A stretch of 64,000 nt of DNA from Desulfovibrio piger. Its GTDB lineage: Bacteria; Desulfobacterota; Desulfovibrionia; Desulfovibrionales; Desulfovibrionaceae. Every line of letters starts with the position of its first letter. Position 1 is the stretch's first letter. A program made the translations under genes and the position numbers. The stretch spans positions 434,001 to 498,000 of the forward strand of contig NZ_OX636706.1 of assembly GCF_951793255.1 (NCBI RefSeq). The letters run 5' to 3'. Shown here in pieces: positions 1-64,000 of this stretch. The notes beneath the pieces are model-generated. The model ran no database searches. It was not told the origin of the DNA and saw only the letters and a program-made list of their open reading frames with translations.

Positions 1-968
1 ATGTCCTCCCGGCGCTCGCGCAGGGCCGGCAGAGGGATCTGCACCACGTTCAGGCGGTAGTAGAGGTCATCGCGGAAGGTGCCCTTCTCCACCATGGCGG
101 CCAGATCCTTGTTGGTGGCGGCCACCACGCGGATGTCCACCTCGATCTCCTCACCGCCGCCCACGCGCTCGAAACGGCGCTCCTGCAGCACACGCAGCAG
201 CTTGACCTGCAGATCGGGCGTCAGCTCGGCGATCTCGTCCAAAAAGAGCGTACCGCCGTCGGCCTGCTCGAAACGGCCGCGCCGCATGGCCACGGCACCG
301 GTGAAGGAGCCTTTTTCATGGCCGAAGAGCTCGCTCTCCAGCACGCCGGGGTTGAGGGCCATGCAGTTGACCGAGACGAAGGGCTTTTCCTTGCGCGGGC
401 TGGCGTAATGGATGGCGCGGGCCACCAGTTCCTTGCCCGTGCCCGACTCGCCGGTGATGAGCACCGTGGAGCGGCTGGGCGCGGCACGGTCCACCATGAC
501 CAGCACATCGCGGATGGCGCGGCTGCGGCCCACGATCTGGTGCACGCTGTAGCGCTCTTCCATGGCTTCCTGCAGCAGGCGGTACTGCCGGTGGGCGCGG
601 GCCAGCTCCGTGGCGTTGTGGATGGAGAGCAGCAGCTCGTCGTTGGAGAACGGCTTGGTGATGTAGTCGAAGGCCCCGTATTTCATGGCCTCCACGGCGC
701 TTTCGATGGAGCCGAAGGCCGTCATGATGAGCACCGGGATGTAGGGCCAGCTTTTCTTCACATGCTGGAGCACCTCGCGCCCGGAGACCTTGGGCATCTT
801 CATGTCCGTCACCACCACGTCCACTTCGCTCTCGGCCAGGAAGGCCAGGGCCGTCTCGGGGTCGCTGATGGCGGTGACGGTGTAGCCCTCATCCTCCAGC
901 AGGGTCTGCAACACCAGCAGGTAGTTTTTTTCGTCGTCGATGACCAGAATATGCGATTTGTCACTCAT
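1..968 (-). CDS. Sigma-54-dependent response regulator (NtrC family), 3' end cut by window
   Basis: DNA-binding activator of a two-component system; 322 codons are present and the C-terminus, where the DNA-binding domain would be, lies outside the window. The receiver domain (residues 1-120) has the acidic pair D11-D12, the phospho-acceptor D55 in VVVTDMKMP and the conserved Lys in TKPFSNDEL. The AAA+ domain has Walker A GESGTGKE, a sigma-54 contact loop GSFTGA (Ser for Ala, a common variant) and Walker [10 protein letters not shown]. The start is the ATG at 966-968. A histidine kinase gene lies just upstream on the same strand and is the likely cognate sensor. The signal sensed cannot be read from the sequence. 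Confidence 0.93.
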
Positions 969-1144
969 GGTGTTTCTCCCGGTACAGGCGTGAGGCGGCT
1001 CCGATCAGGCCCAGGACCGTATTGCCCGCAAAAAACTGATTTTCTGCCAGCAGCCCCGCCGATGGAAGACGCTGCGGCCAGCCTGCGACATCGTTCCTGC
1101 CCAGGCTGCCCGCAGGCGGGAGGCGGCCTGGCGTGCGGGCACGT

Positions 1145-2728
1145 CTAGCTCTCTTTGCCGGGCTCCGGCGTCCCGTTTTCCCTGTCGTCGGCGGGCCGGG
1201 CGGCGGCTTCCCCGCTTTCCGCGGGGGCGGACTGGGCTTCCGCGGCAGCAGCGGGGCTCTCAGGCTCTTCAGGCTTTTCCGGCTCCGCCGCAGGCAGCAG
1301 GATGCGCACCAGGGCCCCGCCTTCGGGGCCGTTGGCCAGCCGGATCTCGCCGCCATGGCTGTTGATGATGGAACTGACGATGGGCAGGCCCAGGCCCGTA
1401 CCGCCGTCCTTGGTGGTGAAGAAGGGATCCAGCACGCTGTCCAGCAGGGCCGGATCGAAACCCGGTCCCGAGTCCAGGGCCTCCAGCACCACGCGCCCGT
1501 CGTCGCTCCGGCGGCTGCTGATGCGGATGATGCCCGGCCCGTCCATGGCCTGCTGGCCGTTGACCAGGATGTTGTAGATGGCCCGGTAGAGCAGGTCCTT
1601 GTCACCGCGCACCCACAGACCGGGCGAGGTGACCCGCTCGATGGCCACGCCCACACGGCCCAGCTCACCTTCCAGGAAGGCCAGCACCTGACTCAGCACA
1701 AGATCCAGATCCACCAGATCCTGCCGCGGCTGGCGGGGACGGGCATAGTCCAGAAAATCGTTGACCGTCTGCGACAGACGGACGGACTCGTCATAGATGG
1801 CCTGCAGGATGCGCGAGGTCCCGGCATCGGCCTTGCCCATACGGCGTTGCAGCAGCTCCGCGCTGGAGCGGATGATGCCCAGCGGGTTGCGTATCTCATG
1901 GGCGATGCTGGCGATGACGCGGCCCATGCTGACCAGCTTCTCGTTGCTGTGCAGCTCGTTCTCCAGCTGGCGGTTCTTGGCCATGCGGTCGGCCAGGACG
2001 CGTTCCGCCCGCTGGATGAGCATCAGGAGCAAGGCGAACATGATGACCGACGACAGCAGGCAGGTCACCACCACCACGCCCTGGAAAAGCAAGATCTGCT
2101 CGTAATCGCTGGTGATGTCCTGCGTCAGCTCCAGCGCCCCCATGATGGGCGGCTCCGCCCCCGGCTGGAGGGGTTCCCCGCGCAGGGGATAGAGGGTCCG
2201 CAGGACGAAGGTCCCCGACGGCCGGGGCAGGTGGAAGATGGCCCGCCAGTCCGGGATATTGGAGATCAGCTCCGGCTTGGGCACGCCGCCGCGCAGGGTG
2301 CTGTCCAGGCTTTCCGGGCCCACGCCCATGCGGCCCAGCTCTTCCTTGCTGGTGGAATAGGCCACCACCCGCGTGAAGTCATAGATGCGCAGGCGTTCCA
2401 TGGGCAGCCCGTGGACCACGGACTGCACCACCTGATCCAGCCTGTCGTACTGGCTGGGCTGGCGCAGGGCGATGCGCCCGTGGGCCAGCAGCGTGGGCAG
2501 GGCGAAACGCCGGTAGATCTGGTGGTTGAGGTTCTCGGCCAGCAGGCGGGAAAAGTTCTCCTGCCGTGTCAGCAGGGCCTCGCGCGCCGAATTGGCGATG
2601 AAGAACGACAGCACCAGACTGGTGGCCATGATGACCAGCAACGAGAGCCAGGACAGCGTGCGGGCATAGCTCAGCGGCAGATCCTGCTCTGCCGTCGCTC
2701 CCGCTGCGGCGGTACCACCTTTGAACAT
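1145..2728 (-). CDS. Membrane sensor histidine kinase
   Basis: 527-residue kinase, probably the partner of the response regulator 176 bp downstream. Two membrane segments (about residues 24-46 and 210-232) bracket an extracytoplasmic sensor region of about 160 residues that I do not recognise. The cytoplasmic part carries the H-box IAHEIRNPLG with His277, an N-box-like ILVNGQQAMDG, the G1 box DSGPGFD and the G2 box GGTGLGLPI. I chose the ATG at 2728 because GGAG sits six bases upstream; an in-frame TTG at 2761 has no comparable site. The last 40 residues are rich in Ala, Glu and Pro and look disordered. Confidence 0.92.
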   Translation of the reverse strand: MFKGGTAAAGATAEQDLPLSYARTLSWLSLLVIMATSLVLSFFIANSAREALLTRQENFSRLLAENLNHQIYRRFALPTLLAHGRIALRQPSQYDRLDQVVQSVVHGLPMERLRIYDFTRVVAYSTSKEELGRMGVGPESLDSTLRGGVPKPELISNIPDWRAIFHLPRPSGTFVLRTLYPLRGEPLQPGAEPPIMGALELTQDITSDYEQILLFQGVVVVTCLLSSVIMFALLLMLIQRAERVLADRMAKNRQLENELHSNEKLVSMGRVIASIAHEIRNPLGIIRSSAELLQRRMGKADAGTSRILQAIYDESVRLSQTVNDFLDYARPRQPRQDLVDLDLVLSQVLAFLEGELGRVGVAIERVTSPGLWVRGDKDLLYRAIYNILVNGQQAMDGPGIIRISSRRSDDGRVVLEALDSGPGFDPALLDSVLDPFFTTKDGGTGLGLPIVSSIINSHGGEIRLANGPEGGALVRILLPAAEPEKPEEPESPAAAAEAQSAPAESGEAAARPADDRENGTPEPGKES

Positions 2729-2800
2729 GCGATGCTCCAGTCTGCCGCCCACGGCCCGCAACAGGGCAGGCCGGAGGCGCGGCAGGGAAAAACGGGCCCC

Positions 2801-4141
2801 CTAGAAGCTCTCGGGCTCCTGCGCCACAGCCAGAAATTCGGCCAGGTCGGCAGCCTCCCGGGGATAACCGGACGCCCCCAGACGGGTGTTGGCCAGCCGC
2901 TTGCCCAGTTCCACCGCGGGCTGGTCCAGCGGATCGATGTCCATGAGCCAGCCGGTGAAGACCGTGGCCGCTTCCAGCAGCAGCATCATGCTGCCCGCGG
3001 CGCGGGGCGTGCATTCGCCCATCTCCATGTGCAGCAGGGGCACGCCGCTCTTGCACAGGGCCATGCGCGTGCCCAGGCCTTCGGCTTCCAGCAGGGCCCC
3101 GAAGGGCTTGCCGCGCAGCCAGCTCCAGTGGTCAGGCAGGTCCCGGCCGAAATGCCGCCCCTGCTCCAGTCCCCTGGCGGTCACGAAGATGCAGCCCTTG
3201 TCACGCTGCCCGTCCAGGAACATCTGGTTGACGGAATGCTGGTCCGTGACCCCGGTGGCGGGCACGGGCATGATGCCCTTGCCGTCCTTGCCCAGGCTCT
3301 CGGCCCAGAGCTGGGCGAACCAGGGGCCATAGGTGGCCCATTGCGGCACATAGCAGAAAAACACCAGCTGGCTGTAGCCGTGGCTCTCCAGGGCGTTGGC
3401 CCAGCAGGCCAGATGGAAGGCGGGATGCCCGGCAAGGCAGGACGGATCCTGGGCCAGCGGGCGGGCCACAGCGGCCGCCCCGTCCAGCAGGGCCTGCCAG
3501 TCGATACCCAAAAAGGCGGCGGGCAGCAGGCCCACGGCCGAAAGGGCCGAATAGCGGCCGCCCAGATTGTCCGGAACTTCCAGCGAATCCAGAGCGTAGC
3601 GGGAGGCCTCCTCGCGCAGGAAACCCTGGTGCAGGTCCGTGACCACGATCATGTGCTCGTGCCAGCGCTCGCCCAGGGCCTTGCGCAGCCAGTCCCGGCA
3701 AAGGAAGTACTGGGCAAGGGTCTCGATGGTGCCGCCGGACTTGCTGATGCAGACCACCGTGGTCTCGTGGGGCGGCAGCTTGGCCAGCCAGCTCTCGAAG
3801 GTGGCGGCGCAGACGTTGTCCGCGATCCAGAGGCAGGGGCCGTCATGGCAGGGACCGTCCTGCCCGGGCGCAAAGGCGCGCTGCAGGGCGCGGGCCCCCA
3901 GTGCGGAGCCGCCGATGCCCAGCACCAGCATATGGCGCCGCGCACGGACCCGGGGCAGCAGGGGCGGCAGTTCCCGCTCCAGGCGCTCCCGGTACGGCAT
4001 GGTCAGGAAAGGCAGCGAGCCTTGCGCGCATTCCGTCTCCAGACGGCGCGACAGCTCCGGCGCACGCGCGGCGAAAACGGCGGCAGCGTCCCGCTGCAGA
4101 CGACCGGTATAGGCGCGGGACCATTCAAGCGTATGCATCAT
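2801..4141 (-). CDS. pgi: Glucose-6-phosphate isomerase
   Basis: Interconverts glucose 6-phosphate and fructose 6-phosphate in glycolysis and gluconeogenesis. The 446-residue protein has the sugar-phosphate-binding signature ISKSGGTIET and the GGRYSALSAVGLLP block typical of the family; its length matches the short bacterial type rather than the 550-residue enterobacterial form. GGAGG lies five bases before the first of two tandem ATGs (4141 and 4138). It ends 73 bp upstream of the histidine kinase start and may be cotranscribed with the two-component genes. Confidence 0.95.
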   Translation of the reverse strand: MMHTLEWSRAYTGRLQRDAAAVFAARAPELSRRLETECAQGSLPFLTMPYRERLERELPPLLPRVRARRHMLVLGIGGSALGARALQRAFAPGQDGPCHDGPCLWIADNVCAATFESWLAKLPPHETTVVCISKSGGTIETLAQYFLCRDWLRKALGERWHEHMIVVTDLHQGFLREEASRYALDSLEVPDNLGGRYSALSAVGLLPAAFLGIDWQALLDGAAAVARPLAQDPSCLAGHPAFHLACWANALESHGYSQLVFFCYVPQWATYGPWFAQLWAESLGKDGKGIMPVPATGVTDQHSVNQMFLDGQRDKGCIFVTARGLEQGRHFGRDLPDHWSWLRGKPFGALLEAEGLGTRMALCKSGVPLLHMEMGECTPRAAGSMMLLLEAATVFTGWLMDIDPLDQPAVELGKRLANTRLGASGYPREAADLAEFLAVAQEPESF

Positions 4142-4246
4142 GGTGTCCTCCCCCTGGATGGGGCGTCTTCCGCAAGGGAAGCCAAAAGGACCGGCAGGGC
4201 CGGAAAGAGGCCCGGAGCGGCACCACGATGATGCCGCTCCGTGAGA

Positions 4247-4600
4247 TCAAAACAGTTTCAGGGGCTTGGGGGCAAAAAAACGCCGCCGCACCTCTTTGTA
4301 GGTTTGCGGTCGCACGCCGAAACGGTAGCGCCACAGCACGCAGTCCTCACGGGCGGCACACTGGCGCACGTCGGCACGGCTGCCGGCGCACATCATGCAC
4401 TGCCCGCGGATGACGCGCAGGGCACGGCGCGGCGCATCCGGGCCATGCCATTCCGGACGGCTGTCCGCCTCGATGGCGGCCATGCGCCAGCCCCACAGGG
4501 GGCAGTCCTCATCCGCGCACTGACGCACGGAACGGGAGGAATTGCCCTGACATTCAAGACAAAATTGCCGGATGGCGGCAACAGGGCCAGGATTGGCCAT
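4247..4600 (-). CDS. Cysteine-rich protein of unknown function, 117 aa
   Basis: Not recognised by name. It contains two similar modules, each with a CxxC followed by a second Cys pair: FCLECQ...CADEDCPLW at residues 14-36 and CMMCAG...CAAREDCVLW at residues 68-89. The duplicated arrangement suggests two zinc-binding or rubredoxin-like knuckles. It lies directly after the YchJ-like SEC-C protein (12 bp gap), so the two metal-binding proteins are probably one transcription unit. A role in metal handling or nucleic-acid binding is a guess. Confidence 0.75.
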   Translation of the reverse strand: MANPGPVAAIRQFCLECQGNSSRSVRQCADEDCPLWGWRMAAIEADSRPEWHGPDAPRRALRVIRGQCMMCAGSRADVRQCAAREDCVLWRYRFGVRPQTYKEVRRRFFAPKPLKLF

Positions 4601-4612
4601 GGATCCCCCCGC

Positions 4613-5125
4613 CTAGGCCGATTCCCGGCCGCAGCACTTCTTGTACTTTTTGCCGCTGCCGCAGGGACAGGGATCGTTACGGCCCACCTTGGGCTCGGGA
4701 CGACGGTAAGCCTTGGGGCGACGGGCCACGCCGTCCACATAGTACAGCTTGCCGTCCTTGCGCTGGAAAAAGCTGCGTTCGCCGATCTGGCGCACGGAAC
4801 CTTCCAGTTCGTAGTAGGCATAAAATTCGGCCGTATCGAAGAGCTCGCCGTTCTCGCCTTCGGGCTGGTCCTTTTCACAGGGGCCCATGTCCAGACGCAG
4901 CCAGTGGACGTCACGGGTCTGCTCTTCCAGCATCTGGGCGGTCAGATCTTCGCGATAGGCGGGATGGGTGGTCTCCACCAGATAATCGAATTTGCCGAGG
5001 CAATAGGCGCTGAAGCGCGAGCGCACCATGGTGTCGGCATCATCGGGCCAGGCCTTGCCTTCCAGGTAGGGACCACAACATTCGTCCAGAGGGCGGCCAC
5101 TGCCGCAGGGACACAGTTCAGACAT
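4613..5125 (-). CDS. ychJ: YchJ-like SEC-C motif protein
   Basis: 170-residue member of the YchJ (UPF0225) family. A SEC-C zinc-binding motif sits at each end: [13 protein letters not shown] near residue 5 and [13 protein letters not shown] near residue 157, with an NTF2-like central part (residues 25-125). SEC-C motifs bind zinc and occur at the C-terminus of SecA; the function of free-standing YchJ proteins is unknown. It probably forms a unit with the cysteine-rich gene that follows. Confidence 0.85.
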
Positions 5126-5429
5126 CTTGCAGTTACATCCTTGTTATGACAGCTGCCATGGCAGAGCCACGGCGCTTTGCAAGTGTAGCCCATGGCCGCC
5201 CCGGCGGCAAGCAGGACAGGCGGGGGACGGCGGAACGGGGCGCGTTGCGGGGCATGACGCTGTTCCCGCCCCGGCGGCCCCTCTTCCGGGAGACAGCCGG
5301 ACACCGGCCCCCCTTCCCTTCCGGGACGGGACATGCCGAAAAGCCCGGCGCGCGGCCGGAGCTCCACAGACGATGAAAAAGGGCCTCCCTGCCGGGAAGC
5401 CCTCCATGCGATCTTTTTGGGCAAAAGAC
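5126..5429. other. Intergenic region without a gene
   Basis: 304 bp between the YchJ-like gene start and the next leftward gene's stop. Apart from the leftward terminator at 5376-5402, I see no convincing gene, RNA or promoter. Open frames here are short and read like GC-rich noise. Confidence 0.6.
5376..5402 (-). terminator. Intrinsic terminator of the 5430-6272 gene
   Basis: Read leftward: AGGGCTTCCC, loop GGCA, GGGAGGCCCT, then TTTTT. It lies 28 bp beyond the stop codon of the leftward gene. Confidence 0.8.
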
Positions 5430-6272
5430 TCAGTTGCGCGGTGCGGACAGACGCACGTAGCAGCTTTCCGGGATTTCGCCGTCGGGCAGTTCCCCGGCAG
5501 CCATCCGCAATTCCATGCAGGTGGCGGCCTTTTTCTCCAGCCTGGCCCGGCCCAGCAGTTGCCCACCGGCATCCACCACCTCGCACAGGGCCCCTTCGGC
5601 GGGGCCTTCCTTCTTGGAGCCCGAGCACCAGAGCATCAGGCTGCCGTCCTTCCGGGCCTCCGTGCGGAACACTTCGCTGAACCCGGCGTACCAGAGCAGC
5701 CTGACGATGCGCCGCCCGGACAGGAAGGAGAGCAGGCCCGGCACGACGCCGATACAGGCCAGGATGCCGGACAGCCAGAAGGGATTGAAGCCCAGCAGGG
5801 ACACGGTCAGGGAGTAGGCCCCCTGACGCAGGCTGGCGGCGTCGCTCCAGACGGTGACCTCATAGCGCTGCGTGGCGCTGGCCGGTGTGCCGCGCACCCG
5901 GACGCTCAGGGCATAGGTGCCGGGAGTGGCCCCCTGCTCCGCCACGATCTCGCCGCGCCACATGCCGTTGCCGAACCAGTAGCTGGCAAAAAAGCCGTCC
6001 AGACGGAAGCTCAGCGGCGCGCCTTCCGGGGTCACGGAGACCAGCAGGTCGCTGTCGCGCGGCTTGTCGATGCCGATGGGACCGGAAAGCATGGTCCCCT
6101 GCCCGGCAACGATGTCCAGATGGTAGGACCCGGCACGCATGAGGGCCTGCAGACCGTCCACAAGAACGAGGACAGCCAGCCCCAGCACAAGAGCGGCCAG
6201 CAGGCCTGTGCGGCGCTGGCGTTCTTTGAGGGCTGGCAGTGCCTGCCAGAAGGAATTGGAGGAATCGCTCAT
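5430..6272 (-). CDS. Two-span membrane protein of unknown function, 280 aa
   Basis: Not recognised. One hydrophobic segment at about residues 23-45 and a second at about 165-188 enclose a 120-residue domain predicted outside the membrane. That domain is rich in beta-type sequence (for example TPGTYALSVRVRG), which suggests a sandwich fold. About 90 residues follow in the cytoplasm. It has its own terminator downstream and is followed upstream by another small membrane protein on the same strand, so the pair may work together at the envelope. Confidence 0.75.
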   Translation of the reverse strand: MSDSSNSFWQALPALKERQRRTGLLAALVLGLAVLVLVDGLQALMRAGSYHLDIVAGQGTMLSGPIGIDKPRDSDLLVSVTPEGAPLSFRLDGFFASYWFGNGMWRGEIVAEQGATPGTYALSVRVRGTPASATQRYEVTVWSDAASLRQGAYSLTVSLLGFNPFWLSGILACIGVVPGLLSFLSGRRIVRLLWYAGFSEVFRTEARKDGSLMLWCSGSKKEGPAEGALCEVVDAGGQLLGRARLEKKAATCMELRMAAGELPDGEIPESCYVRLSAPRN

Positions 6273-6382
6273 ACGGGCAGTCTAGAGGAAGAGCGGCCTT
6301 CCGGCAAGCCCGCCGCCTCCGCTTCGGGCCCCGGCCCAAAGCGGCGGGGACGGAGGGCAGCGGGCTTTTCCGGAGGCGAATG

Positions 6383-6697
6383 TCAGCGAACGATCCCCAG
6401 GTGGTGCTGGGGCTGTTCCAGGACCCGCCAGTAGACCAGACTGGCGCCCTGCCGGGGCAGTTCGATGTAGGTGGCGCCTTCATCGGCGTAGACCTGACGG
6501 ATCTTGCGAATCAGGGCGAACGCCCCCATCCAGACAGGAATGGAGATGCCAAAGAACCAGAGGCAGAACGTGCTCATGGAGGACATGGGCGAACGGGAGG
6601 CCATGTACATGCCCAGGAAGACAGCGCCTATCATCACCACATTGGCAACAATGCGGACGATGCTGGAATACAGGGAACGCTTGTAGCTGCTGGTCAT
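6383..6697 (-). CDS. Small membrane protein of unknown function, 104 aa
   Basis: Starts at the ATG at 6695-6697, with AAGGAG six bases upstream; an upstream in-frame start at 6733 lacks a site and overlaps the terminator before it. Two membrane segments are visible (about residues 10-33 and 40-63), followed by a 40-residue soluble tail. Same strand as the 5430-6272 gene, 110 bp before it. No function can be assigned. Confidence 0.7.
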   Translation of the reverse strand: MTSSYKRSLYSSIVRIVANVVMIGAVFLGMYMASRSPMSSMSTFCLWFFGISIPVWMGAFALIRKIRQVYADEGATYIELPRQGASLVYWRVLEQPQHHLGIVR

Positions 6698-6730
6698 GAC
6701 GGGCTCCTTGGCGGGAAGAAGGTCTGTTAT

Positions 6731-6765
6731 CAAAAGACTGCCGGGAAAGGCTTTTCACGGCAGTC
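6731..6765 (-). terminator. Intrinsic terminator of the TauE/lipoprotein operon
   Basis: Leftward: GACTGCCG, loop TGAAAAGCCTTTCC, CGGCAGTC, then TTTTG. The perfect 8-bp stem is extended by GAAAAG/CTTTTC pairing in the loop. Confidence 0.8.
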
Positions 6766-6784
6766 TCGTCTAGCAGGAGGGGGT

Positions 6785-6806
6785 GGGGGGCGGAGGGCCG
6801 CCCCCC
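6785..6806 (-). terminator. GC-rich hairpin after the lipoprotein gene
   Basis: Perfect 9-bp stem GGGGGGCGG / CCGCCCCCC with a 4-base loop, 22 bp after the lipoprotein stop. There is no T-tract, so it is more likely a 3'-end stabiliser or pause hairpin ahead of the true terminator at 6731-6765. Confidence 0.5.
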
Positions 6807-6828
6807 GGGTTGTGGATGCTGCTGTTGT

Positions 6829-7419
6829 TTACTTCTTGAAGATGTTGGTGCGGGTGATGTTCATGAACCGCAGGGCCTGATGCTTGGCATTTTCCTTGTA
6901 GTACATGCGGACTTCGTCACCGGCTTCCCAGGTGGCCGGGGGCAGGTCGATCTTGTCGGCGGGGATGGTGAAGGTCACCAGGGCCTGCAGGCGGGCCGAG
7001 TATTCGGTCACAGACATCTTGTCCTTGTCGATGATGGGGAAGGTCTTGCCGTGCACCTTGGGATGGGTGCGCTTGAGGCCCTTCTCAACATCGGAGAACT
7101 GCACGTTCAGGACTTCCAGAGCCTTGGTCTCGGGGTTGAAGATGGTGACGGTGGACTTTTCCAGGTCGAACATCACGCGGCCGCCGGGAACGGGCAGGGG
7201 ACCGATTTCAGACGGATCGGCAGGCAGGGTGTACTCATGGACGCCGCCGGAGTAGTGGGGGTTGCGCTGGTCATGATTGACGTCCAGCACCACCAGAAGG
7301 GTTTTGGTTTCCGGATTGAAGGCCACGCAGCGGCCCTGTTCCACCTGGCCAAATTCGCACGCGGTCAGACCGAGGCTGAGAGCCAGTACCAGAGTCAGAA
7401 TTACGTTACGCATTCTCAT
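6829..7419 (-). CDS. Lipoprotein, 196 aa (DUF4881-like, tentative)
   Basis: Signal peptide with lipobox LTAC (Cys21) predicts a lipid-anchored envelope protein. The mature part is polar and contains a two-part repeat-like pattern (FNPETKTLLV near residue 35 and FNPETKALEV near residue 93). I recall a Desulfovibrio lipoprotein family (DUF4881) of this size, but this is from memory. It is the last gene of a leftward operon with the TauE-type exporter (11 bp gap) and the small membrane protein, so it probably serves the same transport or stress process. Confidence 0.75.
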   Translation of the reverse strand: MRMRNVILTLVLALSLGLTACEFGQVEQGRCVAFNPETKTLLVVLDVNHDQRNPHYSGGVHEYTLPADPSEIGPLPVPGGRVMFDLEKSTVTIFNPETKALEVLNVQFSDVEKGLKRTHPKVHGKTFPIIDKDKMSVTEYSARLQALVTFTIPADKIDLPPATWEAGDEVRMYYKENAKHQALRFMNITRTNIFKK

Positions 7420-7430
7420 GTGCTGCCTCC

Positions 7431-8486
7431 TTACGCCTGGCGCTTCTTGGCGGCCAGTTCAGCCTTGGCGCCCTGAACCATACGGACGGTGATGTAGAGG
7501 GAGATGGCGCTCACGAAGCCCAGGACCACCACGGTGGCGATGCCGTTGATGAAGCCGGCATAGGCGGGGAAGTAGGGCTGGATGAGCTTCAGGACCACGG
7601 AAGCGAGGCAGCCGAGCACGGCGCAGCCGAAGGCGATACGGATGCCGTAACCCTTGATGTACTTGGTGGCGACAGCGCCGACCTGGGCACCGATGGCGGC
7701 GCCGACCAGCATGATGAGGGCGGCCACGAGTTCAGTACGACCCTTGAAGGTGAAGGAAGCGGCGCCGTACAGGCCGGAGATGGCCACTTCGAAGAGGTCC
7801 GTACCCACGGCCACATGGGTGGGGCAACCAACCAGGTACACCAGGGCGGGCATGCGGATCAGACCGCCGCCGATGCCGAGGATACCGGCCAGCCAGCCGG
7901 TGAACAGGGAGACCACGATGGGCAGCCAGGCGGAGCAGTAGATACCGGCGCCGTGGAAGTGCACCATGGGGGGAATGCGGATGGCGTGCAGCTTGGAGGC
8001 CCAGTCGAGACCGGTGGCGGTAGCGGAGAGCGCTTCACCGCGGGCGGCGGCTTCGCGTTCCTTCTTCTTGCGCAGGGACACGTCATGGAAGACCATCCAG
8101 GCCATGCAGATCAGCAGCACGACGTACAGCCAGCGCACGACCTTGTCGACGGAGCCCAGGCGTTCCAGCCACATCAGCATCTGGGCGCCCAGTTCCACAC
8201 CGATGATGGTACCGGCCAGCATGGTCAGGCCGAGCTTGTAGTCAACGTTACCGAACTTGCCGTGCCGCAGGGTCGAGATCAGGGATTTGCCGGCCATGTG
8301 GGCAACGTCCGTGCCCACGGCGAAGGCCATGGGGAAGCCGAGGATGTTCAGACCGGGGGTAACCATCCAGGCACCGCCCATACCAAAGAAACCACCGATA
8401 ATGCCGACGCCGAGACCCAGAATGATCAGACCGGGCCAGAAAATCGTCACGCCGGAGATGGGCATCAAAACATACAACCAATCCAT
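7431..8486 (-). CDS. TauE/SafE-family sulfite or sulfonate exporter
   Basis: 351-residue inner-membrane permease with about eight hydrophobic segments and the family's repeated glycine-rich motif: GGFFGMGGAWMVTP near residue 31 and GILGIGGGLIRMPAL near residue 204. TauE/SafE carriers export sulfite, sulfoacetate and related anions. In a sulfate reducer this could handle sulfite or organosulfonates; the substrate is inferred, not shown. It lies between a small membrane protein (18 bp upstream) and a lipoprotein, under the sigma-54 promoter at 8897-8914. Confidence 0.88.
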   Translation of the reverse strand: MDWLYVLMPISGVTIFWPGLIILGLGVGIIGGFFGMGGAWMVTPGLNILGFPMAFAVGTDVAHMAGKSLISTLRHGKFGNVDYKLGLTMLAGTIIGVELGAQMLMWLERLGSVDKVVRWLYVVLLICMAWMVFHDVSLRKKKEREAAARGEALSATATGLDWASKLHAIRIPPMVHFHGAGIYCSAWLPIVVSLFTGWLAGILGIGGGLIRMPALVYLVGCPTHVAVGTDLFEVAISGLYGAASFTFKGRTELVAALIMLVGAAIGAQVGAVATKYIKGYGIRIAFGCAVLGCLASVVLKLIQPYFPAYAGFINGIATVVVLGFVSAISLYITVRMVQGAKAELAAKKRQA

Positions 8487-8504
8487 GTTTTCCTCCCTTC
8501 CGGC

Positions 8505-8810
8505 CTAGTGTTCAGCCAGCTCGCGGTGCTTGAGGTCGATACCGATGTGCGACATCACAACGTCGGCCAGGAAGCCGAAGATGCAGCCGACCGTCGGGAT
8601 GATGATGATGGTCAGGATGGTGAAGTACAGATGACTGTCATTGTACATCTGCGCCCACCACAGCATGATGCCGTCCAGGCGGCGGGTATCGGCCACGATG
8701 ACCACGTTTGCCGCTGCCTTCTTGGCTGCCAGGGCCAGGGAAGGCATCATGACCAGCAGCATGACGAAACTGCCCGCAATGGCTGTCCAGAGCTTGCGCA
8801 TCATTTTCAT
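8505..8810 (-). CDS. Small membrane protein, first gene of the TauE operon
   Basis: 101 residues from the ATG at 8808-8810, with GGAGG five bases upstream. There is an N-terminal signal-like segment ending in LALAAKK, then a second membrane span (about residues 63-88). A start at 8885 is possible in frame but lies at the expected sigma-54 transcription start, so it is unlikely. Its tight linkage to the exporter suggests an accessory subunit. Function unknown. Confidence 0.78.
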   Translation of the reverse strand: MKMMRKLWTAIAGSFVMLLVMMPSLALAAKKAAANVVIVADTRRLDGIMLWWAQMYNDSHLYFTILTIIIIPTVGCIFGFLADVVMSHIGIDLKHRELAEH

Positions 8811-8896
8811 GTTCTCCTCCGGGTCTTGGGGTTGTTGCATCCAGATCCTGCGTCCCACGGCAGGACCATTCGTCCTAAACTTCACATGCTCGTTTT

Positions 8897-8914
8897 AAGC
8901 AACACCCGTGCCAA
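8897..8914 (-). promoter_or_regulatory. Sigma-54 promoter of the TauE operon
   Basis: Leftward the sequence reads TTGGCACGGGTGTTGCTT, a full match to the sigma-54 consensus TTGGCACGNNNNTTGCW. The GG and GC dinucleotides are ten bases apart. The expected start point near 8886 leaves a 75-base leader to the ATG at 8810. Confidence 0.88.
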
Positions 8915-8942
8915 TTTCGCTAAAAAACCCGGAAATCCTTGA

Positions 8943-8958
8943 TTGGCAACACTGCCAA
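8943..8958. promoter_or_regulatory. Palindrome upstream of the sigma-54 promoter, candidate activator site
   Basis: TTGGCA, spacer ACAC, TGCCAA: a perfect 6-bp dyad about 30 bp upstream of the -24 box. A second dyad-like element, TGCGCA AAC TGCGCA, follows at about 8973-8987. Both lie between the operon and the divergent activator gene. Confidence 0.5.
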
Positions 8959-9040
8959 GCGTTTTTTCTCTTGCGCAAACTGCGCATTGCGGATAGATTT
9001 TCAGGAAAGTTGCACGCTTTTTGCGTTATCGGGAGGCTGT

Positions 9041-11608
9041 ATGCGCATCTGGACCAGACCCGTCCTGGGAAATTCGCTGGAAACCACCCGGTTCTTCGTC
9101 AACCGCAGCATGACAAGCCGGGTGCTTTTGCTCGGTTTACCACTTTTAACGCTGGTTTTATTACTTGTTTTCCTCGCAACGGGACGCAGTATCGAAGCCC
9201 TGGTCAATCGCGCAATAGCCCGCAATGCCCAATTGCATGCCCAGGCCATGAGCCTTTCGCTTGAGCAAATTCTCACAGAGACCCGAAACCAGCTCCTCAT
9301 CCTGGCCGCCGGCTCCATGGATCCCAAAGATATGGTGCGCCGCCTCCAGTTCCGCGTGCGTGCCGAAGGCTTGCGCTACCGCGAGGTGGCCTTCATGGGC
9401 ACGGATCCCTCCCAGCGCTATCTGCTGCTCAGCTACGGCGGCGAGATCATCTCCATCCCTCCCGATATCGCCTCCGCCACCGTGGGCAACCCCTTCACCA
9501 GCCTGAGCGCGGCCCAGCGGCCCGGCCATGTGCAGATCAGCCAGCCCCTGGAAGTGGTCTATTCCATGGTCCCGCTCAACGATTCCGTGCAAAGCATCCC
9601 CCTTTACGTCATCCGCTTCTCCACGCCCATCTACGACAGCCAGGGCGTCTTCCAGGGCATGCTCATCCTTTCTCTGGACCTGACCGTCCTGCGCGACGCC
9701 ATCAGCATGTTCTCGTCGTCGTCCGCTCCCCTGCGCACCGCCGACGACGAGACCCGCATCCGCAGCATCTTCTTCGACAACCAGGGCTGGATGCTCTTCC
9801 AGTCCGAGAATCTGGAGGCGGACGAGGCCGGCGGCCGCCTCAACAGCGACTCGCTGCGCGCCGGCTTCCAGGGCGAGTTCGGCCGCGCCGGCTTCAGCAC
9901 CGCCTTCCGGCCCGGCCCCAACCACGTCAATTACTGGTCCATGGTCTCCAACGTCCAGGCCGGGCACTCCGGCCAGATCTTCCTGGACAACAGCGATGCC
10001 TGGGGACACGAGAACAGCGCCGTGGAAGGCGTCAGCTTCGCGCCCGTCACCTTTGCCGCCAATCCCGACAGCCCGCGTACCATCATGGGCGGCCTGGCCG
10101 TGCTGGACACCAGCTTCACCGCCACCCGCACCGGCATCCAGATCATCGGCATCTACGGCATCTGCCTGCTGGCCGGCATCTGCCTGCTGGGACTGGGCCT
10201 GGCCTGGCTGGCACGCGGCACCACCAAGCGCCTGCGCCGCCTGTCCAATGAAGTGAACATGCGCATCGACAGCCATAGCTCCAACCCGCTGGTGCTGCCG
10301 CCCATGCCCCGGGAGCTCGAACAGCTCAAGGATGCCATCAACGCCCTGCTCCACCGCCTGCGCCGCAGCGAGGAGGAACAGCTCAACCAGCAGCTCATGC
10401 AGGACGCCCGCCGGGCCCGCGAACCAGCCGAGAACATGCCGGAGCTGGACGACATCCCCGAAAACGGCCTTGTGGGCACCTCCGCCGCCATGCAGGACCT
10501 GCGCGCCAACATCCTCAAGGCCGCGCCCACCATGGCCGACGTCCTCGTCATCGGCGAGACGGGCACCGGCAAGGAGCTTGTCTCGGCGGCCATCCACCAG
10601 GCCAGCCCCCGTGCCAACGGCCCCTTCATCACCATCAACTGCGGTGCCCTGGACGAGAACCTGCTCATGGATACCCTGTTCGGCCACGTCAAGGGCGCCT
10701 TCACCGAGGCGCGCCAGCCCCGCAAGGGCGCCTTCCTCACGGCCGAGGGCGGCACCCTGATGCTGGACGAGATCGGCAACGCGGCCCCCAAGGTCCAGCA
10801 GGCCCTGCTGCGGGCGCTCTCCACCCGTATGATCCGCCCGCTGGGCAGCGACGAGGACGTGCCTTTCGATACCCGCATCATCGCCGCCACCAACGCGGAG
10901 CTGTTGCAGGACGCCCAGGAAGGTTCCTTCCGCGAGGACCTCTATTACCGTCTGGCCGTCATCACCATCCGCACGCCCCCCCTGCGCCGCCGCAAGTCCG
11001 ACCTGCCCCTGCTGGCCGTCTTTTTCCTGACCCGGGCCGCGGAATCCCAGGGCCTGCCCACGCCGCGCCTCAGCCGCGGCGCCCTGCGCAAGCTCCAGGA
11101 ATACCACTGGCCGGGCAACGTGCGCGAGCTGCAGAACTGCCTGGCCCGGGCCCTGGCTTTTTGCGAAAATGGCCTCATTTTTGCAGAAAACATCCAGTTG
11201 GGACCGGATACCCTTCCCGGAGACATTGCGCGACCGGAACGCGGCAAGCTCTCCTGCCCGCCCGCACGGGCCGACAGCAGGCAGCCCCACGGCGAGGCTG
11301 CGGAAACGGCAGAAAGTCCTGTTGCCCAGCCCGTTCCGGCCGAAAGCGAGGATCAAGGCGCGATGCCCGCTGCGGAAGATGCCCAGCCGCGCCTCAATGC
11401 CCGTCTTGCCCGTCTGCTGCCCCAGATAGTGGAGCTCGGCAGCATCAGCCGGCAGGAATATCAGGACATGTCAGGCAAGGACATCTCCATGCGTACCGCC
11501 CAGTACGACCTGCAGATTCTGGTCCGTCTGGGCCTTGTCCGCAGGGAAGGGCGCGGCCCGGCCCAACGCTATATAGTGTTGCCGGCAGCACGCGGGTTCC
11601 GCGCCTGA
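9041..11608 (+). CDS. Membrane-bound sigma-54 activator with non-Fis C-terminus
   Basis: 855 residues from the ATG at 9041 (GGGAGG just upstream). Order: membrane span at about 29-50, extracytoplasmic sensor domain (about 50-365), second span at about 368-390, HAMP-like linker, then AAA+ domain with Walker A GETGTGKE and Walker B GGTLMLDEIG. The sigma-54 contact loop reads GAFTEA (codons at 10694-10711) instead of GAFTGA. The C-terminus is not a Fis helix-turn-helix but a winged-helix-like segment (SMRTAQYDLQILVRLGLVRR). It is divergent from the TauE operon with its sigma-54 promoter, so it is the likely local regulator, sensing an external signal directly without a kinase. Confidence 0.85.
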   Translation: MRIWTRPVLGNSLETTRFFVNRSMTSRVLLLGLPLLTLVLLLVFLATGRSIEALVNRAIARNAQLHAQAMSLSLEQILTETRNQLLILAAGSMDPKDMVRRLQFRVRAEGLRYREVAFMGTDPSQRYLLLSYGGEIISIPPDIASATVGNPFTSLSAAQRPGHVQISQPLEVVYSMVPLNDSVQSIPLYVIRFSTPIYDSQGVFQGMLILSLDLTVLRDAISMFSSSSAPLRTADDETRIRSIFFDNQGWMLFQSENLEADEAGGRLNSDSLRAGFQGEFGRAGFSTAFRPGPNHVNYWSMVSNVQAGHSGQIFLDNSDAWGHENSAVEGVSFAPVTFAANPDSPRTIMGGLAVLDTSFTATRTGIQIIGIYGICLLAGICLLGLGLAWLARGTTKRLRRLSNEVNMRIDSHSSNPLVLPPMPRELEQLKDAINALLHRLRRSEEEQLNQQLMQDARRAREPAENMPELDDIPENGLVGTSAAMQDLRANILKAAPTMADVLVIGETGTGKELVSAAIHQASPRANGPFITINCGALDENLLMDTLFGHVKGAFTEARQPRKGAFLTAEGGTLMLDEIGNAAPKVQQALLRALSTRMIRPLGSDEDVPFDTRIIAATNAELLQDAQEGSFREDLYYRLAVITIRTPPLRRRKSDLPLLAVFFLTRAAESQGLPTPRLSRGALRKLQEYHWPGNVRELQNCLARALAFCENGLIFAENIQLGPDTLPGDIARPERGKLSCPPARADSRQPHGEAAETAESPVAQPVPAESEDQGAMPAAEDAQPRLNARLARLLPQIVELGSISRQEYQDMSGKDISMRTAQYDLQILVRLGLVRREGRGPAQRYIVLPAARGFRA

Positions 11609-11758
11609 GGCAGCCCTTCCGTGACATGACGGCACGGCGGTAGGCCGCCTGCCGGATGCCGGACGGTCTGCCCCGGGCGGCACGCCTCCGGGAACAGGCC
11701 GGGCGTACCTGCGCCGTCTGCCTTCCATGCCCTGCCGGGGGAAGCAAAAGGAAGTTCC

Positions 11759-14329
11759 ATGACCACGACCATCAAGACTCTCAAACGCCTGTTTGGCCTG
11801 GAGCCGCGCATCAGCCGCGAGCAGGCCATGACCGCTTTTGGCCGTCGCTACGCCTCCTTCAACGAGCTGCTCCAGTCCAATGCGGACCTGGCCGCCATCC
11901 TGGCCAAGCTGGACGCGGCCCAGCGCGGCGACAAGCATCTGGAGACCCATCAGGTACGGCGCATCGCCCGCAAGGCGGTCTTCCACTGCGAACGCATGGC
12001 GGCCTGCCTCAACGACATGTCGCGCAACCGCTACAAGGATCTGGAAAAAAGCGTGGCTGCCATCGGGCGGCACATCGAGAACGAGCTGGAGAAGCATACC
12101 CGCGGCGACGTCAATGCGCTCATCCTGCCCCTGACGGAAGTGGACGCCAGCATGGGCTACAGCGTGGGCGGCAAGAACGCCAACCTGGGCGAACTGAGCA
12201 ACATGCTGGACATGCCCGTGCCTCCCGGCTTCGCGGTCACCATCCAGGCCAGCAGCCTGGCCCTGCTGCGCCCCAGCGGCCTGTTCAAGAAGATCCATTC
12301 CACCCTGTGCAAGGTGGACGCCGACGTGCCCCACAGCCTGCAGGACGCTGCCCGTACCGTGCAGAACCTGATCCTGGAAGCCCCTCTGCCCGAAGAAGTG
12401 GAAAAAGCCCTGCTCGACGGCTGGGACGAGGCTTTCGGCAAAGACAGCCAGGTACAGGCCGCCCTGCGCTCCAGTGCCGTGGACGAGGACGGGGTGCAGT
12501 CCTTTGCCGGCCAGTACCTGAGCATCCTCGGCGCCACGCGCGAGAGCCTGCCCACGGCCTTCAAGCGTGTGCTGGCCAGTCTGTTCTCGCCCCGTGCCCT
12601 GGCCTACCGCGCCCGCAACGGCTATCCGCTGGACGCCACCAGCATGGGCATGTGCTGTCTCAAGATGGTGCAGGCCAAGGCGGCCGGCGTGGCCTTCTCC
12701 CGGCATCCCGTGGACCTGCGCTCCAACTGCGTCATGATCCAGGGCACCTGGGGCCTGGGCGAGATGGTGGTGGACGGCACGGCCACCCCGGACAACTGGC
12801 TGGTCTCGCGCGCCAACCTGCGCATCCAGCAGGAGACCATCGCCCACAAGGAGGTCCGCCTCGTGCTGGCTCCCGGACGCCACGGCGTGGAGAGCAAGGA
12901 AGAGGACGTGCCCGAAAGCCTGCGCAACGTGCCCAGCCTGTCGCATGAGCAGGCGCAGCAGCTGGCCTCCATGGCGCTGGAGCTGGAACGCCATTACCAG
13001 TATCCGCAGGACGTGGAATGGGCCGTGGACGAAGACGACCAGATCATCCTGCTCCAGACCCGGCCCATGGGTCTGGACGCCTCGGTCAGCGAAGTGACGG
13101 CCCCGGCGCTCTCGCACCTGCGCCCCCTGCTCAGCGGCGGCGAAGTGGCGGCCAAGGGCGTGGGCTGCGGCCCCGTCATCCATGTGCATCCTTCGCAGGA
13201 CCTCACCCACTTCCCCGAAGGCGCGGTCATGCTCCTGCAGCACACCTCGCCCGATGCCATGGTGACCATGCAGCGGGCCTCGGCCATCATCGCCGAGACG
13301 GGCAGCCTTACCGGTCACATGGCGTCTGTCTGCCGTGAATTCGGCATGCCCACGGTCATCAACCTGCCCGGTGCCACCAGTTTGCTGGAAGAAGGCGAGG
13401 TCGTCACCGTGGATGCCATCGGCGGGCGCGTGTTCAAGGGCGAGATCCCCGAGCTGCTGGCCCTGCGCCTGCAACCCCGCCGTCCCGCCGCGGATACCCC
13501 GGCCCTGATCCTGCTGCGCCGCATCGCCAGCTACATCATGCCCCTGCATCTGGTGGACCCGCATTCGGAGCTCTTCAGCCCGGCCAACTGCACCTCGCTG
13601 CACGACGTCATGCGTTATGCCCATGAAAAAAGCTACAGCGAGATGTTCCTCATCTCCGACAGCGTCACCGAGGGCAGCATGGGCGCGGCCAGCCAGCTGG
13701 TCTGTCCGGTGCCGCTGGACCTGTACGTCATCGACCTCGGCGGCGGCCTCAAGAATCCCGAGTCCCGCCGCGTCACGCCCGAGGACGTCATCAGCGAGCC
13801 CTTCGCGGAAGTGCTGTCCGGCATGCTCAATCCTGCCGTCCAGGCCCGTGGGCCCCGCCCCATCAACATGCGCGGCTTCCTGTCCGTCATGAACCAGAAC
13901 ATGAGCGGCGGCAACCAGCAGGGCGGCCAGCGTTTCGGCGACCGCAGCTACGCCATCGTCTCGGACCGTTATGTGAACTTCTCCTCGCGCGTGGGCTACC
14001 ACTACGCCATCCTGGACAGCTGGTGCGGCGAGACCCTGAGCAAGAACTACATCCGCTTCGAATTCGCCGGTGGTGCGGCCGGCAGCGTGCAGCGCGAACG
14101 GCGCGTGCGCTGCATCGGGGTCATCCTGACGGAGCTGGGCTTTACTGTAGAAATAGTAGGCGACCGTATCCGCGCCCGCTACCAGAAGTACCCCCGGCTG
14201 GATGTCCTCTCGCGCCTGGACCAGCTGGGCCGCCTGCTCATCATGACCCGCCAGATGGACATGCTCATGACTTCCGATGCGGCCGTGCACGGCTATGCCA
14301 TGAAATTCCTCAACGGCGAATATCACTGA
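11759..14329 (+). CDS. PEP-synthase-like protein (ATP-grasp plus phospho-His domain, no TIM barrel)
   Basis: 856 residues. After a helical N-terminus (1-115) comes a pyruvate-phosphate-dikinase-type ATP-grasp domain (about 130-440) with GGKNANLGEL, RSSAVDEDG, VAFSRHP, GLGEMVVDG and LLQTRPM. The swivelling phosphohistidine domain (about 450-560) has His520 in GSLTGHMASV. The usual C-terminal PEP/pyruvate TIM barrel is absent; about 290 residues I do not recognise take its place. It probably phosphorylates something with ATP through a phospho-His relay, but pyruvate may not be the acceptor. A terminator follows at 14360. Confidence 0.82.
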   Translation: MTTTIKTLKRLFGLEPRISREQAMTAFGRRYASFNELLQSNADLAAILAKLDAAQRGDKHLETHQVRRIARKAVFHCERMAACLNDMSRNRYKDLEKSVAAIGRHIENELEKHTRGDVNALILPLTEVDASMGYSVGGKNANLGELSNMLDMPVPPGFAVTIQASSLALLRPSGLFKKIHSTLCKVDADVPHSLQDAARTVQNLILEAPLPEEVEKALLDGWDEAFGKDSQVQAALRSSAVDEDGVQSFAGQYLSILGATRESLPTAFKRVLASLFSPRALAYRARNGYPLDATSMGMCCLKMVQAKAAGVAFSRHPVDLRSNCVMIQGTWGLGEMVVDGTATPDNWLVSRANLRIQQETIAHKEVRLVLAPGRHGVESKEEDVPESLRNVPSLSHEQAQQLASMALELERHYQYPQDVEWAVDEDDQIILLQTRPMGLDASVSEVTAPALSHLRPLLSGGEVAAKGVGCGPVIHVHPSQDLTHFPEGAVMLLQHTSPDAMVTMQRASAIIAETGSLTGHMASVCREFGMPTVINLPGATSLLEEGEVVTVDAIGGRVFKGEIPELLALRLQPRRPAADTPALILLRRIASYIMPLHLVDPHSELFSPANCTSLHDVMRYAHEKSYSEMFLISDSVTEGSMGAASQLVCPVPLDLYVIDLGGGLKNPESRRVTPEDVISEPFAEVLSGMLNPAVQARGPRPINMRGFLSVMNQNMSGGNQQGGQRFGDRSYAIVSDRYVNFSSRVGYHYAILDSWCGETLSKNYIRFEFAGGAAGSVQRERRVRCIGVILTELGFTVEIVGDRIRARYQKYPRLDVLSRLDQLGRLLIMTRQMDMLMTSDAAVHGYAMKFLNGEYH

Positions 14330-14359
14330 TCCCCGGCGGAGGATCGTATCCTGTCACGG

Positions 14360-14388
14360 AAGCCCCTCCCCTGCGGAGGGGCTTTCCT
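14360..14388 (+). terminator. Intrinsic terminator after the PEP-synthase-like gene
   Basis: AAGCCCCTCC, loop CCTGC, GGAGGGGCTT, then TCC: a perfect 10-bp stem 30 bp after the stop codon. Confidence 0.8.
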
Positions 14389-14501
14389 GTTCCTCTCTTT
14401 CGGCAGAGTAGCCACTTTTTTGTGCTGATCGGGTTGCGGACGCAACCAAATAGCCTTAGATTGTCTCGTCTCCCTCTCCCTTTTCAGCAAGGCGGTCTCC
14501 C

Positions 14502-15734
14502 ATGCTCCCTACGCTGCCCGAAAACGAAAAAAAACAGACCCTCTTCAGTCGCGACTTCATCCTGCTTTTCTGCATGGCCATGTGCAACAACAGCTATATG
14601 GCCGTCTTCTACTGTTTCGAACAATGGCTGGAAGGCTTGCAGGTCAGCCCCAACTGGCGCGGCATCCTGCTCTCGGCCCTGTTCGCCATGGTCCTGCTCT
14701 GGCGGCCCCTGGCCAGCATCGTGCTGCTCTCGCGCAGCAAGCTGCCTGCCCTGCTGGTCACCATCTGCCTTTCCAGCTGCATCATGCTGGCCTATCCCTT
14801 CATCCACGGGCCCGACAGCATCTGGCTGATCCTGGGCCTGCGCATCGCCCAGGGCATCTCGCTGGCGGTCTACTCCAGCTGTGTGGTGGCCGTGCTGGTC
14901 AGCTGCATCCCCAAGGGCCAGAGCGCCCGGGGCTTCGCCATCTTCTCCCTGACCACCCTGCTGCCCTATTCCATCATCCCGGCCGTGGGCGAACAGATCC
15001 TGCCCCTGCTGGGCGGTGAGCCCCGTTTGTTCGCCCTCATGGCCGTGCTGGCCATCCCCGCCCTGTGCATGCTCGTGCCCCTGGCCCCCAAGCTGCGCAA
15101 GCCCGAGATCTCCGCCGATACGGCCAAGAACCAGATGACGCCGCGCGCCATCCTCTATTCCATGACCCACTCCGGCCTGGGCTGCATCTATCTGGCCTGC
15201 CTTTCCTTCAGCATCATGACGGCCCTGGCCATCTACTTCATGAAGGGCCTGTGCGTGACCACCGGCGCCACCCCGGCCATGTTCTTCATGGGCTACACCA
15301 CCACCATCATCCTGGTGCGTCTGTTCGGCGGCCATGTGCTGGATACCCTGCCCCGCTACCGTATCGTGCCCCTCTGCGCCGTGGCCCTGGCCATCAGCAT
15401 GACCGGTCTGGCCTGGGGCCCCCTCTGGGCCTTCCTGCCCCTGACCATCCTGTACGGCATCGGCCTGGGCCTGCTCTATCCTTTGCTGGCGGCCACCATC
15501 TACGACCGCTCCACGGACGCCACGCGCTCCATCAACTCCAACGTGATGATGCTCACCTTCGATGCCAGCGGCATGCTGGGCCCCCTGCTGGGCGGCGCCG
15601 TGATCCATGCCGGTTTCGGCTACCGGGGCGTCTTCATGGCGGCGGCCTTCATGGTGCTGTGCAGCGGCGGCTTCATGGTCCTCGACCGCCTGCGTCTGGC
15701 CCTTTGGGACCGCAGGGAACAGCGGAAGCACTGA
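14502..15734 (+). CDS. MFS transporter, about 12 spans
   Basis: 410-residue integral membrane protein of the major facilitator superfamily, with about 12 hydrophobic segments and a polar central loop near residues 190-215. The N-terminal half is close to sugar/arabinose-efflux-type MFS proteins in style (CMAMCNNSYMAVFYCFEQWL), but I cannot name a substrate. It has its own flanking terminators, so it is probably a single-gene unit. Confidence 0.85.
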   Translation: MLPTLPENEKKQTLFSRDFILLFCMAMCNNSYMAVFYCFEQWLEGLQVSPNWRGILLSALFAMVLLWRPLASIVLLSRSKLPALLVTICLSSCIMLAYPFIHGPDSIWLILGLRIAQGISLAVYSSCVVAVLVSCIPKGQSARGFAIFSLTTLLPYSIIPAVGEQILPLLGGEPRLFALMAVLAIPALCMLVPLAPKLRKPEISADTAKNQMTPRAILYSMTHSGLGCIYLACLSFSIMTALAIYFMKGLCVTTGATPAMFFMGYTTTIILVRLFGGHVLDTLPRYRIVPLCAVALAISMTGLAWGPLWAFLPLTILYGIGLGLLYPLLAATIYDRSTDATRSINSNVMMLTFDASGMLGPLLGGAVIHAGFGYRGVFMAAAFMVLCSGGFMVLDRLRLALWDRREQRKH

Positions 15735-15800
15735 TCCCCCGCCGCCCCGCCTGCCTGCCGGAAGGGAGGCTTGCCAGTGCGTTTTCCCGCCAAAACGCAG

Positions 15801-15833
15801 AAAACCACCCGGTAAAACGGGTGGTTTTCTATT
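15801..15833. terminator. Bidirectional terminator after the MFS gene
   Basis: AAAACCACCCG, loop GTAAAA, CGGGTGGTTTT, with T-rich sequence following; 11-bp perfect stem. The A and T tracts on both sides let it serve the rightward MFS gene and the leftward gene at 15984. Confidence 0.88.
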
Positions 15834-15983
15834 TTGCCTTTAAAAAAGGGAGGGAGGCCAGTCCCCGGCGGGCCGTCCGGGATGGAGCACGGGCTTGCCC
15901 TGCGCCGCAGGGCGGGCTCTGTCCCGCTTGCCTCCCGCGGACGCAGATGCCTTACAGACCGGGACCGACGCCGTCCGAAGCGC

Positions 15984-16658
15984 CTAGCTTTCCAGCGCCT
16001 GGGCCTCCTTGCCCAGGATGACGAACAACTGACGCAGGTTCTCCACGGCCACCACGCGCGGGCTGCCCCCGGCATCGCTCACCCGCGCACGCACGGCATA
16101 GCTGTTGCCATTGCCGTGGTCACGCAGCACGAAGGGCACGATCCAGTCCTTGCCCTGGCGCACGGGCGTGCCCACATTGCGGATCTCCTTGCGGCCCATG
16201 GACACGGACTCGAACAGGGGCGCCACCCAGCCTTCCGCCCGGTAGTCCTGCACGCTCTTCCCGGCAAAGGCACCGGAAGCGATGCCATTGTGCACGAAGG
16301 CCCGGGCTTCGGAGACCAGCAGCTTGCGCACGCCCAGGCCGTTGTCCTCGGCCATGGCGGCCCCGGAGAACATCAGGGCCAGCATGGGCGGCAGCAGGGA
16401 AGAGTTCTCCGGCTTGGCGGCCTCCTTCATGAACAGGTCCACGGCCTCATTGAGGATGGCATCCATATCCACGAGCTGCTCGAAGCAGGCAGCATCCGCA
16501 TTGTCCACGGCCCCGCCCGCCTCCACCACGCAGGCCCGGGCCGCATCGGACGAAAGGGCGCGGGCCCCGGCAGGCCAAAGGCACAGGCAGCATAAAAGCA
16601 GCGCACAGCACAGGATGCTGCCGCGGCAAAACATGTCTTTGATGACTACAGCGCGCAT
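15984..16658 (-). CDS. Exported protein of unknown function, 224 aa
   Basis: The start ATG at 16658 has AAGGAGG six bases upstream. A signal-peptide-like N-terminus (SILCCALLLCCLCLWPAGARALS) precedes the mature protein; several Cys residues in it make a lipoprotein reading possible, but no clear lipobox is seen. The mature part is helical up to about residue 110. The C-terminal half (GKDWIVPFVLRDHGNGNSYAVRARV) looks beta-rich. Not recognised. The prophage inserted 155 bp upstream of its start. Confidence 0.7.
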   Translation of the reverse strand: MRAVVIKDMFCRGSILCCALLLCCLCLWPAGARALSSDAARACVVEAGGAVDNADAACFEQLVDMDAILNEAVDLFMKEAAKPENSSLLPPMLALMFSGAAMAEDNGLGVRKLLVSEARAFVHNGIASGAFAGKSVQDYRAEGWVAPLFESVSMGRKEIRNVGTPVRQGKDWIVPFVLRDHGNGNSYAVRARVSDAGGSPRVVAVENLRQLFVILGKEAQALES

Positions 16659-16751
16659 GGCACGCCTCCTTGCGGGCACGGGCCCGCCGTTAGAACCGGG
16701 ACATCCCGGCGGACCGGGAGGGGCCGCCAAGGCTCCCTTGCCCGGCGTGTG

Positions 16752-16782
16752 AAAAAGGGGAGCCGCCCGAAGGCACTCCCCC
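16752..16782 (-). terminator. Leftward terminator, separated from its host gene by the prophage
   Basis: Leftward: CTCCCC-type stem (CTCCCC at 16776-16781 pairing with GGGGAG at 16757-16762, with an inner GGC/GCC), followed by TTTTT. Without the prophage it would lie about 180 bp after the stop of the leftward gene at 60045. Confidence 0.6.
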
Positions 16783-16807
16783 TCTTTGCCTTGAAATGTG
16801 AGAATCG

Positions 16808-16813
16808 TGAAAC
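16808..16813. repeat. Target-site duplication, left copy (TGAAAC)
   Basis: Six host bases TGAAAC immediately before the left prophage end, matching the six bases right after the right end at 59898-59903. Confidence 0.85.
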
Positions 16814-16860
16814 TGAGGAACGTCATGATAACTTACTGGGCTAAAACGCGATAACTTGGG
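16814..16860 (+). repeat. Left prophage end with two transposase-site boxes
   Basis: The end starts TGAGGAACG. Boxes GATAACTTACTGGGC (16827) and GATAACTTGGG (16850) begin 23 bp apart, the first 13 bp inside the end. The right end shows the same layout inverted, so these are the likely transposase A binding sites. Confidence 0.85.
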
Positions 16861-16886
16861 ATTTAGATTTTGCGATGTTGAGAAAC

Positions 16887-16917
16887 TTTGTAATTTTGTT
16901 GACGAATATGCAGTAGG
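16887..16917 (+). repeat. 31-bp subterminal direct repeat, left copy
   Basis: Starts TTTGTAATTTTGTTGAC and ends CAGTAGG; 29 of 31 bases match the copy at 59813-59843 in the same orientation. Its function is unknown. A TTGT...ACAA dyad suggests a protein-binding site. Confidence 0.8.
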
Positions 16918-16945
16918 AAAAGGGGGGCCTTGCCCCCCCTTTTTT
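16918..16945. terminator. Terminator at the end of the leftward early operon
   Basis: AAAAGGGGGG, CCTTG, CCCCCC, TTTTTT: a symmetrical hairpin with A and T tracts on both sides, 80 bp beyond the last early gene. Confidence 0.8.
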
Positions 16946-17024
16946 ATTTTCTTCGCTGCTCATCAGGCCGGAGCCGCCACGCCCCGACGACGGCCCCGTA
17001 AGGCCGTTTCGCATGCACCGGATG

Positions 17025-17369
17025 TTATTCTTCCCGGCTTGCTTTTGTATTGGTATCGGGCTTGGCAAGGAGCTGCTTTTCAAGACGCACATTGTACGGA
17101 ATGCGGGCGATGGTACTTTCTTCCATATCGATGAGCAGAAAAACATCAGGCACACGGGGATCGAAGCGGGCAATACGCTTATTGTCATAGACATATTCCG
17201 TGATAACGACGACTTCCGGTTTCGGGTTGTCCGCTCTCCCGTCCTTCCAGCCGCGCTTGTAGGCAATATGCCCGCCGAGCTGGTACAGAAGGGAGCCATA
17301 AACAACGAAGCAGAACAGCGAAAAAAGAAGGCCGAAAAGTTTTGTTTGCATAAATTCATCAATGCTCAT
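17025..17369 (-). CDS. Single-span membrane protein, end of early operon, 114 aa
   Basis: Not recognised. One N-terminal membrane span (about residues 11-33, LFGLLFSLFCFVVYGSLLYQL) with a polar cytoplasmic or periplasmic tail. It is the last gene before the early terminator. The position and small size suit a host-interaction or superinfection function, but nothing in the sequence proves it. Confidence 0.6.
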   Translation of the reverse strand: MSIDEFMQTKLFGLLFSLFCFVVYGSLLYQLGGHIAYKRGWKDGRADNPKPEVVVITEYVYDNKRIARFDPRVPDVFLLIDMEESTIARIPYNVRLEKQLLAKPDTNTKASREE

Positions 17370-17441
17370 GCTGCTGTCTCCCTGGTCCTGTCGACCAATA
17401 GGGGCCGCCCCATTTTCTGAGGCGGCCCTGTTTCTCTCGTT

Positions 17442-17582
17442 CTACACCATACCTGCGGCATCCTTCAGTGTCCGCAAGGTCATTTCAGCTGATTCTTCGC
17501 CGCCCGAATATTCGACGAACTCCTGCCAGTTGTTTTCAACCAGCATAACCAGGGCGGTCTCATCTATGGTATCTTTATCCAT
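17442..17582 (-). CDS. Small acidic protein, 46 aa
   Basis: Reading frame starting MDKDTIDETALVML and ending DAAGMV. Its ATG at 17580-17582 overlaps the stop codon of the upstream HU gene, a typical translational-coupling arrangement, which is the main reason to believe it. No known family; rich in Asp and Glu. Confidence 0.5.
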   Translation of the reverse strand: MDKDTIDETALVMLVENNWQEFVEYSGGEESAEMTLRTLKDAAGMV

Positions 17583-17868
17583 GAAAGGCCTCCTTGAAGT
17601 TCTTGCCGGGCGTGAAAACGACCTTCCGGCCTGCGGGAATATCGATTGCTTCCCCCGTCCTGGGATTGCGCCCGGTGCGGGCGTTGGTGGTCCTTACCTT
17701 CAGCTTGCCCAGGTCGGGCAGGGGCACTTCCCCGCCGGCAAGCAGTTCCGCGGCGGCCACGGAAGAAAACGATTGCAGCGCCTTTTCCATATCGGTGGCG
17801 TTGAGATTGCGGGAATGTTTTTCCCGGACGGTTTTCAGGGCTTGCTTGATAAATTCGCTCTTGTCCAT
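17575..17868 (-). CDS. HU/IHF-family DNA-binding protein
   Basis: 97 residues, the size of HU. It carries the family signature GRNPRTGEAIDIPAGRKVVF, which forms the DNA-embracing arm, then TPGKNFKEAF. HU and IHF bend DNA and are host cofactors of Mu transposition, so a phage-encoded copy could shape the transposition complex or the prophage's regulatory regions. It lies 23 bp downstream of the gp16-like gene. Confidence 0.9.
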   Translation of the reverse strand: MDKSEFIKQALKTVREKHSRNLNATDMEKALQSFSSVAAAELLAGGEVPLPDLGKLKVRTTNARTGRNPRTGEAIDIPAGRKVVFTPGKNFKEAFHG

Positions 17869-17891
17869 GATGTGACTCCGTAGACTACAAG

Positions 17892-18344
17892 TTATTGAAG
17901 GACGGGGGAGGAAACCGGCAGGGAGGCAAAGAACTGAAGCAGGCGCTCCCGGGCCGCGGCATCTTCCACACGGTCAATCCATTGTTTCAGCGTTTCGATG
18001 ACACGCTGAAGATCTTTTACGCCGCAGGCACTGACGGCCTTTTTCGTGATCCGCCGAACATACGCGGCAATGGCCTGGTCGCTTTTGCTTCTGACCACGC
18101 CTTCGTCATACATGCTGAGCCAGAGACTTTTGATCTTCCGAAGCTGGGGATCGGTCGCACTGCGGAATCCGGCTTCACGCATCCGCCGGAGGACCTCCTT
18201 CAGCTGGTAGGCGTTCAGGTCCTTGCTTGACGTCTTGCCGCCGCTGACGTCCGCCAACAGGGCCCGGTAGGTTTCGTCGTCCATGCCCAGCTTGCGGCGA
18301 CCGGTCTGTATGGTCTTGATAAGTCCACTGGTGGTCGTGCTCAT
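17892..18344 (-). CDS. Mu gp16-like protein (DUF1018)
   Basis: 150 residues from the ATG at 18344 (AAGGAGG upstream); its first bases overlap the end of gam by four. The pattern LIKTIQTGRRKLGMDDETYRALL near the N-terminus and a central helical part with RMREAGFRS match Mu gp16-type proteins (DUF1018), found in the early region of most Mu-like phages. Role not established; a regulatory role is often suggested. Confidence 0.85.
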   Translation of the reverse strand: MSTTTSGLIKTIQTGRRKLGMDDETYRALLADVSGGKTSSKDLNAYQLKEVLRRMREAGFRSATDPQLRKIKSLWLSMYDEGVVRSKSDQAIAAYVRRITKKAVSACGVKDLQRVIETLKQWIDRVEDAAARERLLQFFASLPVSSPVLQ

Positions 18345-18883
18345 TGGGCACCTCCTTCCGTCCTCGCAAGAGCTTCGTCGCGGGTATCGCAAAAGAACTC
18401 GTCGGCCTGTTCCAGGCGGCACCCCGCCTGGGCGAGCTTTTCCGGCGGCAGTTCCCGCAAGGCCATTTTGTCGACTTCCTGCTTGATGCGGACACAGGCG
18501 ACAAGATCCTGATCGTCGGAATTTTTCAGGATGCCGAGCACCTGTTCCCAGGTGATTTTCTTCAACGGCTTGGGCACGGGCGGCGTCAACCGGAATCCGA
18601 TGACACCAAAGTTCAGCGTGAGGGAGCGCTTTTTGCTGAAGAGCGCTTCCTTGTTCGCTTCGCCGAACCTGACAAGCGCCTGGTGCAGAATATCAAGTTC
18701 TTCCTGGATGGGCGCTGCGGCTTCGGCGCATTTCAGTTTCAGGGCGTCAATGTCTTCCTTCAGCTGGATCCCGAGCAGGGCAAGCTCACGCTCACGCGCC
18801 TTGATCTTTGCCAGAAAGGCGTCCGCTTCGTTCAGGTCGTGGACCGTGGGGATGTTCAGGATCGGTTTCACTCGCTTTGCCAT
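18341..18883 (-). CDS. gam: Gam, host-nuclease inhibitor
   Basis: 180-residue Mu Gam-like protein. Gam binds double-stranded DNA ends, is related to Ku, and protects linear phage DNA from RecBCD-type exonucleases. The sequence shows the long N-terminal coiled coil (about residues 20-75) followed by FGVIGFRLTPPVPKPLKKITWEQVL and ACVRIKQEVDKMAL, which match the Gam core. A ribosome site GGAGG lies six bases before the ATG. Cotranscribed with the gp16-like and HU genes. Confidence 0.9.
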   Translation of the reverse strand: MAKRVKPILNIPTVHDLNEADAFLAKIKARERELALLGIQLKEDIDALKLKCAEAAAPIQEELDILHQALVRFGEANKEALFSKKRSLTLNFGVIGFRLTPPVPKPLKKITWEQVLGILKNSDDQDLVACVRIKQEVDKMALRELPPEKLAQAGCRLEQADEFFCDTRDEALARTEGGAQ

Positions 18884-18998
18884 TTTCTTCCTCCCGGGCT
18901 TTTTGAAGTGCTTTGAAGAAATTGTTTGCCGCCTTGCCGCTCAAGGTGGCACCCGTCACCCTGCCGTTCTTTATCCTGATTGTGATGGAACTCCGCAT
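18792..18998 (-). CDS. Small basic protein overlapping gam, 68 aa
   Basis: Starts MRSSITIRIKNGRVTG at 18998 with GAGGG eight bases upstream. The last 92 bases overlap the start of gam in another frame, which is long for such an overlap, so the 3' part may be non-native or the gene could be doubtful. The first 40 residues look protein-like (ITIRIKNGRVTGATLSGKAA); the rest is low complexity. No family recognised. Confidence 0.5.
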   Translation of the reverse strand: MRSSITIRIKNGRVTGATLSGKAANNFFKALQKAREEENGKASETDPEHPHGPRPERSGRLSGKDQGA

Positions 18999-19008
18999 GA
19001 CTGTTCCC

Positions 19009-19185
19009 TCAAAAGAACGTTGCCTGTTGCGGCGCTTCCTCGGCGGCCCGGCGTTCCAGCTCGCTGTCGACCTTGCGTTCAAGGGCTCTCGCCCGGTTCA
19101 GATCGGACGGCGCGCGATACTGGAAATAAACGCGTTGCACCGCCCGCATCCTGCGCACCAGATCCACAAATTCCTTGTCCGTCAT
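19009..19185 (-). CDS. Small helical protein, 58 aa
   Basis: Frame starting MTDKEFVDLVRRMRAVQRVY and ending QQATFF. GGAGG lies eight to nine bases upstream of the ATG at 19185, and it fills exactly the gap between two early genes. Mostly alpha-helical with many charged residues. Function unknown. Confidence 0.65.
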   Translation of the reverse strand: MTDKEFVDLVRRMRAVQRVYFQYRAPSDLNRARALERKVDSELERRAAEEAPQQATFF

Positions 19186-19191
19186 GTTATG

Positions 19192-19743
19192 TTACCTCCC
19201 CTGGGCCGCAAGCCATTCGCTTTCTTTCACTTCCCGAAGCCATGCCGGAACCTCCGGGAACGGCTCCCGTCCATGTTCGCTTTCTTTGCTGCCCGGAATG
19301 GAAACAAGGATTTTCCCGGAAACAATGCCCGCGACGGAGTAATAAAGCGCACTCCCGGTTCGGGAACTTTGGCTCGTCCCGGCGACCATCCGGTGAAGGT
19401 TGAGCTTGTCAAGTATGAACTTTGACATACTGAAGGTCAGTTCTTCGGCTTCGAGCTTTTGGGCAAGACGCTTCCCTTCCTTTGTACTGAGCTTCGGATA
19501 ATAGCCGTAGCCTTCTCCGTTCGAGAGCCGCGTTTCCCCTTTCAGGTACGGGCGGCTCGCCGGCTTTTCAAAGGCAAGCCCCGTGACTTTCCCGTCGTTC
19601 CATACGCTCAGGATCAGGCCGTCCGTCTCATATTCCGCAATAAGCGCCTTGCGGGCCTCACGCGCGACGTTTTCCCTTGCGAGAGCCTCAGCGATAAGAG
19701 ACTCGGCCTGAGGGCCATCACCGATGTAGAAATGTTTTTCCAT
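19192..19743 (-). CDS. Early phage protein of unknown function, 183 aa
   Basis: No known family recognised. Mixed alpha/beta composition with no membrane spans; a Gly/Tyr-rich stretch (NGEGYGYYPKLSTKEGKRL) lies near residue 75. Directly downstream of the ATPase gene B (12 bp), so it probably acts in transposition, replication or host takeover. Confidence 0.65.
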   Translation of the reverse strand: MEKHFYIGDGPQAESLIAEALARENVAREARKALIAEYETDGLILSVWNDGKVTGLAFEKPASRPYLKGETRLSNGEGYGYYPKLSTKEGKRLAQKLEAEELTFSMSKFILDKLNLHRMVAGTSQSSRTGSALYYSVAGIVSGKILVSIPGSKESEHGREPFPEVPAWLREVKESEWLAAQGR

Positions 19744-19754
19744 GCCCCCCCCTC

Positions 19755-20912
19755 CTATTGTCGCACCATGCGCACCACATCCGCCGTGACCTGCTTTTCC
19801 CCCACGCTGGCCGCGAGGTTCAGCGCGGCCGTGGCGAGGTTCGCGATCATGAGCGGGTAGCCCATATAGATGCCGTCGCCCCGGCTGTCCGGCGAAACGG
19901 TGAGACTTTCCCGTATGGCGTCCACCGCGTCGGGGGTAAAAATTGCCTTGAAGTTCAGGCCCGCGTGCTCAAAGCGGTAGCGGAGAAAATCGCCGGGGTC
20001 GCTGATTGCGGGCAGGTGGTAGACTTCGCAACGCTGCACGACTTCACGGGTCGACGTGTCCGTAACGCTGAACTTCTTTTCAAGTTCGGTCTGTCCGAGC
20101 AGGATAATGGACAGGAGGCGGGTCATACCGTTCTTGAGTTCGTGGAACCGCTTCAGGCTCTTGAGCGTCTGGCGGTGCAAATCGTGCGCCTCCTCGATGA
20201 TCAGGCAATGCCGCATCCCGGCCATGCTGCTGGCCTTCAGGATTTCGTGCATCCGGCGGCGGCGCAATTCCGGCCGGACGGGAATGCGTTCGCCCGGCGC
20301 CACCGTGCTGAGGATGGCGTCTTCAATGTGAGCGGCCACAAGAGGCTTGCCCATGCGGTCGCTTTCCGACATGGCGAGGGTGTACGGCTCTATGAAAATG
20401 ATGGGCAATTGATCTTCCTGCGCTCTGGTAATCAGCTCTTCCTTCAGTGTGGTCTTGCCGGAACCGGATTCCCCGATAAGCGCCATGAAGCCGCCGGTTC
20501 GCGCCTGCTCGTAAAGCACCTGGCGGATAGTCCTGCTTTCGCCGTTCAGATAGATTTCCGAAGACGTTTCCGGGTCGGCAAAGGGGTTGCGTACCAGCCC
20601 GAACATCTGCCGGGCCTGCATGGTCAAAGTCTGTTTGCGAAGGATCACGGGATCTTCCTCCTGTTCCGCCGTTTCTTCCGGGGCGGAGACCGGTTGTTGT
20701 TCAAGTTCTTTCAGGGCCGCTTCCATGTCGCTTTCCGCCTTGCCGCGGGCGACCGCGAGGGAAAGCATGGCCGCCCGGATCTCGGGCCAGCGCTTTTTGG
20801 GAAGGGCGCCGTGGTTCAAAAGCTGGCTGAGCGCCGCCGGGGATATGCCCAGTTCTTCCGCCAGCTTCCTGTGGGAAGGGGCACAGTCCAAAAGAAGCTC
20901 TTTTATCGACAT
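19755..20912 (-). CDS. MuB-like target-DNA activator ATPase (AAA+)
   Basis: 385 residues from the ATG at 20912 (AAGGAGG six bases upstream). The N-terminus has a helix-turn-helix (HRKLAEELGISPAALSQLL, about residues 14-32). The ATPase domain has Walker A GESGSGKTTL near residue 135 and Walker B CLIIEEAHD near residue 235. In Mu, B binds target DNA, delivers it to transposase A and gives target immunity. It overlaps the end of the transposase gene by 10 bases, which indicates coupled expression. Confidence 0.92.
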   Translation of the reverse strand: MSIKELLLDCAPSHRKLAEELGISPAALSQLLNHGALPKKRWPEIRAAMLSLAVARGKAESDMEAALKELEQQPVSAPEETAEQEEDPVILRKQTLTMQARQMFGLVRNPFADPETSSEIYLNGESRTIRQVLYEQARTGGFMALIGESGSGKTTLKEELITRAQEDQLPIIFIEPYTLAMSESDRMGKPLVAAHIEDAILSTVAPGERIPVRPELRRRRMHEILKASSMAGMRHCLIIEEAHDLHRQTLKSLKRFHELKNGMTRLLSIILLGQTELEKKFSVTDTSTREVVQRCEVYHLPAISDPGDFLRYRFEHAGLNFKAIFTPDAVDAIRESLTVSPDSRGDGIYMGYPLMIANLATAALNLAASVGEKQVTADVVRMVRQ

Positions 20913-22741
20913 GCCGCCCTCCTTTCGCCGTCGGCGGGGGCAAAGGCCAGCACGGCCGCCCGCCGGGGCATGAACTTCTCGCACATGCGGGCGACGACGT
21001 TTTCGATATCCGGCCCCGGTATGGAATCAGGGAAGCGCGTGGCAAGCCATTCCATGCAGTCGGCGGCCGTCGTATCGTTCCAGACGTCCGGGTGCTCCCG
21101 CTTCATCATGACCGCGAAGGCGATCCGGCTCATGGGCATGGGCTCCGCCGTGGGCGCGGCCACTCTGACGGGCTGGCCCGTCCGGCCAAGGTACAGGGGC
21201 GCTTCCTTCACATCGGCCATGATGTTGGTGACCGAGGAAGGCCGCGTGCCCGCATTGTGCAGGCGTTCCGCTTCCTCGGCGGATTCCACGCCGTAGGCCT
21301 GCTTCTTGATCTCTTCCAGAACCTTTTCCGTGTGCGTTTTCGGCATGGCCCTGAAGCCTTCGCCGAACACCGGGGCGGACAAGTCCTGATTGTACTGGTC
21401 CTTTTCCATCGGGGCGATGTTGAACCGCTTTTCCGTACCGTCCGGCATGTCCATCACGGCGACGATCTCCGGGGCCTTGAAGGGGTTCAACAGTACACGC
21501 ACGGACTCCCTCGCGCTCAGACCGTGATAGGCCAGCTCCCGCAGGTCGTAGCTTTGAACGCCGTAGTGGGTGCGCGTATCAACGGAAATAACGAAGTCGG
21601 TTCCCACGTTCCGGCGTTCCGTCTTCCATTGTGCAATAGCTTCCAGCACGTCGCGCGGGACCGTGCGCAGTTGGTCTTCCCTGATGGTCAGCCACGCGGC
21701 GTTGCGCGTTATGGTACGCGTTGCCTTCAGTCGGGAATGTTCAGCCCTTGCGCAGAAGTGTCGCCGCCAGCGGTCCGCCTCGCTTTGCAGAAAGGCCACG
21801 TCCGGCACGTCCATGAAACGCAGACGGCTTTCAAACTGCTTTTCGACAATGTCCTGGTGGACTTCCACCGCGCCCGTGGCATTCTTCGCACCGGGCGCGT
21901 GATGGATAAGCCGGATGTCCAGCTGCTCGCAGAAGTTCGTTATCAGCGACGCCGTATTGGCCGGGCCGGGGTCCGTGTACAGGATGGACGGCAGTCCGTG
22001 CGCCGGATCCTGGTGGCCACGGTCGGAAATGAACTCTGTCAGGGTACGCAGCACCCCCTCGGCGGTTTCACCCGCAGCCTGCTCGTACCGGACATAAAAG
22101 GCGTTGGAGGTATGGTCGACAACGACATAGCGCACGATGCGCCGGTTGCCGATCTCAATGAGGTTTTTGGGTTTCTTCGCGTTGTAGGAACGCTCGTCCA
22201 GAAAGACGACGCGCTTTGTGCCGCGTATGCGGTAGAGGATGCACACCGAAGCGTCCAGCAGCCATGTGTGGTTGGGATGCAGGGAGCGGATGCGCCCTGT
22301 GGGCTTCCCCTTTTTGAGCTGTTCCGGGTGGCAGCCGTATTGCCGCATGGCCCGGCTGATGGTTCCAACTGAGGGCATGAGGATCTCCCCCGTTTCGGGG
22401 TCGGCTATGCCTTCCCCGTTGCTTTTTGCGATATGGACGGCAAGCTTCAGCGTCATGACCTGTTTGCCGTTGGCGCGCGGGAACAAAAGCAGTTCGGCCA
22501 CCTTGCGGCACAAACTTTCCGGCACGCGGGTCTCGCCCTTGCCCCGGCGCGGCTTTTTCCCGCTCGTCCAGCCCGCATACTGCTTCAGGTACCGGTACGC
22601 GGTGTTGACCGAGACCCCGAGCGTTGCGGCCAGACGCTTCACGATGGCGCCGCGTTCTCCCGCGCAGGGGTCGGCAGCGTCCAGTTCCCGTGCAATGTCG
22701 CCCACGAGCCGGGTCTGTTCGGATGTAAGGATGGAAGCCAT
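20903..22741 (-). CDS. Mu-type DDE transposase (protein A)
   Basis: 612 residues. The N-terminal part (1-110) has helix-turn-helix-type DNA-binding sequence (LAATLGVSVNTAYRYL). The RNase H-like catalytic core has Asp in WLLDAS (about residue 171), Asp in YTDPGPANTA (about 258) and Glu in GAVEVHQDIVEKQFE (about 295), the expected DDE spacing. It integrates the phage at infection and replicates it by transposition during lytic growth. Its sites are the GATAA boxes at the prophage ends. Confidence 0.94.
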   Translation of the reverse strand: MASILTSEQTRLVGDIARELDAADPCAGERGAIVKRLAATLGVSVNTAYRYLKQYAGWTSGKKPRRGKGETRVPESLCRKVAELLLFPRANGKQVMTLKLAVHIAKSNGEGIADPETGEILMPSVGTISRAMRQYGCHPEQLKKGKPTGRIRSLHPNHTWLLDASVCILYRIRGTKRVVFLDERSYNAKKPKNLIEIGNRRIVRYVVVDHTSNAFYVRYEQAAGETAEGVLRTLTEFISDRGHQDPAHGLPSILYTDPGPANTASLITNFCEQLDIRLIHHAPGAKNATGAVEVHQDIVEKQFESRLRFMDVPDVAFLQSEADRWRRHFCARAEHSRLKATRTITRNAAWLTIREDQLRTVPRDVLEAIAQWKTERRNVGTDFVISVDTRTHYGVQSYDLRELAYHGLSARESVRVLLNPFKAPEIVAVMDMPDGTEKRFNIAPMEKDQYNQDLSAPVFGEGFRAMPKTHTEKVLEEIKKQAYGVESAEEAERLHNAGTRPSSVTNIMADVKEAPLYLGRTGQPVRVAAPTAEPMPMSRIAFAVMMKREHPDVWNDTTAADCMEWLATRFPDSIPGPDIENVVARMCEKFMPRRAAVLAFAPADGERRAACR

Positions 22742-22753
22742 GCCGTCCGCCTT

Positions 22754-23740
22754 TTAGTCATCGTCCGTTCCGTCTCCGGCCTCTTCGTCGCCGAAGTCCA
22801 CCGAGAACTCGGCGGCAAGGTCGATATCGATCCCATTGTCCAGTATGGCGGCGGCCATGCCCTTCACCGCCAGGGAGATGCGCTGGTGGACGTAGGCAAG
22901 CGTATCCTCGTCCAGATCCTCATCGGCCAGCATGGCCGCGCCGTGCGCCGCAAGCTGGGCCACGGCCAGCAGCGCGTCGCCGCACTTTTTGTCCAGCTCC
23001 TCACGCGAGGTCTGGTTGCGCAGGAGCTTCTGCGCTTCCCGGTCTGACGGATGCGGGCTGGTGGCGCGGATGTATTTTTCGTTCAGCTCGTCGTACTTCG
23101 TCGTCTGCGCTTCCAGCAGCTGGCCCCGGGCGTCGTAATCCGCGCGCAGATCTTCTTCCGTCTTCTTCAGTTTTTCGGCCTGGGCCGCGAGCTTCTTCGT
23201 TTCCGTCTTCGCGGCGGTAAGCTGGGCGCAGACAACGTCCAGGGCGGTTTTCAGGTCTTCCGAGGAATCCTTCGCGTCGCGCAGGGCCGCGAAGACCTCC
23301 TGTTTCGTTTCTTCCGGAGCGTCCTTCAGCGCCTTCCTTACCTTGCGCATGTCCCGAACTTTCAGACCAAGCTCCTGCGCTTCGGAAAGGTAGCGTTCGC
23401 CGAGGGTGCCGAAATTTTGAATATTTTCGCATACATAGCTTTTAGAAAACCCCATCCCTTTACATAGGTGTTCGAAAGTTTCCGGCCGGAATGTCTTGCC
23501 GTCCGCCCCCGCAAGAAGCTTGCCCTTGTAGCTCCCGGACTCCTTCATGGAAGCGAACCAGCGGATAATGCCGAGAGTAAGGCCGCTGGAAATGGCCTGC
23601 GCCATTTTGACTTTGCCGATTTCTTCCGCCATGCGGACGGACTCGGCAAAGTCGGCTTCTGATATGGAAACGGTTTCGGTACGCACGGCGGCAAGCTCCG
23701 CGTCGAGGGTGGCGGGGGCGGTTTCGGAAATGTCGGGCAT
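22754..23740 (-). CDS. Coiled-coil early protein, 328 aa
   Basis: Acidic protein with a long coiled coil (about residues 150-225, AKTETKKLAAQAEKLKKTEEDL) and a C-terminus of Asp and Glu. The region GMGFSKSYVCENIQNF near residue 95 looks like a helix-turn-helix. I do not recognise it as a named family; proteins of this build occur upstream of transposase in other transposable phages. It is 12 bp upstream of transposase A, so a transposition or replication role is likely. Confidence 0.65.
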   Translation of the reverse strand: MPDISETAPATLDAELAAVRTETVSISEADFAESVRMAEEIGKVKMAQAISSGLTLGIIRWFASMKESGSYKGKLLAGADGKTFRPETFEHLCKGMGFSKSYVCENIQNFGTLGERYLSEAQELGLKVRDMRKVRKALKDAPEETKQEVFAALRDAKDSSEDLKTALDVVCAQLTAAKTETKKLAAQAEKLKKTEEDLRADYDARGQLLEAQTTKYDELNEKYIRATSPHPSDREAQKLLRNQTSREELDKKCGDALLAVAQLAAHGAAMLADEDLDEDTLAYVHQRISLAVKGMAAAILDNGIDIDLAAEFSVDFGDEEAGDGTDDD

Positions 23741-23744
23741 GGCG

Positions 23745-24065
23745 TTACTTCTCCATCAGCCGGAAGGCTCCGGCGCTGATATTGCGTTTGAAATCGTCCT
23801 GACGCTCGCGGGCGGTCTTCAGGGCCAGATCGCAGGCCGTGGCCAGGGCGATGGGTTTGGTGGTCAGGGCCCAGCGCCCGGTCTCCAGTTTTTGTGCCCA
23901 GCCTGCGGCGGCCAGTTCATCCATGTCCCGGCAGACCACTGCGGCCGGAAGGCCGGTTTTTTCGGAAAGCTCGGTAACGGACAGGCCGGAGACGATATGC
24001 GGCGCCAGCACGTTCATCAGTTTGATGCAGCGGGTCAGGAGGTTTTGACGCTTGGCATTACCCAC
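23745..24065 (-). CDS. Winged-helix DNA-binding protein, 106 aa
   Basis: Contains a winged helix of the IclR/MarR style: LSVTELSEKTGLPAAVVCRDMDELAAAGW (about residues 28-56), a recognition helix followed by a wing (TGRWALTTKP). Probably a phage regulator. It overlaps the upstream gene's end by eight bases. Confidence 0.75.
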   Translation of the reverse strand: MGNAKRQNLLTRCIKLMNVLAPHIVSGLSVTELSEKTGLPAAVVCRDMDELAAAGWAQKLETGRWALTTKPIALATACDLALKTARERQDDFKRNISAGAFRLMEK

Positions 24066-24507
24066 GGGGCGCCTCCAGACTGTTTTCCAGCGCGGCCACG
24101 CGTTCCGCGACGGCGCGCAGATTGGTGCGGAATATCTTCAAAAACTCCCATTCCTCGGCGGGAACCTTTCCGGCCAGAATGCCGAGGGATACGGCCAACC
24201 CTTCCAAGTCGGCAGCGATGGGCGGGAGTTGCGCGGAATTGCCCGGCGTGGTAGGTACGGCCTGAAGATTGCTGCTAGCTTCTTCGTTTTGGGCCTTTTC
24301 GCTGTTGGCGCAGCGGAGGGCCTTTTCGTCTACCTTGAGGCGGCAGACATAGGTCCGCGCCCGCACCTTCGCCGTATGCGCATACATCGGAGCCAGCATG
24401 ACCGGGATTTGCCCCGTCCGCACGGCGGCCGCGATCAGACCGGCGGCCCCGATAAAATATGCGTGTTCCACCAGTTCTTTGACGTAATCCATAGCTTCAT
24501 TACTCAT
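24058..24507 (-). CDS. Early phage protein, 149 aa
   Basis: Starts at the ATG at 24507 (AAGGAG seven bases upstream). The N-terminal half is hydrophobic but interrupted by polar residues (LVEHAYFIGAAGLIAAAVRTGQIPVMLAPM), and the C-terminal part is helical with a coiled-coil pattern. No family recognised. Confidence 0.6.
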   Translation of the reverse strand: MSNEAMDYVKELVEHAYFIGAAGLIAAAVRTGQIPVMLAPMYAHTAKVRARTYVCRLKVDEKALRCANSEKAQNEEASSNLQAVPTTPGNSAQLPPIAADLEGLAVSLGILAGKVPAEEWEFLKIFRTNLRAVAERVAALENSLEAPRG

Positions 24508-24511
24508 AGCG

Positions 24512-24799
24512 TTACTCCTTCGTTTCTCTTTCGCAGCTTGCGTTGACGATGGCCTGGAACCCGACCATGCCCAGCGCGGCGCACGCTCCCGCATCCCCGA
24601 CGCTGGGGAAAAAATCGATAGTCACATCCACGCTTCCGCCCCCGCCTTCCGTAAGGGTGATGACAGTCTTGCGCTTTTCATTTCTGGGCTGTTCCATACG
24701 TCCCTCCTTTAGTTCCCGTTTCAGTTTGGCGATCTTCATGTTCTTGCGGCGTAAGATCCGCAGCAACTTGGCAAGCCTTCTGCCGGGGGCATGTCTCAT
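24512..24799 (-). CDS. Small early protein, 95 aa (start uncertain)
   Basis: Two starts are plausible. The ATG at 24799 overlaps the upstream stop codon (ATGA), giving a 34-residue Arg/Lys-rich extension. The ATG at 24697 has a strong AAGGAGGG site six bases away and gives a 61-residue protein (MEQPRNEKRKTVITLTEGGG...). Both may be used. Unknown function. Confidence 0.55.
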   Translation of the reverse strand: MRHAPGRRLAKLLRILRRKNMKIAKLKRELKEGRMEQPRNEKRKTVITLTEGGGGSVDVTIDFFPSVGDAGACAALGMVGFQAIVNASCERETKE

Positions 24800-25026
24800 G
24801 GTTGCACCCGCTCTTCAATGACGCCTTCCTTCAGGCCCAGCAGTACGGCGGCGCGGTGGGCTTCGCCCCGCCTGCAGGACGAGCGGCGGGAGAAGATTTC
24901 GTACAGTACCCCCGGCTTGATCCCGTGTTCCCGTGCCCAGTCGGCCTTGCTGATTCCCTTCCGGTCGAGCTCGCGTTCCACGTCTTCCAGGGAACGCAGA
25001 AAGCCGTTTTCCGCCTGAGTTATCAT
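24796..25026 (-). CDS. Ner-like DNA-binding protein, first early gene
   Basis: 76 residues from the ATG at 25026 with a perfect AAGGAGG site. A helix-turn-helix is visible in ISKADWAREHGIKPGVLYEIF (about residues 25-45), followed by SCRRGEAHRAAVLLGL. Similar small proteins sit first in the early operon of other transposable phages and, like Mu Ner, repress early and repressor transcription. The position directly after the early promoter supports that role. Confidence 0.78.
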   Translation of the reverse strand: MITQAENGFLRSLEDVERELDRKGISKADWAREHGIKPGVLYEIFSRRSSCRRGEAHRAAVLLGLKEGVIEERVQP

Positions 25027-25055
25027 GTTTCCTCCTTGTGTCCCCTGAGCGCGTT

Positions 25056-25069
25056 TAGTAGGCTTTTGG
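25056..25069 (+). repeat. 14-bp motif shared with the right prophage end
   Basis: TAGTAGGCTTTTGG occurs here, in the leader of the early operon, and again at 59837-59850 near the right end. The left end shares only AGTAGG. Confidence 0.6.
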
Positions 25070-25102
25070 GGAATCGTGTTTTGTCGTGTTTTTGTTGGGG
25101 GA

Positions 25103-25131
25103 ATAATGTTCCATTTGGAACTAAATGTCAA
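25103..25131 (-). promoter_or_regulatory. Early promoter (leftward)
   Basis: Leftward -35 TTGACA (25126-25131), 17-bp spacer, -10 CATTAT (25103-25108). It drives the operon that begins with the Ner-like gene, leaving a leader of about 70 bases. Confidence 0.75.
25108..25121. promoter_or_regulatory. Palindromic operator inside the early promoter
   Basis: GTTCCATTTGGAAC, a 14-bp dyad (arms GTTCCA/TGGAAC), fills the spacer between the early -35 and -10 boxes. Binding by the repressor or Ner-like protein would block the early promoter. Confidence 0.65.
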
Positions 25132-25157
25132 CATATCTAACGAAAAAAGTTTATACA
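25128..25157 (+). promoter_or_regulatory. Possible repressor promoter (rightward)
   Basis: Rightward TCAACA (25128-25133), 18-bp spacer, TATACA (25152-25157), overlapping the early promoter's -35 region. It would place the start a few bases before the AAGAGG site of the repressor gene. Confidence 0.4.
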
Positions 25158-25176
25158 TAGAAAAGAGGTTAATTTT

Positions 25177-25770
25177 ATGTCCACCATTGGAGAACGTATA
25201 AGACAATTAAGGGGGGAGAAAACTCTTGATGAATTTTCAAAAATCAATGGCATTCACAGAGTTACCCTTTCAAGATTAGAAAAAGGAGAACGAACTCCTG
25301 ATGCCAATTTTCTCCAAATGGTAATACAAAACACCGGTATATGTTCCGAATGGCTCATTATGGGGACAGGGAAGATGTACCCAGAGAGAAAGGTCACCCC
25401 TCTCGTGCAGCCGCATTATGAAGAGGACAAAAAAGCGTCCGACACGTCGGACGCTTTTATCCCCCTAAAACAGAATCAATTAGTTGAAAATATTGATTTT
25501 TATAAAAACAAAACGTCCGACATGTCGGACATTCGAGAGCTTCAGAAGGAAATCCTTGAGGCTTTCCGGGAACAAAACCGCTTGGTTCGGGAAAATGCTG
25601 AATTATGTATCGCTTTAGAACATGCGAAGCTAGAAATTGAGCGTAAGAATTTGCTTATCGACCGCCGCGATCAGCGCATCCGCGAACTCGAAAAGGAAAA
25701 CGCCCAACTCCGGGAGTCCCGAAAGGGGGTTTCCCCTGTATTCCGTGCGGCTACGGGGGAAGCGAATTAA
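25177..25770 (+). CDS. Phage repressor, XRE-type helix-turn-helix
   Basis: 197 residues. The N-terminal domain (4-62) is an XRE/cI-type helix-turn-helix with TLDEFSKINGIHRVTLSRLEKGERTP split by the turn. The C-terminal 80 residues form a coiled coil (LEHAKLEIERKNLLIDRRDQ), probably for oligomerisation; there is no LexA-like peptidase domain. AT-rich compared with its neighbours. It lies next to the operator-bearing early promoter and points away from it, the arrangement of a lysogeny repressor. Two long palindromes lie inside its coding sequence (25431-25458 and 25515-25530). Confidence 0.85.
   Translation: MSTIGERIRQLRGEKTLDEFSKINGIHRVTLSRLEKGERTPDANFLQMVIQNTGICSEWLIMGTGKMYPERKVTPLVQPHYEEDKKASDTSDAFIPLKQNQLVENIDFYKNKTSDMSDIRELQKEILEAFREQNRLVRENAELCIALEHAKLEIERKNLLIDRRDQRIRELEKENAQLRESRKGVSPVFRAATGEAN
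25431..25458. repeat. 28-bp palindrome inside the repressor gene
   Basis: AAAAGCGTCCGAC, AC, GTCGGACGCTTTT: 13-bp perfect arms with flanking A and T runs, shaped like a bidirectional terminator. It shares its core GTCCGACAYGTCGGAC with the palindrome at 25515-25530. Confidence 0.8.
25515..25530. repeat. 16-bp palindrome inside the repressor gene
   Basis: GTCCGACATGTCGGAC, a perfect dyad with no spacer, 84 bp after the similar palindrome at 25431. Confidence 0.8.
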
Positions 25771-25810
25771 CGTCTACGGACCGAATACTCAGTTTAAAAA
25801 GGAGTGAACC

Positions 25811-25849
25811 ATGCGAATTTTGAAAGCAACGCCTGGCCGAGGATACTGA
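25811..25849 (+). CDS. Possible 12-codon leader peptide
   Basis: MRILKATPGRGY: the ATG at 25811 follows GGAG, and the stop codon TGA is followed by one T and the ATG of the next gene. It could couple translation of the 322-residue protein or mark a regulated leader. No ribosome site of its own precedes the next gene. Confidence 0.35.
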   Translation: MRILKATPGRGY

Positions 25850-25850
25850 T

Positions 25851-26819
25851 ATGGAACGAATACTCAATATTGAAGATGAGCCGGCTAAGAAAACTCCGAC
25901 GCAGTCAAAAACCATAAATTACTTTCGCATAGAGTTTAAAGCCCCGACAGGGGCCAATATGGAAGTCTTGCTTGACAAAGCACATGCCGCCCTGCCTGAT
26001 GTCAATGACAGGGTATTTTCATCTGAAGGCCAAGAATTTAAGAGTTGTCATGTGCGGCAAACCAAGAGCGAAGGTCATTATGTCCACGTTACTGCGGTAA
26101 CTCCCGGGGAGCCGTCATCAGCGGTTCCGAATAAAACAAACGTGCGTGAAGTGGATGTGCAGCTCGTGGCTCCCCCGGCTGACGGCAATTATATGGACTC
26201 CGACATGTTCTTCCTTGTTAAGGGCAATCATATGCTCTTTTCATCTTCTGGACTGCCGGTATCGAAAGCGAAGGAGTATATAAAGGCGCTCCTCGAAAAA
26301 ACAGGCAATGCCGATGACGAGATCAAATTCTCTATTCAAAAAATGGCTAATGTTGATAAACTGCGACTTATCCGTCAAGGTGTCAGTGAGATTTCCTTGG
26401 GGTGCAATATTTCCCCGGCAACATTCCAGTATGAGGAAAGAACGACCGTCAGGACTTTTCTGATGGGGCATGTCCTTGACGGATTCCGTGCCTTCTTTGC
26501 AAAAGACCCCCGTTTTCGGGAGATTGCCGAACAGGAAAATGTGACGGCAGAAGTCACTTTTAAATTCAACAGAGCACGGAAAGGCGGGGAAAATGGCAAA
26601 GCGCGAATGCAGACCCTTTCAGAAAAATTGATAGCGGAAGATGATGACGGTTTTAGAATAATAACATATGGTGGGGAAAAGATAAGTCATGAGGAAGTCT
26701 GTATTAAAAAAGCAATAAAATTTAAAAAGTTTGGCAAAAGTGTACAGTATGAAGACGTATGGAATAGCATGAAAGAATATCTTTCCGAACTGCAACGAAC
26801 AGGAGTTTTGGAGCAATGA
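25851..26819 (+). CDS. Lysogeny-region protein of unknown function, 322 aa
   Basis: Not recognised. Soluble, mixed alpha/beta, no membrane span. Notable segments: INYFRIEFKAPTGANMEVLL near residue 23, DMFFLVKGNHMLFSSSGLP near 118 and a helical C-terminus. AT-rich, unlike the rest of the prophage, which points to recent acquisition. It lies downstream of and in the same direction as the repressor, and one base before a four-span membrane protein gene, so it should be expressed in the lysogen. A two-gene defence or superinfection-exclusion module is a reasonable inference but unproven. Confidence 0.75.
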   Translation: MERILNIEDEPAKKTPTQSKTINYFRIEFKAPTGANMEVLLDKAHAALPDVNDRVFSSEGQEFKSCHVRQTKSEGHYVHVTAVTPGEPSSAVPNKTNVREVDVQLVAPPADGNYMDSDMFFLVKGNHMLFSSSGLPVSKAKEYIKALLEKTGNADDEIKFSIQKMANVDKLRLIRQGVSEISLGCNISPATFQYEERTTVRTFLMGHVLDGFRAFFAKDPRFREIAEQENVTAEVTFKFNRARKGGENGKARMQTLSEKLIAEDDDGFRIITYGGEKISHEEVCIKKAIKFKKFGKSVQYEDVWNSMKEYLSELQRTGVLEQ

Positions 26820-26820
26820 G

Positions 26821-27309
26821 ATGAAAATAGATATTTCCCGCTGTCTGTTCTTTGTGTTTGCCGCATCGTTGTCTGTCGCGGCCTTTCTATGGGGGCATCC
26901 CTTCATCCATGATAACAAGGAAGCGGTTACCATCATTGTTACCGTGTTTTCCGTTTTGGCCGGTTTCCTTGTGGGACTCATGGCTCTGACCGCTGATCCT
27001 TCCAAACTGGCCGCCCGGGGAAGCTGGAAATTTCTGGAACTGAACAGGCCTGCCGTCAGGCAACGCCTGACTCGTCAACTCTGGATGTTTGAGCTGTATC
27101 TTGTGACCTTGGCGTTGATATTCTTGTCGACACTCTGCAAGGAGATGGACGAGCTGCTTGTATGGATTGAGCGCACCTATATGGCGTTTACCGTCCTGTC
27201 CTTTCTGCTTTCTTTCCGACTGCCCTGGACGCTTGCCCGTATGCAAATGGACCACTACGATGAGGCTCTTGAACAGCTGCGCAAAGAAGCCGGGCTTCCT
27301 CCGCGGTAG
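26821..27309 (+). CDS. Four-span membrane protein, partner of the 322-aa gene
   Basis: 162 residues. Hydrophobic segments at about 8-25, 36-58, 93-113 and 121-141, with a basic, helical C-terminus. No named family recognised. It starts one base after the stop of the upstream gene, so the two are translationally linked. A membrane effector paired with a cytosolic protein is a common plan for phage-exclusion modules. Confidence 0.72.
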   Translation: MKIDISRCLFFVFAASLSVAAFLWGHPFIHDNKEAVTIIVTVFSVLAGFLVGLMALTADPSKLAARGSWKFLELNRPAVRQRLTRQLWMFELYLVTLALIFLSTLCKEMDELLVWIERTYMAFTVLSFLLSFRLPWTLARMQMDHYDEALEQLRKEAGLPPR

Positions 27310-27475
27310 CAGTTTGTCCGCCATAGCCACCGAACCTTATCCCCTCCCTGTCTTTCCCCTATTTCCCTATTTTCGACGTTTCGGCCTTTAAATTCGTCAA
27401 CGTTATTGCATATACGTCAATTTTTCCCCGGCCGTGTGATTTTTGTGTATCCTTTCCGCAAAGGAGGATGCGCAC

Positions 27476-27832
27476 ATGGCGGAACGATATGCGGAACTGC
27501 TGGACGATGTGGCCGCGAAGGTGGCGCGCATGGCCCGCTGCGGGCTTCCCCCTATGGATGAAGCGCAGGCCAGGGACTTCGGGCGGCGTGTGGCGGACAT
27601 GCTGGCCGAAGACTGGGGCGGTTCCAGTGTGTATATCCCGAAGAACCTCGCGTCCCGTTTCCGCCGGCGGGACGCGCTTCTGTACCGGGAGTTCACCGGG
27701 CAGAACGTGCAGGAGCTTGCGCAAAAGTACGGCCTGACGCAGCAGCGGGTCTATGCCATCATCAAGGCGGAACGCACCCGGCGGGCGCATGCGCAGCTTT
27801 CCCTTCCCGGCCTTTCCGGCCTGTTCTCCTGA
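27476..27832 (+). CDS. mor: Mor-type transcription activator
   Basis: 118 residues from the ATG at 27476 (AAGGAGG upstream). It has the Mor/C family core: DMLAEDWGGSSVYIPKN (dimerisation) and a C-terminal helix-turn-helix NVQELAQKYGLTQQRVYAII. In Mu, Mor turns on the middle promoter and C the late ones. Only one family member is visible here, and the first of three repeated late-promoter sites begins 15 bp after its stop, so it probably activates the late promoters directly. Confidence 0.9.
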   Translation: MAERYAELLDDVAAKVARMARCGLPPMDEAQARDFGRRVADMLAEDWGGSSVYIPKNLASRFRRRDALLYREFTGQNVQELAQKYGLTQQRVYAIIKAERTRRAHAQLSLPGLSGLFS

Positions 27833-27846
27833 TCCCGTCCGGGGCA

Positions 27847-27893
27847 TTTCCTAAAGCCCTTTCAAAGACGCCTCCGTTTGGCCGTTGTATCGT
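27847..27893 (+). promoter_or_regulatory. Late promoter 1 (lysis operon), activator-site repeat
   Basis: Contains the 25-bp repeat beginning TTTCCTAAAGCCCTTTC, identical at 36112 and 49605. A -10-like TATCGT lies at offset 42 (27888-27893). No -35 box; the repeat takes its place, as expected for activator-dependent promoters. Confidence 0.75.
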
Positions 27894-27920
27894 GACGGCA
27901 AATCAAACGGAGGTGTTTTC

Positions 27921-28277
27921 ATGCTGAACAAACTGTTTTCCGCCCGCTGGTGGTTCCTGTACCTGGGGGTCGCCGCCCTGTGCCTTGTGACCGGGCTGGC
28001 TGTCTTTTCTCCCCAGCAGCTCCCTGTCGTGCTGTACAAGGCGGCGCTGGTGCTGCTTGCCGCGCTGCTGGGCAATGTGGTCAGCGTGGCCTTTTGCCCG
28101 TATGCCCGCCTGACCAGCTACCTTGTGGACGACTGGCGCAAGGATCCCGACGCGGACGGCGGTTCCGACGTGGACTATCCGATCGTGGAGGGCTATGCGG
28201 GCGTGTTCGCCGCGGCGCTGGTGTACCGGGCTGTCGTTGTGGGGGCGGTGACGCTGGCCTTTTGTCTGGGGCTGTAG
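27921..28277 (+). CDS. Putative holin
   Basis: 118 residues from the ATG at 27921 (GGAGG upstream). Three hydrophobic segments (about 11-31, 38-60, 95-117) and a polar DWRKDPDADGGSD loop resemble holins of B3/D3112-type phages. Holins open the inner membrane so the muralytic enzyme, encoded three bases downstream, reaches the wall. Confidence 0.75.
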   Translation: MLNKLFSARWWFLYLGVAALCLVTGLAVFSPQQLPVVLYKAALVLLAALLGNVVSVAFCPYARLTSYLVDDWRKDPDADGGSDVDYPIVEGYAGVFAAALVYRAVVVGAVTLAFCLGL

Positions 28278-28279
28278 CC

Positions 28280-28957
28280 ATGCGCGGCACTCTGAGGGGA
28301 TGGCTCGAGACCCTGAACGCGATCGGGGCGATCATACTGGTGGTTGTGCTGGTAGGCCTCCTGTCCCTTGTTGATATGGGCCTGGCCGCCGGAAGCACCC
28401 ATGCCGCGGAAATCACGATCCCTCGTGCGGCGCTCCAGTACCGCAACCAGCTTGTCCGCGAGGCCCGCGCCGTGTGGGGCCTGGATGCCCCGGTGGCCGT
28501 GTTCGCGGCGCAGATCCACACGGAAAGCTGGTGGCGCAACGACACGGTTTCCCACGTGGGGGCTCAGGGACTGGCGCAGTTCATGCCGGCGACGGCCAAA
28601 TGGCTGCCCACGGTCGCCCCGGAAACGGGCAGACCCGCGCCGTTCAATCCGGCATGGAGCCTGCGTGCCTGCGTCACCTATGATCGCTGGCTCTGGGAGC
28701 GTGTGCCCGGACATGACGACCGCGAGCGCATGGCCTTTACCCTGTCCGCCTACAACGGCGGTTTGGGCTGGGTGGGCCGTGACCGCAAAAAGGCCCGTGG
28801 CCTGGGGCTGGATGACCGCGTCTGGTTCGGTGCCGTGGAGAACGTGAACGCCGGACGCGGCAAAGCCGCCTTCCGTGAAAACCGCAACTACCCCAGGCTG
28901 ATCCTGAACGAACGCCAGTACGCGTATATCAAGGCAGGCTGGGGGCCGGGAGTCTAG
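28280..28957 (+). CDS. Lytic transglycosylase (endolysin)
   Basis: 225 residues. An N-terminal membrane anchor or signal-arrest segment (about 11-36) precedes an SLT-type domain: catalytic Glu in AAQIHTESWW (about residue 80), then GAQGLAQFMPATA and FTLSAYNGG. It cleaves peptidoglycan for cell lysis. Between the holin and spanin genes, as in a standard lysis cassette. Confidence 0.9.
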   Translation: MRGTLRGWLETLNAIGAIILVVVLVGLLSLVDMGLAAGSTHAAEITIPRAALQYRNQLVREARAVWGLDAPVAVFAAQIHTESWWRNDTVSHVGAQGLAQFMPATAKWLPTVAPETGRPAPFNPAWSLRACVTYDRWLWERVPGHDDRERMAFTLSAYNGGLGWVGRDRKKARGLGLDDRVWFGAVENVNAGRGKAAFRENRNYPRLILNERQYAYIKAGWGPGV

Positions 28958-28960
28958 CAC

Positions 28961-29587
28961 ATGTGGCGCATCCTTTCCCTGTTGCCCGACAGCCTGACGG
29001 AATGGGTGGCGCTGGCCCTTGTGGCGGGCATGGCCTTTCTTGCCGGGTACGGACGCGGCGCCGACGATGCACGGCAGGAATGCGAGGCGCGGATCGCCGT
29101 CATGGAAAAGGATCGCGCCCGACAGGAACAGGCCCGGGCCGAGGCTATGGCCGCCGCCGAAAAGAGCGCCCGTGAGCGCCTGGCGGCGGCCATAGCCAGA
29201 GGTGACCGTCTGGCCCTGGAAGTGGCCCAAAAAACGAAAGAGCTGGACGCGGAACGTGCGTCCGTAAACAGGAGGCTTGCCCATGTTGCCGAAACCGCCC
29301 GTCGTGATTGTGCTGGCCTTACTGCTGACTGGGTGCGGCTCTACAACCAGGCCCTCGGCCTTGCCGGAACCGGTACCGGTCGTGGCGCCGAAAGCGGACG
29401 CACCGGTACCGGCAACGCTGCTGATGCTTCCGGCGCCGCCGGAGCCGCTGGCACCGGGATACGGCCGGACGCATTAGCCACGCCGGAAGACGTGCTGGCT
29501 CACGTTCGGGACTATGGCCAGTATTGCCGGAAGCTGGAGGCGGGCTACCGGGCGCTGGCCGACTATGCGGAGAACGCCCATGACTGA
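28961..29587 (+). CDS. Inner-membrane spanin (Rz-like)
   Basis: 208 residues: an N-terminal membrane span (about 15-31), then a long coiled coil rich in Arg, Glu and Ala (about 40-110), then a Gly/Ala/Thr-rich linker and a short helical end. This is the plan of i-spanins, which bridge to an outer-membrane lipoprotein and fuse the membranes at lysis. The partner gene is nested within it in another frame (29283-29477). Confidence 0.85.
   Translation: MWRILSLLPDSLTEWVALALVAGMAFLAGYGRGADDARQECEARIAVMEKDRARQEQARAEAMAAAEKSARERLAAAIARGDRLALEVAQKTKELDAERASVNRRLAHVAETARRDCAGLTADWVRLYNQALGLAGTGTGRGAESGRTGTGNAADASGAAGAAGTGIRPDALATPEDVLAHVRDYGQYCRKLEAGYRALADYAENAHD
29283..29477 (+). CDS. Outer-membrane spanin lipoprotein (Rz1-like), nested in Rz
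   Basis: 64 residues read in a different frame inside the Rz-like gene. It has a lipobox LLTGC (Cys19), then a short Pro-rich body (about one residue in five is Pro), as in Rz1. GGAGG lies seven bases before its ATG. Confidence 0.85.
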   Translation: MLPKPPVVIVLALLLTGCGSTTRPSALPEPVPVVAPKADAPVPATLLMLPAPPEPLAPGYGRTH

Positions 29588-29936
29588 CTTTTTGACCGTG
29601 CTTGACCGCTGGTGGCCTGTGCTGGGCGTGATCGCCACTCTCTTCTACGGCTGGGGCATCTACCATCTGTCCCGCCGTTTCGTCACCAAGGAAGAATACG
29701 AGGCCGTACGCACGGAACAGGAAAACATGTCCGGGCGGCTGGAATCGCTGGAGCGTCGCATGGAAACCGTACCGGACAGCGAGACCATGCACAGGATCGC
29801 GCTCTCGCTCGCCGAGGTGCGCGGCGACATGAAGGCCGTGCGCAACCGCATGGACGGCATGGATACGTCCATCGGCGGCATCAAGGAACAAATCAACATG
29901 CTTGTCCAGCACCATCTGGATCAGGAGAGAAGATGA
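29580..29936 (+). CDS. Mu gp25-like protein (DUF2730)
   Basis: 118 residues starting MTDFLTVLDRWWPVLG, overlapping the spanin end by eight bases. One N-terminal membrane span (about 10-30) and a coiled coil (about 45-105) match the DUF2730 proteins that follow the lysis genes in Mu-like phages. Function not established. Confidence 0.8.
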   Translation: MTDFLTVLDRWWPVLGVIATLFYGWGIYHLSRRFVTKEEYEAVRTEQENMSGRLESLERRMETVPDSETMHRIALSLAEVRGDMKAVRNRMDGMDTSIGGIKEQINMLVQHHLDQERR

Positions 29937-30232
29937 GGACATTTGCCGAATTGCAGGCGGAGAATCGCCGTTGCGCGTTTTTGCGTTTTCTTGCCGAAGA
30001 CCCTGATTATGCCATGAATACCAGCCTGCTGCAGAGCGCCCTTGAAGCCGTGGGGCATGGCGTTTCCCGTGATTGCGTGGATGCCGACGCCGCCTGGCTT
30101 GAGGACGCCGGGCTGGTCGAATGCGAAGCTTTGTCCGGTATCCTCGTCGTCAAGATCACCCGGCGCGGTCTTGACGTGGCCTGTGGCCGCGCTGTGGTTC
30201 CCGGCGTGAAGCGTCCAGGCCCGAGGCTGTGA
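29933..30232 (+). CDS. Mu gp26-like winged-helix protein
   Basis: 99 residues; its ATG overlaps the preceding stop. The pattern NTSLLQSALEAVGHGVSRDCVDADAAWLEDAGLV is a winged helix, as in the VpaChn25_0724-type phage proteins found here in Mu-like genomes. Possibly acts with the terminase; not proven. Confidence 0.8.
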   Translation: MRTFAELQAENRRCAFLRFLAEDPDYAMNTSLLQSALEAVGHGVSRDCVDADAAWLEDAGLVECEALSGILVVKITRRGLDVACGRAVVPGVKRPGPRL

Positions 30233-30233
30233 T

Positions 30234-30788
30234 ATGGGGCGCAAATCCACACTGCGCCGCCTGCCGCCGGAGATTCGGGCGGAGATCAACCGCATCCTCT
30301 CCGAAGGCCGCCTGACGCTGGACGAGCTTCTGGAACATTTGCGGAGCATCGGCGTTGAAGGGGTATCCCGTTCGGCGCTGGGCAGGCAGAAGCAGAAGAT
30401 CGACAAGATAGCCGCCAAACTGCGCCAAAGCCGGGAAATGACGGAAGCCCTCGTGCGCGAGATAGGCCCGGCGGTGGAAGAAGGCCAGCAGGGCCGCCTG
30501 CTGGTGGAGGTCCTGCGCCGCCTTGTCTTCGATCACCTGGAAAAACGCCTGACCTCCGAAGATGAGGAATCACAGGATATAGACAACCAGGGCTTTTTCT
30601 TTTTGGCCAAGGCCATCAAGGAGATGTCCCAGGCCAACAGGCTTGACCAGGATTTTGAAGCCAAGGTGCGCGAGCGGGTCCAAAAGGAAACCATCAAGGC
30701 CGTGGAAACTTCCGCGCGCGAAGCCGGGCTTTCGGCCGAGACTGTGGAAGCCATCAAGAGCCGTATCCTTGGGGTGAAAGATGCCTAA
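30234..30788 (+). CDS. Mu gp27-like protein (DUF3486), probable small terminase subunit
   Basis: 184 residues. An N-terminal helix-turn-helix pattern (LPPEIRAEINRILSEGRLTL; VEGVSRSALGRQKQK) and a helical C-terminus match DUF3486. It lies immediately before the large terminase and overlaps it by eight bases, so a DNA-recognition subunit of the packaging motor is the likely role. Confidence 0.82.
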   Translation: MGRKSTLRRLPPEIRAEINRILSEGRLTLDELLEHLRSIGVEGVSRSALGRQKQKIDKIAAKLRQSREMTEALVREIGPAVEEGQQGRLLVEVLRRLVFDHLEKRLTSEDEESQDIDNQGFFFLAKAIKEMSQANRLDQDFEAKVRERVQKETIKAVETSAREAGLSAETVEAIKSRILGVKDA

Positions 30789-32382
30789 AGCGCCCGTGAC
30801 CGTCAAAGAATGGGAACGCCACCGGGAAAGATCCCGGCAAACCATGCCGGAAGAGCTGCGGGGTCGTGAGTTGCCGGACGTGCTGCTTGCCTACCAGCAG
30901 CGGGCGGTTTCCGTCATCATGGGCGAGCCGGTGACGGTCATCGAGAAAAGCCGGCGCATCGGCCTGACCTGGGCCATTGCGGCCGCGTCCGTGCTGGTAT
31001 CGGCATCGGCGCGCTCCGCCGGAGGCATGGATACCCTGTATCTGGGCTATTCGCTGGATATGGCGCGGGAGTTCATCGACACGGCGGCCATGTGGGCAAA
31101 GTCCTTTGCGCCGGCGGCGTGCGAGGTGGAGGAATGCCTGTTCAAGGATACGAAGCCGGACGGATCGTCCGACGACATCCTGGCCTACCGGATAGTCTTC
31201 GCTTCCGGTTATGAGATCATGGCCCTGACTTCCCGGCCGCGTTCCCTTCGCGGCCGCCAGGGCATGGTCATCCTGGACGAGGCGGCCTTCCACGACAACC
31301 TGAACGAGGTCATGAAGGCGGCCCTTGCTTTGCTCATGTGGGGCGGCAAGGTGGTTGTCGTATCCACGCATGACGGAGATACCAACCCCTTCAATCTGCT
31401 GTGTGAGGAAGTGCGCAAGGGCAACAAGCCCTATAGCCTTATCAAGATTACGTTCGACAACGCCCTGAAGGACGGGCTGTACCGCCGTATCTGCCTGACG
31501 CAAGGCAAGACGTGGAGCCCGGAGGCGGAAGCCGCCTGGCGCGAGGACATCATCGCCTTTTACGGGGAAGACGCGGACGAGGAACTCTTTGTCATCCCCC
31601 GGCACGGTTCCGGGGCGTATATCCCAGCGGCGTTGCTGGAGCGTGCGCAGCGGGCGGAAACTCCGGTTCTGCGTTTTGAAAGGCCGGACGCCTGGGCGGA
31701 ACTGGCGGATTATCTTCAGGAAGCCGAGGCCCGCGACTGGTGCGAGGCGGAAGTGCTGCCCTTGCTTGCTGGCATTGCGCCGGAGTTCGACACCTACGCC
31801 GGGGAAGACTTCGCGCGCAAGGGCGACCTGACTTCCCTGTGGATAGCCCAGCGCCGGCAGGACATGGGCTTTGCCTGCGTGCTGCTTCTGGAACTGCGCA
31901 ACGTGCCGTATGAGATCCAGCGCCTGGTGGTGTTCTATGTGTTGTCCCGCCTGCCGCGTTTGCGGGGCGGGATATTCGACGCCACGGGCAACGGCGGCTA
32001 CCTGGCGGAAGCCGCGGCAAAGCATTTCCGGGGCGTACGGGCGCAAATGCTGAACCCGGCCTTTTACGCGGAAGTGACGCCCAAGTTCAAGGCCGCGTTC
32101 GAGCGGGACGAGATTTCCATGCCCCGGGACGTGGACGTGTACAACGACCACCGGGCCGTGCGTCTGGTAAAGGGCGTCCCGCAGATCGAGCGGGAGGAAC
32201 AGCGCGCGGGCAAGGGGGAAGACAGCAAGGGCCGGAAGAAGCGCCGGCACGGCGACTCCGCCATTGCGCATCTTTTGTGTTACGCGGCCTCTGTTTCCGA
32301 CAACGCGCCGCCCGTGCCCAGCGTCCGGTCTGGCGGGGTACGGCGTTCGGCGTCACTTCTAAGCGGGTATGGAAATGTCTGA
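30781..32382 (+). CDS. Large terminase subunit (Mu gp28-like)
   Basis: 533-residue DNA-packaging motor. The ATPase part has a variant Walker A (EKSRRIGLTWA, about residue 58) and Walker B GMVILDEAAFH (about 161). The C-terminal half has RNase H-fold nuclease features, with Asp residues in FDTYAGEDFARKGD and IFDATGNGG. It cuts phage DNA out of the host chromosome into the procapsid, in Mu by a headful mechanism that takes flanking host DNA. Confidence 0.9.
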   Translation: MPKAPVTVKEWERHRERSRQTMPEELRGRELPDVLLAYQQRAVSVIMGEPVTVIEKSRRIGLTWAIAAASVLVSASARSAGGMDTLYLGYSLDMAREFIDTAAMWAKSFAPAACEVEECLFKDTKPDGSSDDILAYRIVFASGYEIMALTSRPRSLRGRQGMVILDEAAFHDNLNEVMKAALALLMWGGKVVVVSTHDGDTNPFNLLCEEVRKGNKPYSLIKITFDNALKDGLYRRICLTQGKTWSPEAEAAWREDIIAFYGEDADEELFVIPRHGSGAYIPAALLERAQRAETPVLRFERPDAWAELADYLQEAEARDWCEAEVLPLLAGIAPEFDTYAGEDFARKGDLTSLWIAQRRQDMGFACVLLLELRNVPYEIQRLVVFYVLSRLPRLRGGIFDATGNGGYLAEAAAKHFRGVRAQMLNPAFYAEVTPKFKAAFERDEISMPRDVDVYNDHRAVRLVKGVPQIEREEQRAGKGEDSKGRKKRRHGDSAIAHLLCYAASVSDNAPPVPSVRSGGVRRSASLLSGYGNV

Positions 32383-33907
32383 TACGAAGAAACCGGTTAT
32401 GCCGAAAAGCGGGGGCCGCGGGGCCATGACCGCCTTTATTGAAGAGTTCGCCACGTTGCAGGCGGCGGAAGGTTCCTGGTTCTTCCAGGGCTGGCCGCTG
32501 CCGAACCCAGATCCCATTCTTCGGGCCACGGGCCACGCCCTGCCGGTGTATCGTGCCATGCTGTACGACGCGCATATCGGCGGCCTGGCCCGCCGGCGTC
32601 GCGCCGCGGTAAAGGCGCTGGACTGGCGGCTGGAAACGGACAAGGCGAAAAGTAAGACCGTCCGTCTGGTGCAGGACGCGCTTTCCCGCCTGGACGTGCC
32701 GGCCATGGTGGGCGGCCTGTGGGAGGCGGCGCTTTTCGGCTACGCCTGCGCGGAAGTCATGTGGGAAAAGCGGGAAAGCCATGTACTGCCCCGGGCCGTC
32801 ATTGCCAAGCCGCAGGAATGGTTCCGCTTCGACAGCGAAGGGACCATGCTCTTCATGGTCATGGGCAGCGCAAACGGCGTGCCCGTGCCGGCGCGCAAGT
32901 TTCTGCTTTCCCGCCAGGACGCCACCTTGAAGAATCCCTACGGCATAGCGGACCTGGCCCGCTGTTTCTGGCCGCATACCTTCAAGAAAGGCGGCCTGCA
33001 ATTCTGGCTCAAGTTTGTTGAGAAATACGGCTCGCCCAAGCTGGTGGGCAAGTTCGACCGCCAAACGCCCGCAAAAGAGCAGGAAGACCTTCTTGCCTCG
33101 CTGGAAGCCTGCGTTCAGGACGCGGTGATGGTCATCCCCAACGACAACAGCGTGGAGATTCTGAAGCAGGACGGTTCAAGCCTGTCCGGAGCGGCGGAAA
33201 ACTACGAGGCTTTTCTGCGTTTCTGCCGCTCGGAAATCTCCATTGCCCTGCTGGGGCAGGATCAGACCACGGAAGCGGACACCAACCATGCGTCGGCCAC
33301 GGCCGGCCTGGAAGTGACGGGAGACATCCGGGACGCGGACGCGGTCATGGTACAGCGGGCCGTGCAGGACCTGGTGGCCTGGATCGTGGAGCTGAACATT
33401 GGGCCGGAAGCGGACGCGCCGGAATTCGTGCTGTACGAGCAGGCGGACGCGGCGGCCGAAGCGGAAGCGGACACGAAGAAGGCCGCACGGGACAGGGCCG
33501 TGGCGGAACTGCGGCCCTACTACACCGATGATTATCTGGAAAAGACCTACAACCTGCCGCCCGGCGCATTGCGGGAGGAAAAGGAGCCGGAAGGACAGAA
33601 GCCGGCTCCGGAAGGGACGGAAGACGGCGCGCCTGACGAGCCTTTCTTTGCGGAGCCTGCCCCGGCGCTGGCGGAAGCCATGCGGGTACAGGCCCCGGTG
33701 GACGCGCTTTCCGCCGACCTTTCCCCGGCGTTCGAGGCCATGCTTGCGCCGGTACTGGACCGGCTGGCACAAAGCGGTGACTACTCGGAAAAAGGCATGG
33801 CCGAGGCCATAGCGGCGGAATACCCGAAGATGGACCTTGAAGGCATGGCGGACATGCTGGCGCGTGCCCGTTTCGTGTGCCGCCTGTGGGGGTATGTCAA
33901 TGCCTGA
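32369..33907 (+). CDS. Portal protein (Mu gp29-like, DUF935)
   Basis: 512 residues. The DUF935 pattern is visible in GHALPVYRAMLYDAHIGGLARRR and in SEISIALLGQDQTTEADTNH. The portal ring sits at the head vertex where DNA enters. Overlaps the terminase gene by 14 bases. The C-terminal 100 residues are Glu/Ala/Pro-rich. Confidence 0.88.
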   Translation: MEMSDTKKPVMPKSGGRGAMTAFIEEFATLQAAEGSWFFQGWPLPNPDPILRATGHALPVYRAMLYDAHIGGLARRRRAAVKALDWRLETDKAKSKTVRLVQDALSRLDVPAMVGGLWEAALFGYACAEVMWEKRESHVLPRAVIAKPQEWFRFDSEGTMLFMVMGSANGVPVPARKFLLSRQDATLKNPYGIADLARCFWPHTFKKGGLQFWLKFVEKYGSPKLVGKFDRQTPAKEQEDLLASLEACVQDAVMVIPNDNSVEILKQDGSSLSGAAENYEAFLRFCRSEISIALLGQDQTTEADTNHASATAGLEVTGDIRDADAVMVQRAVQDLVAWIVELNIGPEADAPEFVLYEQADAAAEAEADTKKAARDRAVAELRPYYTDDYLEKTYNLPPGALREEKEPEGQKPAPEGTEDGAPDEPFFAEPAPALAEAMRVQAPVDALSADLSPAFEAMLAPVLDRLAQSGDYSEKGMAEAIAAEYPKMDLEGMADMLARARFVCRLWGYVNA

Positions 33908-35234
33908 AAGCGTAAGTCTGCAAGCCGCGTTCCGCCTGCCGCCTGAAGAGGCGGTCAAATACTTTGAAAGCAAGGGCTACAAGATCTCCTTCGACTGGCG
34001 GCAGGTCTGGCAGGAAGAACACGACAGGGTGTTCACCGTGGCGGGCGTGGCCCGTGACGACGTGCTTTTCGATATCCGCAAATCCCTGACCACGGCCCTG
34101 CAAGAAGGCTGGAGCGGGCAACGCTGGGCAAAGGAAATTACGCCTACGCTGAAGCAAAAAGGCTGGTGGGGGTCGGAAGTCATCATTGACGAAGACGGAA
34201 AGGCCCGCGTCTATCAGAAGGGCAACGCGTCCCGGCTCGATCTCATTTTCCGGCAGAACGTCATGACGGCGTATGCCGCCGGGCGCTGGCAGCGCCAGCA
34301 GGAGACAAAGAAGGAGCGGCCCTATCTGCGCTATTCCGCCATCATGGACGGGCGCACCCGCCCGGCGCACCGCGCCCTGGACGGCCTTGTTTTTCCTGTG
34401 GATGATCCGTTCTGGAAGACATTCTATCCCCCGAACGGATTCCGCTGCCGCTGCACGGTGGTTTCCCTTTCCCGTCGGGAAGTTGCCCCCGGGGAAGTCA
34501 AACACGGCGACGGGGCCATGACGGAGCGGGAAGTGGAGCTGAAGCCGGACAGGGACACGGGGGAAGTGCGCACGGTACAGGTGGGCGGCTACATGCTGGA
34601 CGGCACGCCTTCGGGCCGGGTGGTCTTTGTGGACCCCGGCTTTTCCCGCAACCCCGGCGCAGGCTGGGAAACGTGGGACCCCATGCGGGCCTTGCCGGAT
34701 ATTCCGCCGGGCGTGGGCGGAAAGGGCACGGGTAGCACGGCCATGTTGCCGGGGCAGCCGACCTTTGCCGACTACGGACTGCCGAAAGCGAAGGACATGG
34801 ATAAGGCCGGTCTGGGGGAAAGCCCGGAGCGCCTGCCGCCGGCAAAGACCCGGGAAGAGGCGGAAGAACAGCTTGCCGCGGCCCTGAAGCTGGACGGGGA
34901 AAAGCCACGCGTAGTGGAAACGCCGGCCGGCCCGGTGGTCCTTCAGCGGGCGCTCATACGGCACATGGTACAAAAGGAACGTGACGCCCGCGAGCAGTTC
35001 GCGGCCTTCATTTTACCCACGTTGGAGGAGCCCGGTGAAATATGGTTGACGGCGTATGCCGACGGCTACCGGCGGCGCTACGCCCGGTTCTTCCGTAGCA
35101 GCAATATGCTGCTCATTGTGCGGGTAAACAAGGATGGAAGCCTGTTCTGGAACGGTATGAAATACCGGGACAAGGAAATTGACAAGGCACGGACGGGCGT
35201 CCTGCTGTACGCAGCAGGCACAAAAAAAGACTGA
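33894..35234 (+). CDS. Head morphogenesis protein (Mu gp30/F-like) with C-terminal nuclease-toxin-like domain
   Basis: 446 residues. Residues 1-220 carry the phage head morphogenesis signature: QNVMTAYAAGRW, RTRPAHRALDG and FPPNGFRCRCTVV-type residues (here YPPNGFRCRCT). The last 105 residues (RALIRHMVQKERDAREQFAA ... GYRRRYARFF ... GVLLYAA) look like the PBECR-type toxin-nuclease domains known to be fused to such proteins, from my memory of the family. It may be injected with DNA and act on the host. Two close starts (33894, 33900); the upstream one is used here. Confidence 0.85.
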   Translation: MSMPESVSLQAAFRLPPEEAVKYFESKGYKISFDWRQVWQEEHDRVFTVAGVARDDVLFDIRKSLTTALQEGWSGQRWAKEITPTLKQKGWWGSEVIIDEDGKARVYQKGNASRLDLIFRQNVMTAYAAGRWQRQQETKKERPYLRYSAIMDGRTRPAHRALDGLVFPVDDPFWKTFYPPNGFRCRCTVVSLSRREVAPGEVKHGDGAMTEREVELKPDRDTGEVRTVQVGGYMLDGTPSGRVVFVDPGFSRNPGAGWETWDPMRALPDIPPGVGGKGTGSTAMLPGQPTFADYGLPKAKDMDKAGLGESPERLPPAKTREEAEEQLAAALKLDGEKPRVVETPAGPVVLQRALIRHMVQKERDAREQFAAFILPTLEEPGEIWLTAYADGYRRRYARFFRSSNMLLIVRVNKDGSLFWNGMKYRDKEIDKARTGVLLYAAGTKKD

Positions 35235-35381
35235 TCAGAATGCGGGCCAACCCGGACGGGCTGCAAGGCCACCCGTCCCGTCCTTCACCGTCCGCTTTGT
35301 CCCCTGCGACCCGGACGGCTCTCGCACATGCTGATCAGTCAATTTTCTTCAGGATAGGCTCAGCCGATGAAGGAGTCAACA

Positions 35382-35942
35382 ATGGCAGAGGAAGTCACCC
35401 CCATAACCATCACGGTGGAATCGGCAGTGGTGGAGGCCGCCCTTGACCGTCTGGCACGCGCGGCACGCGACCTTCGCCCGGCCATGCGGGACATAGGCGG
35501 CCTTCTGGAAAAGGAGACGGACGACAATTTCCGCGCCCAGGGGCGGCCCCACTGGAAGCCGCTTTCCCAGGCGACCATCCTGAACCGGCTCATGGGGAAG
35601 GACAGAGAAGGCAGGAGCAAAGGCATTTCCAGTGTATTGAGGAAGGACGGAGATCTGCGGGCATCGGCGAAGCGGAAGCTGGAAGGCGGGCTTGCCATCC
35701 TTCAGGACACGGGAGCGCTTCGCAGCAGCATCCGCGCCCACTCGGACAGGGATTCCGTCACCATCGGTTCCGTCCTGGAATACGCGGCGATCCATCAGTT
35801 CGGGGGCATGGCCGGTCGGGGGAAGAAAGTCCGCATCCCGGCCCGCCCCTTCATTCCCGTGGACAGGGACGGCAACCTGTCACCGGAAGCCGAGCGCGGC
35901 GTGCTGGCCGCCATTTATGACCACCTGGCGGAATCAGTTTGA
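35382..35942 (+). CDS. Virion morphogenesis protein (Mu gpG-like)
   Basis: 186 residues from the ATG at 35382 (AAGGAG six bases upstream). The pattern GRPHWKPLSQATILNR, LQDTGALRSSI and EYAAIHQFGG matches the phage virion morphogenesis (tail completion) family to which Mu G belongs. It is the last gene of the first structural block, before the gap with late promoter 2. Confidence 0.88.
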   Translation: MAEEVTPITITVESAVVEAALDRLARAARDLRPAMRDIGGLLEKETDDNFRAQGRPHWKPLSQATILNRLMGKDREGRSKGISSVLRKDGDLRASAKRKLEGGLAILQDTGALRSSIRAHSDRDSVTIGSVLEYAAIHQFGGMAGRGKKVRIPARPFIPVDRDGNLSPEAERGVLAAIYDHLAESV

Positions 35943-36111
35943 TTCCCTTCGCAGCGGCCTTTTTTCTTCCGCCCTTCCCGATGTTCGGGCAAAGGCAGTT
36001 TTGAGCCGGAAAACCTGTTTATAAACGTTTTTAAACATATCCCAGGGGGGGCGAGCATAACCAAGCCGAGTTCCCCCACCCGCGCTTTCTCCCGAATTTG
36101 GGCGGGAACAA

Positions 36112-36159
36112 TTTCCTAAAGCCCTTTCAAAGACGCCTCCTCTGCCTTTCCCGTAGAAC
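36112..36159 (+). promoter_or_regulatory. Late promoter 2 (head operon), activator-site repeat
   Basis: Second identical copy of the 25-bp repeat starting TTTCCTAAAGCCCTTTC, with -10-like TAGAAC at 36154-36159. It precedes the protease/scaffold gene, like PI of Mu. Confidence 0.75.
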
Positions 36160-36189
36160 GGAAGACAAAGGAGGCTTTTTGCGCGGCAG

Positions 36190-36216
36190 CCGTTAGGCGG
36201 CCTGGCCGCCTTACGG
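36190..36216 (+). repeat. Leader hairpin of the head operon
   Basis: CCGTTAGGCGGCC, T, GGCCGCCTTACGG: a nearly perfect 13-bp stem (one mismatch) in the leader between late promoter 2 and the protease gene. No T-tract follows, so it is not an ordinary terminator. Confidence 0.65.
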
Positions 36217-36254
36217 ATGGCGACAGTAAACCACCGCAAAAAAGGATTGGAGCT

Positions 36255-37160
36255 ATGGGTAAGACAATTTTCCGGGCCGGGCGGCACCGGACCATTACGG
36301 GGCAGGAGGTCGAGTTCAGCGAGGCGGACCTGAACGCCATAGCCGCGGCCTATGACACGGCGGTGCACGAGGCCCCGCTGGTTATCGGGCACCCGAAAAC
36401 GGACGACCCGGCTATGGGCTGGGTATCTGGGTTGAAGTGCGTCGGCCTGCGGCTGGAGGCGGATTTCCGGCAGATGGACCCGGCCTTTGCCGAGGCCGTG
36501 GAAGCGGGCCGCTACAAACACGTTTCGGCGGCCTTTTACGCGCCGGATTCCCCGTGCAATCCGAAGCCAGGCGGCTACTACCTGCGGCATGTGGGCGTGC
36601 TGGGGGCCATGCCTCCGGCGGTGAAGGGCCTGGGGCCGCTGAACTTCGCCGAAGACGACACGCTGTTCCTTGTCTTCGGCGAAGAGGAAGCCGCGCCCCC
36701 CGAAGGGATGCCGTCCGCCGATCCCCTGAACAATGAACAGAACGAGGACCCTATGGACAGAAAAACCGACCCTGCGGCCGAGAACGCGGCACTGAGGAAG
36801 GAGCTGGAAGAGATGAAGACACGCATGGCGAAACAGGACGCCGAGCGCCGCCATGCGGACAACCTGGCCTTTGCGGAAGGACTTGTTTCCGCCGGCAAGC
36901 TGGCCCCGGCCGGGCGTGACGTGGTGGTAGCCACGCTGGATGCCCTGACCACGCCGAAAGAAGACGGCAGCATGATCGCCTTCGGCGAGGGCGACGAAGC
37001 CGGGCCGCTGGCCGAACGCTTCCGCTCCCTTCTGTCTGCCGCCGAGCCTGTGGTGATGTTCGCGGAGTTCGCCGAACGCGGAGCGGATCCCGCTTTGAAG
37101 GAATCCCCGCTTGTAGCCGACGCCCGCCGCCGCGCCGAACAGGCGAAAGGCAGGAGGTAG
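36255..37160 (+). CDS. Phage protease with internal scaffold (Mu gp32/I-like)
   Basis: 301 residues. The N-terminal two-thirds, with VIGHPKTDDPAMGWV and HVSAAFY, match the Mu I-type prohead protease. The C-terminal third is a charged, helical scaffold-like segment (ENAALRKELEEMKTRMAKQ) ending in Arg-Arg. In Mu the scaffold protein Z is made from an internal in-frame start of the protease gene. A candidate start (ATG at 36753, with GAGG upstream) is present here. Confidence 0.87.
   Translation: MGKTIFRAGRHRTITGQEVEFSEADLNAIAAAYDTAVHEAPLVIGHPKTDDPAMGWVSGLKCVGLRLEADFRQMDPAFAEAVEAGRYKHVSAAFYAPDSPCNPKPGGYYLRHVGVLGAMPPAVKGLGPLNFAEDDTLFLVFGEEEAAPPEGMPSADPLNNEQNEDPMDRKTDPAAENAALRKELEEMKTRMAKQDAERRHADNLAFAEGLVSAGKLAPAGRDVVVATLDALTTPKEDGSMIAFGEGDEAGPLAERFRSLLSAAEPVVMFAEFAERGADPALKESPLVADARRRAEQAKGRR
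36753..37160 (+). CDS. Internal scaffold protein, Mu Z-like (in-frame start)
   Basis: 135 residues from MDRKTDPAAENAAL in the same frame as the protease gene, with GAGG five bases upstream of the ATG. It corresponds in position to Mu Z, the assembly scaffold. Expression as a separate product is inferred. Confidence 0.5.
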   Translation: MDRKTDPAAENAALRKELEEMKTRMAKQDAERRHADNLAFAEGLVSAGKLAPAGRDVVVATLDALTTPKEDGSMIAFGEGDEAGPLAERFRSLLSAAEPVVMFAEFAERGADPALKESPLVADARRRAEQAKGRR

Positions 37161-37163
37161 GAC

Positions 37164-37574
37164 ATGCTCGACGTCAAAAACTATGACGCCCCGGAACTTT
37201 TGGGCGAACTGGTGCTTTTCGAGATCTCCCCGGACTACTGCCGGGAAACGGCGGCCATCAAGGCCGCTTCGGCGGAAATCCCTCTGGGGACCGTCCTTAT
37301 GAAAAACGACGACGGGACGCTTTCTCCGTGGGCCCCCGCAGCTGCCGCGGCCGCCCTGGAGGAAGGGGAAGAAAAGGCCGCCGCGACGACCGACCCCGCT
37401 CCCGTGGGGATTCTCCTTCGGACCGTTGCCGCCTCGTCCGTCAATATTGAAGCGCCCGTGCTCAAGCGCGGGGCGCTGGTGTCGGCTTCCATGCTCAAAT
37501 GGCCCGCCGGCGCGGAGGAAAAGAAGCCCGCGGCGCTGGCGGTGCTTGAAGCTCTGGGCATCGTCGCCCGCTAG
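37164..37574 (+). CDS. Head decoration protein (lambda gpD-like)
   Basis: 136 residues with LVLFEISPDYCRETAAI and LGTVLMKNDDGT followed by an Ala/Glu-rich insertion, then DPAPVGILLRTV. It matches the pattern of small capsid-stabilising decoration proteins encoded next to E-type capsid genes. Three-base gap to the protease gene. Confidence 0.8.
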   Translation: MLDVKNYDAPELLGELVLFEISPDYCRETAAIKAASAEIPLGTVLMKNDDGTLSPWAPAAAAAALEEGEEKAAATTDPAPVGILLRTVAASSVNIEAPVLKRGALVSASMLKWPAGAEEKKPAALAVLEALGIVAR

Positions 37575-37582
37575 GAGGAACC

Positions 37583-38578
37583 ATGCTTACCGTGAATATG
37601 CGTTCGGCTTCGGAACTGACCAAAGCCGTGAACCTGCTGCCGGTGAAGCCGACCTATTTCGGCAGCATCGGCCTGTTTGAGGAAAAGGGCAGCCGCACCA
37701 CGAGCGTGACCCTGGACGTGCGGCACGGCCGCTTTGTGCTGGTGCCCAACCGCGACCGCCGCGAAGGCGCGACGCCGCTTGCCGGACGCGGGAGCAAATG
37801 GAAAACGCAGACCTTCCAGACCGCGCACCTGCCGCTTTCGGACGTGCTCCTGCCTGACGACGTGCAGGATCTGCGCGCCTTCGGCACGGAGCAGCTTTCC
37901 ACGGTCGACCGCGTCCTGAACGACAGGATGCAGGACTTGAAGGATTCCATCACGGCGACGCTGGAATACCATCGGACCGGGGCCGTGAAGGGCGTGATCT
38001 ATGACGCCGGGGGCGATGTGCTGCTGAACCTGTTCGACGCCGCGGGCGTGGCGCAGCTCAAAAAGGCCATCACCCTGCCCACGGCGGAATCCGTCAAGGA
38101 CAACCCGATCAAGAAAGCCATCTACGATGTGAAGCGCAACGCCAAGAAATACCTTTCCGGCTTCATGATCAAACGGTTCGAGTGCATGTGTTCGCCGGCC
38201 TTCTTTGACGGGCTGACCGGCCATGCCCTGGTGCGTGAGGCCTACGAGCGGTGGCAGGCGGTCCAGGACAGGTTCGGGGAAGACGACCGCAAGGGCTTCA
38301 CCTACGGCGGTGTGACGTTCTGGGACTGCCCGGACGAGATCGGCGGCAAGCCCCTGGTTGAAGACGGCAAGGCGCATTTCTACCCCGTGGGATCTGGCCT
38401 GTTCAGTACGTTCTATGCCCCGGCCAACTGGAACGAGACAGTCAATACCATCGGCCTGCCGTTCTACGCCAAGACGGAACCGCGGCCTATGGGCAAGGGC
38501 TGGGACATGGAAGTACAGAGCAACCCTGTATGCATCTGCCACGTCCCGGGCGCCCTGGCCGAACTTTCGCTGGCCTGA
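37583..38578 (+). CDS. Major capsid protein (lambda gpE-type)
   Basis: 331 residues. Family features: TYFGSIGLFEEKGSRTTSVTLD near residue 29, the HLPLSDVLLPDDVQDLRAFG segment and the C-terminal CICHVPGALAELSLA. Forms the icosahedral shell. It differs in type from Mu's own T capsid protein, so the head module combines a Mu-like portal with a lambda-E-like shell. Confidence 0.9.
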   Translation: MLTVNMRSASELTKAVNLLPVKPTYFGSIGLFEEKGSRTTSVTLDVRHGRFVLVPNRDRREGATPLAGRGSKWKTQTFQTAHLPLSDVLLPDDVQDLRAFGTEQLSTVDRVLNDRMQDLKDSITATLEYHRTGAVKGVIYDAGGDVLLNLFDAAGVAQLKKAITLPTAESVKDNPIKKAIYDVKRNAKKYLSGFMIKRFECMCSPAFFDGLTGHALVREAYERWQAVQDRFGEDDRKGFTYGGVTFWDCPDEIGGKPLVEDGKAHFYPVGSGLFSTFYAPANWNETVNTIGLPFYAKTEPRPMGKGWDMEVQSNPVCICHVPGALAELSLA

Positions 38579-38580
38579 CC

Positions 38581-39021
38581 ATGTACCTGACGCCTGAAGA
38601 ACTGCTTTCCTTCCTGCCCGGGCAGTCGGTCATCGAGCTGACGAACGACGACCCGCGCGGGACGGAGCCGGACATGGGCAAGGTGGAGGAAGCCCTGCGT
38701 GCCGCCGGGGAACTGGTGGACGGGTATCTCCGGGGCCGTTACGAACTGCCGCTTGCCACGGTCCCCACGCTGCTTCGGGACGTGGTGCGGACCATAGCCC
38801 GCTTCAAACTGTACGAGCGCCGCCCGGAAAGCGACATGCCGGAAACGGTCATGGAAACATACAGGGCCGCGGTGAAGACGCTGGAACAGATACGCAGCGG
38901 GCGGATCACCCTGGGGGTGGCGGCTACGGCCGAAGTCCTGCCGGAACGCGGGGAACATCGCATGAGCGCGCCGAAGGCCTTTTTTTCAGACGCCATGCGC
39001 AAAGCGTATGAGAGGTCATGA
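38581..39021 (+). CDS. Mu gp36-like protein (DUF1320), head-tail connector
   Basis: 146 residues starting MYLTPEELLSFLPGQ. The DUF1320 pattern includes AAGELVDGYLRGRYELPL and VPTLLRDVVRTIARFKLY. Such proteins form the head-tail connector in Mu-like phages. Confidence 0.88.
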   Translation: MYLTPEELLSFLPGQSVIELTNDDPRGTEPDMGKVEEALRAAGELVDGYLRGRYELPLATVPTLLRDVVRTIARFKLYERRPESDMPETVMETYRAAVKTLEQIRSGRITLGVAATAEVLPERGEHRMSAPKAFFSDAMRKAYERS

Positions 39022-39482
39022 TGGCGACGACCAATGAGATGCTTGAGGCCATACGGTCCCGGCTGGCGGAGCTGCCGCTTTCGGCCGAGTTCTGGCCGGA
39101 AGAAGAAAGGGAATACCGCCTGAACCATCCCGTGGGCGCGGCTCTTGTGGGCTATGCCGGGGCGACGTACGGGCCTTCGCGGGACATGTTCGCGGTGATC
39201 CAGGAGCGGGAGATCAGCCTTTCGGTCATCCTGGTGTTCCGGCAGCTGAACGGCCGGGACGGGGCCGTGGACATGGTCGACCGTATCCGGAGGCTGCTGA
39301 CGGGTTTCCGCCCGCCGGACTGCGGCAAACTGCACATGCGGTCCGAACGCTTCGCCGGACAGGCGTCCCGGCTGTGGTGGTACGAGTTGACCCTGACCTG
39401 TACCGGGATGCTGGTGGAGGCGATGGAGATGGAAGACGAACCGAAACTGGCGGACGTCGGTTTCAAGGGAGAAATATCATGA
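39018..39482 (+). CDS. Mu gp37-like protein (DUF1834), tail terminator
   Basis: 154 residues; its first ATG overlaps the preceding stop. The sequence LSVILVFRQLNGRDGAVDMVDRIRRLL is characteristic of the Gp37 family. Probably part of the neck or tail terminator. Confidence 0.85.
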   Translation: MMATTNEMLEAIRSRLAELPLSAEFWPEEEREYRLNHPVGAALVGYAGATYGPSRDMFAVIQEREISLSVILVFRQLNGRDGAVDMVDRIRRLLTGFRPPDCGKLHMRSERFAGQASRLWWYELTLTCTGMLVEAMEMEDEPKLADVGFKGEIS

Positions 39483-39700
39483 TCTACAAATTTTGCGGGC
39501 GTCTGACGACCGGGGCGACCCTGGAGCTTGCCGGCGGAGGGCGGCGCGAAGTGCTGCTTTATCCCGGCCGCACCTGCGACCTGCCGGAAGAGCACCCCTG
39601 GGTACAGCGTATGGTCAAGCGGGGCTGCCTGGCTCCCATGCCGGGCCATCCGGCCCAAACGGAAACGGCGATGCCCCCCGCCGAGAAGGAGAACGCATAA
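39479..39700 (+). CDS. Mu gp38-like small protein, 73 aa
   Basis: Starts at the ATG at 39479, overlapping the previous stop (ATGA). Contains REVLLYPGRTCDLPEEHPWVQ. It occupies the place of Mu gp38 just before the sheath gene; its function there is not known. Its stop codon overlaps the sheath start. Confidence 0.72.
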   Translation: MIYKFCGRLTTGATLELAGGGRREVLLYPGRTCDLPEEHPWVQRMVKRGCLAPMPGHPAQTETAMPPAEKENA

Positions 39701-41130
39701 TGGCCGCGAATTTTCTGCATGGCGTGGAAACGATCGAGGTCAAAAACGGCGGTGTGCCGATCACCGTCGTCAAGTCCGCCGTTGTCGGGCTGGTGGGGAT
39801 CGCGCCCGCCGGCCCCGTCAACGAGCCGGTCCAGATTCTTTCCTCGAGTGACGCCGCCCAGTTCGGCTCCGCGCTTTCGGGCTTCACCATCCCCCAGGCG
39901 CTGGACGCCATTTTCGACCACGGAGCGGGCACGGTGATCGTCGTCAACGTCCTTGACCCTGCTGTGCATTGCGAACAGGCAACGGACGAGGTGCTGGAGT
40001 TCGTCGCCGTGAACGGACGGGCGAACCTTGCCCATGTCGCCGTGCGCGAGCTGGTGCTGAAGGATGAAAACGGAGAGACCACCTATACGGAAGGCGAGGA
40101 CTACACGCTTTCGGCCACGTCCGGACTGGTGACACGCCTGGCTTCCGGGGGGATCCCGGCGGGCGGCAAGGTGAAGGCGACTTACAAATACGCCGATCCA
40201 TCCAAGGTCAAGGCGGAGGACATTATCGGCGGTATTGACGAAGACGGGGACCGCACGGGCTTTGCCCTGCTGGAAAGCTGTTACCAGCTTTTCGGCTATG
40301 ACCCCAAGATCCTGATCGCGCCGGGTTACTGCACGCAGCTTTCCGTGGCGTCCGAGATGGTGGCCCAGGCGGAGAAGCTCCAGGCAATGGCGCTCATCGA
40401 TGCGCCTGTGGGCACCACCTTTGACGAGGCCGTCACCGGACGCGGTCCTGCGGGCACGATCAACTTTTCCTTTGCCAGCCAGCGGACGGTGCTCTGCTTC
40501 CCGCACCTGAAGGTGTACAGCGCGGAACTGGATGCCGACGTCCTGGAGCCGTTTTCCCAGCGTCTTGCCGGCGTCATGTGCGTGACGGACAACAATGAAG
40601 GCTACTGGAAAAGCCCCAGCAACGAGGCCATCCAGGGCATCACGGGCGCGGAGCTTTCCCTGACCGCCAAGATCGACGACGCGCAAAGCCAGGTCAACCT
40701 GTTGAACGAAAAGGGCATCCTGACCGTGTTCAATTCCTATGGCTCCGGCTGGAAGGTCTGGGGCAACCGCTCCAGCGCCTGGCCGACGGAGACGGACTGG
40801 GAGACCTTCATCTGCGTTCGCAGGACCAAGGATATCATCGACGAAAGCATCCGCTACTCTTCGGCACAGTTCATGGACCGGCCCATCGACAAGGCGCTCA
40901 TCGACACGATCCTGGAGAGCGTGAACCAGTTTTTCCGCAAGCTCCAGGGCGACGGGGCCATCATGGGCGGCCTGGCCTGGTTCGACCAGGCACGCAACCC
41001 GGATACGGAGATCAAGGCCGGGCACCTGCTGATTCAATACAAGTTTACCCCCAAGCCCCCGCTGGAACGCCTGACCTATGAAAGCGAACTGACCGGGGAA
41101 TATCTTGTTTCCCTGAGTGGCGGCGAATAA
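39700..41130 (+). CDS. Tail sheath protein (Mu L-like)
   Basis: 476 residues from the ATG at 39700 (AAGGAG upstream; overlaps the previous stop as TAATG). Contains the sheath family's GISPGVE-like N-terminal hook region (FLHGVETIEVKNGGVPI), the central ILIAPGYCTQ region and a C-terminal QFFRKLQGDGAIMGGLAWFD. It shows that the phage has a contractile (myovirus) tail. Confidence 0.93.
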   Translation: MAANFLHGVETIEVKNGGVPITVVKSAVVGLVGIAPAGPVNEPVQILSSSDAAQFGSALSGFTIPQALDAIFDHGAGTVIVVNVLDPAVHCEQATDEVLEFVAVNGRANLAHVAVRELVLKDENGETTYTEGEDYTLSATSGLVTRLASGGIPAGGKVKATYKYADPSKVKAEDIIGGIDEDGDRTGFALLESCYQLFGYDPKILIAPGYCTQLSVASEMVAQAEKLQAMALIDAPVGTTFDEAVTGRGPAGTINFSFASQRTVLCFPHLKVYSAELDADVLEPFSQRLAGVMCVTDNNEGYWKSPSNEAIQGITGAELSLTAKIDDAQSQVNLLNEKGILTVFNSYGSGWKVWGNRSSAWPTETDWETFICVRRTKDIIDESIRYSSAQFMDRPIDKALIDTILESVNQFFRKLQGDGAIMGGLAWFDQARNPDTEIKAGHLLIQYKFTPKPPLERLTYESELTGEYLVSLSGGE

Positions 41131-41139
41131 GGAGGCATC

Positions 41140-41661
41140 ATGAGCGGCATACAGACTGCGCAGGTAGTCAATGCGACCATCTACCTGAACGGAAAAACCC
41201 TGCTGGGACGGGCTGCTGAAGTGAAGCTGCCGGAGATCACGGCGGCCATGAAAGAACACAGCGCCCTGGGCATGGTGGGCAAGTTCGAACTGCCTGCGGG
41301 TTTTGAGAAAATGGAAGGCGAGATCGTCTGGAACTCTTTCTATGCGGACGTGCTGAAGTCCCAGGCGGATATCTTCACGGCGTATTCCCTTCAGTGCCGC
41401 TCTTCCTGGGAATTGTGGAGCAGCCAGGGACGCGACAGGGAGGCCCCGCTGGTCACCTTCCTGACCGTACAGTTCAAGTCGTTCCCCTTAGGCGAGTTCA
41501 AGCAGCACGAGGGCGTTTCCCTGACCACAAAGTTTTCCTGCACCTACGTCAAGCAGGTCCTCGACGGTCAGGACATTCTGGAGCTGGACGTGCTGGCGAA
41601 CATCTACAAGGCGGGTGGAAGGGATCTCCTTTCCAATTACCGCGTCAACATCGGAGGCTAG
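41140..41661 (+). CDS. Tail tube protein (Mu M-like)
   Basis: 173 residues with INGGNLLGRAAEV-like start (NGKTLLGRAAEVKLPEIT), VGKFELPAGFEKMEGEIVW and the end LDVLANIYKAGGRDLLSNYR. Major tail tube FII family. Sits between sheath and tail-assembly genes as in Mu. Confidence 0.92.
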   Translation: MSGIQTAQVVNATIYLNGKTLLGRAAEVKLPEITAAMKEHSALGMVGKFELPAGFEKMEGEIVWNSFYADVLKSQADIFTAYSLQCRSSWELWSSQGRDREAPLVTFLTVQFKSFPLGEFKQHEGVSLTTKFSCTYVKQVLDGQDILELDVLANIYKAGGRDLLSNYRVNIGG

Positions 41662-41664
41662 ATC

Positions 41665-41976
41665 ATGGGCGAAGTCAAGGAACAGCCCCAAGAGGCCGTC
41701 AAGGATGAACATACCTACACCCTGCTTTTCCCCTACACCATGACGGACGGGCGGGAGCTGAAGGAAATCAACCTGCGTCCCCGCCTTACGGCCCGCGACA
41801 TCCGGGAAGCTAACCGCCGGACGAAAAAGGCGGAAGATTACGAGATATCGGGCGTTGCGGTCATGTGCGACATGCTCGAAGACGACCTGCTGGACATGGA
41901 TGCCCGCGATTATCTGGCCCTGCGTGACCGCTTCTTTCGCCTCGTCGGTGTCACGGGCGACGTTTCGGAGCGGTAA
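41665..41976 (+). CDS. Tail assembly protein (Mu gp41-like)
   Basis: 103 residues with TLLFPYTMTDGRELKEINLRP, the phage tail assembly chaperone pattern. Near its end a GGGCGA motif (41955-41960) would allow a -2 frameshift into the 41-residue frame that follows, as described for Mu. Confidence 0.85.
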   Translation: MGEVKEQPQEAVKDEHTYTLLFPYTMTDGRELKEINLRPRLTARDIREANRRTKKAEDYEISGVAVMCDMLEDDLLDMDARDYLALRDRFFRLVGVTGDVSER

Positions 41977-41980
41977 CGCC

Positions 41981-42106
41981 ATGCTTGCCCGCTGGTGGCG
42001 CTGGTCGCCGCGGGACATTGACGACCTCACGATGGAAGAATGGCGGGAAGCGGTGGAAGACGCCGCTTCCCAGATCGAAGCCTATAACGACAGCCTGAAG
42101 AAGTGA
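41981..42106 (+). CDS. Tail assembly chaperone second part (gp41'-like), probably made by frameshift
   Basis: 41 residues, MLARWWRWSPRDIDDLTMEEW onward, with the GpE'-like W-x-x-DIDDLTMEEW pattern. No good ribosome site before its ATG, and the frame is open back past the end of the upstream gene, so it is probably fused to gp41 by -2 (or +1) frameshifting. Confidence 0.7.
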   Translation: MLARWWRWSPRDIDDLTMEEWREAVEDAASQIEAYNDSLKK

Positions 42107-42108
42107 CC

Positions 42109-44949
42109 ATGCCGCGAGAGCTTTCCCTAGCCGTCAATATCAGCGCCCGCCTGGCGTCGTCCTTCCGGTCCGCCGTGGACGCCGCCCGTGCGGGTTTTCG
42201 CGGCATGCATGCCGACGCGCGGCAACAGGCGGCAGCCGTGCGGGCCGGAGCGGCCGCGACCGGGGAGTTTGCCCGTTCTTCCGCTCTGGCCCGGCAGGCC
42301 GCGGCCACGGCAGGTTCTGCGGCTGCGGGTTCCTTTGGTCAGGCCGGTGCCGCGGCCGGTAACGCCGGCGGGCAGGTCAGCAAACTTTCCGGGCAGGTGG
42401 CCGCGCTTCCCGGCGTGGCGCGGGAGTTCGACAAGGCATTTTCCTACGCGGCGGGTGCCGCGGAAAACGCATTGAAAGGCACGGGCGCGGCCTCTGATCT
42501 CCTGGCAAAAAAGCAGAAGGCGCTTCATGACTATCTGAAGCGCACGAATATCGAAGCCGGGAACCGGTCCCGGGCGGAAGCTGCCATGCGAGCCCTGGCG
42601 CTTCGGCAAGTGGAGCTCAGACGCAACGAGGAAGCACTTGCCCGCGCGATGGATCGCAGCAATGCCGTTGCCGAAAAGCGCAGCCGCCTTTATGCCGATG
42701 TGGGCAAGCTGACCGTGTCCGGAGCGGCTGCCGCCGCGCCGGCGGCAATGGCCGTCAAGACAGCGGCGCAAAAGCAGGACACCATCCGCGACATGGCCAT
42801 AACCGGCGGCATGAGTGCTGAGGATGAAGCCAGGCTGTCCGAATCCGTACGGAACATCTCGCGGGAATCCAACCAGTACCAGACGGACGTCCTGCAGGGG
42901 ATGCAGGTCCTGGTGGCGGGCGGCGTCCAAAGCCGGGAAGAGCTGGAAGGTTACGGGGCGGTGCTTGCCCGGACGGCCACGTCGACCCGGGCAAGTATGG
43001 ACGACCTTGGCGCGACCACGCTGGCCCTGCGTGACAACCTGGGCATTACGGCCGAAGGGCTGAACGAATCCTTCAATATTCTGGCTGCGGGCGGCAAGGC
43101 CGGTCTTGTGGAAATGAAGGACATGGCGAAGTTCCTCCCCCAGCTGGCACCGATGTTTGCCGGCATGGGCGTCACGGGACAGCAGGCCGTGGCGGAAATG
43201 ACGGCGGGATTGCAGATTGCCCGGCGTGGCGCGGGTACCAATGATGAAGCCGCGAACAATATGCGCAACTATCTGCAAAAGATCTTCGCTCCGGACACGG
43301 TGAAGAACTTCGCCGACGCGGGCATTGATCTGCAAGGCTCGCTGAAGCAGCTGGCCAAAGACGGCATCGGCCCCTTCGAGGGGACCATGCGGCTTGTCAT
43401 GGAATACATGAAAAGCAAGAGCCCGCAGGCGGCCGCCGAGTTCAAGAAAGCCATGACGATCGAGGATGAGGCCAAGCGGAAGCAGGCCTTGCAGCGCATC
43501 AGCGAAGCCTACGCGCTTTCCGACCTGTTCCGGGACATGCAGGCCATGAACTTTTTGCGGCCGCTCGTCATGCAGATGGACGACTACAAAAAGATCAAGG
43601 CCGAAGCCCTGGAAGCGGGCAAACAGGACGTTCTCGGAAAAGATTTTGACCTGCGAATGGCGTCTCCGGTGGAAAAAGCAAAACGGCTGCGCGTGGAGTT
43701 CGATCTTGCGGCGGAATCGCTGGGTAAGGCGCTTTTGCCCTCGGCGCTGGCCGTGGGGGACAGCCTGTTGCCGCTGCTCCAGCGCGGGGCGGACTGGATG
43801 GAACAGAACCAGGAGACTGTGGCACTGGTGGCGAAAGTGGCCGCTGGCCTGTTCCTGTTCCGGGGCGGGTTGCTGGCCTTGCGTCTGGGCTTCACCTTGC
43901 TTGGCGGGCCACTGGTATCGGCGGCGGTCCGGTTCCTGACTTTCCGTGCCCTGCTGGCCGGCGGCGTCCGCCCTATGCAGGCATTGTTCCGTCTGTTCGG
44001 CCTGTCGCCCCGCGCTGCCGGTATTTTTGCCGGGGCGCTGGGCAAGGCAGGCAGCGCCGTCCGCGGTCTTGGAACTCTTGTGCTTCGTGCGGGGCGCGTG
44101 CTTTCCGGCGCTCTTGTGAAAGGGCTTTCGCTTGCCGGCAAGGCAGTATTCGTACTGGGGCGCGCCCTGCTGCTCAACCCCGTGGGGCTTCTGGTAACGG
44201 GCATCGGCGTGGCCGCTTACCTGATCTACAAGAACTGGGACAAGGTCAAGGCCGCCTTTTCCGCCGGCTGGAACTGGCTGAAGGCGCTGGGGCCGCGTCT
44301 CATGCAACAGGGTCGGGAGCTGATAGCCTCGATCTTTCCTGAAGGCGGTATCGGCCCGGCGCTGGAAGCGGGCTGGAACACGGTCAAGACCAAATTCCAG
44401 GGCGGCATGACATATATCAAGGGCTTGCCGGCTCAATTCCTGGGCTTGGGCAGGAGTGTGGCTTCCGGTCTTGTCGAGGGGCTCAAGTCCGGCATCGATG
44501 CGGCGACGGAAGCCATCGCGGGCATGGCCGAGAGCGTGAAGAACAAATTCAAGGGCTGGCTCGGTATCGCCAGTCCGAGCAAGGTCTTTGCCGGCTACGG
44601 CCTGAACGTCGCCCAGGGCGCCGCCCTGGGCATAAAGGCCGGGGAAGGCGAAGCAGCCGGTGCCGCCGCCGGCCTCGCAAAAGCCGCAGCGGCTGAATGG
44701 CAGCCGCCCAGGCTGCTGACCGCTCCGGACGGCCCGGCAAAGATCGCCAGAGCCGCGCGGGCCGACCGGGAGGGCATACACGGCTTTGGTGGCAGCGCCG
44801 GGGTGAACGTCACCTTTTCGCCGAACATCACCATCCAGGGCAACGCGACGGAAAAGGAAGTACGGAGTGCTCTTGCCATGACCTTGCCGGAGCTGGAACG
44901 CATGATCCGCCGCGTCATGCACGACAGGGAGCGCCGCGCGTATGTTTAG
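42109..44949 (+). CDS. Tail tape measure protein
   Basis: 946 residues. The N-terminal 180 residues are Ala-rich coiled coil. A TP901-type core follows (about 200-480, with SREELEGYGAVLARTATSTRASMDDLG and MFAGMGVTGQQAVAEM). Hydrophobic spans lie at about 575-680, and the C-terminus has the GWLGIASPSKVFAGYG motif typical of tape measure proteins. Sets tail length and takes part in DNA injection. Length implies a tail of roughly 140 nm by the usual 1.5 angstrom per residue rule. Confidence 0.92.
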   Translation: MPRELSLAVNISARLASSFRSAVDAARAGFRGMHADARQQAAAVRAGAAATGEFARSSALARQAAATAGSAAAGSFGQAGAAAGNAGGQVSKLSGQVAALPGVAREFDKAFSYAAGAAENALKGTGAASDLLAKKQKALHDYLKRTNIEAGNRSRAEAAMRALALRQVELRRNEEALARAMDRSNAVAEKRSRLYADVGKLTVSGAAAAAPAAMAVKTAAQKQDTIRDMAITGGMSAEDEARLSESVRNISRESNQYQTDVLQGMQVLVAGGVQSREELEGYGAVLARTATSTRASMDDLGATTLALRDNLGITAEGLNESFNILAAGGKAGLVEMKDMAKFLPQLAPMFAGMGVTGQQAVAEMTAGLQIARRGAGTNDEAANNMRNYLQKIFAPDTVKNFADAGIDLQGSLKQLAKDGIGPFEGTMRLVMEYMKSKSPQAAAEFKKAMTIEDEAKRKQALQRISEAYALSDLFRDMQAMNFLRPLVMQMDDYKKIKAEALEAGKQDVLGKDFDLRMASPVEKAKRLRVEFDLAAESLGKALLPSALAVGDSLLPLLQRGADWMEQNQETVALVAKVAAGLFLFRGGLLALRLGFTLLGGPLVSAAVRFLTFRALLAGGVRPMQALFRLFGLSPRAAGIFAGALGKAGSAVRGLGTLVLRAGRVLSGALVKGLSLAGKAVFVLGRALLLNPVGLLVTGIGVAAYLIYKNWDKVKAAFSAGWNWLKALGPRLMQQGRELIASIFPEGGIGPALEAGWNTVKTKFQGGMTYIKGLPAQFLGLGRSVASGLVEGLKSGIDAATEAIAGMAESVKNKFKGWLGIASPSKVFAGYGLNVAQGAALGIKAGEGEAAGAAAGLAKAAAAEWQPPRLLTAPDGPAKIARAARADREGIHGFGGSAGVNVTFSPNITIQGNATEKEVRSALAMTLPELERMIRRVMHDRERRAYV

Positions 44950-45898
44950 CGTTTTCGCCACACTGGGGGACGTGCTTTTTGCTCCACGGCTTTCGCCATC
45001 CGGGCTTGACGTGCAGCAGGGGGCGGCATTCGCGGAGCATGCCCTGTTCTCCCGCGCCCCGCGTCTGCAATACACCGGCCGGGAGCTGGACGTGCTGAAT
45101 CTGGTCTTTGATCTGCATTTCAGTTTTTGCACACCGGCCGAAGAGAAAAAGAAGCTGGAAACCATGCTGAGGGGGCATCAGGCCCATCCGCTGGTGTTCG
45201 GCGACGGCTCCTGGTGGGGCTACTTCGTCCTTGAACGGCTCTCCACCACATTTGAGCAGTGCTCCCCGTCCGGTACACCCTGGCTGATTTCCATGCAGGC
45301 GGAGCTGAAGGAATACACGGGCGACCCGGCAAAGCCCCTTGAGCGTCCGGCGGTGAGCGACGGTGCCCCTTCTCTGGCGGTATACCCGGGCCGGGGCTCC
45401 CTGCTTTCCCTGGCGACGCCGGCGGCCGGCGGAGGCCTGTGGGACACCATGCGCACGGCGGTTTCCTTTGCGCAGCAGGCACGGGGGATCGTCAGCGAGG
45501 CCACGGATCTTGTGGGGCTGGCCAGAGATGTGGCGGGCGCGGGCGGTCCGTTCGAGGCCGTGTCTCTGGCTCTGGGCGGCGCGGACAGGCTGGGGGGACT
45601 TTTGGGCAAGGCGGGCGGCCTGGCGTCAGGATTGACAGACGCCCTCGTGGCGTGCCTGTCGGCCCTGCCGCTGGAAGAGATCACGATCGCCGTGGGAGCC
45701 GCCGGAGAACTGGCCGGCCTCATGCGGGACGGGGCAGCCCTTGCCTCTACGCTGGGCGTGGATACAGGCAACGTGGGGCAAACGCTGGGGCAGGTGGATG
45801 CCTGCCTGGTCGCGGGCTCGTCCTGCCTTGACCGTTGCGCGCCCGTCCTGCAACGGTTTTCCGCCGACGTCGCAGCGCGGCGAGTTCAGGAGGCTTGA
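44942..45898 (+). CDS. Tail protein with GpU-like N-terminus, 318 aa
   Basis: The first 125 residues (ATLGDVLFAP, AEHALFSRAPRLQYTGRELD, HQAHPLVFGDGSWWGYFVLERL) match the P2 GpU-type tail terminator family. The remaining 190 residues are Ala/Gly-rich and helical; in Mu-like phages this place is taken by DNA-circularisation protein N. Overlaps the tape measure gene by eight bases. Confidence 0.82.
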   Translation: MFSVFATLGDVLFAPRLSPSGLDVQQGAAFAEHALFSRAPRLQYTGRELDVLNLVFDLHFSFCTPAEEKKKLETMLRGHQAHPLVFGDGSWWGYFVLERLSTTFEQCSPSGTPWLISMQAELKEYTGDPAKPLERPAVSDGAPSLAVYPGRGSLLSLATPAAGGGLWDTMRTAVSFAQQARGIVSEATDLVGLARDVAGAGGPFEAVSLALGGADRLGGLLGKAGGLASGLTDALVACLSALPLEEITIAVGAAGELAGLMRDGAALASTLGVDTGNVGQTLGQVDACLVAGSSCLDRCAPVLQRFSADVAARRVQEA

Positions 45899-45899
45899 T

Positions 45900-46130
45900 G
45901 TGGACAGGCTCGTACACGTCACAAGTGAGGGCGAGCGTTGGGATACGCTGGCCTGGCGCTACTACGGGGATGTATCGGAAGTGGAACGCATCATCACGGC
46001 CAATCCCCACATGCCGATAACCCCGGTCCTTCCGGGCGGGGTACGGATATTCATCCCTGTGGTCAGGGCCGCGGAACTGGAACACAACGTCAATCTTCCG
46101 CCCTGGTGCTCCGGGGCGAGTGAGGAATGA
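45900..46130 (+). CDS. Tail protein X-like (LysM fold), GTG start
   Basis: 76 residues starting MDRLVHVTSEGERWDTLAWRY. P2 GpX-like: GERWDTLAWRYYGDVSEVERIITANPH. The start is GTG at 45900 with AGGAGG six bases upstream; no in-frame ATG fits. Two bases after the previous stop. Confidence 0.85.
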   Translation: MDRLVHVTSEGERWDTLAWRYYGDVSEVERIITANPHMPITPVLPGGVRIFIPVVRAAELEHNVNLPPWCSGASEE

Positions 46131-47200
46131 ACATGAGCGGCCCGGTAGAAGTCCCTGTGCCCCAGGCACGGATCATATATGAAGGAAAGGACATTTCCGC
46201 GGACATCAGCCCGTATCTTCTCAGCGTCGGCTATACGGACAGATTGTCCGGGGAATCCGACGAGCTGGAGCTGCGCCTTGAAGACACCGACGGGCGCTGG
46301 CGCGGCGACTGGTACCCGGGCAAGGGGGATTCCCTCACGGTATCCATCGGCTACGCCGGGCAGGAGCCTGTTTCCTGCGGCTCCTTCGAGATTGACGAGA
46401 TAGAACTTTCCTTTCCACCGGACGAGGTTTCCATCCGGGCGCTGGCCACAGGCATCAGCGTTTCGTGCAGGACGCGGAAAAGCAAGGGGTACGAGAAAAC
46501 TACGCTGGCCGGAGTGGTCCGCGTGGTGTGCGGACGGCTGGGGCTGACGCCGGCCGGAGAAGTGGCGGACATACCCCTTGACCGGGTGACGCAGTATCAG
46601 GAGAGCGATCTTGCCTTTCTGACCCGGCTTGCCGGCGAGTACGGGCACACGTTCAAGATCAGCGGCAAAAAGATGATTTTCCAGCGCAAGGACAGTGTGC
46701 TGACTGCGGACAGCGCGCGGACCTTCAAACGGGAGGACGTGACGTCGTGCAGCTTCCGGGACAAGCTGAAGGACATTCCCCAAAAGGTCAAAATCAAGAA
46801 ACAGGACGCGGGGAAAAAGGCGCTGAAGGTGTACGGCAAGAGCAGCGACGACAGCCTGGCCGTGGTGGCCACCACGGAGCAGGCACAGAAGAAACGCGGG
46901 CGAACCTCAAAAAAAGCCAGCGGTGACGAGCTGCGCATCGTGGGGCGCGGCAGCCAGGCGCAGCTTGAAGCCAAGGGCAACGCGGCTCTTCAGGACGTGG
47001 AACTGGAACGTTGCCATGCGGAACTTTCACTGTACGGCGACCCTTCCCTGCGTGCCGGAGTATCGGTGGAACTTGGGGAAGACTTCGGCGCGCCGGCGGG
47101 CAAGTACCTGATCACCTGCTCCCGGCATGAAATAAGCCGGGAGGGATACACAACAACGCTGACGCTTGCACGGACGGCGGCCCCGGAGAAAAAGGCATGA
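46127..47200 (+). CDS. Late control/tail hub protein (P2 D / Mu P-like)
   Basis: 357 residues, ATG overlapping the preceding stop. Contains LEDTDGRWRGDWYPGKGDSL, QESDLAFLTRLAGEYGHTFKI and a C-terminal AGKYLITCSRHEISREGYTTTLTL, typical of the baseplate hub (gpD) family. Connects tube and spike. Confidence 0.9.
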   Translation: MNMSGPVEVPVPQARIIYEGKDISADISPYLLSVGYTDRLSGESDELELRLEDTDGRWRGDWYPGKGDSLTVSIGYAGQEPVSCGSFEIDEIELSFPPDEVSIRALATGISVSCRTRKSKGYEKTTLAGVVRVVCGRLGLTPAGEVADIPLDRVTQYQESDLAFLTRLAGEYGHTFKISGKKMIFQRKDSVLTADSARTFKREDVTSCSFRDKLKDIPQKVKIKKQDAGKKALKVYGKSSDDSLAVVATTEQAQKKRGRTSKKASGDELRIVGRGSQAQLEAKGNAALQDVELERCHAELSLYGDPSLRAGVSVELGEDFGAPAGKYLITCSRHEISREGYTTTLTLARTAAPEKKA

Positions 47201-47865
47201 GCCGGACACAGGAAGAATCCGGGGCAACGTTCGCCTTCGGCATCGTCACGGCGGTGGACGCCGGGCGGGGCTGGGCGCGGGCCAGCCTGCCGGAATACGA
47301 TAATCTGGAAACGGCCTTCCTGCCGGTGCTCCAGCGCCGCACGCACAGGGACAAGGCGCTCAATCTGCCGGACGTGGGGGAACAGGTGGTGCTTCTCCTT
47401 GACTTGCGGGGGGAGGACGGCGTCATCCTGGGCGCGGTCTGGTCGGACGCGGACCCCGTGCCGCAGACTGGAGGCCCGGATGTGGATGTGCGGCGCTATG
47501 CCGACGGCACGGTGCTGCGCTATGACCGCGCGGCGCACAGGCTGACGGCGGATGTTCAGGGGGAAATCGTGGCTACCTGCACGGGCAAGGCTGACGTGAC
47601 AGTGGAAGGCCCCGCTCGCGTGGAGTCAAAGGTGGCCCTTACCTTGGCCGCGCCGACCATTACCATGCGGGGAGCCTTGTCCATGCGGAGCTATGAGGGT
47701 GACGGCCCGACCACGGCGGAGATCGACGGTCCCCTGACCGTGAATCGCGGTGACGTGACCGTGCCCGGCAACGACGTAAAGGCCGGCGACGTTTCCCTGA
47801 AGGAACACAGGCACGGCGGCGTAGATACGGGCGGCGGTACCAGCGGCCCGCCGGTCAATGCTTGA
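47197..47865 (+). CDS. Baseplate assembly/spike protein V
   Basis: 222 residues. The gpV pattern is clear: an OB-fold part (FGIVTAVDAGRGWARASLPEYD, PDVGEQVVLLLD) followed by beta-helix spike repeats and a C-terminal HRHGGVDTGGGTSGPP with His residues for metal at the tip. Forms the needle. Ends in an 11-bp overlap with the convergent TPR gene. Confidence 0.9.
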   Translation: MSRTQEESGATFAFGIVTAVDAGRGWARASLPEYDNLETAFLPVLQRRTHRDKALNLPDVGEQVVLLLDLRGEDGVILGAVWSDADPVPQTGGPDVDVRRYADGTVLRYDRAAHRLTADVQGEIVATCTGKADVTVEGPARVESKVALTLAAPTITMRGALSMRSYEGDGPTTAEIDGPLTVNRGDVTVPGNDVKAGDVSLKEHRHGGVDTGGGTSGPPVNA

Positions 47866-48454
47866 GTTTTCTTCGTTCAGCGGCTTCCTGAGCGGCTTTC
47901 ATGCGCGTAAACTTGCCGTAATGAAAACGAGCCTTTTCGCTGTATATTTCAAGCAGGTCTGACCGTTTCTGCCGTTTGCAAGCCGTCATCATGTGGCCGT
48001 ATATCTCAGACAGACGCAAATGAAGAAATTTCTCCCGTACATTTTTGCGCTGATGTCCGAACTCATACTGATTGGCGGCTTCCGCATTATCCAGCAATTC
48101 CTGAAACTCGGCGAGGGCTTCGTCAAAATGCCCTGCCTGCTGTAAAAACAGAGGAAGCCGACAAAGCCTCTGCACCGTATGCCCATCCCCTGAAGGAGTT
48201 ACCAATTCTTTAGCCTTTCGCAGACAGGCTATAGCATCTTCCCATTGTTTGGCGTCCTTGAACTCCGTTGCCTTGCGGTGCAGCGCGGCAAACTCCTCTT
48301 CAACGGATGCCTCTTGTGTCGATGCTGCATCATCTGGCGTTACCTCAGCGCTGACAGCAACGGGTACGTCCTCACCATGCGATATGCCTACGCTGCCGGC
48401 CTGCTCCTTGACAGCAGCCCTTCTGCGACCAAACAGAAAGGATAAAATTCCCAT
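47855..48454 (-). CDS. TPR-type cytosolic protein, opposite strand, 199 aa
   Basis: Acidic N-terminus, then tetratricopeptide-like helical repeats (EEEFAALHRKATEFKDAKQWEDAIACL; LFLQQAGHFDEALAEF). No signal peptide. It is the only leftward gene in the late region, which suggests a lysogeny-expressed accessory gene (moron) with its own promoter. A TTGTAAT TTT ATTACAA dyad sits at 48483-48499, about 30 bp upstream of its start. Confidence 0.72.
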   Translation of the reverse strand: MGILSFLFGRRRAAVKEQAGSVGISHGEDVPVAVSAEVTPDDAASTQEASVEEEFAALHRKATEFKDAKQWEDAIACLRKAKELVTPSGDGHTVQRLCRLPLFLQQAGHFDEALAEFQELLDNAEAANQYEFGHQRKNVREKFLHLRLSEIYGHMMTACKRQKRSDLLEIYSEKARFHYGKFTRMKAAQEAAERRKLKH

Positions 48455-48482
48455 ACCGAACTCCTCTTGCCTCTCGCTGTTT

Positions 48483-48499
48483 TTGTAATTTTATTACAA
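48483..48499. repeat. 17-bp palindrome upstream of the TPR gene
   Basis: TTGTAAT, TTT, ATTACAA: perfect 7-bp arms. The first ten bases are identical to the start of the subterminal repeats at 16888 and 59814 (TTGTAATTTT). Confidence 0.7.
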
Positions 48500-48648
48500 T
48501 TTCGCTTGACGGTCGAGGCATGGGCGAGGTAACTGTCCTTTTCAGGAGCTTAAGAACTCCTTCCAAGACGGCTGGTCACCCCGTAGCGTGGCTCTTTTTA
48601 TGCTCTGTCAAGACTGTTTTTTTCTTGGCGGTGGTGTATAGTACGATC

Positions 48649-48735
48649 TCACAGGTCGGGAGTGGGCTAATACAATACCGCTTGTCGGGAATAGGCCCGC
48701 CGTTTCTTGGACGGTTCTTAGCTCCCGGCCTTTTT
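48649..48735 (+). ncRNA. C4-like antisense RNA candidate upstream of the antirepressor
   Basis: About 87 nt. An outer stem GGTCGGGAG (48654-48662) with CTCCCGGCC (48722-48730), followed by TTTTT, ends it as an intrinsic terminator. An inner hairpin CCG TTTCTTGGA CGG presents a loop TCTTGGA (48705-48711) that is perfectly complementary to TCCAAGA (48762-48768), which overlaps the antirepressor ribosome site. The size, position and layout match C4 RNAs of P1/P7-type phages, which block antirepressor translation. A -10-like TATAGT lies just upstream. Confidence 0.62.
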
Positions 48736-48776
48736 GTTTTCTGAAAAGGTCAATAAGAAAATCCAAGAGGTGTTTC

Positions 48777-49358
48777 ATGACCCAGCTTCCCGCCATTGCC
48801 CTGACGCCCGACGCGCAGGGCCGCCCCACCTGCCTTTCCACCGACGTAGCCCTGCACTTCCAGAAGAAGCATCTTCACATTCTCCGCGACATCGACCGAC
48901 TCAAATCTCTCCTTCCGAACTCCTTCACTGAATCCAATTTTGGATTCAGTGAATACACCGACAAGACAGGACGTAAACTTCGTGCCTTTCGCCTGACCCG
49001 CGACGCCTTCAGCCTTCTGATCATGGGCATGACCGGCCCGGCGGCCATCCGCTGGAAGCTGCGCTACATTGAGGCGTTCAATACGATGGAAAGGGAACTG
49101 CTGGAACGGCATGACGGCGACCTGTTTCTGGCCGGGGCGCGGGCGGCGGCCCAGCGCCTTGCCGGGGAAGAACGCGCCCGGCTGGCCGACTGCGCCCTTG
49201 CCCTGCTGGACGAAGGGCTGACCCAGCGCGAAGTCGGGGAACTTTTACATGTCAGCCGCTGGACGGTGCGGCGGCTCAAGCGGCGCTTCGGCTTCATGGC
49301 CGCGCCGAGGACGGAAACGCGCCCTGAAATCCGTATGGTTCAGGGGGTGCTGGCATGA
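48777..49358 (+). CDS. Rha-type antirepressor with C-terminal helix-turn-helix
   Basis: 193 residues. Residues 1-115 follow the Rha (phage regulatory) pattern: VALHFQKKHLHILRDIDRL, YTDKTGRKLRAFRLTRDAFSLLIMGMTG and LRYIEAFNTMERELL. The C-terminus has a helix-turn-helix (LTQREVGELLHVSRWTVRRLKR). Such proteins antagonise repressors or interfere with phage or host regulation. Its ribosome site (AGAGG) is the predicted target of the upstream C4-like RNA. A 30-bp palindrome lies inside the gene at 48924-48953. Confidence 0.8.
   Translation: MTQLPAIALTPDAQGRPTCLSTDVALHFQKKHLHILRDIDRLKSLLPNSFTESNFGFSEYTDKTGRKLRAFRLTRDAFSLLIMGMTGPAAIRWKLRYIEAFNTMERELLERHDGDLFLAGARAAAQRLAGEERARLADCALALLDEGLTQREVGELLHVSRWTVRRLKRRFGFMAAPRTETRPEIRMVQGVLA
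48924..48953. repeat. 30-bp perfect palindrome inside the Rha-type gene
   Basis: TTCACTGAATCCAA, TT, TTGGATTCAGTGAA: 14-bp perfect arms. It encodes FTESNFGFSE within the Rha domain. Confidence 0.85.
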
Positions 49359-49573
49359 AAGCTCCCGTCAATCCTCTGTACGTTCCCGGCTGTCCCATGG
49401 ATACCGTAACCAACGTTTCGCGGATTCTGGCCTATCTTGGCGACATATCCCTTCATCTTCATCAGCCGGACTCGGACCGCATCGCGCTGGAACTGTCCGG
49501 CGACGGCGCGGACGGACAGTATCACCTGTTCCGAACATTGCAGGAAACACTTGATTCCGTTGTGGAAGAATAA
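49355..49573 (+). CDS. Small protein after the antirepressor, 72 aa
   Basis: Starts MKAPVNPLYVPGCPMDTV; its ATG overlaps the antirepressor stop (ATGA). Helical with no known motif. Probably co-expressed with the antirepressor and ends just before a strong terminator. Confidence 0.65.
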   Translation: MKAPVNPLYVPGCPMDTVTNVSRILAYLGDISLHLHQPDSDRIALELSGDGADGQYHLFRTLQETLDSVVEE

Positions 49574-49579
49574 CTACAG

Positions 49580-49603
49580 GCCCCGCTTCGGCGGGGCTTT
49601 TCG
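49580..49603 (+). terminator. Terminator closing the antirepressor island
   Basis: GCCCCGC, TTCG, GCGGGGC, then TTTTCGTTTT: a stable tetraloop hairpin with a T-rich tail, directly before late promoter 3. Confidence 0.92.
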
Positions 49604-49604
49604 T

Positions 49605-49651
49605 TTTCCTAAAGCCCTTTCAAAGACGCGGCGCGCTCCGTTTCCTATAAA
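49605..49651 (+). promoter_or_regulatory. Late promoter 3 (baseplate/fibre operon), activator-site repeat
   Basis: Third identical copy of the 25-bp repeat (CTAAAGCCCTTTCAAAGACG at its core) with -10 TATAAA at 49646-49651. The predicted start is at or next to the A of the ATG at 49658. Confidence 0.75.
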
Positions 49652-49657
49652 GGAGAC

Positions 49658-50065
49658 ATGTCAAACCTGCTTGCCTCCTCCCGATACCGCGCGACTCCAG
49701 ACACCCCCCACTGGCAACTTGCCCTTGGGGGGGACGGCGTCGTGCAGCAGATCGCGGATGTGCACCAGTGCATCCGCATCATCCTGACCACCCCCAAAGG
49801 TTCCGACCCGTTACGGCCGGATTTCGGGTGCGACGCGGGCAATTATCTTGACTTGCCCCTGGACGCGGCCCGGCCTCATATCGTGCGGGAAGTGCGTGCG
49901 GCGCTCGTCTGGGAACCACGCATCCGTGTTGACGGTGTGGCGGTAAGCCAGGGGAAGGAGCAAAGCGGCGGCCATGCCGTGGTCCGCATAACCTGGAGGC
50001 TTGCCGATATGAGCGGTACGGACGGGCGGAACACGACAAGCGTCGTCATGGGGGGCGCGGCATGA
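49658..50065 (+). CDS. Baseplate wedge protein W (gp25-like)
   Basis: 135 residues. GPW/gp25 pattern: IADVHQCIRIILTTPKGSDPLRPDFGCD, then LVWEPRIRV. Part of the baseplate wedge, as Mu gp46. The AAGGAG lies only two bases from the ATG. Because the promoter start falls at the ATG, its message may be leaderless. Confidence 0.88.
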   Translation: MSNLLASSRYRATPDTPHWQLALGGDGVVQQIADVHQCIRIILTTPKGSDPLRPDFGCDAGNYLDLPLDAARPHIVREVRAALVWEPRIRVDGVAVSQGKEQSGGHAVVRITWRLADMSGTDGRNTTSVVMGGAA

Positions 50066-51180
50066 TGAGAGAACTGCCGGAACCGAAGTTCATCGAGACG
50101 GACCAGCAGGCCGTACTTGAATCCTGCATCCGCAAATATGAGGAACTGACCGGGCGCACGCTGTACCCGGCGCAGGCCGAGCGGCTGATCATAAATCTGA
50201 TCGCCTACCGGGAACACCTTGTCCGTGTGGGCATCCAGGAGGCGGCAAAACAGAATCTCGTCCGCTACGCCCAGGCTCCCATGCTGGACATGCTGGGAGA
50301 GCTTGTCGGTGTGACGCGACTTTCCGAAGCGGCGGCATCCTGTGTCATGCGATTCTCTGTGAAGACGGCACTCCCTGCCGACCTGTCCATTCCCGCAGGC
50401 GTGAAAATCTACAGCCAGGACGGAGCATACCGCTTCGACACGCTGGCGACCGTGGTGCTGAAGGCAGGAGAGTTTTTCGTGGATGCCGCTGCGCAATGCT
50501 CCGAAGGAGGCGCCGCGGCCAACGGGATACTTCCCGGCGGAGTATGCCAGCTTGCCGATCCTCTTTCCGATGCGGACGTGAGTGTTGCCAATGTGGACAC
50601 CACGGCAGGAGGTGTGGACGCTGAAGATGACGGACATTTGCGGGAGCGCATCATGCTTGCGCCCGAGGCTTTTTCCGTCGCGGGGAGCGAACTTGCCTAC
50701 CGGTATCACGCGCTTTCCGCCTCTCCGGACATTGTGGATGTGGGTGTCCTGTCGCCCGCGCCCGGAGAAGTGGATCTGTATCTTCTGGCGCAAAATGGAC
50801 TGCCCGGCGAAGCCCAGCTGGTACTGGTTGCGACCTATGTCAGCGGAGAAAAAATCCGCCCCCTGACAGACCTTGTCCATGTGTATGCGGCTTTACGTGT
50901 GCCCGCACGCCTCGAGGCGGAGCTGACTCTCTATGTCTGGGCCGATGAAGCGGCCGTCAGGGCACTGGTCGATCAGGCAGTGTCTTCCTGGCTGGAATCC
51001 GGTCGCACGAAGCTCGGCGTGGATATCGTGCGTACCCAGCTTGTCGCCCTGCTTTCCGTGTACGGGGTGTACCGCGTGCATCTGGTCGCACCGGAATCGG
51101 ATCGCGAGACCGATGCCAGCCAGTGGGTGGACTGGGAAGAGATCCGCATCACCATAATGCCGGAGCGGAAAAATGGATAG
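50062..51180 (+). CDS. Baseplate J-like protein (Mu gp47-like)
   Basis: 372 residues; ATG overlaps the preceding stop. Baseplate_J features: PMLDMLGELVGVTRL, SIPAGVKIYSQDGAYRF, GGVDAEDDGHLRERIMLAPEAFSVAGS and the LAYRYHALSASPDIVDVGV segment. Builds the wedge with W and I. Confidence 0.92.
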   Translation: MMRELPEPKFIETDQQAVLESCIRKYEELTGRTLYPAQAERLIINLIAYREHLVRVGIQEAAKQNLVRYAQAPMLDMLGELVGVTRLSEAAASCVMRFSVKTALPADLSIPAGVKIYSQDGAYRFDTLATVVLKAGEFFVDAAAQCSEGGAAANGILPGGVCQLADPLSDADVSVANVDTTAGGVDAEDDGHLRERIMLAPEAFSVAGSELAYRYHALSASPDIVDVGVLSPAPGEVDLYLLAQNGLPGEAQLVLVATYVSGEKIRPLTDLVHVYAALRVPARLEAELTLYVWADEAAVRALVDQAVSSWLESGRTKLGVDIVRTQLVALLSVYGVYRVHLVAPESDRETDASQWVDWEEIRITIMPERKNG

Positions 51181-51976
51181 GGACGACCTGCTTCAGCCGT
51201 CGCTTCGGGGCGACGTTCGCATGGAAGCTCTTGCCCGGCTCGCGGCCCGCATTTCGGCGCTCCCCGTCTCTACACCGCTCGTCAATCTTTTTGACCTTGT
51301 GGATGCGTCAGCCCTGCCGGCCTTGGGGGAGCAGTTCCATATCCTGGGGGTGGAGGGCTGGAATCTGGCGGGAACGGAAGCCGCCCGGCGGGCGCTGCTG
51401 AAAAGAGCCATTGAGCTGCACCGGCACAAGGGCACGCCCTGGGCCGTGCGCACGGCGCTGGAAACGGCGCTGCCCACCGAGGCGAGCATAAAAGAGTGGT
51501 TCGCCTATGGCGGCGATCCCTTCTTCTTCCGCGTGCGTCTGGACGTGAGCGAACTTGGTCTGGACGAATCGGGCATGACCAGCGCCGTCCGGCTGATCCT
51601 CGACTACAAGAACGTGCGCAGCTGGCTTGAATGCCTTGAGACCTTCACCCGCAGGCCCCTTCCCATAGCCGTGGCCACGGCGGGTGTCATGCGCACCCTG
51701 AACCGCGTGCGCCTCTGGTTCCCGCCAAAACCTGTGCCGCCCGCCCGCGTCCATGTGGCGACGGCCGGCATCATGCGCACCCTGAGTCGCGTGCGCCTGC
51801 ATTTTCCGCCGGAGCCGGCGGCCCCCGCGCGTCCGCGCATCGCCTTCGTAAGCCTGATCTGCTCGCGCGGCCGCCTCCGTCCCTTTACGCCGCCGCGGCC
51901 TGTGCCCGCGGCGCGCGGCCGCGTTGCCCTTGCCCTGTTGACCATGACCCGGAGTCGCGTATGTCCGCAACCGTAA
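51173..51976 (+). CDS. Tail protein I (Mu gp48-like) with repetitive C-terminus
   Basis: 267 residues. The first 165 carry the P2 I pattern (FDLVDASALPALGEQFHILG; RALLKRAIELHRHKGTPWAVRTAL). The last 105 residues form about four imperfect repeats of 28-30 residues, each with the pattern VATAGVMRTLNRVRLWFPP and a Pro/Ala/Arg tail. Overlaps J by eight bases. The repeats are an unusual addition and may serve as a connector to the fibre. Confidence 0.85.
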   Translation: MDRDDLLQPSLRGDVRMEALARLAARISALPVSTPLVNLFDLVDASALPALGEQFHILGVEGWNLAGTEAARRALLKRAIELHRHKGTPWAVRTALETALPTEASIKEWFAYGGDPFFFRVRLDVSELGLDESGMTSAVRLILDYKNVRSWLECLETFTRRPLPIAVATAGVMRTLNRVRLWFPPKPVPPARVHVATAGIMRTLSRVRLHFPPEPAAPARPRIAFVSLICSRGRLRPFTPPRPVPAARGRVALALLTMTRSRVCPQP

Positions 51977-52911
51977 GAGCCGTCGTTCCCGGCGGCACGG
52001 ACGACCTGCCCGAAGTGGGCGGCGTCGCCACCGACACCCCCGAATATTTTTGTCTGCTCACCCGTGCCGGCGCGGCGCTGGAAGCCGCCGCCCATGCCGC
52101 GGGCAAGCCCGTCCGTCTCAGCGTCATTGCCGTGGGCGATGGTGACGGCGAAGTCCCCGTGCCAACTGATGATGCCGTGGCGCTGGTGCATGAGGTCTAC
52201 CGCCGCCCCATCGACAGCCTGTCGCAGGACGAGGAAGACCCCAACATCTGCTGGGTCCATATCGTCATCCCGACCACGGAAGGCGGCTTCTGGATACGCG
52301 AGTTCGGCGTCTGGGCCGAACCGCTGGAGGACGACGGCGAGCCCGTGCTCTACGCCTACGGCAACCATGCCCCGTTCTACAAGCTGAAATCCGTGCTGGG
52401 ACAGGCCACCACGCATGAGCTGTCCGTGCCCATCATCATGTCCGGCACGGCGGACGTGGAGATCGTGGTCAGCGAGGCGGGCTACGCCTCGCGGCTGGAA
52501 CTGCTCCAAATCGCGGGCGTGGTGGAAGACCTGCGCCGCAACCGGGAGGCCGTCTGGACGCTGGACGCGCCCGTGGAGGAAGGCGGCGCGCTGACCCTGC
52601 CGGAGGGCCTGACCTATGCGCCGGGAAAACATCTGCTGGATGTCTTCTGGGACGGCGTGGCCTGCTATCCGGGCCAGCAGTACGAGGAAATTTCTTCGGC
52701 TGACGCGCTGGAATCGACCGCGATCCGCCTGCTTTTCGCTGCTCCGGCCGGGAGCGAGATGCGGGTGCTGGTGCGGGCCTACAGCATCCAGCCGAAGCTG
52801 GAGGGCGTGGAGGTGCCGGAGGGCATCGCCGAGCGCGTGGACGCGCTGGAGACACGCCTCGAGGACGTGGCCGCGAACGTGGCCTATATCGACAAACCCT
52901 CTCATGAGTAA
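51961..52911 (+). CDS. Tail-fibre N-terminal protein (DUF3751-type)
   Basis: 316 residues. The N-terminal part (EYFCLLTRAGAALEAAAHAAG, LVHEVYRRPIDSLSQDEEDPN, GGFWIREFGVW) is the phage tail-fibre/DUF3751 pattern. The C-terminal part has FWDGVACYPGQQYEE and ends in a coiled coil. The FxDGVAC motif recurs in the small 102-residue protein downstream. Attaches distal fibre proteins to the baseplate. Confidence 0.85.
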   Translation: MSATVRAVVPGGTDDLPEVGGVATDTPEYFCLLTRAGAALEAAAHAAGKPVRLSVIAVGDGDGEVPVPTDDAVALVHEVYRRPIDSLSQDEEDPNICWVHIVIPTTEGGFWIREFGVWAEPLEDDGEPVLYAYGNHAPFYKLKSVLGQATTHELSVPIIMSGTADVEIVVSEAGYASRLELLQIAGVVEDLRRNREAVWTLDAPVEEGGALTLPEGLTYAPGKHLLDVFWDGVACYPGQQYEEISSADALESTAIRLLFAAPAGSEMRVLVRAYSIQPKLEGVEVPEGIAERVDALETRLEDVAANVAYIDKPSHE

Positions 52912-52922
52912 GGAGAAAACTC

Positions 52923-53480
52923 ATGGCTGAACTCATTAAGGTTAAACTGCTTGACGCGCAGAAGAACACCATCCTGCCCGAAACCACCGCTGAACAGGTC
53001 AAGACGAACGATGGCAGCAATGTCGAAACCAAGCTCGCCTCACTGCAAACCGCTATCAGCGGCAAGGTCCCCTGCCATATCGTCAACGACATCGCTGCCC
53101 GTGACGGTCTGGAGAGCCCGAAGCAGGGGGACCTGTGCTGGGTCAAGGATGCCACGGCTGATGCGACCGTTACCTCCGGTGCTGCCCAGTACATCTACGA
53201 CGGCGCACGGTGGGTGAAGATCGCCGAAGCCGAAAGCATGGATCTGGTCGTCAAGTGGACCGACATCCAGGGCAAGGAAGGCGTTGAAGCCGCTATGGCC
53301 AAGGCCCACGAGCACGCCAATGCCGACGTCCTCAACGGCATCTCCGCCACCGGTGATACCGCGATCATCAACGGCAAGACCTACTACTCCGGCCGTATGG
53401 TGGCCATCATCGAGAATGGCGGCGAGATCCCCGCGGATATGAACCCCAACGGCATCGTCTTCGAAAAAGCCGCCGTCTAG
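52923..53480 (+). CDS. Fibre-region protein, 185 aa
   Basis: Starts MAELIKVKLLDAQKNTILPE. Looks like a virion-attached beta-rich protein (AQYIYDGARWVKIAEAESMD). No family recognised. Its place between fibre genes suggests a fibre segment or an accessory of adhesion. Confidence 0.7.
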   Translation: MAELIKVKLLDAQKNTILPETTAEQVKTNDGSNVETKLASLQTAISGKVPCHIVNDIAARDGLESPKQGDLCWVKDATADATVTSGAAQYIYDGARWVKIAEAESMDLVVKWTDIQGKEGVEAAMAKAHEHANADVLNGISATGDTAIINGKTYYSGRMVAIIENGGEIPADMNPNGIVFEKAAV

Positions 53481-53499
53481 GGGGCAGGGAGGGAGTCCT

Positions 53500-53808
53500 G
53501 TGTCGTATATCATCAAGGATGCCAAAGGTAACAAAATCGGTATGCTGCCGGACTCCCTCCGCGTGGCCCAGGCTGCCGAGCTGCGCTCCCTTGCCGGGAG
53601 CCGCTCGGCGGCCATCGCGGCCAGCACGCAGTTCACGGTGCCGCAGTATGAGGTGGGCAGCGTGGCGCTGGAGGTCTTTTTGGACGGCGTCGCCTGCATG
53701 ATCGGCGAGCAGTACGCCGAGGTCGGCAGCAAGGGCCAGACCAGCACGAAAATCACCTGGAACATCGAAGTCGCCACGGATCGGGACATCCTGGTCCGCT
53801 GCAAGTAG
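53500..53808 (+). CDS. Fibre-region protein, 102 aa, GTG start
   Basis: Starts at the GTG at 53500 (GGGAG upstream). Its centre FLDGVACMIGEQYAEV repeats the FWDGVACYPGQQYEEI motif of the fibre protein at 51961, which suggests a duplicated module. Unknown role, probably in the fibre. Confidence 0.68.
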   Translation: MSYIIKDAKGNKIGMLPDSLRVAQAAELRSLAGSRSAAIAASTQFTVPQYEVGSVALEVFLDGVACMIGEQYAEVGSKGQTSTKITWNIEVATDRDILVRCK

Positions 53809-53818
53809 GAGGTCAGCC

Positions 53819-54517
53819 ATGTCGTTTCCCGGAATCATCCGCCGCCTGTTCGCCAACAACGGGGCAGGCCCCAAGCTGCGTAAGGACATCTTGCCCTCCC
53901 ATGCCGATACTCATGCCCCGGGGGGGAGTGATCCTCTTGATCTTGAAACCTTGGGTGGTGTGAGCTCCGATGATTTTTCGGCACTGCAGGAGAAGGTCGC
54001 GGGCTTGATCGAGGCCATCGGAAATATCGATCCTTGGACAATATTCCCGCCGCGCCTCCCTGTTGCCATCGACGGCGTGACCTTCGGCGGGAGCGATGGC
54101 CGTCGGGCCATCATGCCCGGGGAGACAGAGGCCCGTGAGGACTGGATACTCTGTGACGGTGGCAGCGACGGCAAAGGCGGCACCGTGCCGGATCTGCGCG
54201 GGCGCATGATTTTGGGCGCCTCCGATGAGCATACGGCTGGCTCCACCGGCGGCTCTGAGACCCATAGCCACAGTATTTCCGGCACTGTCGGGGCCACGAC
54301 GCTTACCGCGGAGCAGATGCCCTCTCACAGCCACAGTACCACTTCGGGCACGACAAATGCGGCAGGAGGTAGCCAGCGGAGCGAGGTCGCAGGACAGAGA
54401 CAGACAGGGGCTGCCGGTGGCTCTCAACCCCATACGCACACGCTGGATGGAGCATCTGGGGAGGCGTCCTCCCTGCCTCCGTATTATGCCCTTTCGTACA
54501 TCATGCGGACGGCCTGA
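53819..54517 (+). CDS. Tail fibre/collar protein with switchable tip
   Basis: 232 residues. Constant part (1 to about 152): N-terminal attachment region, coiled segment (DDFSALQEKVAGLIEAIG), then a tail-collar domain with DWILCDGGSDGKGGTVPDLRGRMILG. The tip (from about residue 153) begins at the repeat TTTCCGGCACTGTCGG and contains His pairs (MPSHSHS, SQPHTHT) and the end SLPPYYALSYIMRTA. Collar-type fibres bind metal through such HxH motifs. Three alternative tips lie silent downstream, each preceded by the same repeat in frame. Probable receptor-binding protein. Confidence 0.88.
   Translation: MSFPGIIRRLFANNGAGPKLRKDILPSHADTHAPGGSDPLDLETLGGVSSDDFSALQEKVAGLIEAIGNIDPWTIFPPRLPVAIDGVTFGGSDGRRAIMPGETEAREDWILCDGGSDGKGGTVPDLRGRMILGASDEHTAGSTGGSETHSHSISGTVGATTLTAEQMPSHSHSTTSGTTNAAGGSQRSEVAGQRQTGAAGGSQPHTHTLDGASGEASSLPPYYALSYIMRTA
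54276..54291 (+). repeat. Shufflon site 1 (expressed tip)
   Basis: TTTCCGGCACTGTCGG inside the fibre gene at the start of the variable tip; rightward. Confidence 0.85.
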
Positions 54518-54556
54518 TCCGGCGGCAGGCGTGGTCTGCGGGACCATGACCAGGTG

Positions 54557-54572
54557 TTTCCGGCACTGTCGG
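54557..54572 (+). repeat. Shufflon site 2
   Basis: TTTCCGGCACTGTCGG, rightward, before silent tip 2. Confidence 0.85.
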
Positions 54573-54801
54573 CAGCACGACCTTGAGCGTGGCGCAGATG
54601 CCAAGACATACTCATACGTTCGACAAGGGCACTTATGGCAATATTGCAGAAGCCAAAGGCAGTGCGAACTCCGGAAAACAAACGACTGATGCAACAGGCG
54701 GCTCCCAAGCCCATACGCATAGTCTGTCCGGGGCCGAGTCTGGCAGCGCCTCAAACCTGCCTCCCTATTACGCCCTGTCCTACATCATGCGATGCGCATG
54801 A
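54557..54801 (+). other. Silent fibre tip 2 (rightward)
   Basis: Open frame from the site: SGTVGSTTLSVAQMPRHTHT, then a variable loop, and the end SNLPPYYALSYIMRCA. No promoter, ribosome site or constant part of its own. It would be expressed after deletion between sites 1 and 2 or after paired inversions. Confidence 0.82.
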
Positions 54802-55044
54802 TGTAGGTGAGTGCATAGTATGGCGGGAGCGTGCTGGCCGACCCGGATTTGGCTCCCGACAACGCATGAGTATGCGCCTGGGAACCGCCCGAGGCATCAG
54901 TGGGCTGTCCGTCTCTCGGCGGTTTGCAGTCATTGCCGTCATTTTTGCCGTGCCAGCCGCTCCACGATGTGACCTTGCGATAACCATGTGTATGGCTTGG
55001 CATCTGCTTAGTGGACAACGTGGTCTCACCCACAGTGCCGGAAA
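54785..55044 (-). other. Silent fibre tip 3 (leftward)
   Basis: From site 3 leftward: SGTVGETTLSTKQMPSHTHG, variable loop, end STLPPYYALTYIMRIA. Its stop region overlaps that of tip 2 in a near-palindrome (TACATCATGCG and its inverse around 54781-54805). Confidence 0.82.
55029..55044 (-). repeat. Shufflon site 3 (inverted)
   Basis: Leftward TTTCCGGCACTGTGGG, one base different from the others. Confidence 0.85.
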
Positions 55045-55082
55045 CACCCGGCCGTCACCCTCAACCCCACGTCTACCGGGGC

Positions 55083-55333
55083 TCAGACGCGGATCACATA
55101 ATGTCCGGCGTAGTACGGCGGAAGGCTGTCTGCGGCCTCGGAGCTGACCCCGGACAGGCTGTGCGTGTGCGACTGAGACCCCCCTGTCTGGCTAGTAGAT
55201 GCAACGACATTATCACCTGATGCATATGTACCTCGATTATTTCCGCCCGTATGGAACTTACCAACATTCGCAGTATGATTATGCCCAGGCATCTGCTCCA
55301 CGCTCAACGTCGTGGCGCCGACAGTGCCGGAAA
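55083..55333 (-). other. Silent fibre tip 4 (leftward)
   Basis: From site 4 leftward: SGTVGATTLSVEQMPGHNHT, variable loop, end SLPPYYAGHYVIRV. Confidence 0.82.
55318..55333 (-). repeat. Shufflon site 4 (inverted)
   Basis: Leftward TTTCCGGCACTGTCGG, the outer boundary of the shufflon, 45 bp before the next rightward gene. Confidence 0.85.
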
Positions 55334-55377
55334 GACATTTTTAATCGCCGCCATGCGGCATAACCAGGAGCTTTTCC

Positions 55378-56049
55378 ATGCCTCAAGTTACCGTAGTTCC
55401 CGCTGACCATTTGATCATCGTCGATGGCGCGACCCTCGTTTTTACCTATGTGGCTCCCGAAAATCTGCATGCCCTGCAATGGCGTGGGGACACTGGCCAT
55501 ACCGAGTGGACGGACGGCCCCAACAAGCCGCTGACTGCTGAGGATTATGACGAGCAGGTCGTGCCGTATGTGGCCCTGTGGGAAGAGGAGAAAAGACGGC
55601 TGGAAGCCGAAGCAGCAGCCGCCGAGGAAGCCTACAACTCCCTGGAGAACGTGAAAGCCCGCAAGCTCTCCGCCATCGACGCCGAGACCTCTTCCGCCAT
55701 CATGGCCGGATTCGAGTGCGAGGCCACCCCGCCGGATACCGGCACGCCTGAGCTGCTGCACTTCTCCTACGACAGCTTTGACCAGCAGAACTTCGCCGAC
55801 GCGGCCGTATCCATGCAGCTCGCGACGGCCAGCGATGGCGGTATCCCTACTACCACGCCCTGGAATGCCTACCGTAACCACACGGCTGACAGCAAGGGAG
55901 AGCTGGTCATCCTGCAACTGACCGCTGAGACCTTCCTGCCCATCTATGCGGCCGCGCTGAACCACAAGGCCACCCAGATGGCCATTGGCGGACAGCGCAA
56001 GGCTGCCGTGGCCGCCGCGCAGACCGTGGAAGATGTGAAGGCTATCTGA
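55378..56049 (+). CDS. Tail-fibre assembly-type protein (DUF4376-like)
   Basis: 223 residues with an N-terminal beta part (VDGATLVFTYVAPENLHALQWRGDTGHTEW) and a helical C-terminal half with AFxxNxFD-like FDQQNFADAAVSMQLA and WNAYRNHTADSKGELVILQL, as in DUF4376 fibre-associated proteins. GGAG precedes the ATG. Placed right after the shufflon, it could be a chaperone or a distal fibre part. Confidence 0.75.
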   Translation: MPQVTVVPADHLIIVDGATLVFTYVAPENLHALQWRGDTGHTEWTDGPNKPLTAEDYDEQVVPYVALWEEEKRRLEAEAAAAEEAYNSLENVKARKLSAIDAETSSAIMAGFECEATPPDTGTPELLHFSYDSFDQQNFADAAVSMQLATASDGGIPTTTPWNAYRNHTADSKGELVILQLTAETFLPIYAAALNHKATQMAIGGQRKAAVAAAQTVEDVKAI

Positions 56050-56297
56050 TGCCCAGTTACCTCCACAACCTGCTCGTGGCTTGCGACCAGCTTGTGAATG
56101 CGGCCATCGGTGGCTGGCCTGACGAAACGCTGAGTTCACGCTGCTGGCGCTGGCACAAAGATGGCGTGCGCTCCTGGCCATGCCGCTGCTTGGATAAAAT
56201 GGCGGCATGGCTGGGAGACAAGGATCACTGCCGGACATCCTATGAATCAGAACGAACCCGCAGGCAGCTCCCACCTGAGCTGCGGGGGGCTTTGTAA
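56049..56297 (+). CDS. Small phage protein, 82 aa
   Basis: Contains AAIGGWPDETLSSRCWRWHKDG and RSWPCRCLDKMAAWLGDKDHCRTSYESER, a pattern I associate with conserved small proteins near fibre or lysis genes of phages of gut and sulfate-reducing bacteria. Its start overlaps the previous stop (TGATG). Function unknown. Confidence 0.7.
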   Translation: MPSYLHNLLVACDQLVNAAIGGWPDETLSSRCWRWHKDGVRSWPCRCLDKMAAWLGDKDHCRTSYESERTRRQLPPELRGAL

Positions 56298-56863
56298 TGG
56301 GGGAAGATATGGAAATTATCCTTTGTGCAGTGCAGCCTTACTTGGCTAAGGCATGGCGAGAGCATATCAGCGAGGACCTGTCCCGCACTGTGCGCGTGGT
56401 GGAGGGGAGTATCCTCTCCCTGGACGTGGCTGCTGTGGTCAGCCCGGCCAATTCGTTCGGATTTATGGATGGCGGCCTGGATGCCCTCTATACGCAGTAT
56501 TTCGGTCCGCAACTCCAGCAGCGTCTGCAACGGATGATCCGGGAACAGACTGGCGGTGAGCTGCTGGTGGGGCAGGCATTGCTGGTGGAGACCGGGCACC
56601 CGCGCATCCGCTGGTGCATCAGTGCACCGACCATGCGCGTGCCACGCGGCCTGGAGACGGCGGAGCCGGCCTATCTGGCCACACGGGCTGCCGTGCGCTG
56701 TGCTTTGGCGGCCGGGTTGGAGTGTGTGGCCATCCCGGGCATGGGGACGGGTGTGGGTGGGCTGCATCCTCAACGTGCTGCCCGTGCCATGATGCATGCC
56801 ATCCATGACGTACTTTTCCCGCGCCCATTCCCCGCCTCTCTGGCCGAGGTATACGCATTTTGA
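56297..56863 (+). CDS. Macro-domain protein (ADP-ribose-binding type)
   Basis: 188 residues (a start at 56309 is also possible). Macro-domain features: VSPANSFGFMDGGLD for the ADP-ribose loop and IPGMGTGVGGL for the phosphate loop. Macro domains bind or remove ADP-ribose. In a prophage this could reverse or sense ADP-ribosylation or NAD-derived signals used in phage defence; that role is inferred. Confidence 0.85.
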   Translation: MGEDMEIILCAVQPYLAKAWREHISEDLSRTVRVVEGSILSLDVAAVVSPANSFGFMDGGLDALYTQYFGPQLQQRLQRMIREQTGGELLVGQALLVETGHPRIRWCISAPTMRVPRGLETAEPAYLATRAAVRCALAAGLECVAIPGMGTGVGGLHPQRAARAMMHAIHDVLFPRPFPASLAEVYAF

Positions 56864-56890
56864 TGCAATGGCCTCCCACAAGGAGGTCAT

Positions 56891-57781
56891 ATGACAACAA
56901 AACACAAACGGGCCACCATGACGGCCCGCCAACTGGCAGAGGATTATCTGGCACACCAGATCACACGGGATGTGACCCGCACCAGTACCCGATATCATCT
57001 CAATCAGCTGCTGGCCCTGTTCGGGGGCTGGCAAGCCCGCCGGGGGGGCGCGGCCCAGATGCAGGAGTTTTTGGCCGCCCAGAGGGGGCGCGGCGTCATG
57101 GCCACCACAGCGCACCACCGCGTCCGGCTGTGGCGTACCGTCCTGACCTGGGCCGTGGAGACGGGCCGCCTGCCTGCGTCGCCTCTGGCAGGCTTCCGGC
57201 TGCATCGTCCCAGGGCTCGGCGCATCGATCCGCCCACGCGAGCCGAGGCTGCGCGCATGTACAAAATGGCCGCGCCGCATATCCGGCGTGTGATTGTCCT
57301 TGGCATGGCCGCAGGGCCGCGCATAGGCCCCAGCGAGCTTTTCAGGCTCGCGTGGGCGGACGTGGAACTGACGGCGGGCTACATGAGGATGCCCAACGCG
57401 GCCAAGGGTGCGAAGGAAGACAGCAGAATCGTCCCTATTCGGGACGATATTCTGCCCCTGTTGCGGGCGTGGAAAGAGGAAGACGAAAAACGGAGCTGCC
57501 CGTGGGTCATCCACTGGCAAGGACGACAGGTGCGTTGCATAGGCCATGCCTGGCACCAGGCCCGCAAAGCGGCGGGCATCACGCGGCGCATAACGCCCTA
57601 CAGCCTGCGTCATGCCATGCCCACGGAAGCCCTGGAACATGGCGCGGACGTGAAAGCGGTGGCGGAGGTCATGGGCCATGCTGACCCGACCATGCTACTG
57701 CGCGTCTATCAGCACACGCGCTACAGGCTGAAGAAGAAAGCGGTCAACGCCGCACCCGGCCTGCGGCTGGACAAGATTTGA
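56891..57781 (+). CDS. Tyrosine recombinase, probable shufflon (Rci-like) enzyme
   Basis: 296 residues. The N-terminal SAM-like core-binding part (about 10-105) is followed by the catalytic domain: Arg in AAGPRIGPSELFRLAW, box II TPYSLRHAMPTEAL (Tyr replaces the first His of HxLRH), then VMGHADPTMLLRVYQHT with the nucleophile Tyr. A Mu-like phage integrates by transposase and does not need an integrase. The only repeated inverted sites nearby are those of the fibre shufflon, so site-specific inversion there is the best explanation. Confidence 0.87.
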   Translation: MTTKHKRATMTARQLAEDYLAHQITRDVTRTSTRYHLNQLLALFGGWQARRGGAAQMQEFLAAQRGRGVMATTAHHRVRLWRTVLTWAVETGRLPASPLAGFRLHRPRARRIDPPTRAEAARMYKMAAPHIRRVIVLGMAAGPRIGPSELFRLAWADVELTAGYMRMPNAAKGAKEDSRIVPIRDDILPLLRAWKEEDEKRSCPWVIHWQGRQVRCIGHAWHQARKAAGITRRITPYSLRHAMPTEALEHGADVKAVAEVMGHADPTMLLRVYQHTRYRLKKKAVNAAPGLRLDKI

Positions 57782-57952
57782 CAGTGGCGGGGGCGCTCCA
57801 CACGCCCCCACCGGCCCGGCAAGGACCATACCGGACCACGGCCCCACAAGCGGAAGGCAGCCGCTTGCAGAGTATCCGCCTGTCGGTCGTCTCGGGGTGA
57901 GACAAAAGGCAGAATAGGCGGATTATTCGCGGGGCGCAACGCTTTTGACACT

Positions 57953-58165
57953 ATGAACAAGAGAGATTTGCCGGAAATCAGGTGCCCGTACTGCAACAAG
58001 CTTATTGCCAAGGGGGAAGCCGTCGAGCTTGAGTTTCGCTGCGGGCGATGCAAGAACTTCTTCATTCTGCGGGCCACGCGCCCCAATTCGGAACGTCCAG
58101 AGCGTCCACAGGAGCTTTGTCATGCTGAAAGTGGGCAGCCTGTTCAGCGGAGCCGGTCTGTGTGA
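57953..58165 (+). CDS. com: Com-like zinc-finger regulator
   Basis: 70 residues: IRCPYCNKLIAKGEAVELEF and RCGRCKNFF give two CxxC pairs, the pattern of Mu Com. Com binds mRNA and allows translation of the DNA-modification gene mom. Here no mom is seen; two DNA methyltransferases follow. Overlaps the next gene by 44 bases, so translational coupling is likely. Confidence 0.8.
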   Translation: MNKRDLPEIRCPYCNKLIAKGEAVELEFRCGRCKNFFILRATRPNSERPERPQELCHAESGQPVQRSRSV

Positions 58166-58961
58166 CCTTGGCCTGAGCTGGGCGGGATTCAGGCATCAAT
58201 GGTTTTGCGAGATTGATCCATTTTGTCGGTCGGTACTCGCACGTCACTGGCCGGACATTCCTCTTTATGAGGATGTGAATACTCTGAAAGGCTCTGAACT
58301 GCCGCCCGTGGATGTGCTCTGCGGCGGCTTCCCCTGTCAGGACGTATCCCAGGGAGGGAAACATGCGGGAATCAAGAAGGGCACGCGCAGCGGCCTGTGG
58401 CTCGAATACGCACGACTCATCGGAGAAATACGTCCCCGGTACGTCATCATCGAAAACGTCCGGGGCTTGCTCGCCAGGGGAATTGAGATCGTCCTGCAAA
58501 ATTTGGCCGAGATCGGGTATGATGCGGAATGGGAAGTGCTTTCCGCAGCCGCCCTTGGTGCCCCTCATCGGCGCGAACGCGTGTTTGTTGTTGCCTTCCC
58601 CCACGGTAACGGCCCTGACCCAGAGCGTAGGCTTCTATCTCCGCTCCAAAGAATCGTGGGAGAAGTCGACCAACCTTTCGGCATACTTGCTTGGCTTGGA
58701 ATACGGATTGTCGGGCAAAGCCGCGAAGCCGTCCGGCACGCATATCCCGGCCCCGTCCTTTATCGAGTGGATGATGGGTGTGCCGGAGGGCTGGACTATC
58801 CCGTAAATACCCCGCCCGTTCCCCGGCGGGTTCTTCCTGAATGGCGCAGACGCCTGAAGGCTCTGGGGAACGGCATCCTGCCCCAGCAGGCGTATGCTGT
58901 GGGAGCCTGCATCATGGCGCGCGAGGGAAGGCGCGTTTTCCCCATGCCGCTTGACTCCTGA
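58122..58961 (+). CDS. DNA cytosine-5 methyltransferase
   Basis: 279 residues from the ATG at 58122 (GGAG upstream). Motif I VGSLFSGAGLCDLGL, catalytic PC in LCGGFPCQDVS (motif IV), IIENVRG (VI), APHRRERVFVVA (VIII) and LKALGNGILPQQ (X). The region between motifs VIII and X is short, so its target-recognition part is small. Probably protects phage DNA from host restriction. A second frame through residues 65-230 also contains an EWMMGVPEGW-like motif. Confidence 0.88.
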   Translation: MLKVGSLFSGAGLCDLGLSWAGFRHQWFCEIDPFCRSVLARHWPDIPLYEDVNTLKGSELPPVDVLCGGFPCQDVSQGGKHAGIKKGTRSGLWLEYARLIGEIRPRYVIIENVRGLLARGIEIVLQNLAEIGYDAEWEVLSAAALGAPHRRERVFVVAFPHGNGPDPERRLLSPLQRIVGEVDQPFGILAWLGIRIVGQSREAVRHAYPGPVLYRVDDGCAGGLDYPVNTPPVPRRVLPEWRRRLKALGNGILPQQAYAVGACIMAREGRRVFPMPLDS

Positions 58962-59015
58962 GAACCGAGAGTTCCAGCGATGAGGGCCACGAGCCCCGTT
59001 TTGAAGAAGAAATAT

Positions 59016-59768
59016 ATGGATTCTCACTTTCAAACGGACGGTATCTCGCTCTATCAGGGGGATGCCCTGCGCGTCCTCACAACCTTGCCTGAGGCAAGCG
59101 TGGACGCGGTCCTCACCGATCCGCCGTATTCCAGCGGAGGCGTCACTCTGGGGGCACGACAGGCCGACCCGGCACAAAAATATCAGTCTAGTGGAACAAA
59201 GAAACAATACCCGCCCATGCTGGGCGATTCCAAGGACCAGCATAGCTGGATCATGTGGTGTACGCTGTGGCTCGGCGAATGCTGGCGTATTGCCCGCGAA
59301 GGTGCACCGCTCATGGTGTTCACTGACTGGAGGCAACTTCCGGCCTTGAGTGATGCCGTGCAAGCCGCAGGGTGGAAATGGCTGGGCATCGTGCCTTGGG
59401 ACAAGCGGAGTGCCCGCCCGCAAATCGGCAAGTTTCGTCAGCAGTGCGAATATGTGCTGTTCGCCGTCAAGGGGCGCTTCATTGCCCATACGCGAGCCTG
59501 CTTGCCGGGCGTGTATGGCTACCCTGTGATTGCCGCCAGAAAAGTGCATCTGACCAGCAAGCCGGTGGAGCTCATCGAAGACCTGCTGGCTGTGGCGGCT
59601 CCACAGGCGACTGTCCTGGATCCATTCATGGGTGGCGGGAGCGTGGGCGAGGCATGTATCAGGACGGGCCGGAGCTATATCGGTATGGAGCTATCTCCAG
59701 AATATTACGAGATCAGCCGGGGCAGGCTGACAGCCGTACTCGCTGAGCGCGAAAACGAGACCGAATAG
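59016..59768 (+). CDS. DNA adenine-N6 or cytosine-N4 methyltransferase (beta class)
   Basis: 250 residues from the ATG at 59016 (an in-frame start at 58980 would add 12 residues). Motif IV DPPYSSGG near residue 35 precedes motif I DPFMGGGSVGEAC near residue 206, the beta-class order. The HLTSKPVEL segment is also typical. Works with the cytosine enzyme in phage DNA modification; there is no restriction partner in the window. Confidence 0.85.
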   Translation: MDSHFQTDGISLYQGDALRVLTTLPEASVDAVLTDPPYSSGGVTLGARQADPAQKYQSSGTKKQYPPMLGDSKDQHSWIMWCTLWLGECWRIAREGAPLMVFTDWRQLPALSDAVQAAGWKWLGIVPWDKRSARPQIGKFRQQCEYVLFAVKGRFIAHTRACLPGVYGYPVIAARKVHLTSKPVELIEDLLAVAAPQATVLDPFMGGGSVGEACIRTGRSYIGMELSPEYYEISRGRLTAVLAERENETE

Positions 59769-59780
59769 ACCGTAAACAGA

Positions 59781-59812
59781 AAGGGCGAGGGGTTTCCCTC
59801 GCCCTTCGCTTT
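59781..59812 (+). terminator. Terminator after the methyltransferase genes
   Basis: AAGGGCGAGGG, GTTT, CCCTCGCCCTT, then CGCTTTTTT: a strong hairpin ending the late transcript 55 bp from the right end's boxes. Confidence 0.92.
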
Positions 59813-59843
59813 TTTGTAATTTTGTTGACAAATATGTAGTAGG
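59813..59843 (+). repeat. 31-bp subterminal direct repeat, right copy
   Basis: Same sequence and orientation as 16887-16917 with two differences; begins TTTGTAATTTTGTTGAC and ends TAGTAGG. It runs straight into the TAGTAGGCTTTTGG motif also present at 25056. Confidence 0.8.
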
Positions 59844-59850
59844 CTTTTGG

Positions 59851-59897
59851 AAGAACTTATCGCGCCGCTGCCTGGTGAGTTATCGCGCCGCGCATCA
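59851..59897 (-). repeat. Right prophage end with two transposase-site boxes
   Basis: Read inward from the end: TGATGCGCGGCGC, then GATAACTCACCAGGC (box start at 59884) and GATAAGTTC (box start at 59861), 23 bp apart. Spacing is identical to the left end. Confidence 0.85.
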
Positions 59898-59903
59898 TGA
59901 AAC
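59898..59903. repeat. Target-site duplication, right copy (TGAAAC)
   Basis: Matches 16808-16813; marks where host DNA resumes. Confidence 0.85.
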
Positions 59904-60044
59904 TGCCGGGACTCCGGCCGGATCCAGCCTGCCGCGAAAGGACATCCTTCCCGCATGGCCGTATGACCGGAGACGGCTGCCATACCGCCCTGCCTCCGCC
60001 CTTCCCGCTCCCCTGCTTGCGGGAACGGGCCGGACGTCGTCTCC

Positions 60045-61595
60045 CTAACGGGACGGGGCCGGTGCGGGCAGCACGGGACCGCCGGCCGAAGCGCCTCCCG
60101 TTGCCGGGGGCTGGGCCGCAGGCATGGGCACGGACGCGGGCGCCGCAGGTGTTTGCGGGGCCGCGAGGGCCGGAGGCGTGACCGTCCCGCCGACGGCAGG
60201 CCCCTGCGCGGGCAGGGCCGCCGGAGCAGTCCCTTGCGGAGCGACCGCCGGTGCCGCTACCGGAACAGCCGGGGCAACAGGCGCGCTCCCGCCGGCCGCA
60301 GCCGGAAGTGCCGGAGCTGCCGCCGGACGGGGCCGGGCCTGCTTGGGGCCGGGCCGCAGGGGAACATCATTGACGGCAGGGGCCGCAGGCTGTTCCGCAG
60401 CCGCCTTGCCGCTGGCGATCCGGGTGCAACGGCCCGCCATGTCACGCAACGCGGCGGAACCGGCGCGGACGGTGGCCAGGGCCTTGCTGTCCTGCTGCAG
60501 GCGGCGGCCCACCCACTGGGCCACGAACAGCAGGCTGTCGTCATCCAGGGCGGCACCGGCATGACGGCGGATGTCGCCCACCAGAGCATGCTGGGCCGCC
60601 GTTCGGGCATCCATGGCCTGACGGTAGCGGCCCGTGATGTCGTCCACCCGCAGCTGCGCCGTGGCGATGGCGGCGGCATCGTTGCGCTGCCGGGCCTCGT
60701 CCAGCTCGAACACCGTGCCGGCCATGCGGCCGTAGATGTCCAACGATTCCTGCAACAGGCGCTCGCTCTCGGCCAGCCGTGCGCTCAGGTCCGGTACGGC
60801 GGCCACGCCGTCCAGGGCAGCGGCCCAGGCGTTCAGACGCCCGGCAAGGGCCATGTGCAGCTGCCGCTTTTGCAGGTCGCTCCAGTTGCGTTCCGTGCAC
60901 TGGCGGTCAAGGCTGTCCAGGAAGCGGTCGGCATAGATGGTGTACAGGCTGCGCAGCATGTCGGGATGGAAGGCATAGCGCAGCACCGCGGCGCGGCTGC
61001 CGCCGGCCAGGCCCGTCAGCTTGACGCCGTAGCGCTGGTTGAGGGACGGCAGGCTCAGATCGAGACCGCTGCCCTGGAAGCGCTCCAGCACATGTCCGGC
61101 AAGGTCATCCACGAAAGCGGGCTGCACACGGCTGTCCGCAGGATACTGGCGCTTTGGCACCTCCTGCCCTGCGGGGACGGGCGCGACGGCCCCGGGGGAT
61201 ACGAAGTCCGTCCTGACCAGGGCACTGACCGTCCCCTGCACCGTGGGACCGGCCAGCGTGCCCGGCTCCGTGGCGGGCGTGGCCACCGACGGCGGGGGCG
61301 GGGGAGGCGTCTCGCGCAGCAGGTTCATGAGGGGCGCCAGGGCCGTGCCTTCCAGCTTCGCATCCAGCCAGGTCACGGCGTCCTTGCGCCAGGCATCGCG
61401 GGTGGCATCGTCACGGGTCAGCCACACGGCGGCCCCGGCCACCAGCAAAAGGGCCAGCAGGGCCAGACAGCCCAGCTTGTGTCCGCCGCGTGACGTCCTG
61501 GGGGCGGGCAGGTCATCCAGCCGTCCGCCGGACGGGGACGCGGAGGCGGGGGTAGCGAACCGGCTTTGCACCGGTGCCTTGGTTTCCAGTTTCAT
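60045..61595 (-). CDS. Membrane-anchored protein with Pro/Ala-rich tail, 516 aa
   Basis: Starts at the ATG at 61595 (GGAGG upstream). One membrane span (about residues 40-60, LGCLALLALLLVAGAAVWL). A Pro-rich linker follows. A helical domain occupies about 150-395, with DIYGRMAGTVFELDEARQRND in its centre. The last 110 residues are Pro/Ala/Gly-rich and low complexity. Probably periplasmic. Not recognised. The prophage inserted just beyond its 3' end. Confidence 0.75.
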   Translation of the reverse strand: MKLETKAPVQSRFATPASASPSGGRLDDLPAPRTSRGGHKLGCLALLALLLVAGAAVWLTRDDATRDAWRKDAVTWLDAKLEGTALAPLMNLLRETPPPPPPSVATPATEPGTLAGPTVQGTVSALVRTDFVSPGAVAPVPAGQEVPKRQYPADSRVQPAFVDDLAGHVLERFQGSGLDLSLPSLNQRYGVKLTGLAGGSRAAVLRYAFHPDMLRSLYTIYADRFLDSLDRQCTERNWSDLQKRQLHMALAGRLNAWAAALDGVAAVPDLSARLAESERLLQESLDIYGRMAGTVFELDEARQRNDAAAIATAQLRVDDITGRYRQAMDARTAAQHALVGDIRRHAGAALDDDSLLFVAQWVGRRLQQDSKALATVRAGSAALRDMAGRCTRIASGKAAAEQPAAPAVNDVPLRPGPKQARPRPAAAPALPAAAGGSAPVAPAVPVAAPAVAPQGTAPAALPAQGPAVGGTVTPPALAAPQTPAAPASVPMPAAQPPATGGASAGGPVLPAPAPSR

Positions 61596-61923
61596 GCAGG
61601 ACCTCCGGGCGGCGGGAAGGCACGCCCATAAAAACTCGCTGCCGACGGTACGGCAGGCTGTGGGCATGCTAGCATCCCGGCACACGGCTGTGAAGGCATT
61701 TTGCGCTGCCCTCCCCGCCGCTGCCCGGCGGGCCCGATGCGCCTTGGGCCCCTGCATGGCCCGAAGTTTTTGTTCCTGGAGAATGCGCTCCAGCCGCCCC
61801 GGGGGACAGCCTGAAACAAAAATCGTGCCAACTGCCTGTTTTTCCGAAAAAACCCTCTCTTCCCCGGCGGGCATGGACGCCCCGGCAGCCGCACCGGCAG
61901 CGGGAAAAAAGCATTTCCCTCTG

Positions 61924-61952
61924 TTGACGCCCCCCTTTCGCCATGCTAATCA
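61924..61952 (+). promoter_or_regulatory. Promoter of the CstA-family gene
   Basis: TTGACG, 17-bp spacer, TAATCA; expected start near 61959, giving a leader of about 85 bases. Confidence 0.6.
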
Positions 61953-61971
61953 CGAACCCCTACTAACAATG

Positions 61972-62000
61972 GGCAGCCGGACGCCAAAGGCACGGCTGCC
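61972..62000 (+). promoter_or_regulatory. Leader hairpin of the CstA-family gene
   Basis: GGCAGCCG and CGGCTGCC form a perfect 8-bp stem around a 13-base loop in the leader, followed by GCTTTCACCTTTT. Could be an attenuator or a stability element. Confidence 0.5.
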
Positions 62001-62044
62001 GCTTTCACCTTTTAACCGGAATAGCCGCAGAGGGAGCGGATACT

Positions 62045-63478
62045 ATGCCGAATTACGTTTACTTTCTTCTTGCCGTAGCCGGCCTCATCGTGGGCTACAT
62101 CATCTACGGTTCCATCGTCGCCAAAATCTTCGGTGCGGACGAAAACCGCCCCACCCCCGCCAAGACCATGGCCGACGGCGTCGACTACGTCGAAATGCCC
62201 ATGTGGAAGGTCTGGCTCATCCAGCTGCTGAACATCGCCGGTGTGGGCCCCGTCTTCGGCCCCATCCTGGGCGCCCTGTACGGCCCCAGCGCCCTGCTGT
62301 GGATCGTTATCGGCACCATCTTCGCCGGTGCCGTGCATGACTACTTCTCCGGCATGCTCTCCGTGCGTTACAAGGGCGCCAACGTGCCCACCATCGTGGG
62401 TTACAACCTGGGCAACGTGGCCAAGCAGGTGATGCGCGTGTTCGCCGTCATCCTCCTGCTGCTCGTGGGCGTGGTCTTCGTGGCCGCTCCCGCCGGCCTG
62501 CTGGCCAAGCTGACCCCCGACTACATGGACCAGATGTTCTGGGTCGCCGTCATCTTCGCCTACTACTTCCTGGCCACCATCCTGCCCATCGACAAGATCA
62601 TCGGCCGCCTCTACCCCCTGTTCGGCGCCGTGCTGATCATCATGGCCGTGGGCATGACCGTGACCATGTTCACCAACGGTTGCGAGTTCTACAACTGGGC
62701 CTCCTTCCCCAATAACCATCCCCAGCAGCTGCCCATCTTCCCGCTGGTGTTCATCACCATCGCCTGCGGCGCCCTGTCCGGCTTCCACGCCACCCAGTCG
62801 CCCCTGATGTCCCGCTGCCTGTCCAATGAAAAGCAGGGCAAGGCCGTGTTCTACGGCGGCATGGTGGCCGAAGGCTTCATCGGCCTCGTGTGGGCCACCG
62901 TGGGCATGACCTTCTACACCAGCCCCGAAGCCCTGGCCGCTGCCGGCGGTCCCGCCAACGTGGTCAACGAGACCGCCCGCGCCCTCATGGGCCCCGTCGG
63001 CGGCGTGCTGGCCATCCTGGGCGTGGTGGCCCTGCCCGTCACCTCCGGTGACACGGCCTTCCGTGCCGCCCGCCTGACCATCGCCGAAATGTTCAACTTC
63101 AAGCAGTCCGCCATCCCGGCCCGTCTGGCCATCGCCATCCCGATCTTCGCCATCGGCGTGGTGCTGAACTTCGTGGACTTCAACGTGATCTGGCGTTACT
63201 TCGGCTTCGCCAACCAGGCCCTGGCCGCCATCATGCTCTGGGCCTCCGGCGCCTACCTGTACCGCAAGCATCGTCTGCACTGGATCTGCACCGTGCCCGC
63301 CACCTTCATGACGGCCGTGTGTATCTCCTACATCTGCTATGAGCCCAAGATGGGCTTTGGCATGGGCATCGAGATCGCCGACATCATCGGCGTGATCGTG
63401 GCCGTCGTCAGCCTGGTCGCCTTCCTAGCTCTGGGCCGCAAGCCCATCGCCGGTGCTCCCAGCATCGACGAAGTGTAG
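62045..63478 (+). CDS. cstA: CstA-family carrier (peptide/pyruvate transporter)
   Basis: 477-residue integral membrane protein with about 12-13 spans. CstA features: QLLNIAGVGPVFGPILGALYG near residue 60, HDYFSGMLSVRYKG near 98, SGFHATQSPLMSRC near 240 and PVTSGDTAFRAARL near 328. Shorter than enterobacterial CstA (about 700). The family takes up peptides or pyruvate under carbon limitation. The exact substrate here is unknown; pyruvate is plausible for this organism. Confidence 0.9.
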   Translation: MPNYVYFLLAVAGLIVGYIIYGSIVAKIFGADENRPTPAKTMADGVDYVEMPMWKVWLIQLLNIAGVGPVFGPILGALYGPSALLWIVIGTIFAGAVHDYFSGMLSVRYKGANVPTIVGYNLGNVAKQVMRVFAVILLLLVGVVFVAAPAGLLAKLTPDYMDQMFWVAVIFAYYFLATILPIDKIIGRLYPLFGAVLIIMAVGMTVTMFTNGCEFYNWASFPNNHPQQLPIFPLVFITIACGALSGFHATQSPLMSRCLSNEKQGKAVFYGGMVAEGFIGLVWATVGMTFYTSPEALAAAGGPANVVNETARALMGPVGGVLAILGVVALPVTSGDTAFRAARLTIAEMFNFKQSAIPARLAIAIPIFAIGVVLNFVDFNVIWRYFGFANQALAAIMLWASGAYLYRKHRLHWICTVPATFMTAVCISYICYEPKMGFGMGIEIADIIGVIVAVVSLVAFLALGRKPIAGAPSIDEV

Positions 63479-63503
63479 CGCTCACCGCTCCATAGCCACG
63501 CAC

Positions 63504-63532
63504 AAGGGCAGGGATCTTCCCTGCCCTTTTTT
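63504..63532 (+). terminator. Terminator of the CstA-family gene
   Basis: AAGGGCAGGGA, TCT, TCCCTGCCCTT, followed by TTTT: a perfect 11-bp stem 25 bp after the stop. Confidence 0.9.
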
Positions 63533-63663
63533 CGTGCCGACGGTACGGCGCGCCCGGCCTGACGCCCGGCATTGCGCCGTGCCCTGAGGCAGCGTATAAC
63601 CCTGCTGTCCGGCCGCTTGTGTCCTACGGCCGTCAGACCGCCATCACAGAACAGGAGATATCC

Positions 63664-64000
63664 ATGCGCACCCCCAACATCCTGACCATTGCCGGTTCCG
63701 ATTCCGGCGGCGGTGCCGGCATCCAGGCCGACCTCAAGACCATCATGGCCCTAGGCGGCTACGGCATGAGCGTCATCACGGCCCTGACCGCCCAGAACGG
63801 CCTGGGCGTCACCGGCATCCACGCGCCCGAGCCCGAATTCGTCGTGCTGCAGCTGCGCGCCGTGCTGGACGGTTTTCCCGTGCACGCCGCCAAGACCGGC
63901 ATGCTGTTCTCGGCCGGCATCATCAACGCCCTGGCCGACGCCCTGCGCGACCGCAGCTTCCCGCTGGTGGTGGACCCTGTTTCCGTGAGCCAGAGCGGCA
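63664..64000 (+). CDS. thiD: Hydroxymethylpyrimidine (phosphate) kinase, 5' part
   Basis: The first 112 codons are present. ThiD phosphorylates HMP and HMP-phosphate in thiamine synthesis. Signature [19 protein letters not shown] at residues 7-25, then [15 protein letters not shown] and AAKTGML, all typical. AGGAG lies eight bases before the ATG. I see no thi-box riboswitch in the 130 bp between the preceding terminator and this gene. Confidence 0.93.

What the first reader, a model, noticed from the sequence alone, without database searches (positions are those of the whole stretch)
53819..57781. Phage tail-fibre shufflon with four interchangeable tips and its own tyrosine recombinase
Seen: four copies of TTTCCGGCACTGTSGG (54276 and 54557 rightward; 55029 and 55318 leftward), each followed in one reading frame by homologous but diverged fibre tips ending in PPYYA. 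Only the first is attached to a constant fibre part; the others lack start signals. Tips 2 and 3 are tail to tail between sites 2 and 3. Known: the R64 shufflon uses a tyrosine recombinase (Rci) and short inverted sites to switch pilus tips. Mu switches fibres with a serine invertase and one G segment. Inference: the tyrosine recombinase at 56891 shuffles the tips and so changes host range; a multi-tip shufflon in a Mu-like phage would be a third solution.
Basis: partly seen in the sequence, partly recalled or inferred. Interest (0 to 1): 0.94.

Follow-up and report, generated by a model that had tools for sequence, protein, structure and literature searches.

The report
Prophage that shuffles its tail tips
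A dormant virus in a Desulfovibrio chromosome carries four alternative tail tips behind identical short DNA sites, a second virus in the same chromosome carries three of them in a different order, and the recombinase encoded next to them is predicted to flip them, which would let the virus change what it attaches to.

Summary
Confirmed: four exact copies of TTTCCGGCACTGTSGG head four tail-fibre tips, two rightward and two leftward, only the first fused to a constant part. The chromosome holds four more such loci (16 sites in five loci; reversed-pattern control 0). One, in a near-identical prophage, has the block between sites 2 and 3 inverted; the two agree 200/200 up to site 1 and 41/100 beyond. 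So tips have been rearranged at these sites. The prophage has a Mu-type transposase, so the tyrosine recombinase is not needed for integration. Its relatives lie beside such arrays: 11 of 14 loci at >=60% identity, 15 of 28 at 41-60%, 0 of 64 below. Three site classes follow three recombinase subclades. The sites resemble R64's: 7-bp core, conserved right arm, weak left arm. New here: a transposable phage, five related arrays in one chromosome, and one enzyme clade serving phages and conjugative-type elements. Present-day switching and host-range change are inferred.

The parts
53819..54277 (+). constant N-terminal part of the tail fibre, in frame with tip 1
   Evidence: open frame 53819-54517; PHROG tail/tail collar fibre matches; 98.9% identical over 793 bp to the second prophage up to the site
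54276..54291 (+). crossover site 1: inferred 7-bp core TTTCCGG (54276-54282) plus right arm CACTGTCGG
   Evidence: exact match; breakpoint against the second prophage lies here; core/arm layout
54278..54517 (+). tip 1, currently fused to the constant part
   Evidence: weak PF21939 for the whole fibre, below cut-off
54557..54572 (+). crossover site 2
   Evidence: exact match; edge of the inverted block
54559..54801 (+). tip 2, silent
   Evidence: also present in the second prophage (L009)
54785..54801 (.). 17-nt antisense overlap of the 3' ends of tips 2 and 3 (ATCATGCG...CGCATGAT palindrome)
   Evidence: same 17-nt overlap in 15 of the 16 convergent tip pairs that the scan found, not all independent
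54785..55042 (-). tip 3, silent here; the tip on the constant part in the second prophage
55029..55044 (-). crossover site 3
   Evidence: exact match; edge of the inverted block
55083..55331 (-). tip 4, silent
   Evidence: shared with L009
55318..55333 (-). crossover site 4 (outer right boundary)
   Evidence: exact match
55378..56049 (+). DUF4376 protein between array and recombinase
   Evidence: PF14301; homologs beside the four other type-1 loci of the chromosome
56297..56863 (+). macro-domain protein
   Evidence: PF01661
56891..57781 (+). tyrosine recombinase, proposed shufflon recombinase; R144, K172, R240, H263, Y273 invariant in 16 aligned relatives, with Tyr237 where His of the HxxR motif is expected (roles recalled)
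   Evidence: PF00589; alignment A1; clade tree
18344..18883 (-). Mu Gam-like protein
   Evidence: PF07352
19758..20984 (-). MuB-like AAA ATPase (MuB role inferred)
   Evidence: PF13401; position next to the transposase
20906..22741 (-). DDE transposase (rve core)
   Evidence: PF00665 E 1.3e-5, below the curated cut-off
30234..35234 (+). Mu-like head genes (Gp27, portal, F)
   Evidence: PF11985, PF06074, PF04233
39493..52911 (+). contractile, P2-like tail genes up to the tail-collar fibre protein
   Evidence: sheath, FII tube, GpU, GPD, gp25, J, I; PF12571
16814..59897 (.). inferred prophage limits: TG...CA ends, aligned GATAACT repeats (19 of 30 end bases), 6-bp direct repeat TGAAAC outside
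   Evidence: the only pair found when repeats of 5-8 bp were scanned near both ends; not proven

Best explanation
The locus is a phage-tail shufflon: four alternative tail-fibre tips, each headed by the same short site, lie in both orientations behind one constant fibre part, and the adjacent tyrosine recombinase likely inverts the DNA between sites so that a different tip would be fused to the fibre. Shown by sequence: the sites, the tips, a second prophage in the same chromosome with the sites-2-to-3 block inverted and tip 3 on the constant part, and reassortment of left flanks and tips at the sites in further loci. Inferred: that this recombinase does it, binding a conserved right arm and a weak left arm around a 7-bp core (TTTCCGG here). 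Inferred: that direct-repeat pairs (sites 1-2, 3-4) also recombine at times, losing or gaining tips. Inferred: that enzyme from one prophage can serve arrays whose own enzyme is truncated or missing. Inferred: that each tip binds a different receptor, so switching alters host range.
For: Second prophage L009: constant part 98.9% over 793 bp, 200/200 identical left of site 1, 41/100 right of it; window 54553-55047 is 99.2% identical but inverted. Same left flank, different tip: at least six flanks, e.g. CCCATAGCCACAGTA with tip 1 (window) or tip 3 (L009), GCGGGTTAAAAAATC with three tips in three loci. Site letters are nearly fixed although the codons could vary: TCC GGC ACT in 35 of 35 tips outside L117 (loci chosen by the pattern); in L117 TCT GGG ACT in 14 of 16 sites and TCT GGA ACT in 2, while the next codons vary synonymously. 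Arrays by recombinase identity: 11 of 14 (>=60%), 15 of 28 (41-60%), 0 of 64 (<41%); reversed-motif control 1, 1 and 0; a motif-free inverted-repeat scan points the same way. Site class follows the tree with the minimum of 2 changes, 0 of 200 shuffles as low. A 44%-identical relative sits beside an annotated pilV shufflon gene. Transposase and ends make the enzyme unnecessary for integration.
Against: No reads were available, so no switching within a culture is shown. Of the five type-1 loci in this chromosome only three (window, L010, L011) have an intact recombinase nearby; L009 has an N-terminal fragment and L012 none in its 16 kb. Of 42 relatives at >=41%, 16 show no array: two D. piger loci have runs of N there and many lie near contig ends, but L071, L097 (= L076, split enzyme), L125 and L136 are misses with 12 kb or more around them. 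Two counted arrays are doubtful: L115's matches lie 6.8 kb apart on a contig that cuts the array, and L100's two matches carry mismatches and lie 4 kb apart. Tips 1 and 5 differ between window and L009, which inversion alone cannot give. Neighbouring tips share up to 64 bp at 86%, so some homologous exchange is likely too. The left-arm match of constant-part sites lies in coding sequence and could be protein constraint. The fibre structure prediction failed (pLDDT 39.6), so receptor binding rests on position and the pattern of variation.
Confidence: 0.88

Rival explanations
1. The tips are rearranged by general homologous recombination or gene conversion between similar tip genes, not by the recombinase.
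For: Tip 5' ends are 76-88% similar over 49-64 bp. Tip 2 differs between window and L009 in a few bases just right of the site, and a tip shared by L012 and L011 (97.5% over 160 nt) starts at the site but ends inside the tip, which looks like a second crossover by homology.
Against: Breakpoints on the flank side fall at the site, and the left flanks of the window's silent tips are unlike one another. Site codons are nearly fixed, to different letters in L117, while the next codons vary. Arrays track one recombinase clade and site class tracks its subclades.
Confidence: 0.07
2. The tyrosine recombinase is the prophage's integrase or acts on other sites, and the array is shuffled by another enzyme such as a serine invertase.
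For: PHROGs label the protein integrase; it lies 2.1 kb from the inferred right end; four resolvase-family matches exist in the chromosome.
Against: The prophage has a DDE transposase, MuB-like and Gam genes and inverted ends. The nearest resolvase match to any type-1 array is about 48 kb away. The recombinase clade lies beside arrays in phages, a relaxase-bearing element and a pilV plasmid.
Confidence: 0.04
3. The array once shuffled but is now frozen: silent tips are relics.
For: L009's recombinase is truncated and L071 is degenerate.
Against: The window recombinase and all four tips are open, with catalytic residues kept; window and L009 blocks are 99.2% identical yet inverted, so the event is probably recent.
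Confidence: 0.1

Closest known systems
Rin shufflon of Bifidobacterium prophages (PMC6109161, passages read) and of E. lenta clade 1 prophages (PMC8778435, passages read)
   Same: Tail/receptor-binding constant gene, several silent C-terminal tips each behind a short asymmetric repeat, flanking tyrosine recombinase separate from the phage's integration enzyme, different tip orders in related prophages.
   Different: Here a transposable phage with Mu-like head and P2-like tail genes, in Desulfovibrio; site TTTCCGGCACTGTSGG, not TTCCCTAACCC or TTCCGTAT; convergent tips with a 17-nt overlap; five arrays in one chromosome; enzyme relatedness to Rin not tested.
R64 pilV shufflon with Rci (features from PMC11852207, passages and outline read)
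   Same: Multi-segment array, tyrosine recombinase, site with 7-bp core, conserved right arm and variable left arm; a relative of this enzyme sits beside an annotated pilV shufflon gene on a Nitratidesulfovibrio plasmid.
   Different: The target is a phage tail fibre; only 23 residues follow the catalytic Tyr, where Rci is said to carry an extra C-terminal domain; deletion-like changes are seen between arrays.
Mu Gin, P1 Cin, p15B Min tail-fibre inversion (recalled, and as described in PMC6109161)
   Same: Phage tail-fibre C-termini switched by inversion; Min makes multiple inversions.
   Different: Those use a serine recombinase; the nearest resolvase match to a type-1 array here is about 48 kb away.

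Membership tests
R64/Rci-type shufflon | constant gene plus several alternative 3' ends bounded by short repeats in both orientations | tested here: met
R64/Rci-type shufflon | rearranged arrays with breakpoints at the repeats | tested here: met
   window vs L009
R64/Rci-type shufflon | site = 7-bp core + conserved right arm + variable left arm | tested here: met
   type 1: silent left arms match the right arm's complement 3.31 of 8 against 1.88 for shifted controls (n=35), constant-part sites 5.36 of 8 against 1.95 (n=11); type 3: 2.15 of 7 against 1.4 (n=27) and 5.0 against 1.93 (n=7). The core's length is inferred, not mapped
R64/Rci-type shufflon | Rci's extra C-terminal domain after the catalytic Tyr | tested here: not met
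   Y273 of 296 residues; feature from PMC11852207
R64/Rci-type shufflon | target is a type IV pilus adhesin | tested here: not met
   phage tail operon; but met for the plasmid relative (PF04917)
R64/Rci-type shufflon | sequence kinship with Rci | tested here: inconclusive
   138 of 72,556 plasmid records match at E<=1e-5; the 25 rows shown name no Rci
R64/Rci-type shufflon | inversion only, no deletion | tested here: inconclusive
   tip 1 and tip 5 are each present in only one of two near-identical arrays
Rin-type phage shufflon | phage-encoded tyrosine recombinase beside RBP/fibre constant and variable genes, distinct from the integration enzyme | tested here: met
Rin-type phage shufflon | recombinase without arm-binding domain (XerD-like length) | tested here: met
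   296 aa; XerC, XerD and XerA models align along most of its length, far below their cut-offs
Rin-type phage shufflon | homology to Rin | not tested
   no Rin sequence was fetched
Serine invertase tail switches (Gin/Cin/Min) | serine recombinase next to the array | tested here: not met
   four resolvase matches in the chromosome, nearest about 48 kb from a type-1 array
Mu-like transposable prophage | DDE transposase, MuB, Gam, Mu head genes, inverted ends with target duplication | tested here: met
   the rve match is below the Pfam cut-off and the repeat is 6 bp, not Mu's 5 (recalled)
Active phase variation | more than one arrangement in one culture | not testable with these tools
   no reads available

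The most novel reading that the evidence does not exclude
One chromosome runs a shared tail-tip library: five prophage loci with the same crossover sites form a pool in which any intact recombinase shuffles arrays in trans and moves tips between different resident prophages, even joining two prophages by their right ends; the same enzyme clade works phage-tail and conjugative-element shufflons, so tips and enzymes can pass between viruses and plasmids.
Probability: 0.4. Interest if true: 0.82.

Novelty: new variant of a known kind. Interest (0 to 1): 0.63.

Why it matters
It shows by direct comparison inside one chromosome that tail tips of a transposable phage are rearranged at short sites, most likely by a tyrosine recombinase, outside the Actinobacteria in which I found such phage shufflons reported. 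It ties phage-tail and conjugative-element shufflons to one enzyme clade with three site classes. It makes trans-acting shuffling among resident prophages testable. One relative (L117) has 16 sites and 15 complete tips, against seven sites in R64.

Tried and rejected
Integrase reading: considered because PHROGs call the protein integrase and my first Pfam scans found no transposase; rejected when minus-strand ORFs gave the transposase, MuB-like and Gam genes and the ends were found. Serine-invertase reading: rejected.

G098 (L073) seemed to show both orientations in one assembly; the two constant parts are 97.2% identical with 11 mismatches and an N gap, so I do not use it as evidence of switching.

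Codon freezing: the 35 tips outside L117 come from loci found with the site pattern, so their sameness is partly built in. In L117 my first count (13 of 13) left out three sites; with one mismatch allowed, 14 of 16 read TTTCTGGGACTGT and 2 read TTTCTGGAACTGT, so the letters are nearly, not wholly, fixed.

Array counts: the site motifs were derived from some of the same loci. The motif-free inverted-repeat scan points the same way but has chance hits too, e.g. L157 and L169 below 36%. The D. piger locus was counted twice (L069 and L093); I count it once, so 14 and not 15. L115 and L100 pass the two-site rule but are doubtful. Both orientations are present in 9 of the 11 and 13 of the 15. Loci with under 140 aligned residues were dropped, among them L009, which has an array.

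Element type: of two type-2 constant parts scanned, L106 has PF12571 and L195 no match; of the type-3 loci, four of the seven on the tree were shown to lie beside a topoisomerase (L080, L086, L108, L111) and one (L080) beside a relaxase.

Structure of the fibre: one AlphaFold job, pLDDT 39.6, not used. GenBank phages: 100 of 50,697 records match the recombinase, each under 60% identity; the 40 rows shown are about 22-32%.

Literature: ten searches listed no paper that I recognised, from titles and abstract starts, as a Desulfovibrio or Mu-like phage shufflon with a tyrosine recombinase. The D. piger prophage paper PMC12724379 (passages read) reports Mu-like prophages and DGRs; 'recombinase' occurs 0 times in its main text. 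PMC8042965 (passages read) was not relevant. Most subscription papers and all bioRxiv preprints are outside that library.
Full report
OBSERVATION. The four sites are exact and the tips are as described. The chance level is low: 8 matches with up to 3 mismatches against 1.75 expected; genome-wide with up to 1 mismatch, 16 matches in five loci and none for the reversed pattern. In 288 genomes of the family, 17 have an exact TNTCCGGCACTGTSGG. Six of these have two or more; the other 11 have one, of which eight lie in unrelated sequence and three head a tip. No genome listed has two or more matches to the reversed pattern.

WHAT IT LIES IN. The prophage is transposable. Minus-strand early genes encode a DDE transposase (PF00665, below the curated cut-off), a MuB-like ATPase and a Gam protein. 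The head genes are Mu-like and the tail genes P2-like. The ends at about 16814 and 59897 show aligned inverted GATAACT repeats and a 6-bp direct repeat outside. The genome is a single 3.08-Mb contig in the same genus as D. piger ATCC 29098 (G052, identified by its 492021-base contig).

DIRECT EVIDENCE OF REARRANGEMENT. The sister prophage L009 matches the window at 98.9% over 793 bp of constant region, 200/200 just left of site 1 and 41/100 just right of it. The 495-bp block holding tips 2 and 3 is 99.2% identical but inverted relative to the constant part; the tip 4 stretch is 96% identical in the same orientation. Reading away from the constant part C, the window is C>t1 >t2 <t3 <t4 and L009 is C>t3 <t2 <t4 <t5. 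One inversion between sites 2 and 3, plus loss or gain of t1 and t5, links them. In the window, t4 sits behind an outer flank, which is what loss of an outer tip between direct sites would leave (inference). At least six left flanks occur with more than one tip across loci.

SITE ANATOMY. At the DNA level the first three codons of the tip are nearly fixed: TCC GGC ACT in 35 of 35 tips outside L117 and, in L117, TCT GGG ACT in 14 of 16 sites with GGA in the other two; the codons that follow vary synonymously. If the core is TTTCCGG, the constant-part sites have a left arm complementary to the right arm (5.36 of 8 positions), silent sites a weaker one (3.31 of 8), shifted controls about 1.9. In type-3 arrays the constant-part sites of L111 and L113 read GCAAACAGTT-TACCCGG-AACTGTTTGC, a 7-bp core between perfect 10-bp arms; L086's constant-part site has no such left arm. 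A variable left arm with conserved core and right arm is the layout reported for R64 sfx (PMC11852207, passages read).

THE RECOMBINASE CLADE. Scans of public genomes and viral contigs with a 16-sequence alignment, with the loci fetched earlier, gave 142 loci bearing a match. With at least 140 residues aligned and duplicates removed, arrays of at least two sites lie within 6.5 kb in 11 of 14 loci at 60% identity or more, 15 of 28 at 41-60%, and 0 of 64 below 41% (L069 and L093 counted as one; L115 and L100 doubtful). Misses at 60% or more: the D. piger locus with N at the array, L076/L097 with a split recombinase, and L071 with a single degenerate tip. The reversed-motif control reached two sites in one locus of each of the two upper tiers and in none below. 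Three site classes were seen: type 1 TNTCYGGSACTGT with SGTVG tips; type 2 TTTCCGARMTTGGG with FR[NA]W tips, on a phage fibre in L106 (PF12571); type 3 TWCCCGGAACTGTT with tips continuing a collar-type motif, beside topoisomerase genes in L080, L086, L108 and L111 and a relaxase in L080. On the tree each class is one group; the labels need 2 changes, the minimum, and 0 of 200 shuffles were as low. A 44%-identical relative on Nitratidesulfovibrio vulgaris plasmid pDsulf-L2-2 sits beside an annotated pilV shufflon gene (PF04917) with TACCCGGAGCTGTC sites.

TIP ARCHITECTURE. Tips share conserved ends and differ in the middle (alignment A2). Convergent pairs overlap by exactly 17 nt in 15 of the 16 pairs that the scan found, not all independent, so a pair looks like one cassette; a pair like tips 2 and 3 recurs in L009, L010 and L011. 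L117 has 16 sites and 15 complete tips; its recombinase match is split between two frames.

SHARED POOL. L009 (truncated recombinase) and L012 (none in 16 kb) still hold arrays. L012 and L011 share 160 nt of tip at 97.5% starting at the site, against 73% in the constant region. L010 joins two prophage right ends through an array: two recombinases facing outward, one followed by Mom and the other by two DNA methylases. These fit action in trans and exchange between prophages but do not prove it.

WHAT IS INFERRED. That this enzyme acts on these sites, that it is active now, that it also deletes, and that tips set host range. The fold prediction failed.

NOVELTY. Phage tyrosine-recombinase shufflons are known (Rin). 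Ten literature searches (listed under Tried and rejected) showed me none in Desulfovibrio or Mu-like phages. I file this as a new variant of a known kind.

Noticed in passing
L117:24-4082: Sixteen sites (TTTCTGGGACTGT, two with GGA) and 15 complete tips, mostly in convergent pairs with short spacers, beside a 49-61% relative of the recombinase that is split between two frames; the contig ends inside the array.
   Followed up: partly
L010:5092-12313: Two prophage right ends joined head to head through a two-site array, each with its own recombinase; no constant part; Mom gene on one side, two DNA methylases on the other, a Csd1-type cas gene beyond.
   Followed up: partly
L213/L214 (NZ_CP116247.1): Plasmid pDsulf-L2-2 of Nitratidesulfovibrio vulgaris: annotated pilV shufflon gene with TACCCGGAGCTGTC sites and a recombinase 44% identical to the window's.
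   Followed up: partly
L080:6636-11086 (same chromosome as the window): Type-3 array with four sites and a 42% recombinase on an element with a MobA/VirD2 relaxase and a topoisomerase.
   Followed up: partly
own genome C1:2001007-2002463: Three copies of TACCCAGAACTGTT (two forward, one reverse), a possible further array.
   Followed up: no
window 54785-54801 and other arrays: Convergent tips overlap by exactly 17 nt in 15 of the 16 pairs found; the palindromic IMR-x-A-stop coding is unexplained.
   Followed up: partly
window 56297-56863: Macro-domain gene between array and recombinase, also present in L009 and L012.
   Followed up: no
window 58005-59768: Phage C5-cytosine and N6/N4 DNA methylase genes at the right end, 96-99% identical in L010 and L011.
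   Followed up: no
window 16887-16903 and 59813-59829: 17-bp direct repeat TTTGTAATTTTGTTGAC just inside both prophage ends.
   Followed up: no
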